Shown here in pieces: positions 1 through 64,000 of a DNA stretch of 64,000 nt. Source of the stretch: Cliona cf. orientalis (taxonomy: Eukaryota > Porifera > Demospongiae > Clionaida > Clionaidae). Every line of letters begins with the position of its first letter. Position 1 is the first letter of the stretch. Under the pieces are notes generated by a model. It did not search any database and was not told where the DNA came from. It was given only the letters and a program-made list of their open reading frames with translations. The translations under genes and the position numbers were made by a program. The stretch lies in the NCBI GenBank assembly GCA_963930775.1, contig OZ005696.1:1550001-1614000 (forward strand), read 5' to 3'.

Positions 1-794
1 AGGTGATGTGCCAAACAGATGATCCTTCTCGAAAGCACAGGTGATATGAACACGAAAACAATACGTGCTTTGCTATTCCACACTTCACTGAGAGGATAGA
101 AGTTCGAATCAACTGTTGACACATAGTTGATGTTTGCATGAAATTCATTGACAGCAGATGAAATAAATGATCTTGCAATCGATTGGTAGAAAGGGCGCTC
201 GTTCTCGTAGAGGACTGAAATATTTCGCCAGCCACTTTTCCTAAGCAGCGCTAATGAGAGATCAACAAGTGGTTGAGTTGAACCTAGGATATCCAGTGAG
301 TAGTTAAAATTACCATTACGTCCGGGAGCTAATGATTCTCGTTGAAGTGGTACTAATACAGAGGGTACGCCTGTGCTCTGCAGTGTAATCAGTTTCAAGT
401 CTGGTCTGTTGGTGATAGAAGACACCAGTATGGAGTCCTGAGAGCAGACTGGGCCTATAATCCCAACCACAGACCTTCCATCACTGGGAAATAAACCCCT
501 GGTTAATCCAGCAAGAATGTCTGTTTCGTCCACGCATCCTGCCTCCTCGTGAAAGAGTTCTATCCGATGGCTGGGAAGTAGGTCTGTTCTGTTGTTGATC
601 TGTTCTGCTGCCAGATCCAAGGCCAGGCGAATAGCCCTGTATCGCGTCGAGAAGGGTGTATCACCCGACGTACTCGTCTGATCACTGGCGCTATCTGCAG
701 GTAGCAACGTGAGCAGCCTGAGAGTGGTTGTGGACGCCTCCAACGTTAGCGAAGTGCCGAGGACTGTGGCTGATAGAAGTATGAATGCGTACAT
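1..794 (-). CDS. GABA-B-like class C GPCR, N-terminal part (runs off window)
   Basis: The minus strand is open without a stop from an ATG at 794 to the window edge, about 264 residues. It begins with a hydrophobic signal peptide and continues into a periplasmic-binding-like (Venus flytrap) ligand domain. The same landmarks as in its six downstream neighbours are present: an INNRTDLLP motif, an IIGPVCS loop where the others have GPGCS, LDILGSTQ, and KSGWRNISVLYE. The seven-membrane part lies outside the window. It is the most diverged of the left-hand receptors and lacks the DGGCDI motif, having EEAGCVD instead. By family, it would be a plasma-membrane receptor for a small ligand, signalling through G proteins. 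The ligand is unknown. Confidence 0.85.
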   Translation of the reverse strand, partial: MYAFILLSATVLGTSLTLEASTTTLRLLTLLPADSASDQTSTSGDTPFSTRYRAIRLALDLAAEQINNRTDLLPSHRIELFHEEAGCVDETDILAGLTRGLFPSDGRSVVGIIGPVCSQDSILVSSITNRPDLKLITLQSTGVPSVLVPLQRESLAPGRNGNFNYSLDILGSTQPLVDLSLALLRKSGWRNISVLYENERPFYQSIARSFISSAVNEFHANINYVSTVDSNFYPLSEVWNSKARIVFVFISPVLSRRIICLAHH

Positions 795-998
795 CTGACA
801 CGAAGATTGCTATCCGGACAATAGCTACTCGGTCGAGCTCTGTAACGACAATGCATGTATATTAATATCGATAGTTTATTAAATTATATTCCCAGCAGAA
901 TAGGTATTACGATATTGTATGACTATAATCTTATTATGCACAATCTGCACATATTTTATGATCCAAATATGGAGGGTGGCATGATTTGGTTAGTCTAA

Positions 999-3335
999 TT
1001 ACTGAGTGTGCTTTGTCCAATCCATGGAGTATGTTGCTTGAAATGGTGTTTTGCTGTCATGAGTTTTCTGGATTTTAGCACGGAGGACAGGAACAAGTGG
1101 GGGACTAAATACACACGCTATGTACAGCAGGATGAGACTGTTCAACACTATGCACAGAATGGAAAAATCAATGTTGGGATTGAGGCTCAGAAAGACGAAC
1201 ATGTAGTAAAGTGCAACGCCAAGGATAAAAACGGCTGAGATTATGTAGGAAAAGATACGGAGTGACGAGGTCGTGAAGGTCTTGTTGGGTATGCGGCGAG
1301 TCAGCACTGACAGTACCACCATCACAATAACTTCTGTGACCCTGATGGACATTACAATGATCCACCAAACAAATCCTTCCAACCCCACTGCCTGCGAACG
1401 GCAGGATCGATCGAGAACTAGCTCGCTGGCCGGTCCAACTTGTACTGGGTATTCCACGATAACAAGCCTCAGGGGATCCAAAGCCGTCCAGATGATAGCA
1501 ATGATGATGTCTACAGAGAGCAGAATCACGAGCATGGTGATAAGTGCCGTATTGGAAATTAGTTTTCCAGGATTCAGGTAGTGAGTGAAGATGCGATAGA
1601 GTCGCCAAGTTCTTACGGTGACGGTACCGATTGTGAGTGTGAATCCTATTGGAAAGAGCCAGCCCCATATTGTCTGGCACACTGCTCCACTCACCTCCAC
1701 GGAGTGCACTCTGATCTCGATAAACACAAACAGCATGAGACCGAAGATTAGGATGTAAGTGCCCGCAAACGCAAAGTGGCTCAGCTTTGGACTTGAGGCT
1801 CTGACGGTAGGCTCGTTCCTATAGACCACCGTGAGCACGTGGAGAACAATGATAGCAATGAATTCTAGTAATTGGACGATGGCAAATATTACAATCACTG
1901 CAGTGTTTACTGTTCCCGTCACTCTAACTTGGTCGGGGATTATCATGAGAGGCTGCAATTTCATGATAGAGGTTCCATTGTTGTAGGCGACATGTAGCTC
2001 CTTTCCACCCACTACCTGGTACAGGTTAGATGGACGGTCGTAGAAGCCATTGCTCGGGTTGAAACTGATGAGACCGGACATGCCTTCAAATTCGAATTCA
2101 CGAGCATAGAATTCATTCAGAATAGCATTTGCCAGAGTTTTGTTTCCATATTGATAATCATTGTCAAAGAGATCATTGTTGTCGACAGTTATTCGATGCA
2201 GTACACGAGCCCAAGCCCAAACTGCATCATAGAGGTTGTAAGCCCAATAAGTTGTTGTCATATTCTTACGAGCCGCTCTCTCTTCGTAGAGTTGCAGAAA
2301 TTCCTCAAAAGTAGTATTAGCTAGTTTATGACTGTCATTAGAGCTAACTGACTCCAGCTGATAATTGAGCAAAAAGGTTCCCTCTAGAGCAGTGTTCAAC
2401 AAAACATCACGAGAACAGCTATAAATCTGTCTATTGTATGAAAATATTATGTTGTCCGATAAACTTGCATTCTCACCAATAAAATCTGCAAGTCTGTGAC
2501 TGATGATTACCCACTGATAGGCAGGGTAGACCATTCCCATGTGGTACGCCAGACACATGATTCTCATCGAGTGACTTGATTCAGTAAAGACGAACACGAT
2601 ACGTGCTAAACTGCTCCTGACTCCATCGAGGGGGTAGAATGTTGTGTACACAGGTGAGACAAAGAGCAGGTTTACGTCGCTGTTCAGTGAAGCCACAAAG
2701 GCTTCTTTCGTCGAACGGAAGTAGACACGGTTGCTCTCGAAGAGGATAGCGATGTTACGCCAGCCACTCTTCCACATCAGTGCAAGTGAGAGATCTACGA
2801 ATGACTGCGTGGAACCAAGTATCCCTAGTGAGTTAGGATACTTGTCTCGGTCCGACAACAACGGCGTACCCGCATCGTGTATGTGAATCAGCTCAATCAG
2901 TGGTTGATTCAGAGTGTGTGCAGTCTGTAATGTCGACGATGAGCAACCAGGACCGACCACGCCCACCACCCTTGCCATCCCTCCCATGGCATCCTCGCCT
3001 ATCAGTCCAACAGCTGCACTGTAGGCGGTCGTGGCTGCAATATCACATCCTCCATCAACAACCGATAACTCCAGCTGGAGGCAGGGAAGAATATCCGACC
3101 TATTGTTGATCTGGTCCACTGCCAGATACAGCGCAGGGAGGATTGAAGGGGCGTCAGTCCACGAAGGGTTGAATTGAGGAATTGGATTGGGGAAGGGGAG
3201 CATGATCAGCAGCTGGAGACTCGTCTCTGGCGGTTGGCGCGGGCTGGGGCACTCCTCCGTTGCGTGACTCTCGGCGAGCCAGCCGCCTCCACAGAACCAC
3301 ACCGATAGAAGAGTCAGAATAATCCAACGCCACAT
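999..3335 (-). CDS. GABA-B-like class C GPCR, 778 aa
   Basis: A single exon encodes a signal peptide, then a Venus-flytrap ligand domain (about residues 40-460) and a seven-transmembrane class C domain (about 478-745). Visible landmarks are VVDGGCDIAATTA, GPGCSSS, GSTQSFVDLSLAL and SGWRNIAILFESN in the ligand domain, and ASSPKLSHFAF, VRTWRLYRIF and the WTALDP motif in the membrane domain. The WTALDP and PxLxH motifs match GABA-B receptors. There is no cysteine-rich linker as in metabotropic glutamate receptors. Several segments are almost identical in DNA to the neighbour at 3974-6430. The C-terminal tail is short and lacks the RKTSxDALL ending of other members. The ATG at 3335 is chosen because it starts the signal peptide. 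The ligand is not predictable. Confidence 0.92.
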   Translation of the reverse strand: MWRWIILTLLSVWFCGGGWLAESHATEECPSPRQPPETSLQLLIMLPFPNPIPQFNPSWTDAPSILPALYLAVDQINNRSDILPCLQLELSVVDGGCDIAATTAYSAAVGLIGEDAMGGMARVVGVVGPGCSSSTLQTAHTLNQPLIELIHIHDAGTPLLSDRDKYPNSLGILGSTQSFVDLSLALMWKSGWRNIAILFESNRVYFRSTKEAFVASLNSDVNLLFVSPVYTTFYPLDGVRSSLARIVFVFTESSHSMRIMCLAYHMGMVYPAYQWVIISHRLADFIGENASLSDNIIFSYNRQIYSCSRDVLLNTALEGTFLLNYQLESVSSNDSHKLANTTFEEFLQLYEERAARKNMTTTYWAYNLYDAVWAWARVLHRITVDNNDLFDNDYQYGNKTLANAILNEFYAREFEFEGMSGLISFNPSNGFYDRPSNLYQVVGGKELHVAYNNGTSIMKLQPLMIIPDQVRVTGTVNTAVIVIFAIVQLLEFIAIIVLHVLTVVYRNEPTVRASSPKLSHFAFAGTYILIFGLMLFVFIEIRVHSVEVSGAVCQTIWGWLFPIGFTLTIGTVTVRTWRLYRIFTHYLNPGKLISNTALITMLVILLSVDIIIAIIWTALDPLRLVIVEYPVQVGPASELVLDRSCRSQAVGLEGFVWWIIVMSIRVTEVIVMVVLSVLTRRIPNKTFTTSSLRIFSYIISAVFILGVALYYMFVFLSLNPNIDFSILCIVLNSLILLYIACVFSPPLVPVLRAKIQKTHDSKTPFQATYSMDWTKHTQ

Positions 3336-3973
3336 CTTTCAGCGCCACTAGCTAGGGATGGGCACAGCTGCTGGCCAGCCAATTAGTGGCTAGGGCTTCA
3401 CTTTATTACACTCGACTCGCACGCGTATAGGCGTAGCTACACGTATTATATTATTGATTTCGCGTGGGTGTCACTTTGTGGTACGCTGCTACTAGATCTA
3501 GATCTACCACAAGATACATTAATGTAAACAGGAATAGTACTATGAATTTTATTAAGGTCAGGGTCACCGCTTTTGTAGTATTATGCTGCATACCCCCAGT
3601 GGAGTGGATCTCCATTGGGAACTGGGCATTTAAAAAACAGCCTATACAATTTATTATAACTACAATATTATATTATAAGCTAGGTATGCTAGACTGGTTT
3701 TTGTATCATCCATGGCCCATGTAGGGCCAGCTAGGGTATGGTATTGCATGACGTTATGTAAATTATTTAGTCTACTGTGGTCACATTAAGTGCCACATGA
3801 GTGCAACAGGCGGCACCACTCCTACCATAGTTCCCATACCAATAATGCAATAATTAGTTATAATAAGTGTAATTACTGATAATAGTAATAATAATTAATG
3901 TAGGCCAGATACAGAAATGAGCACAGACATGTACATAGAGATAAACTTACAACAAGTGAACAACAAACAATAT
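3336..3973. other. Intergenic, upstream of the 999-3335 receptor
   Basis: This AT-rich spacer of about 640 bp separates two receptors. It contains a GC-rich CGCACGCGT-type motif near 3416-3426, about 85 bp upstream of the receptor start, and short ATAAT runs near 3850-3900. A small plus-strand open frame at 3464-3724 has no recognisable protein features and is probably not a gene. Confidence 0.5.
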
Positions 3974-6430
3974 CTAGTACAATAGCTTCTCTCTAGATAT
4001 TTTCCTGAGTCTTACCGGTATACCTGATTCATTTTCGTACACTTCGTCTGAGTCTTCCTTCTTTGTGCTATGCCACGTCGCTGTGGACAACCACTCGGAA
4101 TTGTCCTTCATCTGTTTCAATTTAGCACGAATGACTGGTATTAGTGGTGGAATGAAAACACAGCCTATGTAGAGCATTATGCAGGTATTGAGCATTAAAT
4201 GCAAAACGAAATGCTGAATGTTATGGTCGAGATTCAAGAAGATGATGAGATAGTAGAGCATGAAACCCAAGACTAGGACACCCGAGAATATGTAGGCAAA
4301 GATCCGAAGCGAGGAAGTGGCAAAGCTTTTGTTTGGTATGCGGCGAGTGAGCACAGACAAGACTACCATCACTATAAGTAGTGTAAATCTGATGGTCATT
4401 ATGATCACAATCCAGATGGCGTAGCCTTGGAATCCAAATCCAAGCTGGGATTGACATAACCGGTCAAGGACTAGCTCATTGGCTGAGCCGACTCGAACGC
4501 TGGTCTCTACGACGACCAGCCTTAGGGGATCTATAGATGTCCAGACCACTGCTACAGTGATGTCGAGAGAGAGCAAAATCACGAGCATGGTGATGAGTGC
4601 TGGATTGGAAATGAGTTTTCCAGGATTCAGGTAGTGAGTGAAGATGCGATAGAGTCGCCAAGTTCTTACGGTGACGGTACCGATTGTGAGTGTAAACCCT
4701 ATTGGAAGCAGCCATCCCCATATTGTCTGACACACTGCTCCAGCAACCTCATCAGAATGAATCTTGATTTCTATAAACGAATGCAGTTGGAGAGTAACGA
4801 GAAGCACATAACATCCAGCAAACGCAAAGTGACTCAAATTGGGACTCGAGGCTCTAACCGATTTTTCTTTTCTGTTCACTACCGTTAGCACGTGTAAGAG
4901 AGCAGTCGCAAAGAATTCAACAAACTGAACGATTGCAAAGACCACAATCAATGCAACATGTAATTCACTTGACTCAGTTCTCACAAGATCAGGGACCACT
5001 TCAAGAGGTCGCAGTTTGACAATGGTGGTTCCATTGTTGTAGGCGACGTGTATCTCCTCTCCACCCACTACCTGGTACAGGTTAGATGGGCGGTCGTAGA
5101 AGCCATTGCTCGAGTTGAAACTGATGAGACCGGACATGCCTTCAAATTCGAAATCACGAGCATAGAATTCATTGAGCATGGCATCTGTTAGAGAACGATT
5201 TCCATAGCGAAAATTGTTAAAGATGTCACTGTTATCGACTGTCATCTGGTGTAGTACTCGTGCCCAAGCCCAAACGGAATCGTAAAAATAGTAACTCCAG
5301 TATGTAGTCGTTACATTGTAACTATCTGCTCTCTCATTGTAGAGTTCTAGGAATTTTTCAAAAGTTGTATTAGCATACTTCCTGTTGTTGGTACTGAGTG
5401 GTTCTATCTGATAATTGAGTAAAAATGTTCCCTCAAGTGCAGTGTTGAGCAGTGAGCCGAGTGAACACGTGTAAGTTCTTCTGCTATATCTGAAAGTTAT
5501 GCGGTCAGATAATGATGCATTTTCAGCAACAAAATCAGTCAGTCTACGACTGATGATCACCCACTGATAGGCAGGGTAGATCATTCCCATGTGGTACGCC
5601 AGACACATGATTCTCAACGAGTGGCTCGGCGACGTAAAGACGAACACAATGCGTGCTAAACTGCTCCTGACTCCATCGAGGGGGTAGAATGTTGTGAACA
5701 CGGATGAGGTGAAGAGCACACTCACATTACTGTTCAGAGACGCAACGAATGCTTCTTTCGTCGAACGATAGTACACACGGTTGCTCTCGAAGAGGATGGC
5801 TATGTTGCGCCAGCCCGTCTTTTTCATTAGTGCAAGCGAGAGGTCCACAAACGACTGCGTGGACCCAAGCAGACCCAGTGAGTTTGGGTACTTGGAACGA
5901 TCCTCCAACAGAGGCGACCCTCCACCATGTATCTGAATCAGATTGATCGCCGATCGATTCAACAGTTGAGCAGTCTGCAGTGCCGAAGTAGAACAGCCCG
6001 GGCCAACTAAACCGACCACTTTTGTCTCTCCAATCAACCCCATAGTTGAGCTTATTGCAGTCGTGGCTGCAATATCACACCCTCCGTCCACAACAACCAG
6101 CTCTAGTTTGTGGCAGGGAAGCAAGTCGGTTCTGTTGTTGACCTGATCCATGGCCAAGTATAGAACTGGAAGCACTTTATTTCCTTCATTCCATGACGGA
6201 TCAAACTGGGGGGTGGGATTGGGAAAGGGTAGCATGGTCAACAAGTGAAGAGTTGGTAGCTGCTTAGTATTGACTCCACCACCCTGATCTGGGGTTCCAG
6301 ACCCCTCCAAAGGCGAGAGTTCCGTTGAATCAGAGTAGGTAGGGCATTCAGCTACCTGTGAAAGCGAAAGATTAGGAATATCAACCAGCTGGGACAACAA
6401 CAGCACCAATGATAGTGACCACTTCTTCAT
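3974..6430 (-). CDS. GABA-B-like class C GPCR, 818 aa
   Basis: The single-exon receptor has a signal peptide, a Venus-flytrap domain (about residues 55-475) and a 7TM domain (about 490-767). A longer cytoplasmic tail ends in LRKISREKLLY, a diverged form of the RKTSxDALL ending of other members. The GPGCSTS loop, GSTQSFVDLSLAL, ASSPNLSHFAF, VRTWRLYRIF and WTSIDP motifs are intact. An extra Gly/Ser/Thr-rich stretch lies between the signal peptide and the ligand domain. A GCGCATGCGT motif lies 68 bp upstream of the ATG. Its closest relative in the window is 999-3335, and stretches such as 4610-4740 are nearly identical in DNA to 1560-1680 there. This points to recent duplication or gene conversion. 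Confidence 0.92.
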   Translation of the reverse strand: MKKWSLSLVLLLSQLVDIPNLSLSQVAECPTYSDSTELSPLEGSGTPDQGGGVNTKQLPTLHLLTMLPFPNPTPQFDPSWNEGNKVLPVLYLAMDQVNNRTDLLPCHKLELVVVDGGCDIAATTAISSTMGLIGETKVVGLVGPGCSTSALQTAQLLNRSAINLIQIHGGGSPLLEDRSKYPNSLGLLGSTQSFVDLSLALMKKTGWRNIAILFESNRVYYRSTKEAFVASLNSNVSVLFTSSVFTTFYPLDGVRSSLARIVFVFTSPSHSLRIMCLAYHMGMIYPAYQWVIISRRLTDFVAENASLSDRITFRYSRRTYTCSLGSLLNTALEGTFLLNYQIEPLSTNNRKYANTTFEKFLELYNERADSYNVTTTYWSYYFYDSVWAWARVLHQMTVDNSDIFNNFRYGNRSLTDAMLNEFYARDFEFEGMSGLISFNSSNGFYDRPSNLYQVVGGEEIHVAYNNGTTIVKLRPLEVVPDLVRTESSELHVALIVVFAIVQFVEFFATALLHVLTVVNRKEKSVRASSPNLSHFAFAGCYVLLVTLQLHSFIEIKIHSDEVAGAVCQTIWGWLLPIGFTLTIGTVTVRTWRLYRIFTHYLNPGKLISNPALITMLVILLSLDITVAVVWTSIDPLRLVVVETSVRVGSANELVLDRLCQSQLGFGFQGYAIWIVIIMTIRFTLLIVMVVLSVLTRRIPNKSFATSSLRIFAYIFSGVLVLGFMLYYLIIFLNLDHNIQHFVLHLMLNTCIMLYIGCVFIPPLIPVIRAKLKQMKDNSEWLSTATWHSTKKEDSDEVYENESGIPVRLRKISREKLLY

Positions 6431-6497
6431 AATTCTCGCGGTGTAGATTTTAGCTGCAGCTGATTATGCAAAGGGGGTGTGTCACAATATTTACAAA

Positions 6498-6507
6498 GCG
6501 CATGCGT
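6498..6507. promoter_or_regulatory. NRF-1-like palindromic motif upstream of receptor 3974-6430
   Basis: GCGCATGCGT lies 68 bp upstream of the receptor ATG. It differs by one base from the palindrome at 9153-9162, which has the same spacing to its own gene. The resemblance to the animal NRF-1 site (GCGCATGCGC) is by sequence only. Confidence 0.4.
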
Positions 6508-6680
6508 GGGGTGATTGGCACTATCATAATGGAACTTGACCTTGCCAGCAATGCAAGTAACAAATATTAGTTCCAACTATATTCATAGAAAATATACAAA
6601 CATAGTAATCGTATGCATATATGACTATGTCCATTGTTGATTTATTCATGTCAGCTGTATTTAATTTAGTCACACTGTGT

Positions 6681-9086
6681 TTACAGTAAGGCATCCGCTG
6701 ATGTCTTTCGTACCCTTGTATTTTCCTCATCTTCAATTTCAGATTGTTTCCTTTGTCGATCTCTATTCCTTGTCAGCGATACTGCTGTGAATTTTTCAGA
6801 CAGGTGGATATTTTTGATGCCACTTTTGTCACGCATGACAGGCACCAGGGGTGGCCCAAACACACATACAATGAACAGAACCACCATGATGGTTCCCGTA
6901 ATGTACAGAATGGCATAGTTGATGTTCGAGTCAAGTCTATAGCTGGCACTGCTGAAGAACAGAAAGAAGAAATAGAGCGAAAATCCTATGCCAAATACTG
7001 TAGAGTAGACGTAGGAGAAGACCTGAAGTGTGGTTGTGGCAAACGTTTTGTTGGGGATATGCCTTGTCAGTAACGCTAGTATTACCGTAATCAAAAGCTG
7101 GACCACTTTGTAGGATACGCTTAAAGAGATCCAAATGCCATCATTATTGGAACGACAAGTCCTTATGATCACCTCCTCTCTAGCTTTACCGTTTTCGATT
7201 GTGTCTTGTGCTATGATCAGTCGTCGTGGATCAACGGCTGTCCAGACGGTGGCAATTACAATGTCCATAGAGAGCATGATGAGAAGCATGGACACAAGTG
7301 CGGGGTTGGAGATGAACCGGCCGGGGTCTAAGTAGTGGTTGAAGATCCTGTAGAGGCGCCAGGTCCTTACAATTGTGGTGCCTATGACAAGAGTGAAGCT
7401 GATGGGAAACAGCCAGACCCACACAGTATGACAGACGGGTCCACCGACACTTAGCGGTTGTTCATTCTCTTGTAAAAATAGAAACAGCATAAGAGCAAAG
7501 ATGAAAAGGTAAGCACCTGAAAAAGCAAAGTGGCTAAGGTTAGGACTGGAGGCTTTGACTGGTTTTGAATGCCTATACACCACTGTAAGAATGTGGAGGA
7601 TTACAATAACGAGGAAAAACAGAAAGTGTAGGAATGCAAAAATGCCAATGAGCACATGGCTAATAGACTTGTCGGCCCTGACGTCATCTGAAATGACTAC
7701 TGGGGATTCACCTTCAAATATTTGTATACCATTTCCATCGCTGTATCCAATTCGTCTCTCGATTCCATCAACTATCTGATATAGATAGAATGTACGATTG
7801 TAGAAGCCATTTTTGGGATTAAAGGTGATATGACCAGACATACCTTCGAACACAAAATCACTGGCGTAGAACTGTTCCAAAATTTCCCTGGCCAAAGTCC
7901 TATTCCCATACTCAAAATTATCGAATAGCTTGCTGTTATTGACTGTCAGACGATGTAGTACTCGTGCCCACGCCCAAACAGCATCATAAAAATAGTAACT
8001 CCAGTATGTCGTCGTAACGTTGTACTCTTCCGCTCTTTCCCTGTAGAGATTGAGAAATTCATCAAACGTCGTATTAGCAAATCTGTCGGAACTCTTTGAA
8101 TCTGAAAATAACTGATAGTTTATCAAGAAAGTTGCATTTAATGACACGTCCCTGATTGCTTGAAGTGAGCAGGTATAGTTTTGCCCGTCATACATAAATG
8201 TCATTGTATCGGAGAGTGTTTCGGTATTGCCGATAATGTCGGAGAGGCGGTGACTGATGATCACCCACTGATACGCCGGATGGACGAGACCCTGGTGATA
8301 CGCCAGGCACAAAATCCTACGCAAGTGGGAAACTGCAGTGAAAACAAACACAATTCGTGAAAGGCTGTTTCTGACGCCGTCCAGGGGGTAAAAAGTGGAG
8401 TACACTGGGGACACAAAACGGACGTTAACAGCGTGTGACGAGTCTTGGTCCAGTGCAGTAATAAAGGCTTCCTTTGTTGAGGTGTAGTAGATGCGGCTGC
8501 TCTCGAAGAGGACAGCAATATTACTCCATCCATTTCTCTTCAGCAAAGCAACCGAAAGGTCTATAAAAGATTGGGTGGAGCCCAGGATGCCCAAAGAGTT
8601 GTGGTACCTTGTTCTATTTGCTAGCAGGAGTGACCCTCCACCGTGAATCTGTACTACCTCAACATTCGACTCGTTTATGACGTTTGCCAGCTCCAGCGCA
8701 GACGCCGAGCACCCTGGCCCCACCACTCCCACCACCAGATCGCGAGTCCGACCTTCTCTGAACAGTCCAGCAGCCGTGCCGACAGCGATAGTGGGGATTA
8801 TGTCACACCCTCCATCCACGGTGACTAGCTCCAGCCGGTGGCAGGGCAGCAAATCCGTCCTATTGTTTATCTGGTCCCTGGCCAAATACAACGCTGGGAG
8901 GACCTTGTTTCCTTCGTTCCACGATGGGTTGAATGATGGGAACTCCTGCTGGGGAAAAGGCAGCGACACCAACAGTTTGAGGCTGCGCTGCAAATCGTCG
9001 GAGGGGCACTGTTGGCTGCTCACCGCGAGCACTAGACACAGTGAGATCAGTGTAACAGCCGATTGGATAATCCACATCATGTTCAC
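6681..9086 (-). CDS. GABA-B-like class C GPCR, 801 aa
   Basis: This intronless receptor has a signal peptide ending near AVSSQQ, a Venus-flytrap domain (about 35-460), a 7TM domain (about 474-749) and a basic, charged cytoplasmic tail ending in RKTSADALL. Landmarks are GGCDIIPT, GPGCSAS, HGGGSLLL, GSTQSFIDLSVALL, SSPNLSHFAF, VRTWRLYRIF and the WTAVDPRRL motif after TM5, which is GABA-B-like. The tail offers an RKTS site of the basophilic-kinase type just before the terminal ALL. The 9153-9162 palindrome is 67 bp upstream of the ATG. The ligand is unknown, and the family predicts a plasma-membrane G-protein-coupled receptor. Confidence 0.92.
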   Translation of the reverse strand: MNMMWIIQSAVTLISLCLVLAVSSQQCPSDDLQRSLKLLVSLPFPQQEFPSFNPSWNEGNKVLPALYLARDQINNRTDLLPCHRLELVTVDGGCDIIPTIAVGTAAGLFREGRTRDLVVGVVGPGCSASALELANVINESNVEVVQIHGGGSLLLANRTRYHNSLGILGSTQSFIDLSVALLKRNGWSNIAVLFESSRIYYTSTKEAFITALDQDSSHAVNVRFVSPVYSTFYPLDGVRNSLSRIVFVFTAVSHLRRILCLAYHQGLVHPAYQWVIISHRLSDIIGNTETLSDTMTFMYDGQNYTCSLQAIRDVSLNATFLINYQLFSDSKSSDRFANTTFDEFLNLYRERAEEYNVTTTYWSYYFYDAVWAWARVLHRLTVNNSKLFDNFEYGNRTLAREILEQFYASDFVFEGMSGHITFNPKNGFYNRTFYLYQIVDGIERRIGYSDGNGIQIFEGESPVVISDDVRADKSISHVLIGIFAFLHFLFFLVIVILHILTVVYRHSKPVKASSPNLSHFAFSGAYLFIFALMLFLFLQENEQPLSVGGPVCHTVWVWLFPISFTLVIGTTIVRTWRLYRIFNHYLDPGRFISNPALVSMLLIMLSMDIVIATVWTAVDPRRLIIAQDTIENGKAREEVIIRTCRSNNDGIWISLSVSYKVVQLLITVILALLTRHIPNKTFATTTLQVFSYVYSTVFGIGFSLYFFFLFFSSASYRLDSNINYAILYITGTIMVVLFIVCVFGPPLVPVMRDKSGIKNIHLSEKFTAVSLTRNRDRQRKQSEIEDEENTRVRKTSADALL

Positions 9087-9152
9087 CTACCTACCGGTTA
9101 CAAAAGTGATGCCTGCTACTCGTCTCCTATCATAGCAGGAACTAAATTTTTG

Positions 9153-9162
9153 GCGCATGCGC
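9153..9162. promoter_or_regulatory. NRF-1-like palindrome GCGCATGCGC
   Basis: This perfect 10-bp palindrome is 67 bp upstream of the ATG of receptor 6681-9086. It matches the known animal NRF-1 consensus. Related motifs occur upstream of several other receptors in the array. Confidence 0.45.
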
Positions 9163-9185
9163 GATAGGAACCGTTTGTGGTTATC

Positions 9186-9344
9186 ATGCAATCCACAAAT
9201 AACTATTTGGCATGTTTGACATAATATAGTAGCTGTAATTAATTTTAGCTTATTATAGTGTTATAAAGCTTAGTTCTCATAATCCAGTTAACTACAGCTA
9301 CTATATCATGTCAAACATGCCAAATATTTATTTGTGAATTGCAT
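9186..9344. mobile_element. 159-bp MITE-like element with long terminal inverted repeats
   Basis: The two ends (9186-9237 and 9293-9344) are inverted copies of about 52 bp with only a few mismatches. Both contain TTTGGCATGTTTGACAT or its complement. A 55-bp AT-rich centre separates them. There is no coding capacity. It sits between two receptor genes and looks like a miniature inverted-repeat transposable element. Confidence 0.75.
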
Positions 9345-9453
9345 ACTATACTTTAATATTATCTCATCATAATAATGGTCTAGCTCAGTACTGACTCTAT
9401 GATAAGGAGCTGTGTGCAAATTATCTTCATGGCATATAAAATTGTGAATAGTA

Positions 9454-11850
9454 TTACAATAGAGCATCCCCTGAAGTCTTTCTTGTGCTACATTGGTCGT
9501 TTGATCTTCGCCTCTTCCTAGCTCTTGACATTTCAGAGATATCCTGCTTTCTATTGCCAATCTTTGTCCGAATAATCGGCACCAGCGGTGGGATGAACAT
9601 AAGCAGAATGTATAGAACCATCAACGTGATCAGTGTAAAATATAGAATAGTGTATTTGATGTTTGCATGTGTGCTCTTTTGGAAATAGAGGAAGCAATAG
9701 TACAAAGCAAATCCTATGCCAAATACTGCAGAAAACGAATAGGAAAAAGCTCGAAGCGGAGAATTTACAAAACTGAATGTGTTATTGGGAATGTTCCTCG
9801 TGAGCAATGTTAAAGTCACCAATGCTGTGAGCTCTGCCACCTTGTATGACATTACCACAACTAGCCATGCACTTTCTTGCTTTTCAGAGCGGCATATCCT
9901 GTTAATCACAAGTCCTCGAGCCGAACCTATTTCTACCGCACGGCTGACCATCATCAGCTGTCGTGGATCAACAGCTGTCCAGATCACAGCGACGACAATA
10001 TCCACTGTAACCATAGCAACGAGCATAGTAATTAGGGCAGGGTTGGAAATGAATCTACCAGGATCCAAATAGTGAACGAAAATCCTGTACAACCGCCAAG
10101 TTCGTACCGTTGCAGTCCCAATGACAAGCGTGAAGCCAATTGGGAAGAACCAGACCCACACCATGTGACAGATGGGTCCACTGACATCACCAGGATGTTC
10201 TTTGACATTTAAAAATAAAAACAGCATGCACCCAAAGACCAGGAGATACGCACCAGTGAAAGCAAAGTGAGTAAGATTTGGACTAGAGGCCTTGACGAAT
10301 TTTGAGTCTCTGTACAGCACTGTGAGAACATGGAGAAATAAGGTAACAAAGAATAAAAGGAACAGTAAAACTGCAAAGAAAGAGATCAGACCTGGGTTCA
10401 CAAGAGCCACTGATCTGAAAGTGTCTGAAATCGCATCAAGCATGGTACTACTGTTAAGTGGCACATACATTTCTTCCCCGTTGACTAACTGATAGAGATA
10501 GACTGGTCGATCATTGTAGCCTGTGCTTCTATTGAAGCTGATAGGACCAGACATACCTTCAAATGCAAAATCACTGGCATAGAATTCTTCCAAAGTTGAG
10601 TTTGCCATAGCTTTGTTGCCATATTGAAAACACGATGACCTAGTGAAACACTTTTGTTGGTAGTTATTGAAAAACTCACTATCTTTAACTATCAATCGAT
10701 GCAGCACGTGTGCCCAAGCCCAAACAGCATCATAAAAATAGTATGCCCAGTACGTTTGTGTAGTATCAGTAGAATTTTCATACAAATTTAAAAACTTACA
10801 GAATGAAATGTTACCCACATTTGGTTTCACTTCATTTGTGTCACTGGTTTCCAGTTGATAACTCATCAAAAAAGCCTTGTTTAAAGAGACATGGAGCATT
10901 TCTTTAAGCAGACAGTGGTAGTCCTCATTGTTGTACCTAAAGGAATAGGTTTCGTTGTCAGGGAACGTACATGTTTGTGCATTGCAAAAATCTTCTCTTC
11001 TACGACTGATGATTATCCACTGATAGGCAGGATGGAACATTCCCATACGGTAAGCCAAGCACATGATTTTAATCGAATGACTCGGTGCAGTGAAAACAAA
11101 CACGATGCGTGCTAAACTACTCCTGATTCCATCGAGGGGATAGAAACTTGGATAAATTGTTGAATCAAAGAGGACATTCACGTTCGTTTCCTTCAATGAT
11201 TTCACAAATAGCTCTCTTGTTGAACGATAGTAGGCACGGTTGCTCTCATAGAGAATGGCAATATTCCGCCAGCCAGTTTTCTTGATAAGCATGAGTGAGA
11301 GGTTTACAAAGGCTTGGTTTGAACCAAGGATACCAATTGAGTTAGGAAAAAGGGTACGATTTTCTAGTAGGTGAGAACCTCCACCATGAAGCTGAACCAA
11401 CTCAATCTCTGGCTGGTTCATCACGTATGCTGCCTGTAATGAAGAGGTTGAACAACCTGGACCTATCATTCCTACCACCCCTGTTCCATTGAACAGTCCA
11501 ATGGTTGTGTTGACAGCTGTAGTGGCAACAATATCACAGCCTCCGTCCACAACAATCAACTCCAGCTTGTGGTAGGGAAGAAGGTCTGTCCTGTTGTTGA
11601 TTTGCTCCTCCGCTAGGAGCATAGCTGGGAGAATATTTGGCCCTTCGGCCCATGAGGGATCGAACTGAGGCAGAGGGTTGGGGAAGGGTAGTGATGTTAA
11701 GAGCCTCAGAGTTTGATTCTCCTCACATTCAGTGTTGTTTATCCATGTGCTGCTGATCTCATGACCACTGACACCCCACAGCTGCAACATCCAAACAACT
11801 GTAGTTGACCACAACCATAGGCCTACACCGAGTTGATATCCATCCTTCAT
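9454..11850 (-). CDS. GABA-B-like class C GPCR, about 798 aa
   Basis: The open frame reaches up to an ATG at 11952. The first 34 residues are polar and not signal-like, so the start is placed at the ATG at 11850, whose product begins MKDGYQLG and runs into a hydrophobic signal peptide. ATG 11859 is an alternative. Then come a Venus-flytrap domain and a 7TM domain (about 483-760) with ASSPNLTHFAF, VRTWRLYRIF and WTAVDPRQL. The tail ends RKTSGDALL. A short Cys-containing insertion (near CFTRSSCFQYGN) in lobe 2 is absent from relatives. About 280 bp of the ligand-domain coding sequence (11335-11620) is nearly identical to 14190-14460 in the next receptor although the rest is much more diverged. 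Confidence 0.9.
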   Translation of the reverse strand: MKDGYQLGVGLWLWSTTVVWMLQLWGVSGHEISSTWINNTECEENQTLRLLTSLPFPNPLPQFDPSWAEGPNILPAMLLAEEQINNRTDLLPYHKLELIVVDGGCDIVATTAVNTTIGLFNGTGVVGMIGPGCSTSSLQAAYVMNQPEIELVQLHGGGSHLLENRTLFPNSIGILGSNQAFVNLSLMLIKKTGWRNIAILYESNRAYYRSTRELFVKSLKETNVNVLFDSTIYPSFYPLDGIRSSLARIVFVFTAPSHSIKIMCLAYRMGMFHPAYQWIIISRRREDFCNAQTCTFPDNETYSFRYNNEDYHCLLKEMLHVSLNKAFLMSYQLETSDTNEVKPNVGNISFCKFLNLYENSTDTTQTYWAYYFYDAVWAWAHVLHRLIVKDSEFFNNYQQKCFTRSSCFQYGNKAMANSTLEEFYASDFAFEGMSGPISFNRSTGYNDRPVYLYQLVNGEEMYVPLNSSTMLDAISDTFRSVALVNPGLISFFAVLLFLLFFVTLFLHVLTVLYRDSKFVKASSPNLTHFAFTGAYLLVFGCMLFLFLNVKEHPGDVSGPICHMVWVWFFPIGFTLVIGTATVRTWRLYRIFVHYLDPGRFISNPALITMLVAMVTVDIVVAVIWTAVDPRQLMMVSRAVEIGSARGLVINRICRSEKQESAWLVVVMSYKVAELTALVTLTLLTRNIPNNTFSFVNSPLRAFSYSFSAVFGIGFALYYCFLYFQKSTHANIKYTILYFTLITLMVLYILLMFIPPLVPIIRTKIGNRKQDISEMSRARKRRRSNDQCSTRKTSGDALL

Positions 11851-12300
11851 GACTGACATTGATGTAGCTATGGACCGGTCTGATGTCAGGTAGAAACTAT
11901 AGTTTTTGTATTGATGATACTTTCCAGTATATGTATGACTCGTATAGCTCACGCTCGGAACCTGAATACATAATCAATATTGTGTATTAAAACAACAGGA
12001 ACAGAAAATCTGCAGTGTCCCAATGTATTGATAAGGTTCCTTAACATAACCTACTATATTTTCATAACTCTGGGCTGTTATTTTTAATATGCCCTTATAA
12101 TAAATAGCTCTCCCTATGTAGCTAATCTGCACATGCGCATGCAGTCTCATTATAGCTATATACACAGCACACGTGTCATGTGCAAGGAATATAGAATACA
12201 AGTAATAACACATAGTATAATAATAAGCTTAGTATTACAGTAAACTAAAAGTAGCTACTAGTTAATAATATATTATAGTGATGGGATTTGTTGAATGGTT
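11851..12300. other. Intergenic, upstream of receptor 9454-11850
   Basis: This AT-rich spacer of about 450 bp contains ACATGCGCATGCAG at about 12131-12144, a motif of the same TGCGCA/GCGCATGC type found upstream of the neighbouring receptors. No convincing gene is seen. Confidence 0.45.
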
Positions 12301-14697
12301 CTAATATATAAGTGCATCTTCTGATGTCTTTCTTTCTCTACTGTTATCACAATTAAACCTTTTCTTCCTTCTTTTTAAGGGCATCAAAAAATCCACGACT
12401 TGTCTTCTTGTATCTCTGTAACTAGTCTTGAATTTGCTCTTGAAAACTGGTACCAATGGTGGGATGAATATAAACATAATGTATAGGAAGATTATCAAGT
12501 TCAAAGTGATGTAGAGAACAGCAAATCTGATATCTACATTCACAATGCTGCTGAAATACTGTACAAAGAAATGCAGTGAAAACCCCACGCAAAAAACCAA
12601 CGAAAAGGCGTATGAAAATATTTGAAGTGTAGTTGTAGCAAATGACTTGTTGGGTATGTGACGAGTTAGCAAACTCAGAAACACCACAGCCACAAGCAGA
12701 GGTACTTTGATTAACATTGTTATGACAATCCATACAATCTCATGATGTACGGAGCGACAGCGCCGAGTGAGAACGACCTCTAAAGCAGAGCCATTTTCTA
12801 CGATTTGCTTCACGTTTATCAACTTTCTTGGATCGATGGCTGTCCACAACACAGCAACGAATACGTCCACAAATACCAACACGATAAGTACGGTAGTGAG
12901 TGCAGTATTAGATATGAAGGGGCCTGGATTCAGGTAGTGTATGAAGATACGATAGAGACGCCATGTCCTCACTGCTACAGTGCCAATGGTGAGAGTAAAG
13001 CTTATTGGGAACAGCCAGACCCACACTGTATGACATATCCGTTCACTAAAGATATTAGAGTGTTCTCTGACGTGTGAAAACAAGAACAACATGCAGGCAA
13101 GGAGAAGCACATAAACGCCGGCAAAAGTGAACTGGGCTAATTTTGGACTGGACGCCTTGACTGACTTTGAGTCTCTATACAGCAATGTAAGCACATGCAG
13201 GGTCACTACAACAAAGAACCATAGAAATTGTAGAGATGCGAAGAAAGCAATCAGTGACGAGCTTGCGATATCAAGTATTGTCTTGAAAGAGTCTGGAATC
13301 GTTTCAAGTGATTCGTTGATTATTACAATCCTGGTTCCATTGTTGAATGCCATGAATATCTCATCTCCGTCAAATATCTGGTACAAGATGGAAGGTCTAG
13401 CGTTGTAGCCATTGCTGGAATTGAATCTGATGGGACCAGACATTCCATTGAACTCGAAATCATCAGCATAGAATTCCTTCAAAATCAAATTTGCCAGCGT
13501 TTTGTTACCGTACCGATGATTATCAAAGATGGCACTATTGTCCACTGTCATTCGATGTAAAACTACAGCCCAAGCCCAAACAGCATCATAAAAATAGTAG
13601 GCCCAGTATGTTTCTGACACATTATGAGTACGGACTCTTTCCTGGTAGAGTTTTTTAAACTGATCAAAGGATAAGTTCACAAATTTGGATTCGGATTGGT
13701 TAACTGGTGTCAATTTGTAGCTCAAGAAAAACATTCTGTTTAAGGAAGCACTCAATACTATATCAGTGGAACAATTGTAAACCTTATTGCCATATTTGTA
13801 TTCTCCATTGTTTGATAGCATAGCAATCTCACTTACAAAATCATCCAGTCTTCGGCTGATGAGCACCCACTGATAGGCAGGGTAGATCATTCCCATATGG
13901 TACGCCAGACACATGATTCTCAATGAGTGGCTAGGTGCAGTGAAGACAAACACGATGCGTGCTAAACTGCTCCTGACACCATCAAGGGGGTAGAATGTAG
14001 GATAAATTGATGAATCAAAGACAATCCTTACCTTCCTCTCCTGCTCGACTCTTTCAACAAACAGCTCCTTTGTTGAGCTGTAGTAGGCACGATTACTTTC
14101 GTAGAGAATAGCAATCCTGCGCCAGCCCTTTTGATCAATCAGTGCTAGTGATAGATCCACAAAAGATCGAGTTGAACCTAAAACACCGATGGAATTAGGA
14201 AAAAGTGTACGATTTTCTAGTAGATAAGAACCTCCACCATGAAGCTGAACCAACTCAATCTCTGGCTGGTTCATCACGTGTGATGCCTGTAATGAAGAGG
14301 TTGAACAACCTGGACCTATCATTCCAATCACCCCTGTTCCATTGAACAGTCCAATGGTTGTGTTGACAGCCGTAGTGGCAACAATATCACAGCCTCCGTC
14401 CACAACAATCAACTCCAGCTTGTGGTAGGGAAGAAGGTCTGTCCTGTTGTTGATTTGCTCCTCCGCCAGTAGCGCCGCCGGGAGAATATTCTGTCCTTCG
14501 TCCCACGAAGGGTTAAATTGGGGGACAGGGTTGGGAAACGGAAGAGAAAGAAGTAATTTTAGTGTCTTATTACTCTGTCCGCAAGTATCAGACGATTGTT
14601 TACCGAGCACGAACGTCCATTGCAGGCTGACAAGGCTCACTACTAATAGCCACAGGCCAAGAACTACGTGGAACTGCCTACCTGAGCTACACTCCAT
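12301..14697 (-). CDS. GABA-B-like class C GPCR, 798 aa
   Basis: The single-exon receptor has a signal peptide (about residues 1-33), a Venus-flytrap domain (about 45-460), a 7TM domain (about 477-752) and a Lys/Arg-rich tail ending RKTSEDALIY. GPGCSTSSLQ, HGGGSYLLENRT, KASSPKLAQFTF, VRTWRLYRIF and WTAIDPRKL are visible. The N-terminal half of the ligand domain carries a patch almost identical in DNA to that of the neighbouring receptor at 9454-11850. The rest of the two proteins differs considerably. This patch suggests gene conversion or selection to keep one lobe alike. The physiological ligand is unknown. Confidence 0.92.
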   Translation of the reverse strand: MECSSGRQFHVVLGLWLLVVSLVSLQWTFVLGKQSSDTCGQSNKTLKLLLSLPFPNPVPQFNPSWDEGQNILPAALLAEEQINNRTDLLPYHKLELIVVDGGCDIVATTAVNTTIGLFNGTGVIGMIGPGCSTSSLQASHVMNQPEIELVQLHGGGSYLLENRTLFPNSIGVLGSTRSFVDLSLALIDQKGWRRIAILYESNRAYYSSTKELFVERVEQERKVRIVFDSSIYPTFYPLDGVRSSLARIVFVFTAPSHSLRIMCLAYHMGMIYPAYQWVLISRRLDDFVSEIAMLSNNGEYKYGNKVYNCSTDIVLSASLNRMFFLSYKLTPVNQSESKFVNLSFDQFKKLYQERVRTHNVSETYWAYYFYDAVWAWAVVLHRMTVDNSAIFDNHRYGNKTLANLILKEFYADDFEFNGMSGPIRFNSSNGYNARPSILYQIFDGDEIFMAFNNGTRIVIINESLETIPDSFKTILDIASSSLIAFFASLQFLWFFVVVTLHVLTLLYRDSKSVKASSPKLAQFTFAGVYVLLLACMLFLFSHVREHSNIFSERICHTVWVWLFPISFTLTIGTVAVRTWRLYRIFIHYLNPGPFISNTALTTVLIVLVFVDVFVAVLWTAIDPRKLINVKQIVENGSALEVVLTRRCRSVHHEIVWIVITMLIKVPLLVAVVFLSLLTRHIPNKSFATTTLQIFSYAFSLVFCVGFSLHFFVQYFSSIVNVDIRFAVLYITLNLIIFLYIMFIFIPPLVPVFKSKFKTSYRDTRRQVVDFLMPLKRRKKRFNCDNSRERKTSEDALIY

Positions 14698-14952
14698 TGT
14701 AACAGTACTCCACCACTTCTGTGATTGTTTATACTGTAGTATTTCAATATAAATTCACAATGCATGGCATCACTTCCGTAATATTATTGCTGTTGCATGA
14801 GCAACACGCATTACTAAATAAACGGAACTGAGGAGGCGTTTGCTTGCATAAATTATTAATTTTTATACTACTGAGCCCACCCACGCATGCTAATTATCGC
14901 TCATAATCAGCTGTGGTTGTATGAATGAATAAATATATAGTCATAATTAATT

Positions 14953-17367
14953 TTAATATGGGACAGCACTTTTTGCTTGATGACATTTGAAACAGACATT
15001 ATGAAGTGACTTAATCTGTTTATGAATTTTGAGTATGGGGTACAGAGGGGGTAGGAAGAGCAATAGACACGAAAACAGCACAGATAGGCTGAGAATAACA
15101 TTCAAGGCTACAAACTGAAGTATGTTGATGTCGATGACAAAGTACAAGAGAAGACCAGTGGTTAGAAATCCAGAGAGCAAGTAGACAAGCAGCATGATAC
15201 TCTGCGTCTGAAAATCCTTATGCGGTATGCTGCGCGTGAAAACGGCCAGCCAGAATGAAAACACCATGAGGGAGACCGGGAAGAGAGAAGAAAGTCCAAA
15301 CCATATGAAGTAGCTATCCTGAAAACATTCGACAGTTATTCTTTTCATCAATATGATTTCCTGTGTGACTCCTTCGCTGTCTAGTACCTTGTGAAAATAC
15401 GGATCAGTTGTATTCTCAGGTCTGAATGGCTCGATAGTTGCAGATAGTATCATCACTACTAGATTTAGTGTGGAGAGTACAAGAACGATGGATAGCAAGA
15501 ACCAGTCAGAGATGAACCTGCCGGGGTTCTTAAAGTGTACGTAAATGCGATAGAGTCTCCATGTGCGAGCACAAATTGGTCCAAATAAAAGGGTCCCCCC
15601 AATCATTGATACTGCATTCAGCACGTGAAAGAGGTGACATTCAGCTGATGCAGATATAATACCACTCAGGCACTCAACTATGAAATTGATAAATCCAGCA
15701 AAAGCAAGACTATAGCAACCAAAGAATGCAATGTGACTTAGTTTTGTGCTTGACGCCTTGACTGACTTCTGGTTGTGATAAATGATAGTCAGAATGTGTA
15801 GAGTCAAAGTCACAATGAAACTCAATACGACGACTGATAAGAAAATCCCCCCTATTGTTAACGAGACTGCAACAATAGTTGATTCTGTTCTGAAAGTTGC
15901 ACTGATAAATTTACCATTCGTTGATGTCAAAACAATTGTATCATTAAGCTTTGCATAGTAGGCAATTAAGTTCATTTGCCTATTAGAATCGATCTGGTAT
16001 ACGTTTACGTTCCTGATAACATAACCAGATGAATGGTTGTACATTATCCTTCCAGACAATCCTTTGAAGTCTTGCTCCAGTAAATTTGCCTTTAAAATAT
16101 CTGCAAGTTCACTGCCGTATACATGACCTGTACTGTTTATCAAATTTGTAGAAGAATTCAAGGCTAGTGCCATTGACCAAACTGCATCAAAGAAAGAAGC
16201 TGCCCAGAAGCTTGTCTGGATTTGCGACAGAGAATTCTTATTGTACTCCGAAATCCTCTCTTTGTATATTTTCAAGAACTCTTCATGTGAAAGTCCAATA
16301 TCTGTTGTACTTTCATCGCTTTCGAGCTGGTAGTGTATGATAAGTGATCCATTTATCACTGTAGCGATATCACTTTCTGTACAAGTGAGAGTCTCGTTCA
16401 CATACTTGAAAGAGAGGGGCTGTATTTCGTCAGTCACTCTAGAAATAATAACGAACTGGTATATCGGATAGAGTATTTCAAGGTGGTGCGCTAGACAGAA
16501 TATTCTGCTGAGAAAATCTGGGCCCACAAACAAGAATATCACTCGAATATTGTCCTGAACTAGAACATCTAGTGGTATGAACGTGTCATAAACTGCCCAA
16601 GAAATGTACGAGAGATTTGCACTCCTCAATTCCTCTTCAAACCTTCGAACTGTCGAGGCATAGTACAGTCTGGATTCATCATAGAGCACACCCACAGGCT
16701 TCCAGTTATTCTGCCTCATGAGTGCTAGTGCTGCTTGCACAAATACTTCGGTAGAATCGAGTGTACCAAAAGAGTAGTTATACGTTGTGCGATTGGTGAG
16801 AAGGAGCGAGCCTGCAATGTGTATCGTAAGTATGGATAATTCCCTTCGTCCAGTTAAGGCAGATATGGTTAAGGCTGAGTTGGAGCAACCTGGCCCTACT
16901 ATACCTAAAGGACTTCTGGCAGGCTCACTGTACAGCACACTCTCAAAGAATGCTTGATTAGCTTTCGACCGGATATTGCAACCGCTATCACCTTGAAGGA
17001 GCTCGAGCGTGTAGCCGCAGAGAAGGGCATCATTCTTGTTGATCAGCTCCACGGCGAGCTGTTCGGAAAGGTAGAGAGTTGGTCCTTCGTCCCAGGATGG
17101 TTGTAAAGCAGCTCTTCCTTCGGGATCGGGGTAGGGAAGCAGCGACAGAATGTAGATCGTACTATTATTGCTTTTACAACTCGAATCCTTCTCGTAGTTT
17201 GTTGTATTTGAAGCAGTCTTTGATGCGCTGACAGTCGCGTTGAACGAACATGTGGTACTATTTGTATCCTCCGATAGACTTCCACAGCTTTGAACTTCCA
17301 CAATGTAGAGGCATGTTAGTATCAGTACCAAATCTGCTAAAAAACATAGCGTAGATTTGAGCCTCAT
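14953..17367 (-). CDS. Diverged GABA-B-like class C GPCR, 804 aa
   Basis: This is the most diverged complete receptor of the array. The signal peptide is followed by a Ser/Thr/Asn-rich segment with several N-glycosylation sequons, then a Venus-flytrap domain and a 7TM domain (about 491-779). It keeps the VGPGCSNS loop, SFGTLDST, KASSTKLSHIAFFG and ARTWRLYRIYVHF. The motif after TM5 is ATIEPF rather than WTxxDP. The extracellular loop before TM6 is longer, and the tail ends without RKTSxDALL. It lies at the end of the array, head-to-head with the HELZ gene, with starts 418 bp apart. The divergence may mean a different ligand or partner subunit, but this is inference. Confidence 0.9.
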   Translation of the reverse strand: MRLKSTLCFLADLVLILTCLYIVEVQSCGSLSEDTNSTTCSFNATVSASKTASNTTNYEKDSSCKSNNSTIYILSLLPYPDPEGRAALQPSWDEGPTLYLSEQLAVELINKNDALLCGYTLELLQGDSGCNIRSKANQAFFESVLYSEPARSPLGIVGPGCSNSALTISALTGRRELSILTIHIAGSLLLTNRTTYNYSFGTLDSTEVFVQAALALMRQNNWKPVGVLYDESRLYYASTVRRFEEELRSANLSYISWAVYDTFIPLDVLVQDNIRVIFLFVGPDFLSRIFCLAHHLEILYPIYQFVIISRVTDEIQPLSFKYVNETLTCTESDIATVINGSLIIHYQLESDESTTDIGLSHEEFLKIYKERISEYNKNSLSQIQTSFWAASFFDAVWSMALALNSSTNLINSTGHVYGSELADILKANLLEQDFKGLSGRIMYNHSSGYVIRNVNVYQIDSNRQMNLIAYYAKLNDTIVLTSTNGKFISATFRTESTIVAVSLTIGGIFLSVVVLSFIVTLTLHILTIIYHNQKSVKASSTKLSHIAFFGCYSLAFAGFINFIVECLSGIISASAECHLFHVLNAVSMIGGTLLFGPICARTWRLYRIYVHFKNPGRFISDWFLLSIVLVLSTLNLVVMILSATIEPFRPENTTDPYFHKVLDSEGVTQEIILMKRITVECFQDSYFIWFGLSSLFPVSLMVFSFWLAVFTRSIPHKDFQTQSIMLLVYLLSGFLTTGLLLYFVIDINILQFVALNVILSLSVLFSCLLLFLPPLYPILKIHKQIKSLHNVCFKCHQAKSAVPY

Positions 17368-17784
17368 ATCCGATGTCTAGTCTAGTCTATCTCGCACCCT
17401 TAGGGCTATCATCTTTTCACTTGAAACATTGCAGCAAAATTGCACTCCGACTCAGCAGTTTATATGAATCGATTGCATGGTTGATTGCCGATATCGCGGT
17501 AAAAAATTTACTAGTCCTGCCCACTTGCACATGCGCAATGTAGACTATTAGCATTATGTATACGCGGGTAAAGGCACGTGACCTGCATGTGTCGCAATAA
17601 TTAAGCACAGCTGACATGACTGGATGGATGCTCTCTTCGTGGTTTTAGAGTGTGGCTCTAGATCATCAGAAGTAAAGTATTAAAATGAGTAGAAAGTCTC
17701 TTCTATTTTTAACGATTTATAGCGGATATATTTGTGACTATCTATTTCATACTTCCTTCTTCTTCAAGAACGTTTTCATCAAAG
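17368..17784. other. Divergent promoter region between a receptor and HELZ
   Basis: This spacer of 417 bp separates the start of the 14953-17367 receptor (minus) from the HELZ start (plus). It contains GCACATGCGCAATG near 17526-17539, which resembles motifs upstream of other receptors. No other features are seen. Confidence 0.5.
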
Positions 17785-36922
<19,138 letters not shown>

Positions 36923-37377
36923 ATATTCATCGATTAATAATAATTATTAAATTGACTCATTTATTAACTTATAGAGAGTAATTAAGTTTAATTTTCATAA
37001 TAATAATTATTAAATATTATTATCATTGCACCACATGTACATTCCTTCCAGTATTGAAATTATTGTTTATACCGGTAATATTATTATGATAATAATTTTA
37101 TTATTACTATTATTATAAGTATTATTTTTGACCAATTACAACCTTGTACATGGCCATGTCTTTTGTACAGATGTCTTTGCACCATCATACTATTTATTAT
37201 AATTTCTTAAAAGTTAAATTCAACAACTGCTACATAATATCTCCCTATCTTGCAAGGAATTCTAATAATCCGAAAGGACGAATCAGCTGTGTAAAATTGA
37301 AATCTGCAAATTCAGCAAAATTTACTGAACTAAGATCCGTTGGGGCAGGCTGGCCTGGTGTGCCCACACTGTGGGAC
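36923..37377. other. Spacer between HELZ and the F-box gene
   Basis: This AT-rich stretch of 455 bp has several AATAAT runs that may include the HELZ poly(A) signal, and it must hold the promoter of the downstream gene. An upstream in-frame ATG at 37144 exists, but the extension is low complexity and not convincing as protein. Confidence 0.5.
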
Positions 37378-40300
37378 ATGGCACACCTGCACCGTCCTCG
37401 AGGAAGCAGATCTCGTCGATACTACAACAATCCCTGCAGAGTCTTTGTTGGAAACATAAGCTACAGGGTACACAATGTCATGATAAGGCCATACCAATTT
37501 GATGTTTTGTTTCTCGGACAAACAGGAGCTGGAAACAGACCAGGGTGGTCGGCATGAAAATAAAAAAAAAACTAATTAACAGGAGGTGTGGCCTAGTAAA
37601 TTGTGAGCATCACCAGTCCACAGACAGCCAGCTATCGTTTTAGTAGTGAATACTTGCATTCTAGAGCAGTTTTGATGATCATTTAGCTTACAGCACTATC
37701 AGTAGTAGACCAAGAGTGCTCTTTTTAAAGAGTACTCATGGCTAGCCTCGTGCCCATCCCTATTCCCACCTTTTCAATGTTGCACGCAGAAAAGGTGGGA
37801 ATAGGGATGGGCACGAGGCTACTCATGGCCTGTCAGTATCATAAATGTAAGAATGTTAATTAAAAATTTTTATTTTTTTTTAAATCAACCAAAAATAGAC
37901 CCGCCGAATTCGAGAAACAAAAAATTAACTTGGTATGGCCTAAATATGCACTGACTCCGATATGATCGCTACCTGTGCATGATCCACATTACATTCATGA
38001 CTCCAGATCAAAGAGCCAGAATTGAAGGATTTCTTTGGTGATTTTGGTCCCGTTGTATCCTGTGAGGTGATCAGAGATCACATCAAAGGATGGTCCAGAG
38101 GGTTAGTATTACCATCAAACCTCCGTAACTATTATTGTTAGAATCGCTATAAAAATGAAGTAACAAAAGTTTGCTAGCTTATAACATTGTTCTTTGGAAA
38201 GGTATCATAATCGTTGCCCAATTAATCTCCCCAAGCCCTTGTCCCTACACCCCTGTCGTGACCATGACTTATTAATGAACTCTGCCATTATACATGTAGG
38301 ATTGCATTTGTGACATTCAAGGAGGCCAAGTCAGCACAATTGGCCCTAGATGCACCTGAAGAGAAGCTGATTCTGGATGGAAGGTGAGTAAGTGTGATCG
38401 TGTGTGCCTGCATAGGAATGTGCATCAATATCGGAATCAATAACAGAGTATAGAAATTAAAACCTGCTGCCAACTGCAAGCAATATTAGTCTCAGGCTCT
38501 CTCCAAGATGTGTGACTTTATGCGTCAATGTTGACTTGCTTATTATTATACTTCTGTGATCACACACAGAACAATGCGAACATCAAGACCAAGGAAGCCA
38601 AAGAGGCAGAAAGTCGCACAGACTTTGAACAGAGGAGAAAAAGATAGTGAGTCTGATGAGGAGGAGCCTGAACAAGTTAAGAAAGAATCAGCACATCGTA
38701 CTCCAGCCACAGATGTCAGGTTAAGCAACATCTGATTAAAGATAGAGGAATTACGATAATTAGTTTGTGTTTTGTGTTGTTAAATCTTAGAAGGTTTGAG
38801 TTAACTGATGACGTTCTCCATATCATCTTCTCCTATCTTGAGTTGAAGGACAGAATAAGAGTTGAAAGAGGTGTTTATAAACTTAGTGTTTGCTTGGCTT
38901 GATCTCCTGTGAAATGTAATCTTGTCGCTAGTTTGCAGACAGTGGTACAGAGTGGCTAAGCAGTGGTGGAGGTCTGCAAAGAGTATACACTTTCAAAACA
39001 CCTTCAGGAAGTTCAAAAATGGTAAATAATTGTCTGATCCCCAAGATTCTTAGGGAACAATTGTAGCTAATAAAATAATTTGCAAGTAACTCAATTTTTA
39101 CTTCAATAATGATGTTTACCCTTTGTAGATTTGACTGATGAGATTTTACACTCCATACTAAAGCGTGGCTGTCATGAGTTGAGATCATTAGATCTATCGG
39201 CATCTCCAAATTGCCTCACTAACTACTCTCTGGAGCTGATAGGTATTCAATATAATGTCATCTGCTCCAGGGAGCTCTACTTGATGACTTTTTTCTTATC
39301 CAATATCCTGTGTGTGCATTGAAGGTATGTACTGTCCCAACCTTGAGAATTTGGACATATCTGGAGTGAAAGTCACTCAAACATCCTTCAAACAATTGAC
39401 CATGAGTTGTCTTAAGCTCAAGGTATGATACTTCTACTATAGAATTCATACAAGCATTCTTTTAAGGATAGTGCATGATAATTGCATGATGCTACTCCTC
39501 TAGCGACTTAGAGCCAGTGGAACACACCACATTGGAGAGAAATCGTAAGGCTCGACTACAATATCATGCTATCATTTTTGCTGTGTGATATCATTATGAC
39601 ATCATTATAATAGCTTATGGTGGGCAATGCACAATTGTAACGAACTGGAATACTTAGATCTCTCAAAAAACAAGAGAATTTCTGGACAGGTACCTTTATC
39701 ATGACTATTAATTTTTTTTTGATGGTTGATTCACATTTTAAAAATTCCACACCACAGTGTTTTTATGTGGCTGGAAACCGGCTTCATACCGTTTTGCTGT
39801 CTGAGTCATCAGTGACCGATGCTGGGCTGATTCTGCTGACTCAGCACTCCAGTCGACTGACGTGTTTGGATGTGAGTCAATGCGACCAGCTGAACGGTGG
39901 ATCAATACGGAGTATTGCCGAGGTAAGCTAGCATTACTACCATCTGAGGGTGTAAACACTTGCTACCGTGAATAGTGGAAAGAAGTATCAAATTCATGAG
40001 TTTATTAATATTTTATTTTGTATGAGCTCAAGATTTATATTATTGGTGTGCCTGTATCAGCAATTTGCTTGTAAATTGGCTTTGAGTTTCACTACATCAA
40101 AGCAAAATCATCCACCCACTTTCTTTCTAAATATGGCCAAGAAGCTCCACTGAATCAAGAAGATTTTTAATTTTATGCGTGGAAATCCTCACTCTCATGA
40201 CTGTGTATGTGCATAACTCCACCTCTATGGGTGCTATCTACATGTACCTGCCTGTGAACGTTTCACTGTGTTGAATAAGCTATCAAACATCATTTGAATG

Positions 40301-43300
40301 TCATGCAATTCTCCCAACAGGTAGGGTTTCTTAGGAGTGTGAGTACACTAGTCCTATATATGGATGGTCATGCAAAAGCAATTTGTACAAGTGTAGGGTT
40401 TGCATCATGAATTGTGTTTCATGGTGTGTTCCTCTGTAAGATATAGTATACCATAAAGTGGGAAATTTTCGAGGGAGAATATTTTTGTGGATCAGTAGGA
40501 AAGGAGCATTTTGCGGAGAAAGCTTTTGCAGAATGTTAACTGATTACATAGATGGGTGTGGTATGCTGTGGATGGCTATAAAATTGGAAATTTATGAAGG
40601 TTTTCTCCCTCAAAAGCTTCCCACTATACAGTAATGCCAGGAGTAGATTAGATACTGCCTAATATGCATGCACTGAGAATCCTTGTGCAGTGTATGCCAC
40701 TGTGCTATAATATATGATTCCACCTTTTGATTGACCGTATCTGCCTCCACCGGGTGATTAAATACCTCATACAATTTCAGATATGTAGTCTATTATGTCT
40801 TAATCGCATCACTGAAACACTTAGAAATGATTGGATGATATCAAGAGTAGGGTATATAGGTAAACTAGTCATGTTAGCTACTTTATATGTAAAGCTCGAT
40901 TTGTTCAATGAGGGAGTCTTCATCCCTTATATTGGTATCCGCACATATATAAACGTTATGAGAATTTGTAAAAATGCTAATTTCTTGCGTTAAATTGGAT
41001 CATGCATTATTATATTCGATTAACTACAGTATACCGTATTATTGTTGGGCATGCAAGTCATTAATTTTCACAATCTAAATTACTTGTGTGTACAAATGAA
41101 ACATTATGCATTCCACAATAAAGTTTAGTTAACTCTCATGCAATCATTTGACGTAAAGTTCAATCAGGTGGATGGGTGAGTCTTCATCAGGTGCATTTTG
41201 ATCAGCACAGAGGCGTACTTCTATGTCATCAGTAGTTGACTGGGAGAGTTCCTTACAAAACCACGGAGGATTGTTGAAAGTGCAGCATGTATTTCTACCT
41301 GAGCAACCACTTCCATTCCAAAGTGGATCACTTGGTGTGTAAAATTGGTTCACCACCGAGCTTGTTGTAGCACCAGTTTCACAAAAATAATCATTTCCTA
41401 CAAAGTTCGGTATGTATTGCTGCATTCGGCTATTAGGACTCGCACAGGGACATATGTGTCTATTATTATCATAGCCATCTGCCTCGTAAAGACCATTTGC
41501 AAAGCTCCATATGTGCTTGCGAGGGCTTGACCCATGAGTGATGCTCACACCTTCAAGGTATGCATGATTAATGCTAGCACTGTTGCTTCCAGAATAGGGT
41601 GTGTAGAATCCACTTGGACTTCCATACTGATAGCTAATAACTCGCCCACACACTTTGCTGTAAGTTACTCCTTGAGTTTGGAAGACCATTGATTGACATC
41701 CCCCTGTGTTTAGCGTCCGGCCACAGCACCTCGCAGGAGCACTTCGTTCCTGGAATCCAGGGGGACAGTCTTGGTGAGGATCTGCCATGTCAAAGTCGGC
41801 AACTTTCATCCACCCAACATCTTCCTGACTACAGCACTGAGTTGCAGCAGTGCAGTAGACCATCACTGGATGGAAGGTGGAGTTCTTGATCCACTGGTAG
41901 GAGGGTAGCTGGTAAGGTTTTGACTGTGCGACTTCCCGAGTCACAAGACTGAGCAGGTGATGTGTATGAGCTTGTATCGCGTATCTGTGGAATATCTGGG
42001 CACTCTGCTGGCTGTGGATTGTTGCAGTTGCAGTTAAAAGTTGGCATGGATATTGCTCCCTGGCATGCTGAAGAGTTGGATTCTTCCTGTGCATTTATTG
42101 CTACCATGAGCGATACTAGAAGAATCAAGGTGTACTTCATCTTGTTGCTGGCTTTGTAGTATTACGGAATGATATAGAGTTGGGTGATCTTTCTTCTGAG
42201 ACTTGTGGTATAGGCCCTAATTTCCTGGATATTATGCCCTATGAAGTGATCTCTTTTATACCCCCTCTCTTAGTGGTCCTCGACAGACTCTCTTACTCCG
42301 GTGGTTTTCCACGAATTAGAGAAGGAAATACCCCCAAATTTGCCATGATGTGGCTAAGAGATAATTTGGAGATTGAAGGTGGTTCCAACCACAACCACCT
42401 TCAATCTCCAAATTATCTCTTAGCCACATCATGGCAGTAGGTTCTACCACCAAATCATGTTAAGGGTTGCCAAATTATCTCTTAAAGGGTTGCCTAATTA
42501 TCTCTTAACTTCATCACTTTCCTCAGAAAAGTACATTATATATTATTGTGTTAAATTATAAAGACAAAGGATGACGTACTTTCATGATTGTGGTGCTTTT
42601 CCCCAGCTGCTACCTGCAGATCAATAACATGTTAGCCTTGCAGGAGTGAGGGTTTAGTTATACATCAATTCTGCGTGAAAGCTCGTACTCCTGGGCCCTC
42701 GTCTTTCCAGTGAACTTGTACATGATGCATTTGAGTACCCAGCATCTGTTCACGTACATGAATCACTGGTGTGTGGACCTTTCCTATATCACAGTACGTG
42801 AGACTGAGTAGGTGATGTGTACGAACTTGCTTCATGTATCTGTGGAATATCTGGGCACTCTGCTGGCTGTGGATTGTTGCAGTTGCAGTTGCAGTTAAAA
42901 GTTGGCATGGAGATTGCTCCCTGGTATGCAGAAGAGTTGGATTCTTCCTGAGCACTTGTTGCTGCTATAAGTGATGCTAGAAGAATCAAAGTGTACTTCA
43001 TCTTGCTGGCTCTGTAGTGTTGCCGAATGATCTAGAGTTGAATGGATGCTGCACTCTATGAAGTGACCTCTTTTGTACCCCCTCTCTTGCTGGTCCTTGG
43101 CAGACAGGTGGTTTTCCACTTAGACAAGCAACTGAATAGCCCCAACCACCTTTAATTACCCCAAATTATCTCTTAACTTCATCGTGGCAGTAAAAATAAT
43201 TGGCTTTACCACCTAAGATTTACCTAAGTTTCTCCAAAACATGTTTACAGTTCAGTGGTGTTGTTGTTGTACTCTCACGGTTTTAGGGATAACCCATAAT

Positions 43301-46300
43301 AATGGATAAAGGATAATGCTATTACATTACCCAAGTGGTTAATATAATACTATTATTGTAGTAGTATTATATAATATACAAGCAGCCTCATTTTTGAGGA
43401 TAAAACAGCTAACGCCAGCTCTTCCTCACTTGAACAACATTAAGTCTGGAACTGACCGTTACTTTTCAAGAATATTCATATTGTATTCATGTATAATGTG
43501 CATAGTTGAAAAATAAAACTCTCCTAATTGCACATGTGTACCCTATAGAAATCAAATTGTTTAAGTAGCTACTGAGTCACAGTCACGCAGTCACGAGGTA
43601 ATTCTTACTTTGCATAGAGTTCGACCAGCCTGATAGGTGAATCCTCGTTGTTGGCAGCTTCATCAGCACACACACGGACTTCAATATCGTCTGTGGTAGA
43701 TTGAGGAAGCTGCTTACAGAACCATGGAGGATTATTGAAGGTACAGCAGGCATCTCGACCGGAACAACCATGGCCATTCCACAGTGGGTCACTGCCGTAG
43801 ACGGTGGAGATACTGGTTGAAGTAGCATGGTTGCCACTGTCACAGAAGTAGTCGTTTCCTACGAAGCTCGGTATGTACTGTCCCATTTGGCTATTGGAAA
43901 TGGCACAAGGGCACACATGAATTGGGCCGTGACTTCCTGTCACTGACTGCAGAGCGGTTGCAAAACTCCAGATGTGTTTCCTAGGACTGGACCCATGTGT
44001 AATGCTTACACCTTCAATGTATGCATTGTCTATGACATTGGGCAAACGTGGAGTGTAAAATCCACTTGTCGAACCAACTTGGTACCCAATAACTCGTCCA
44101 CATACCTTGCTGTACTCCACTCCTTGAGTTTTGAAATGCATTGACTGGCAGCCTCCTCTAGACAGTGTGCGTCCACAAGACCGTGTGGGGGTTGAAAATT
44201 GTTTAAAGCCTTGGGGGCAATCTTGATTGGGATCGGACATATCAAAATTAGCGATTCTCATCCACCCTACATCTCCCTGACTGCAGCTGCTGCACTGAGT
44301 TGTAGCTGTGCAGTAGACCATCACTGGATTGAAGGTGGAGTTCTTGATCCACTGGTAAGAGGGTAGCTGGTAGGGTTTTGACTGTGCGACTTCCTCACAA
44401 GACTGAGCAGGTGATGTGTACGAACTTGCTTCATGTGTCTGTGGAATATCTGGGCACTCTGTTGACTGTGGATTGTTGCAGTTGCAGTTAAAGGTTGGCG
44501 TGGAGATTGCTCCCTGGCACGCTGAAGAGTTGGATTCTTCCTGAGCACTTGTTGCTGCTACCAAAAGTGATGCCAGAAGAATCAAGGTGTACTTCATCTT
44601 CTTGCTGGCTTTGTAGTGTGTAGACGGATGTAGAATTGTAAGATGCTTCTTCTAAGACTTGCTGTAGAGGCCCTGATTTGCTGGATGCTGTGCCTTATGA
44701 AGTGGTCTCTTTTATATATACCCCTTCTCTTGAAGGTCCTTAATTGATTGGCCCTCTTACTGTGATGATTTTCCATGAACTAGGGTAGGAAATATCCCCG
44801 ACCAAAAGTATGCCTTGTGATATTATCCCAGTGGTTTTCCACTGAATTGAGTGGAAGCAAGATGTATGTATCCTCCTTATGATTTCTTACACAAGGAAGT
44901 CACTAAAGAGAGGTAGAGTGGCGCAGCTCCACTCTTAAAAGCCAGTTTACATTTGATATGGTTTTATAAATTACAAATTCCCTTTTGATGTTTAACCATA
45001 GCACCACTCTGGATTTTGTTCTAGTGACTTGCTTGTTACTTTCTCTCAGCTGCTTCCCAGAATTACTCTTCCTGTGGGTTTAGTTATACCCCCGTGGTAC
45101 ATCCTGTGAGAAAGTGTCTCCCAGGCCATAGTCTTTCTGATGCACCTGTGCGCAATGCATTTGGGTATATACCCAGCATCTGTTCTGGTCGACCTATGGA
45201 CCTTACCTGTGTCACAGTATTGTTGTTTTACAGCATTGGACATGAAATTTCCCTGCCACTACATTACTATTATTATGTTTAGATAGATGCATACACATAA
45301 CATTGGTCTTGTACATGTTCCCTGGTATGCATGTTCTCCTACCCTCTCCCATCATACTGCATGATTACATGTAGTCACATACTGCATGAGCTTGTCTGCA
45401 AGCTGCCTTTTTTTGACCAGATATGGCCATCATAGCAGAATGCTTAGATGATGATATTTTGTCTAGAAGCCTCCAGAATACAATGATACTCTTCCTATAC
45501 ACCCACACTCCTGGTCACACACCTAAACTCTTTTTAGTCACACACTGCCCATATTTGCATCTCCTTGCGCTTTTTCAAACTCTGGCTTCATTTGAGCATT
45601 TAGTGTAATGCTTCTATCAACTCGTTATAGTGTAATTAGCATTATGCACATGTAGGTGACTATTATAGTCCATTAGCAGGAGCTCTCACCCACTAAATAT
45701 ACGGTACATACCATAAGTATTATTATTCCATGAGTACAAGTGGCTCTAATCTATGAAAGTGTGTAGCTTTGTCTATATAAGGTAGCGGTGGTTTCACAGT
45801 GTCAACATGGGCAATCAACACCAGCTCACTTCCTTGGTGACCCACCCATATTATAATCAGAAAAATGCCAGCTGTGCATCCTGGAGTAGTGTGTGGTGCA
45901 CACACCCCCATGCAATGACACTGGCCATTGTTTAGAAGCAGTTCAAGTAGAGTTTGGTAAAGGGTGTGCTACATGCATAGAAGCAGTCCTAGTGCTTCTC
46001 TGTCCTAGTGTATAAAAGTCACTGGATGAAGATCAGCATAATCTGTCTTAGTGTATAGAAGTCACTGGATAAAGATAAGCATAAATCAGCTGGCAGGCTA
46101 GTAGTTACCTGTTGTGAGATTTTTTTTCTGATATTCTTGACTGATTCAACATCAAGAATGAAGCTAACTGGTCCAATATTTCACACCATTTTCCTCCTGT
46201 TTTTACTCATCTGGCTGCCAAAAATGATTTCATCTGCAGAGGGAGTCAAATGTCCTCTGCTGAGGGCCACCGGAGTTGCTGAATCTGAGAAGACGGGTTG

Positions 46301-49300
46301 TTTCATCGTGGTGCTCAACAAGGCCACAACCGCTGAGAATTTCACTAACATTCTTGATAAAGTGCTCGAGATGAGCGAGGATGCTAAGGTGTATGGTTCA
46401 GTGCAGAAGATCGCCAAAGCTTTCACTGTCAAGCTATCAGAGATTGCTGTTGAAACTGTAAGTTGTATCCATAGCTATGCTAGGAGCTGTGTACAATTAG
46501 GCAACAATTGATTAAGCTAGCTGAAAATTTAGAAGGTCACAAGACTTCATAGTAATGAACTAAGCTATTAAACTGAAGATTCAGAAGGTCGTAAATTATA
46601 TTGAATCATCATGCATGCACACGCAAAGATTTCTTACTATCTATCGATCATCTTATGATTATTGTACGTTATAGGTTCGCTCTATTCCTGAGGTAGACTT
46701 TATAGAAGAGGAGACTATGGCTCATGGAGACCAATTGGACTGGCATACGGACCGCCTTGACCAGTTAACCCGCCCACTTGATGGCTCCTACCAACCAATC
46801 GGAACAGGCGAAGGAGTCGACATCTATATCCTAGACACGGGTATCAACTACAACCACCAGGAGTTCGAAGGTCGTGCCAAGTACAGTGGGTATGATCCAA
46901 CAGACTTAATTACCCCACAGCGGATCCAACGAGGGGCTGATTGTCACGGACACGGCACTCATGTAGCTAGCTTAGCTGGTGGCAAAACTTACGGAACGGC
47001 GAAAAAGGCTCGACTCTACAGCGTCCGTGTGTTGAACTGTAACAACGCTGGACCCTGGTCTGGAGTACTGAACGGAATCGATCATGTTTCACAAGTGATA
47101 GCTGAGCGTGGGAGGCCGGCTATAGTGTCAATGTCTCTTTCGGGACCATTCCAGCGTGCGGTCACTGATGCTGTTCAAACTCTTCACTCTGAAGGTATTG
47201 TTGTAGTTGTGGCTGCTGGGAATGACTTTGCGGATGCTTGCCAACGCACGCCAGCCAGCTCGTCGTATGCTATCACAGTGGGAGGAAGTGCAGATGGCGA
47301 TGGAATTTACTCTTTCACGAGTTACGGTTCATGTGTGAACATTTTTGCTCCTGGTGCGAGCATCCGAGGTGCTGACCACACCTGTGTGTCGTGCTCTAAA
47401 ATTATCAGCGGTACTTCAATGTCCACCCCGATGGTGAGTGGAGTTGCTGCTATTCACCTGCAGAGAGAGCCTAGACTGAGCCCTATGGCTGTGATGAATA
47501 GGCTAATAACCTCAGCTTCCACGGACCAGCTCGATTTCAGCAGGATTCCCAGCAACTTTCGCTCTCTTACCCCAAATCGTCACTTATACATACCAGGTAA
47601 GGGAACTACTATATCAAGTGAATATCTTAGCTTGGTTACCTCAGATTTATCCTAATATTAGGATGTTTGATCATAATGACTTCACAGCCACTACTATGGC
47701 TTCACTGGCTGCTATAGTAAATTGACATCATTTCAATTATCCCCCAATATGGTCACTTTAAGCATATTGAGCAGCGATATTTGATATCCCATACAATGTC
47801 ATATAAGTGGATGTCCTCTTTGCCCAGCAACCAAAGACTCATTTTGCTGTATACTTTAATCTCCGTTTGATTTTTCACTCCTAAAGCTTCAGTGGTGCCA
47901 CTACTGTTTGCAGCAGTGATCATAATCTGTGGTCAGCCTATTTAGGAAACTTAACAATGCCTGTGCTTAAATATAGTATGAGCTAGCTCATTCAAAATGC
48001 GACGTCCTAAAGCAAGAACAGGCTTAGGCTTATCTCCAACTATTTCTGAGTTATATTTATATTTGTTTGGAGCTAATTAATTTTTCATATTATACTGTAT
48101 TGAAAATTTCTCCATTTGTGCACAGGAAATTGTGGTGGTGCATTATCTGGCTCCTCTGGATCATTCCAGTCCCCTAATTACCCTTCTAATTACTCATCCA
48201 ATCTCCACTGCACGTGGACCATCACCGCTGCAGCTGGTGGGACCGTGCAACTGACGTTCTCCCGTTTTGTCACAGAAGCTACTTACGATCTTGTGAACGT
48301 GTGTGAAGGTTCGGTCTGTGCCCCAAGCTCTCGCTGGGCACAGCTATCTGGTCGTCCCAGCCAGTCAAACTTACGCTACTCTTCAGTTGGAAATGTCCTA
48401 ACTGTTGAACTCATCACAGATGGAATATTGGAATTCAGTGGGTTCACTGCCACGTACACGACCTCTACTTCGACTGTTACCACAACAACTAATCCGCCCT
48501 CTGAACCCCCGAGTGGTGAACCTCCAAGTGGTGAACCTCCTACCACTCCATCTTCCACCACTCCACCTCCCACTGCCATCGTTACCCCTCAGATTATCAA
48601 CAACTGTGACGCTGACAAGGAGGTTGCCTCTCGTGTGCCCATTATTGTCTCGGAAATCATCAATGAAGCTAGCACCGTTCTCCAGGAGTTGATTGCCGAT
48701 TCTCTCGAGTCTATGCTCACGACTAGGATCCTCGGTCAGGTTTCGAGCTACCCTGCCAGCAGCTGTAAACAATTAGCTGATGTTCGAGCCACTGATAATC
48801 TCGAGTCTGGCTACTACTGGGTGAAAAGTAGCAACGGTACGTCAATAAAAGTCTTTTGTGATTTGAAAAACGGTTTTACTACGAGTGATCAAGGATGGAT
48901 GAGGGCAGGGTATCTGAACATGACTGAGGAAGATAGTGAATGCCCAGGAAACCTACGATTTTTTCAGTCTCCAAAGCGAAGTTGTGGTCGAGGACAAGTC
49001 AGTGCGGCCATTGGATGTACCTCAGTCTACTATCCCACACACGGTATCAGCTATAGACAAGTATGTGGTAGGGTGACGGCTTACCAGATTGGTACCACGA
49101 ATGCTTTTTTTGCATACGGCTATGATTCAGCAGTGACTATTGACGGTTACTACGTTGATGGCATTAGCATCACCCATGGATCTTCGCCACGTCAGCATAT
49201 TTGGACATTCGCAGCTGCCAGAGATGAAATTAGCCCAGATTCTCACATCTGTCCGTGTACCAACTCAAAAGGATCCTCATCCACTTCTCCCATACCCCCT

Positions 49301-51755
49301 TACGTTGGACAGAACTATTTCTGTGAAACGGGCACTGCTACTTCAGCTGGAAATGGTGTCTTTTATCGCAATGATCCACTCTGGGACGGATTTGGGTGTG
49401 GTACTGGAAGCAGCTGCTGTTCTGGCTCGAATCCTCCATATTTTTGCGTCGATCTTGGAGCGGATGTGAGCGATGATGTTGAGCTGAGGGTGTGTGGAAA
49501 TGAACACAGAAATTCTGAAGATACACCTTTGGAACTGGTTGAACTTTATGTTCGCTAGACGATTAACTAGGTATAGATAGAGCAATAAACAAGCTGGACT
49601 TGGGTGATGAAAATTATAATAATATGCACAATTTTACGACTTGTACAAAATAAATGCTGTATCATTGCATTTAATTGTCTTGAAATCAAAATAAATTTTG
49701 CCTGCACACCAGAAAATAATTGTGTTGCTTCTAATTCAAGAGAATTACGTTAAATGTATAGCCAAAAATTTGTAGCTATAGTTATACTGTTATAGTAGAT
49801 GAGCAAGAACTGGGTATCAAAAGTTATTGTGATCAATCTTCACAGAACTGCCATCAACTTTCGGAGCTCTACCTTGCTGGACCAAGTGTAAATGGTACAG
49901 GAGTTATATATGCCCATGGACTGTACGATCATTTGATCACACTGCATGTATTCGTTCATTTGCAGTGAAAACCTCTGACCTGATGTCACTGGGAAACTTG
50001 AAACAGCTGGAAATTCTGAAACTGAGCAAACAGATTGCTTGCAAAGATGAAGTGCTCTCTACTATAGCAGGAAACTGTCCGAACCTAAGGTGCAGTGTAG
50101 CATATTAATTAATTTGTACTATCGGGAGCCTATGAGCTGCCCTCTTGCTACGCTTCATCACACGGCTCATATAGCTAGGCTCCTTGTGCCATATGAAATT
50201 GATAATAAAATTTCCATCTATACAATTTTTATGTATATATTAATGTACATGTATGACATTATAGAGTCCTGTTTTGTGAAGCCTGTTATGATATCACTGA
50301 TGTGGGAGTGAAGAGTTTGACATCCTGCGAGCAACTCAACTACCTCAACATCAGCTACTGCCATCACGTTAGTAGCTACACTGTATAAGTCCTACCTACC
50401 TACATAGCATAGTAAGGTCTAATGTTGCTACTGTGGGTGTTTGTCGAAGTTTACCGTAAAATTTACTATAAGACTTACATCTATAGCTATGTTCTAATAA
50501 TAATTCTTATTATTGTTACTGTGCGCTGTTATGTAGCTGTCAGAAAGATCCATTCATTTGGAGTTTTATTTGCATGCAGGTATCCGATGAGGGATTGATG
50601 AGACTATCGGGGAAAGGAAAATTGGAACACCTGATCATCAAGGCATGTCAAGCCATTACAGATTGTGGTACGTAATATAAATATGTTAAGTATTGGAATC
50701 AGACATTGAAATATTTACTATTCCATTCCACATTCTGCTCTGCTGTGCATGCAGCATTGTGTTGCATTGCTGAGAATTGTTTGGAATTGAAGGAGCTGGA
50801 CATCAGTGGCTGTCTGAGTGTCACTAACAAGACACTCTATGCCTTTCAAGAGAGTCTGCTGCACATGAGGGACCCTGCTGGTGAAGGAGCGAAGCCTAGC
50901 CAATTCTCAATCATAGTTGGAGGTACATTTTGTCAGTAATATGAATTTTTGTACACTATACCATATAAAGAATTTATTGTCAAGATTATACAGTAACTTT
51001 ATAATAATTATTATTAATTTGGCGTTTTACGTGGTTCACAATGTCATAAGTATAATTGTAACCTTATACTCAGCTCTAGTTGATCTCTCCGTAAATTATG
51101 CACTTGAATTGGTTATAGAAATACATATCGAATCTTTTTAAAGATACCTAACAGATTGAGAGGTATGTATTCATGATGCTATTGTAACACATGCAGGTAC
51201 TAGCATAGAGCGGGTTGTGGCAGTGCAGTTTGCAACAGATACAGGAGCCAGCCTAAGCCTCCATGATCTCTCAGTGAGGAATCTCTCGGCTGACTATCAT
51301 GACCACTTCCTGGACTGTAAGTCCAATATCAGAGTAGCTACTATTAATTTTAATCATAAGGGCATATCCGTAATTATTAAAACAATGTCATGTTTACCGC
51401 GTAACCTAGTAGTGTAGCCACCAAAAACTCTTCACTCAACACGCTCACGCCCATACAATGCCGTGCGCAGCATACTGCGAGTAATTGAATATCGATGTAT
51501 AGTTGATGTATTTTGTTTGACTTCAATTCAGTTTCAGAAGAGTGTTGGGAGGATGACAATCAACCGAGTTTCCTTGCAGAACCAGAGAAGTTGGTTGAAT
51601 CGAAGTTGGAGTTCATGGAGAGAGAGGCGGAGCTTATGGTGGGCGACCATGGCTCCTCCCACTATGCCCAGAAAGCGGAGGACTTTCTATTAGCTGACGA
51701 TCCAGCCCTTTTTAGTGACGAATTTTCAGATCCTGAAGACTGGGGCGTTCTATAG
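37378..51755 (+). CDS. RRM + F-box + leucine-rich-repeat protein, 652 aa, 18 exons
   Basis: Exons: 37378-37467, 38007-38101, 38300-38383, 38570-38719, 38791-38870, 38932-39021, 39129-39242, 39325-39422, 39504-39544, 39614-39689, 39758-39922, 49846-49894, 49966-50089, 50265-50367, 50580-50667, 50755-50922, 51197-51316 and 51532-51755. All phases agree and sum to 1959 bp. Residues about 20-90 form an RRM (RNP2 VFVGNI, RNP1 RGIAFVTF). A basic and acidic linker follows, then an F-box at about 140-185 (LTDDVLHIIFSYLELKDRI). FBXL-type LRRs run to about 575 and an acidic tail ends DPEDWGVL. F-box proteins bring substrates to SCF ubiquitin ligases through SKP1, and the LRRs usually bind the substrate. 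The RRM implies RNA binding. I do not know this combination in standard animal FBXL proteins. Intron 11 is 9.9 kb and holds other genes. Confidence 0.85.
37743..37821. repeat. Foldback hairpin element, 32-bp perfect arms
   Basis: Arms 37743-37774 and 37790-37821 are perfect reverse complements beginning TAGCCTCGTGCCCATCCC, with a 15-bp spacer. It lies in intron 1 of the F-box gene and is of the same family as 19074-19141 and 63391-63426. Confidence 0.75.
40447..40634. mobile_element. MITE family B, copy 3
   Basis: The left end AAGTGGGAAATTTTCGAGGG and the right end (TTCCCACTATACAGTA) are inverted. The interior resembles 35305-35487. It lies in the large intron of the F-box gene. Confidence 0.65.
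41144..42140 (-). pseudogene. Secreted single-domain protein with a frameshift (copy A)
   Basis: The frame starting at 42140 encodes a signal peptide and the same N-terminal region as the intact copy at 43605-44597. It loses frame near 41937-41940, where four extra bases (CGAG on the plus strand) are present. The remaining domain continues uninterrupted in the next frame down to a stop at 41144. That part keeps all landmarks of the intact relative: CGRTLNTGGC, VCGRVISYQ, GVSITHGSSPRKHIWSFA, PLWNGSGC and NNPPWFC. It could be a recent pseudogene, an allele or a sequence error. The domain resembles an uncharacterised secreted domain that I recall from coral skeletal-matrix proteins, but this is unchecked. 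It is nested on the opposite strand inside the F-box gene intron. Confidence 0.75.
42342..42435. repeat. Perfect 43-bp inverted repeat (hairpin)
   Basis: Arms 42342-42384 and 42393-42435 are exact reverse complements around an 8-bp loop. The sequence CCAAATTATCTCTTA within the arms recurs at about 42468 and 43170. It lies about 200 bp upstream of the ATG of copy A on the minus strand. Confidence 0.85.
42650..42790. repeat. Duplicated segment related to 45095-45230
   Basis: The segment shares an ordered series of words (TGGGTTTAGTTATA-like start, GGGCCCTCGTCTTTC versus GGCCATAGTCTTTC, ATGCATTTG, CCCAGCATCTGTTC, TATGGACCTT-like, CACAGTA) with 45095-45230. It directly abuts the truncated gene copy B, which marks a segmental duplication with deletion. 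Confidence 0.55.
42789..43001 (-). pseudogene. Truncated copy B of the secreted single-domain family
   Basis: From the ATG at 43001 it encodes the family signal peptide (MKYTLILLASL...) and about 65 matching residues up to SSYTSPTQS. It then diverges and stops at 42789. The break falls at the point where copy A carries its 4-bp insertion. The 5' flank (TACCCCCTCTCTTGCTGGTCC) matches the flanks of copies A and C, so promoter and 5' end were duplicated but the domain was lost. Confidence 0.75.
43605..44597 (-). CDS. Secreted single-domain extracellular protein, 330 aa (intact copy C)
   Basis: A single exon encodes a signal peptide (about residues 1-18), a short Cys-containing segment with NCNCNNPQ, and a region (YQWIKNSTFNPVMVYC) that resembles the start of fibrinogen-like or collagen C-terminal domains. 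A Cys-rich globular domain of about 220 residues follows, with CGRTLSRGGC, KVCGRVIGYQ, GVSITHGSSPRKHIWSFA, YIPSFVGNDYFC, DPLWNGHGC, NNPPWFCKQLP and DDIEVRVCAD. The same domain ends the protease at 46158-49558. I recall similar domains in uncharacterised coral skeletal-matrix and cnidarian proteins. No function is known to me. A TATA-like TATATAAAAG (minus strand, about 44707-44717) lies 110 bp upstream. The gene is nested in the F-box gene intron. Confidence 0.82.
   Translation of the reverse strand: MKYTLILLASLLVAATSAQEESNSSACQGAISTPTFNCNCNNPQSTECPDIPQTHEASSYTSPAQSCEEVAQSKPYQLPSYQWIKNSTFNPVMVYCTATTQCSSCSQGDVGWMRIANFDMSDPNQDCPQGFKQFSTPTRSCGRTLSRGGCQSMHFKTQGVEYSKVCGRVIGYQVGSTSGFYTPRLPNVIDNAYIEGVSITHGSSPRKHIWSFATALQSVTGSHGPIHVCPCAISNSQMGQYIPSFVGNDYFCDSGNHATSTSISTVYGSDPLWNGHGCSGRDACCTFNNPPWFCKQLPQSTTDDIEVRVCADEAANNEDSPIRLVELYAK
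44598..46157. other. Nested intergenic region between copy C and the protease
   Basis: It holds the minus-strand promoter of copy C, the segment at 45095-45230 related to 42650-42790, and two tandem 43-bp units at 46000-46042 and 46043-46085 (each with AGTGTATA-AAGTCACTGGAT). The first unit contains a TATAAAA box about 145 bp before the protease ATG. No further gene is seen. Confidence 0.55.
46158..49558 (+). CDS. Secreted subtilisin/proteinase K-like protease with CUB and matrix-type C-terminal domain, 884 aa
   Basis: Three exons (46158-46457, 46675-47596, 48126-49558) join in phase to 885 codons including the stop. Order: signal peptide (1-27); inhibitor I9 propeptide (about 30-115); S8A peptidase (about 130-400) with Asp154 in ILDTG, His193 in GHGTH, Asn283 in AAGND and Ser348 in SGTSMSTP; CUB domain (about 408-515, CGGALSGSSGSFQSPNYPSN); Thr/Pro linker; a SCKQLADV...GYYWVKSS fibrinogen-like segment (about 619-650); then the Cys-rich domain also found in copies A and C (GISITHGSSPRQHIWTFA, DPLWDGFGC, NPPYFC). 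The catalytic residues are complete, so it is predicted to be an active extracellular peptidase. It is nested in the F-box gene intron on the same strand. The ATG at 46137 is an alternative start in the same frame. Confidence 0.88.
49559..49845. other. Remainder of F-box gene intron 11 downstream of the protease
   Basis: This AT-rich stretch of about 290 bp contains several AATAAA-like signals (near 49583, 49648 and 49689) suitable for the protease 3' end. The acceptor for F-box exon 12 is at 49844-49845. Confidence 0.5.
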
Positions 51756-52089
51756 CCCCAAGGTCTCAAGATTCTCCAATACATTGTTAATTACGTCGTT
51801 GTAGCTACGCATCCTGCCAATCATTAAATTTTCACCTGCATGGACCATTAATATATGCCTACTTTGTTATCATTTTTCTTTCAAACTTTGTACACCCTTC
51901 AATTTCCATGCCTACAACAACAACAATTAATATCCGTATCCGCATGGGATCAGGAAAGTTTTAGCACATTATGGCAACATTCATACATTAGACATAATAT
52001 ACAAAAACTACTATCATGGCCTTTTAATAGTTCATTTTGTCCGTTCAGAAATGCATGGCTGATTGAGTTTAACCTTTTCTAGCACTGCC

Positions 52090-52330
52090 AATAATTATAA
52101 TAGTGATAATGCTTGCCTCACTGAGCCTTGGCATTGCTGTCACCGTCCTCAGCCACCTGCAATATCACCTGCATAATGCTATCAAAAAGAGCTTGATTCA
52201 AATCATCATCATTTATCGCCTTCCATCTGATTATCAGCTAGTTTGATCATGAGAAAATTAATGAGCTGACTTGGCTGCTTTGTCACCGTCATCTTCCATA
52301 TCTTGCAGCAGGGCCTTAAGAGAGCTATGT
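52090..52330 (-). pseudogene. Degenerate relative of the acidic-spacer peptide precursors
   Basis: On the minus strand the sequence reads LLQDMEDDGDKAAKSAH followed by a stop, then fragments with LADNQMEGDK-like and DDDLNQALFDS-like wording in other frames. These match SMQDDDGDKLAKTAR, LALNQMD and DDLLNQALLDR of the intact family. It is in the opposite orientation to gene 1, as are the other three remnants. Confidence 0.55.
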
Positions 52331-52366
52331 GACCGAGATGCATAGCTTAAAGAGAAAAATTAATGC

Positions 52367-52638
52367 ATATAGGCGGCGGAAGCATAGTGAATGTGAGGGG
52401 GCCAAGATGTAAGATGATCCGCGCGCAGTGGACAACAGGCAAAAAACAGTCGATTTCAAGGAGAGCAACAATGAAACTAGCATATTTTTGACTCAAAAAT
52501 GATAAAAGGCTTTTTGCAGACTGGTAAAATTGACAAGTTCATTGTATTTTGCTTAGTACAAGGCAAAAGTGGGTGTGTCAGCTTGAAAAGTGGGAGTGGG
52601 GGGCCATGGCCCCCCCTCCCTGGTTCCGCCACCTATAT
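52367..52638. mobile_element. 272-bp TIR element
   Basis: The left end ATATAGGCGGCGGAA (52367-52381) and the right end TTCCGCCACCTATAT (52624-52638) are inverted, 14 of 15 matching. The interior has GGGGCCA and GGCCATGGCCCCCCC stretches. No coding capacity is seen. Confidence 0.65.
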
Positions 52639-53335
52639 TATATGAAATGGTGCCAATGATGACTAACTGATTTCATCTTGCCAATGAATAACTCGGCAAA
52701 CTCACAAAGTTGAGTCACTTTTTTGCAACCACCTGTTATGAGTGGCTTCTACACAAACGGTGTAGTTTCTTGGCTTCATGTGGCTTAATTGAATTCCCTG
52801 TCACTAGCGGACAGTATCTTTTGACAAGAAGCGCTTAATGATAAACAGTTAGTACACTAAATAATTTATGCTACCTATATCTTAATTATGATATAAACTA
52901 TCACCCATCCATGGCAGGTAGTCAGCAAAATAATAATATTATTTCTCACAACAGCTTCCATTAACAAGCTTATTGTCGTAGTTGCTCAGTCAAAATGCAA
53001 TAAAGGTTTCATGTGCACTAAAAATAAAATTCTGGAGCGGTATAAGAGAGACATTAGTCCATGCATGCGTTGCTGACAGTGACTGGTAATTCACAAGCAA
53101 TTAGCAGCTGTACATGTACAATTATGCTTAATGATTAATTACACACCAAATTGTGTGAGAATCAGAGGAGAAACTTTCCTCTGATTTTGTCACTGCCTTA
53201 GGTACTGACAATTGTGTCAATAGTCTATCAAACGTGAATCAAGCGGTATCATCCTAATAATTTGTTGCTATTCTGAGGAATGAAATGGCTATAGATCTGC
53301 AGAGGCCAGAAAAGTGAGGGTGGTACTGTGAATCT

Positions 53336-53343
53336 TATATAAA
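53336..53343 (+). promoter_or_regulatory. TATA box of peptide gene 1
   Basis: TATATAAA lies 108 bp before the ATG. All four family members have the same octamer at 91-111 bp upstream. Confidence 0.65.
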
Positions 53344-53443
53344 GAAGCAGACCAGGTCCACGAATCCAACAGCTGAGATTGGAGTGCAAAGAGCAAAAAG
53401 AACAATCAACTCGATCATCTTCAGCATTTGCCTTCAAGACAAA

Positions 53444-54002
53444 ATGAAGTCTTCTCTCGTTATTTTTCTTATTGGAGCCATTGTTGCTGTTGCTTGTGCT
53501 GCTCCATCAAGCAAGGTCTCAATGCAGGATGATGATGGGGATCAACTAGCCAAGACAGCTCGTTGGTTTGGCATTGCCAAGAGAGTTATCGGCGGTATCA
53601 ACCATGCTGTCAACGGTGGAGACGATATAGCTCTGAACCAGGATGATGATGATGATGATGATGACCTGCTGAGTCAGGCTCTTCTTGACCGCATGATGTC
53701 AGTTCAAGATGATGATGATGACGATGACAAACTAGCTAAGACAGCTCGTTGGTTTGGCATTGCCAAGAGAGTTATCGGTGGTCTCAACCATGCTGTCAAC
53801 GGCGGAGACGATGACAATGATGACCTGCTGACTCAGGCTCTTCTTGACCGCATGGTCTCAATGCAAGATGATGATGATGACGATGATAACAAGGTAGCCA
53901 AGACAGCTCGTTTGAGGCTTGGTAAACTTTTCAGTGGCGCCGCCAGAGGCCTCCACTCTATTTTCAGTGGAGACGACGACGACAAGACAGCTCTGAATCA
54001 GA

Positions 54003-54036
<34 letters not shown>

Positions 54037-54344
54037 GGTAGCGAAGACAGCTCGTTTCCTTGGTAAACTTATCAGTGGTGCCGCCAGAGGCCTCCACTCT
54101 CTTTTTAGTGGAGACAACGACAAGACAGCTCTGAATCAGATGGATGATGATGATGATGATGATGACCTGCTGACTCAGGCTCTTCTTGACCGCATGGTCT
54201 CAATGCAAGATGATGATGATGACGATGATAACAAGGTAGCCAAGACAGCTCGTTTGAGGCTTGGTAAACTTTTCAGTGGCGCCGCCAGAGGCCTCCACTC
54301 TATTTTCAGTGGAGACGACGACGACAAGACAGCTCTGAATCAGA

Positions 54345-54378
<34 letters not shown>

Positions 54379-54482
54379 GGTAGCCAAGACAGCTCGTTTC
54401 CTTGGTAAACTTATCAGTGGTGCCGCCAGAGGCCTCCACTCTCTTTTCAGTGGAGACAACGACAAGACAGCTCTGAATCAGA

Positions 54483-54514
<32 letters not shown>

Positions 54515-54547
54515 AAGGCCATAGCTCAGTTCCACTTATTTGGTTGA
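53444..54547 (+). CDS. Secreted acidic-spacer / cationic-peptide precursor 1, 367 aa, six cores
   Basis: The start is the ATG whose product begins MKSSLVIFLIG, as in all paralogs. An upstream in-frame ATG at 53384 precedes a poor signal sequence. After the signal peptide (about 1-20) and an APSSKVSMQDDDGD lead, six Lys/Arg-rich amphipathic cores alternate with runs of 4-11 Asp. Two cores are of the AKTARWFGIAKRVIGG type. The other four are of the AKTARLRLGKLFSGAARGLH or KLISGAARGLHSLFSG type. LLTQALLDRMVSMQ segments lie in three of the spacers. The 342-bp unit 53822-54163 is repeated almost exactly at 54164-54505. The tail is KAIAQFHLFG. The layout fits a precursor cut into several cationic helical peptides, with Asp runs neutralising them until release. 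Antimicrobial, cytolytic or signalling roles are inference, and I know no named family. Confidence 0.85.
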
Positions 54548-55109
54548 TTTTGACAGTTATTGAGATATCAAGATATTGCAGATTAGAACTGTGGTACTAT
54601 AACAGTTGCTATTGTAACTGTAACTATAGGCATCAGAATCGTGTGAATATTATTATATTATATAGATTTGCTCTCTGACGTATTAGTCCAAGAGACTAGA
54701 TGGAGGCATGCCGTGGTATTTTGTTAATTAATAGCTTAAATAATAGTACTGTGCATTAAAATCAATGCATTGTAGTGCTAATAACAAATCAAGGATTGCA
54801 AAAGTATCAAGTATGCCTATAAAGATAATAATATTATCATTATTATACTCAGTGATTATTGTTGCTACCCTCTCCCCACACTTAAAAGCAATGATAATAG
54901 AGATTATAAAACTGCAAATAATATTTTTATATTAGCTAATCTAAGAGCTAATTAGCTAATTGTGTGTATACATAGATCTATACATGTGTACGTACGCACA
55001 TAATATGATATTGTGTACTGTCATGTATATACATTAATGTTATTAGCAGGTTTCTATGCAAAAAAGTGCATACCAGTTATACTTACTAGATGAGCGGTAT
55101 AGACATGCA
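54548..55109. other. 3' flank of peptide gene 1
   Basis: The first ~150 bp (TTATTGAGATATCA..., AGATTAGAACTGTG...) are conserved after the stops of genes 2 and 3, so they are probably 3' UTR. The rest is AT-rich with ATATAT and ATGTAC runs, with no gene seen. Confidence 0.55.
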
Positions 55110-55514
55110 GTTAGCCCTTCAGCCATGTCATCATCTTCGTCCCCTTCAGTAGTGACATGATCAAGCACTGCAGATCATCATCATCATCATCCATCTGATT
55201 CAGTGCTACCTCCTGTTGTGGGCTGTTAATTAAGCAATCAGCAGCATCAGTGAGGCGGGAAAGATTTGAAATTTAGCCACTTTGGCTACAGTGGAGTAGC
55301 TATATACTCAGTTTGTCTTCCTCATATCTATTATGGAAGAGCATAATAATATTATGTCATGGCAAAAATGGCACCAACAAGAGGAATAGTAAGAAAAGAC
55401 TTCATTGCTGTCTTGAAGCTCCAGATCCGAGGTGAGGTTGAAGATGAGTTTCTTTTTATTTATCTTTGATCCAACCACTTGAGATATGCATGAGCCCATC
55501 TGTCTGTTTATATA
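55110..55514 (-). pseudogene. Decayed opposite-strand copy of the peptide precursor (1)
   Basis: On the minus strand a TATATAAA box (55507-55514), a 5' leader like that of gene 2, and an ATG beginning MKSFLTIPLVGAIFAM are recognisable. A stop codon follows at once. Further down, fragments reading EVALNQMDDDDDD remain at about 55160-55215. It is therefore a broken, inverted member that faces away from gene 2. Confidence 0.7.
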
Positions 55515-55559
55515 GGAATGTCAGCATCTTTTCAGTCTGTTTTTGACCCACGTGACAAG

Positions 55560-56320
55560 GTTATTATGAGAAAACACCACCAGATTACGATTGAAAGTCT
55601 GCTGTAGACAATAGTTAGTGTCGTGACAGCTAGGGATTAAAATTAGAGGACATCACACCAATAGATTACACTTGAAAAGCCTGCTGGGGACAATAGACTA
55701 AGTGTCGCGACAGGGATTAAAAATTAGAGGACATTTACACCAGTAGATTACGATTGAAAGCCTGCTTGGACAATAGTTAGTATCATGACAGTGACTAAAA
55801 TTAGAGGAAGTTACACAACTGAAAAGCCTGCTGGGGACAATAGTTAGTTAGTGTCGCGACAGGGATTTAAATTAGGGGACATTTAGCTACACCAGTAGAT
55901 TATGCTTGCTTGGGACAATAGTTAGTGTCGTGACAGGGACTAAAATTAGAGGATATTTAGCTACACCAGTAGATTACGATTGAAAGCCTGCTGGGGACAA
56001 TAGTGTCGTGACAGGGACTAAAAATAGAGGACATTTATGCCAGTAGACTACAATTGGAATTGATATCACGACACTAGGTTTTTCATTTAATATGTAACTT
56101 CCTCTAGTTTCCCTGTCGCGACACTATTGTCCCCAGCAGGCTTTCAATCGTAATCTACTGGTGTAGCTAAATATCCTCTAATTTTAGTCCCTGTCATGAC
56201 ACTAACTATTGTCCCAGGCAAGCGTAATCTACTGGTGTAGCTGAATGTCCTCTAATTGTCGCGACACTAAGTTAAACTATTGTTCCCAGCAGGCTTTCAA
56301 TCGTAATCTGCTGGTATTCT
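55560..56320. repeat. Palindromic array of ~75-bp repeats (array 1)
   Basis: About six direct units (core CAGTAGATTACGATTGAAAG, then GGGGACAATAGTTAGTGTCG and a CGACAGGGA end) occupy 55560-56045. They are followed by about three units in the reverse orientation up to about 56315. Units contain the palindrome TGTCGCGACA and a CCAGCAG/CTGCTGG inverted pair. The array lies between a decayed minus copy and peptide gene 2. Confidence 0.8.
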
Positions 56321-56335
56321 CCTCATATAATAATA

Positions 56336-56403
56336 TGTTTGTCACAGTCACAGCAGCTACTGTAATATTATTATTACAGTAGCTGCTGTGATTGTGACAA
56401 ACA
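56336..56403. repeat. Inverted repeat upstream of peptide gene 2, 32-bp arms
   Basis: Arms 56336-56367 and 56372-56403 are reverse complements at 31 of 32 positions (core CAGCAGCTACTGTAATA), with a 4-bp loop. One arm-like AGCTGCTGTGA..TGA element is also found before genes 3 and 4. Confidence 0.75.
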
Positions 56404-56429
56404 GAAGTAATCATAGACACTGACACTCC

Positions 56430-56437
56430 TATATAAA
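56430..56437 (+). promoter_or_regulatory. TATA box of peptide gene 2
   Basis: TATATAAA lies 110 bp before the ATG. The context ATCATAGAC.CTGAC.TTCCT is shared with gene 3 and partly with gene 4. Confidence 0.65.
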
Positions 56438-56539
56438 GAGATAGATGAACTCAGATCTCCATCACATCTCAAGTGGTTGGATCAAAGATAAATAAAAGAG
56501 AAACTCATCTTCAACCTCACCTCGGAACTTCAAGACAAA

Positions 56540-56914
56540 ATGAAGTCTTCTCTCATTATTCTTCTCCTTGGAGCCATTGTAGCTGTCGCCTGTGCTGCTC
56601 CATCAAGCAAGGTCTCAATGCAGGATGATGATGGTGACAAGGTAGCCAAGACAGCTAAATGGTTAAGCATTGCCAAGAGAGTTATCGGCGGTCTCAACAC
56701 TGCTATCAACGGGGAGAAACTAGCTCTGAATCAGGATGATGATGATGATGATGGTGATGACCTGCTGAACCAGGCCGCTCTTCTTGTTGACCGCATGGTC
56801 TCGATGCAAGATGATGATGATGACGACAAGCTAGCTCTGAATCAGATGGATGATGATGATGATGATGATGATAAGGCCAAAGCTCAGTTTGGTCTTCACT
56901 TCCACTTTGGTTAA
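56540..56914 (+). CDS. Acidic-spacer / cationic-peptide precursor 2, 124 aa, one core
   Basis: The signal peptide (MKSSLIILLLGAIVAVACA) and APSSKVSMQDDDGD lead are followed by one cationic core (AKTAKWLSIAKRVIGG). Two LALNQ-Asp spacers flank an LLNQAALLVDRMVSMQ segment, and the tail is KAKAQFGLHFHFG. The C-terminal Gly is conserved in all four family members and could be an amidation donor or simply part of a spacer. The 5' leader up to about 100 bp upstream is highly similar to gene 3 and to the decayed minus copy at 55300-55514. Predicted secreted; function not known. Confidence 0.82.
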   Translation: MKSSLIILLLGAIVAVACAAPSSKVSMQDDDGDKVAKTAKWLSIAKRVIGGLNTAINGEKLALNQDDDDDDGDDLLNQAALLVDRMVSMQDDDDDDKLALNQMDDDDDDDDKAKAQFGLHFHFG

Positions 56915-57709
56915 CTTTGACAATTATTGAGATATCAGGATATCGCACAGATTAGAACTGTGTTACTATTACTATTGTGATTGTAACTATTGTATAGGCA
57001 TCAGAATTGTGTGAATATTATAATCTCTGACATTGTAGTTTTGTAGTTTAAGAGACTAGATGAGGCATGCCGCGGTATTGCAATGAATACATTTGAGTAC
57101 AGAACCCTCACTGCTAGCTACATGCATTCATGCATGTACGCATATGACTCATGTACATGTGTAGCATGGCTCATGCACTGTGTATGCTTGTTTAGTATCG
57201 AACTACATACTCTGCACCTGAACATGGTTACGGTACTGTTCAAGTCTCTATAGGAGTAGGGGGAAGGCACCTGGCTACATCACAATATAAATTGAAAGAT
57301 GAATTATGCACTTGATAACGACTGCCGGCCTATTACTGCATTGACAACTGACCAGAATGGCAAACAGTCATGTAGCTGAGGTATATACTAGGTACCTTGT
57401 AAACACAGACTGCCAACCAGGCAACAGCAACACCACTGAGCAGGACTTAACATGACCACTATTCCTTTATGCCAAGTAGCTATACCTCAAATGCATACTT
57501 TTCTCCCAGACGACTCTTACCATTAAATCTTAGCACAGCTAGCTAAGTCGCTATAGTGAATAATTCTTGTGTGCGTACATATAATATTATTATGGTACAT
57601 GTGTATGTACCACAATTATTATGACGTTATGTGTGTATGCGTACATGTACGTTAATGCTGATTTCTATGCATACCAGTAAGTTGGATGTCTGTAGTGTAG
57701 GTACACAGT
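56915..57709. other. 3' flank of peptide gene 2
   Basis: The first ~150 bp match the 3' flanks of genes 1 and 3. The rest holds GTACATGTG-rich runs and no recognisable gene. Confidence 0.5.
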
Positions 57710-58080
57710 TGGCCCTTCAGCCTTAAGCTTGTCATCATATTTGTCCTCTGCAGATCAAACGCTGCGCATACAGATTGTCACCATCACCATCATCATACAT
57801 CCGATTCAGTGCTACCTCCTGTTGTTGACTGTTAATTAAGCGATCAGTAACATCAACCCGAGTCCTAATAATGTGAAAGAATTGAAAATTAACTTAGCTA
57901 CTTTGTCTGCTCAGTACATCGTCACCATCATGATCATAACTATTACGGAAGAGCATATGCTGTGGCAAAAATGGCTCCAATGAGAACATGAGAGAAGACT
58001 TCATTGCTGTCTTGAAGGTCCAAGGTGAGGTTGAAGATTAGTAACCACTCGAGATATGACCCCAACTGTCTCTTTATATA
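57710..58080 (-). pseudogene. Decayed opposite-strand copy of the peptide precursor (2)
   Basis: A minus-strand TATATAAA (58073-58080), a family leader, an ATG with AAGTCTTCTCTCATG and an EVALNRMYDDGDGDN fragment near 57780-57830 are recognisable. Frameshifts and a missing core show it is not functional. It has the same arrangement as 55110-55514. Confidence 0.65.
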
Positions 58081-58149
58081 GGAATGACAGCATCTTAATT
58101 TTTGGTCTCTGTACTTAAGCTTCAGTTTGTCACAAGATACTATTATAAT

Positions 58150-58630
58150 ATTATTATGGCAACAGATTATGATTGAAAGCCTGCTCGGGACAATAGTTAG
58201 TTAGTGTCGTGATAGGGATTAAAATTAGAGGACATCACACCAGCAGATTACGATTGAAAACCTGCTGGGGACAATAGTTAGTGTCGCGACAGGGATTAAA
58301 ATTAGAGGACATCACACCTGGTCCAGTGGATTACACTTGAAAGCTTGCTGGGGACAATGGTTAGTGTTGTAGCAGGAATCATAACTATCTCGATTTCAAT
58401 CCTAATCCACTGGTGTGATATGCTCTAATTTTAATCCGTCGCGACACTAACTATTGTCCCCAGCAGGCTTTCAATCGTAACCTACTGGTGTGATTTTAAT
58501 CCCTGTCGCGACACTAACTATTGTCCCAGCAAGCTTTCAATCGTAATCTACTGGTGTGATGTCCACTAATTCTAATCCCTGTCACATAATATTGTCCCCA
58601 GTGGGCTTTCAATCATGATCTGTTGGTGTT
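58150..58630. repeat. Palindromic array of ~75-bp repeats (array 2)
   Basis: About three direct units (58150-58375) and four inverted units (58390-58630) share the same consensus as array 1, including GTCGCGAC and CTGCTGGGGACAATAG. It lies between the decayed minus copy 2 and peptide gene 3. Confidence 0.78.
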
Positions 58631-58729
58631 CTCCCAGTATAATATTATAGCAGCTGCTGTGAATATGATAAACAGAATTGAGTAGCTATATATCGAGATA
58701 AAAAAAGTGATCATAGACGCTGACGTTCC

Positions 58730-58737
58730 TATATAAA
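58730..58737 (+). promoter_or_regulatory. TATA box of peptide gene 3
   Basis: TATATAAA in the context GCTGACGTTCCTATATAAAG lies 111 bp before the ATG. Confidence 0.65.
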
Positions 58738-58840
58738 GGGACAGGTAGGCTCACATCTCCATCACATCTCAAGTCGTTGGATCAAAGACAAAAATATAAA
58801 GAAACTCATCTTCAATCTCACCTTGGAGCTTCAAGACAAA

Positions 58841-59287
58841 ATGAAGTCTTCTTTCGTTATTCTTCTCATTGGAGCCATTGTAGCCGTTACATTCGCTGCT
58901 CCATCGAGCAAGGTTTCAATGCAGGATGATGATGGGGATAAACTAGCCAAGACAGCTCGTTGGCTTGGCATTGCCAAGAGCGTTGTCAGAGGCCTCAACT
59001 CTGCTCTCAACGGTGAGAAACTAGCCCTGAATCAGATGGATGATGATGACGACGATGACCTGCTGAACCAGGCTCTTCTTGACCGCATGGTCTCGATGCA
59101 AGATGATGATGATGATGATGATGATGATAAGGTAGCCAAGACAGCTCGTTGGCTTGGCATTGCCAAGAGCGTTGTCAGAGGCCTCAACTCTGCTCTCAAC
59201 GGTGAGAAACTAGCTCTGAATCAGGATGATGATGATGATGATGATAAGGCCAAAGCTCAGTTTGGTCTTCACTTCCACTTTGGTTAA
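58841..59287 (+). CDS. Acidic-spacer / cationic-peptide precursor 3, 148 aa, two cores
   Basis: The signal peptide (MKSSFVILLIGAIVAVTFA) and APSSKVSMQDDDGD lead are followed by two identical cationic cores (AKTARWLGIAKSVVRG + LNSALNGE). An Asp-rich spacer with LLNQALLDRMVSMQ separates them, then comes a second Asp run and the tail KAKAQFGLHFHFG. The in-frame ATG at 58823 would add six residues before the signal peptide, and 58841 is preferred by family comparison. The two cores also agree closely in DNA, showing recent unit duplication. Predicted secreted; peptide release and activity are inferred. Confidence 0.83.
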   Translation: MKSSFVILLIGAIVAVTFAAPSSKVSMQDDDGDKLAKTARWLGIAKSVVRGLNSALNGEKLALNQMDDDDDDDLLNQALLDRMVSMQDDDDDDDDDKVAKTARWLGIAKSVVRGLNSALNGEKLALNQDDDDDDDKAKAQFGLHFHFG

Positions 59288-59624
59288 CTTTGAGAGTAAC
59301 TGAGATGTCAGGATATCGAACAGATTAGAACTGTGTTACTGTTACTTATTGTGATTGTAACTATAATATAGGCATCAGAATTGTAATAATTATATAGATT
59401 TGCTCTCTGACACTGTATTAGTTCACAAGACTACGTAGATGGAGGCATGCGCATGCATTCCGCGGTATTGCATTGAAGTGATACTATTAATAGAGTAGAT
59501 AATTTACCTGTTTCAAATAATTCTGTGCAGTAATATTAATGCATGTCATTACTAATAAGAGATTGAGGATTAAGTATGACCATGAACTTATCAGTTCATT
59601 GAAAGCAATACCATACTTACAATA
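59288..59624. other. 3' flank of peptide gene 3
   Basis: A conserved family 3' UTR-like stretch lies at 59288-59460, then AT-rich sequence. No gene is seen. Confidence 0.5.
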
Positions 59625-59910
59625 TATATCATCATCATCAATAATCCATTGGATTCAGAACTACATCCTGCTGTTATCCTCCTGAGGGCTTTTAATTAAT
59701 TTTAATGATCAACAAGGGTCCTATTTCAGTAATGGGAAAGAATTGAAATTAGCCACTCTGGCTTGGCTACTATATTATTATCGTAACCATAATATCGGAA
59801 GGGTATAATAATGTGCCATGATGGTAATTAAATAGCCACCAACGAGAAGAATAATAATAAGCAAAGACTTCATTGTTGTCTTGAAGCTCTGAGGTAAGAT
59901 TGAAGATGAT
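59625..59910 (-). pseudogene. Decayed opposite-strand copy of the peptide precursor (3)
   Basis: This is the weakest of the remnants. On the minus strand a leader like that of gene 2 (AATCATCTTCAATCTTACCT), an ATG with AAGTCTTTGCTTATT, and a short ATGATGATGATA tract near 59627-59640 remain, with stops between them. Confidence 0.5.
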
Positions 59911-59974
59911 TGACTTTTTTATCTTTGAGCTAACAGCCTGCATGCAATGTCACGGAGCTCTGTTCTTCAGTTTA

Positions 59975-60375
59975 TCAAACACTAGCAGATTATGATTGAT
60001 AGCCTGCTGGAGATAATAGCTATTATAATTAGTGTTGTGACAGTGCACGTGATCAAAATTTGAGGATTATTATTGCACCAGCAGTTTATCGAAAGACTGG
60101 TGGGACAATAGTTAATGCCGTGACAGGGATCATAATCCACTGGTGTAATTTCCACTAATTTTAATCCCTGTCGCGACACTAACTATTGTCCCCAGTAGAC
60201 TTTCCATCATAATCTACTGGTGTGATGTGGCTACTTTTAGACTAATATTAATCCCTGTCACGACACTAACTATTGTCCCAGTAAGCTTTCAAACGTAATC
60301 TGCTGGTGTGATGTCCTCTAATTTTGATACCTGTCGTGACACTAAATAGCTATTGTCTCCAGCAGGCCTGCTTTC
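59975..60375. repeat. Palindromic array of ~75-bp repeats (array 3)
   Basis: About two direct units and three to four inverted units share the consensus of arrays 1 and 2, again between a decayed minus copy and an intact plus gene (gene 4). It is more diverged than arrays 1 and 2. Confidence 0.72.
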
Positions 60376-60518
60376 GTTTGTAGTAATATTATTATCTATT
60401 GATCGATATTTCCTCATACTATGTAGCTAGGTAGCTAGCTGCTGTGATTATGACAAACAGAGCTTAATAGTTACTGTAGCTATGGAGATCGGAAAAGTGA
60501 TCATGATGCTGACGTTCC

Positions 60519-60526
60519 TATATAAA
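60519..60526 (+). promoter_or_regulatory. TATA box of peptide gene 4
   Basis: TATATAAA in the context GCTGACGTTCCTATATAAAC lies 91 bp before the ATG. Confidence 0.65.
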
Positions 60527-60616
60527 CACAGATGGGCTCATATCTCCATCACATTGCAACTGGTAGAATCTAAAAGAAAGTCATCTAATTATTCCTCACA
60601 TTGGAGCTGCAGACAA

Positions 60617-60880
60617 ATGAAGTCGTCTTTCATTATTCTTCTCATTGGAGCCGTTGTTGCTGTTGCCTTCGCTGCTCCATCAAGCAAGGTCTCAATGCAG
60701 GACGATGATGGGGATAAACTAGCCAAGACAGCTCGTTGGCTTGGCATTGCCAAGAGCGTTGTCAGAGGCCTCAACTCTGCTCTCAACGGTGAGAAACTAG
60801 CTCTGAATCAAGATGATGACGACGATGATGGTGATGACAAGGCCAGAGCTCAGTTTGGTGTTCACTTCCACTTTGGTTGA
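60617..60880 (+). CDS. Acidic-spacer / cationic-peptide precursor 4, 87 aa, one core
   Basis: This is the shortest member: signal peptide (MKSSFIILLIGAVVAVAFA), APSSKVSMQDDDGD lead, one core (AKTARWLGIAKSVVRG, same as in gene 3), LALNQ, a single Asp run and the tail KARAQFGVHFHFG. It shows the minimal unit of the family: lead, core, acidic spacer, tail. The open frame reaches upstream to 60482, but only the ATG at 60617 begins a signal peptide. Predicted secreted. Confidence 0.82.
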   Translation: MKSSFIILLIGAVVAVAFAAPSSKVSMQDDDGDKLAKTARWLGIAKSVVRGLNSALNGEKLALNQDDDDDDGDDKARAQFGVHFHFG

Positions 60881-61542
60881 TTTTGACAGTTATTGAGACA
60901 TAAAACGGTGTTACTTTTATTGTGATTGTAGCTATAGGTATATCAGAACTGTGTGCATACTAACAGATTCTTCTCTGAAATTGTATTAATTTTGATGAGT
61001 TCACGAGGTATGGAGAATAATAGCTTAGAAAATACCATTACATACTTACCCCAAGATAGCATTGCAATGGATTCATTATACCCAGGATCCACAGGGTACG
61101 AGGTATAATAATGATAGATCACCACAGCTACCAACCAAAACCGAGATGTATACAGCTGACTACACCTATAATTATAATAGTATAATAATTATTAATGTCA
61201 TACCGACTGTCGTATTTATACAGCTATTTAGCAACAGGGTGCATGTGAATGTAATACGTAAGTTTTAATTTATTGTTTGGAATCACTCAGAAAATAATTG
61301 TTAGACGCATGCAAATTTTAATCACTACAGACTCATGCACTACCACGTATAATAAATTGTTATTATAGATATCTGTTTTGATTTTTATCATTGTCCATAC
61401 AAAATAATTCACTGTTGTATACAATCACAGCCAAAATAAATAGCAATAGACACACTATACAGACAAACACCACACATCATCATGTGCACAGGTGCAGAAT
61501 AATATTATTATGATTACTCCATTGCACAAAACTATAGCTATA
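60881..61542. other. Intergenic, between peptide gene 4 and the kinase 3' end
   Basis: AT-rich sequence with ATAATAATT runs. Several AATAAA-like words on the minus strand could serve the kinase mRNA. No gene is recognised. Confidence 0.5.

Positions 61543-64000
<2,458 letters not shown>

What the first reader, a model, noticed from the sequence alone, without database searches (positions are those of the whole stretch)
53336..60880. Cluster of secreted precursors alternating poly-Asp spacers with cationic amphipathic peptides
Four same-strand genes share a signal peptide, an APSSKVSMQDDDGD lead, Lys/Arg-rich cores (AKTARWLGIAKSVVRG or KLISGAARGLHSLFSG types) and long Asp runs, with 6, 1, 2 and 1 cores. 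Acidic spacers masking cationic helices is the known logic of many antimicrobial peptide precursors, but I recognise no described family. Alternatives are peptide-signal precursors cut at acidic sites, or biomineral/matrix acidic proteins.
Basis: partly seen in the sequence, partly recalled or inferred. Interest (0 to 1): 0.92.

Follow-up and report, generated by a model that had tools for sequence, protein, structure and literature searches.

The report
Sponge multi-peptide defence precursor genes
A sponge genome carries a small gene cluster whose secreted proteins look like strings of membrane-active, antibiotic-type peptides held between runs of acidic residues, and similar genes lie elsewhere in the same genome.

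Summary
Four intact single-ORF genes (53444-60880, + strand) share promoter and 5' UTR, signal peptide, an invariant APSSKVSMQDDDGD lead and long Asp runs, with 6, 1, 2 and 1 cationic cores after AKTA[R/K]. The six distinct cores are strongly amphipathic as helices (shuffle p<=0.018); four spacer peptides tested are not (p>=0.09). Signal and lead are conserved between genes (pN/pS 0.35, 0.09), the first core is not (1.53; permutation p=0.0025).

'X-Ala-X-Ala-[Q/E]-hydrophobic' stands before peptides in 10 of 11 acid-run precursors (shuffles: at most 4), but in 0 of 9 other secreted ORFs beside them.

The genome is a siliceous demosponge's (silicatein exons) with one PHM-like exon. Best reading: precursors of helical, perhaps amidated, antimicrobial peptides masked by acidic segments, plus a short pGlu...Phe-amide-type peptide. 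The logic resembles arminins and cnidarian/placozoan preprohormones; tested family memberships fail. No expression or activity data exist here, and not all relatives' cores test as amphipathic.

The parts
53444..54547 (+). Gene 1: 367-aa precursor with six cores (WFGIAKRVIGGINHAVN, WFGIAKRVIGGLNHAVN, two LRLGKLFSGAARGLHSIFS, two FLGKLISGAARGLHSLFS); contains a 342-bp internal tandem duplication
56540..56914 (+). Gene 2: 124-aa precursor, one core WLSIAKRVIGGLNTAIN after AKTAK
58841..59287 (+). Gene 3: 148-aa precursor, two identical cores WLGIAKSVVRGLNSALN
60617..60880 (+). Gene 4: 87-aa precursor, one core WLGIAKSVVRGLNSALN
53564..53614 (+). Gene 1 core 1, WFGIAKRVIGGINHAVN
   Evidence: muH 0.51, shuffle p 0.015
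53750..53800 (+). Gene 1 core 2, WFGIAKRVIGGLNHAVN
   Evidence: muH 0.49, shuffle p 0.018
53912..53968 (+). Gene 1 core 3, LRLGKLFSGAARGLHSIFS (copy 5 at 54254-54310)
   Evidence: muH 0.54, shuffle p 0.008
54056..54109 (+). Gene 1 core 4, FLGKLISGAARGLHSLFS (copy 6 at 54398-54451)
   Evidence: muH 0.55, 0 of 20000 shuffles
56660..56710 (+). Gene 2 core, WLSIAKRVIGGLNTAIN
   Evidence: muH 0.52, shuffle p 0.0097
58961..59011 (+). Gene 3 core 1, WLGIAKSVVRGLNSALN (copy 2 at 59150-59200; gene 4 copy at 60737-60787)
   Evidence: muH 0.57, shuffle p 0.0009
59258..59284 (+). C-terminal peptide QFGLHFHFG before the stop, preceded by DDD-KA-KA; also gene 1 54527-54544 QFHLFG, gene 2 56885-56911 QFGLHFHFG, gene 4 60851-60877 QFGVHFHFG
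   Evidence: 4 of 4 window genes end XA-XA-QF...FG-stop
53336..53342 (+). TATA box of gene 1 (others begin at 56430, 58730, 60519), 98-111 bp before each ATG
55354..55529 (-). Degenerate minus-strand copy A (promoter, 5' UTR, signal-peptide start, then stops); Asp-run remnant at 55170-55211
57964..58095 (-). Degenerate minus-strand copy B; Asp-run remnant at 57777-57830
59839..59934 (-). Degenerate minus-strand copy C; Asp-run remnant at 59627-59663
55575..56315 (.). Arrays of a ~75-bp repeat in inverted orientation between copy A and gene 2 (148-nt arms, 96% complementary)
58164..58607 (.). Same 75-bp repeat, inverted arrays, between copy B and gene 3
59979..60367 (.). Same 75-bp repeat between copy C and gene 4: reverse copies 60148-60367 matched the query; the forward arm 59979-60136 is more decayed and shown only by inverted-repeat pairs

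Best explanation
The cluster encodes secreted polyprotein precursors of linear, alpha-helical, cationic host-defence (antimicrobial) peptides of a demosponge. After signal-peptide removal, Asp runs keep the precursor net acidic and its helices neutralised during storage. An endoprotease opens the chain after AKTA[R/K] (a K-x-x-R, furin-like site; gene 1 copies 3 and 5 have a second Arg two residues later) to free W/F/L-starting 17-19-mers that end in Asn-Gly or Ser-Gly before an acidic or Glu-Lys stretch; the Gly may become a C-terminal amide. The freed amphipathic helices then insert into microbial membranes. Each precursor also ends in a separate short peptide after DDD-KA-xA or DD-KA-xA, which by X-Ala dipeptide trimming, Gln cyclisation and Gly amidation would give pGlu-F...F-amide. 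Shown: gene anatomy, amphipathicity of the window cores, leader/core evolutionary contrast, other precursors of the same plan, shared X-Ala-X-Ala-[Q/E] signature, a PHM-like exon and proprotein-convertase-like exons in the genome. Inferred: secretion, cleavage sites, amidation, masking, membrane activity.
For: Window cores reach muH 0.49-0.57 (0-1.8% of shuffles), in the range of magainin 2 (0.45) and piscidin 1 (0.67), recalled yardsticks; four spacers tested do not exceed shuffles at 5%. pN/pS is 0.35 signal, 0.09 pro, 1.53 first core with its preceding R/K; column permutation p=0.0025, 2 of 57 rotations reach it. Same-plan precursors elsewhere carry segments such as AEAQ-WGFFKK(L/I)FRKVRRSKLLRRYGG (two copies plus a diverged third in one C13 protein) and FFSRLRRRLRRRLRKARKRI (C10), up to net +18 per 20 residues in precursors that are net acidic overall. 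Leaders of the window and C13 groups align by profile comparison (96% probability). One PHM-like exon exists (C14; best PDB match PHM E 1.2e-6 against DBH 0.059), as do P_proprotein exons (13 matches) and M28-family exons (6 matches, not resolved further; that this family includes glutaminyl cyclase is recalled).
Against: No expression, mass-spectrometry or activity data. Core net charge is modest (+2 to +3). The pN/pS contrast rests on the first core of four related genes, with two single-pair Fisher tests (on rounded counts) of only 0.055 and 0.082, and genes 3 and 4 have identical cores. Of the relatives' cationic segments tested for helical amphipathicity, the C13_7523 core (p 0.0003) and one C10_2963 core (p 0.027-0.050) pass, but C13_7489 (p 0.07, 0.45, 0.42), the other C10_2963 core (0.33, 0.69) and C10_2967 (0.98) do not. 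No Pfam family passes its cut-off for the four window proteins (nearest CD225 E 0.006, Aurein-like peptide E 0.07), and no PDB match is below E 0.1. Leader similarity between groups is partly signal-peptide composition. PF03712 gave 15 exon matches; the two loci read at length both carry a DOMON domain and so are DBH/MOXD1-like (recalled classification), so amidation rests on one exon. A mass-spectrometry survey of another sponge (Ephydatia) found no amidated peptides (PMC9525235, passages).
Confidence: 0.6

Rival explanations
1. Signalling-peptide precursors: acid runs plus X-Ala dipeptides are the processing grammar of a sponge peptide-hormone family; the active product is the C-terminal pGlu-F...F-amide (and perhaps the cores), acting on receptors.
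For: X-Ala-X-Ala-[Q/E]-hydrophobic occurs in 10 of 11 acid-run precursors, 25 sites, 16 distinct 6-mers, against at most 4 proteins and 5 distinct 6-mers in 5000 shuffles; sites follow acid (4.36 acidic per 8 residues against 1.67 background) and precede net-positive stretches. The four window genes all end QF...FG-stop. Acidic N-terminal processing, pGlu and dipeptidyl trimming are described or proposed for cnidarian/placozoan preprohormones (PMC8638164, PMC6402141, PMC9545775, passages).
Against: Signalling peptides are usually conserved, but the first core varies faster than the leader. No basic convertase site follows the peptides. The polycationic segments of the relatives look like membrane agents. 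The motif was chosen after looking at these proteins, and 9 further secreted ORFs of the C13 cluster lack both motif and acid runs.
Confidence: 0.21
2. Silica or skeletal matrix proteins: alternating polyacid and cationic/His-rich blocks template spicule silica, like silaffins or glassin.
For: The animal is siliceous (silicatein exons). The C11 relative is a His-rich/acidic repeat protein (AKAQHHFHFHFHWKK). Glassin has His/Asp-rich domains (PMC10772126, passages). Several relatives' cationic segments are not significantly amphipathic.
Against: Window cores are amphipathic helices with no Lys-Lys pair and no Ser-rich silaffin pattern (silaffin features recalled); a fast-changing core with fixed leader is not expected of a matrix protein. 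Homology to hexaxilin, perisilin or glassin was not tested.
Confidence: 0.11
3. Offensive or anti-predator cytolytic peptides released in mucus: the same processing, but with animal cells rather than microbes as target.
For: Multi-peptide precursors with acidic spacers are known from spider cytolytic peptides (recalled). The sponge ASABF peptide is both microbicidal and haemolytic (PMC3210614, title in search listing).
Against: Nothing in the sequence favours eukaryotic membranes.
Confidence: 0.06
4. No peptide function: an Asp-repeat structural or calcium-binding secreted protein whose poly-Asp grew by GAT microsatellite slippage.
For: Runs are mostly GAT; pure (GAT)n tracts up to 32 nt.
Against: Runs sit at module boundaries in 4 of 4 genes. 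Relatives use mixed D/E/N spacers that cannot come from (GAT)n slippage alone. Window cores are non-randomly amphipathic.
Confidence: 0.02

Closest known systems
Arminins of Hydra and arminin-like AMP precursors of Trichoplax (PMC11452194, passages)
   Same: Signal peptide, highly acidic segment, basic peptide region, Gly for amidation, acidic cleavage motifs, early-branching animal
   Different: Described as an acidic N-terminal and a basic C-terminal region; here up to six internal cores, each between acidic runs, and a separate QF...FG C-terminal peptide. Sequence similarity to arminins was not tested
Cnidarian/placozoan preprohormones (PMC8638164, PMC9545775, PMC6402141, passages)
   Same: Multiple peptides per precursor, acidic residues before the peptides, Gln start (pGlu), dipeptide trimming proposed, Gly for amide
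   Different: No basic convertase site after the peptides here; X-Ala-X-Ala stands between acid and Gln; cores cationic and amphipathic; phylum Porifera
Frog-skin AMP precursors with acidic spacers (dermaseptin/brevinin type; search listing, details recalled)
   Same: Conserved signal and acidic pro-part, variable cationic amphipathic mature peptide, amidation
   Different: Usually one peptide after a Lys-Arg site (recalled); no poly-Asp runs; Pfam Aurein-like match only below cut-off
Sponge ASABF antimicrobial peptide of Suberites (PMC3210614 search listing; PMC12466427, PMC10608444 passages)
   Same: Sponge gene-encoded antimicrobial peptide
   Different: Cysteine-stabilised defensin-like fold; the window proteins have no cysteine outside the signal peptide
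Silaffins and glassin (PMC10772126 passages; silaffin details partly recalled)
   Same: Cationic or His-rich repeats with acidic segments
   Different: No Lys-Lys/Ser silaffin pattern in the window cores, which are amphipathic as helices

Membership tests
Arminin / arminin-like AMP precursors | Signal peptide followed by a highly acidic segment | tested here: met
   (signal peptide judged from sequence, no SignalP run)
Arminin / arminin-like AMP precursors | Basic peptide at the C terminus with Gly for amidation | tested here: not met
   Cores are internal and up to six per gene; the C-terminal peptide QF...FG has no Lys/Arg
Arminin / arminin-like AMP precursors | Sequence homology to arminins | not tested
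   No arminin sequence was fetched or typed
Linear amphipathic alpha-helical antimicrobial peptides (physical class) | Cationic, amphipathic as a helix | tested here: met
   window cores: net +2 to +3, muH 0.49-0.57, shuffle p <=0.018
Linear amphipathic alpha-helical antimicrobial peptides (physical class) | Kills microbes / folds on membranes | not testable with these tools
   Needs synthetic peptide
Linear amphipathic alpha-helical antimicrobial peptides (physical class) | Conserved leader with faster-changing mature part | tested here: met
   small sample, first core only
Cnidarian-type preprohormone | Acidic residues before the peptide N terminus, Gln start | tested here: inconclusive
   Acid then X-Ala-X-Ala then Gln/Glu in 10 of 11 acid-run precursors, 0 of 9 others; the acid is not directly before Gln
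Cnidarian-type preprohormone | Basic convertase site after Gly at the peptide C terminus | tested here: not met
   In the window genes the C-terminal peptide ends at the stop codon (FG-stop), and Gly after a core is followed by Gly, acidic or Glu-Lys residues
Known Pfam family | Score above curated cut-off | tested here: not met
   None for the four window proteins. The C11 relative passes F_actin_bind (62.9 bits, 4 stretches) and, marginally, DUF7341 and DUF7699; I judge these repeat or low-complexity artefacts, not tested further
Silaffin | Repeated Lys-Lys, Ser-rich peptides found in silica | tested here: not met
   Window cores lack the pattern (sequence); silica location not testable

The most novel reading that the evidence does not exclude
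Demosponges possess a large group of multi-peptide secretory precursors, at four loci in this genome, built on a processing code of 'acid run, then X-Ala-X-Ala, then Gln/Glu plus an aromatic or aliphatic residue'. It releases both amphipathic defence peptides and pGlu...Phe-amide messengers from one precursor. This would extend acid-site preprohormone processing, described as known only from Cnidaria and Placozoa, to sponges, and would tie the origin of neuropeptide-like signalling to antimicrobial precursors.
Probability: 0.27. Interest if true: 0.88.

Novelty: new variant of a known kind. Interest (0 to 1): 0.74.

Why it matters
A 2025 review calls ASABF one of the few well-characterised antimicrobial peptides from sponges and otherwise lists mostly cyclic peptides and depsipeptides (PMC12466427, passages). 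A mass-spectrometry survey found no amidated peptides in Ephydatia (PMC9525235, passages), and phoenixin and nesfatin were reported as, to the authors' knowledge, the first neuropeptides identified in sponges (PMC9004410, passages). A sponge set of many-core precursors with a readable processing signature gives exact masses to look for, and makes testable how sponges control their microbes and whether acid-site peptide processing predates nervous systems.

Tried and rejected
Homologues outside the genome: viral contigs with gene 3 (50 pattern stretches, 0 confirmed) and with the C13 three-core protein (0 stretches); genome contigs with gene 3 (139 stretches, 0 confirmed) and with alignment A1 (432 stretches, 0 confirmed). 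These are viral and prokaryotic collections, so absence says little about other sponges. Solved structures: nothing below E 0.1 for gene 1 and nothing up to E 10 for two cores. Papers holding any of six peptide strings: 0 (main text of the held library only). Topic searches gave capped listings, in whose titles and abstract starts I saw no such sponge family; I read passages of ten papers only (searches are nine of them; the rest were listings) - that is, nine papers. Pinning the species by assembly size in papers: 0 hits.

Rejected: CD225 and Aurein-like Pfam matches (below cut-off). F_actin_bind on the C11 relative is above its cut-off but summed over repeats; not accepted as homology, not disproved. 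C13_7528 and C10_2967 showed no alignment to window genes beyond window-shuffled controls (222/500 and 292/500 for gene 1; 189/500 and 67/500 for gene 3); they are kept only as same-plan precursors. C10_2963 is borderline (10/500 and 12/500). For C11, C13_7489, C13_7523 and C13_7526 the observed score is reached by 0 of 500 (gene 1) and 0-7 of 500 (gene 3). Nine C13 secreted ORFs without acid runs were left out of the motif counts; they have 0 motif sites, so over all 20 ORFs the count is 10 of 20. Further short ORFs (an 80-aa one at C13:7519004 and a retroelement-like one) were left out of all counts. A C8:6284179 leader hit (E 0.51) was looked at; its frame stops after 59 residues and it was dropped.

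The structure prediction (ticket) had not finished in 11 collecting calls; no structural result is used.

Full report
WHAT IS THERE. The window is C8:1550001-1614000 of an unnamed 216.8-Mb genome. A cluster of exons at C12:3668294-3674493 matches demosponge silicatein alpha, best at 86% identity (others of the cluster 44-86%), while full-length cathepsin L-like matches elsewhere reach 48-54% (query checked). I take the animal to be a siliceous demosponge. Four + strand ORFs (53444, 56540, 58841, 60617) have the same signal peptide, the same lead APSSKVSMQDDDGD and the same 5' region (TATA box 98-111 bp before the ATG, 74-88% identity from TATA to ATG). Each reads from ATG to stop in one open frame, so no intron is needed. 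Within the genome a leader query matches these four at E<=1.9e-18 and nothing else better than E=0.13.

ANATOMY. The modules are: Asp run; a one- or two-residue joint and [L/V]AKTA[R/K]; a 17-19-residue core; Gly followed by Gly-acid, acid or Glu-Lys; an ALNQ(M) tag; Asp run; and, in genes 1-3, a Leu-rich spacer such as DLLNQALLDRMVSMQ. Every gene ends in an Asp-rich stretch, KA-xA, QF...FG and stop. Core counts are 6, 1, 2, 1. Gene 1 holds a 342-bp internal tandem duplication (98% matches). The six distinct cores have helical hydrophobic moments of 0.49-0.57, reached by 0-1.8% of shuffles; magainin 2 and piscidin 1 (recalled sequences) give 0.45 and 0.67 in the same script. Four spacers tested give p=0.91, 0.75, 0.09 and 0.84. 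The C-terminal peptide with its AKA is strand-like rather than helical (moment at 170 degrees 0.65, p=0.004).

EVOLUTION. Pooled over the six pairs of genes, pN/pS is 0.35 in the signal peptide, 0.09 in the lead, and 1.53 in the first core with its preceding R/K (the other five cores of gene 1 and the second of gene 3 are not in that count). Shuffling codon columns gives p=0.0025 for the core/leader contrast, and 2 of 57 rotations reach it. The two single-pair Fisher tests run, on rounded counts, give 0.082 and 0.055, and genes 3 and 4 have identical cores, so the effect is suggestive, not proof of positive selection. Fixed leader with restless mature part is the pattern of frog-skin and other host-defence precursors (recalled).

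THE LOCUS. Three degenerate copies lie on the minus strand, each head-to-head with the next intact gene (55529-55354, 58095-57964, 59934-59839, with Asp-run remnants further on). Their frames stop soon after the signal peptide or have shifted; two of three keep the TATA box. Between each head-to-head pair stand inverted arrays of a ~75-bp unit (arms up to 148 nt, 96% complementary). All 18 matches to this unit found in the genome lie in this cluster (that search skips very common words and scores only the best candidates). Whether these arrays are shared regulatory sequence or recombination seeds is open.

RELATIVES IN THE SAME GENOME. Weak matches led to other secreted single-ORF genes. C11:5617561-5616491 repeats AKAQHHFH(F/I)HFHWKK six times between acid-rich stretches and Leu-rich spacers; its alignment to genes 2 and 3 is not reached by any of 1000 window-shuffled sequences. 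C13:7489-7528 kb holds 13 secreted ORFs by my scan, four with acid runs, one carrying three AEAQ-WGFFK cores. C10:2963-2968 kb holds two more with strongly cationic segments. Profile comparison of window and C13 leaders gives 96% probability, with the caution that signal peptides resemble one another by composition. Full-length alignment beyond window-shuffled controls holds for C11 and C13_7489, nearly for C13_7523 and C13_7526, is borderline for C10_2963, and fails for C13_7528 and C10_2967. Of the relatives' cationic segments tested, C13_7523 and one of C10_2963 are significantly amphipathic as helices; C13_7489, the other C10_2963 core and C10_2967 are not. I therefore call this a group of precursors with one plan, not a proven single family.

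A SHARED PROCESSING SIGNATURE. In 10 of the 11 acid-run precursors (four window, one C11, four C13, two C10; the miss is C10_2963) X-Ala-X-Ala-[Q/E]-[F/W/H/L/Y/I] occurs, mostly at the start of a cationic or His-rich stretch. There are 25 sites with 16 distinct 6-mers; 5000 composition shuffles give at most 4 proteins and 5 distinct 6-mers. Sites follow acidic stretches (4.36 acidic per 8 residues against 1.67 background) and precede net-positive stretches (K+R+H minus D+E +3.68 against -0.72 per 12). The 9 other C13 secreted ORFs have neither acid runs nor the motif, so over all 20 ORFs it is 10 of 20. I chose the motif after looking at these proteins, and repeats within one protein are not independent, so the numbers measure strength, not an unbiased test. 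X-Ala steps are what dipeptidyl aminopeptidases remove (yeast alpha-factor and melittin, recalled; a dipeptidyl aminopeptidase is proposed for cnidarian precursors in PMC8638164), and a freed Gln can cyclise. The window helices themselves follow AKTA[R/K] instead, a K-x-x-R-type site.

MACHINERY. P_proprotein exons (13 matches) and M28-family exons (6 matches; not resolved further) are present. One exon at C14:1296178 has PHM as its best solved relative (E 1.2e-6; dopamine beta-hydroxylase 0.059). PF03712 gave 15 exon matches; the two loci I read at length carry a DOMON domain (55.7 and 57.6 bits, cut-off 32.7) and so are not PHM. PAM is reported from Porifera (PMC9525235, passage).

MECHANISM. 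Best reading (0.60): stored, acid-masked polyprotein precursors of helical, perhaps amidated, antimicrobial peptides, with a C-terminal pGlu-F...F-amide by-product or co-messenger. Main rival (0.21): signalling-peptide precursors. A silica-matrix role (0.11) remains possible because the animal makes silica and the C11 relative is His/acid-rich as glassin is (PMC10772126, passage).

AGAINST WHAT IS KNOWN. The logic is that of arminins and Trichoplax arminin-like precursors (signal, acidic N-terminal part, basic C-terminal part with Gly; PMC11452194, passages). The acid-then-Gln grammar is that of cnidarian and placozoan preprohormones, whose processing features PMC8638164 (passage) says are known only from those two phyla. 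Membership fails on tested features: several internal cores rather than a C-terminal one, and no basic convertase site after the peptides. No Pfam model passes its cut-off for the four window proteins, no solved structure matches below E 0.1, and no paper in the held library contains any of six peptide strings in its main text. So: a new variant of a known kind, in a phylum where the passages I read describe little of that kind.

Noticed in passing
window 55575-56315, 58164-58607, 59979-60367: A ~75-bp repeat with a TGTCGCGACA palindrome, in inverted arrays between head-to-head gene/relic pairs; all 18 genome matches found are in this cluster.
   Followed up: partly
window 55354-55529, 57964-58095, 59839-59934 (minus strand): Three degenerate minus-strand copies of the precursor gene, with TATA box (two of three) and signal-peptide start but broken frames.
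   Followed up: partly
L042/L043/L044/L028/L010, i.e. C13:7489000-7528300: About 40 kb with 13 secreted single-ORF genes, four with acid runs and cationic segments (up to net +18 per 20 residues), one with three WGFFK cores and a broken copy nearby at 7491508-7491924; a 1310-aa ORF that looks retroelement-like by eye lies inside at 7512057-7515989.
   Followed up: partly
L009 2992-4062 minus strand (C11:5617561-5616491): His-rich/acidic repeat precursor with six AKAQHHFH(F/I)HFHWKK units; possible silica- or metal-binding protein or beta-strand peptide precursor; passes Pfam F_actin_bind over repeats.
   Followed up: partly
window 1-17376 (minus strand): Tandem array of long single-ORF receptors; two of them were scanned and both match class C GPCR models (ANF_receptor + 7tm_3).
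   Followed up: no
window 46675-49558: Subtilisin-family protease ORF (Peptidase_S8) next to a CUB-domain ORF, about 4-7 kb upstream of the cluster; a processing role would be speculation.
   Followed up: no
G000 C16:190360-197657 and C16:4848099-4863160; C12:3668294-3674493: Arrays of full-length single-ORF matches to the silicatein query at 48-54% identity (likely cathepsin L-like), and a small cluster of silicatein exons.
   Followed up: no
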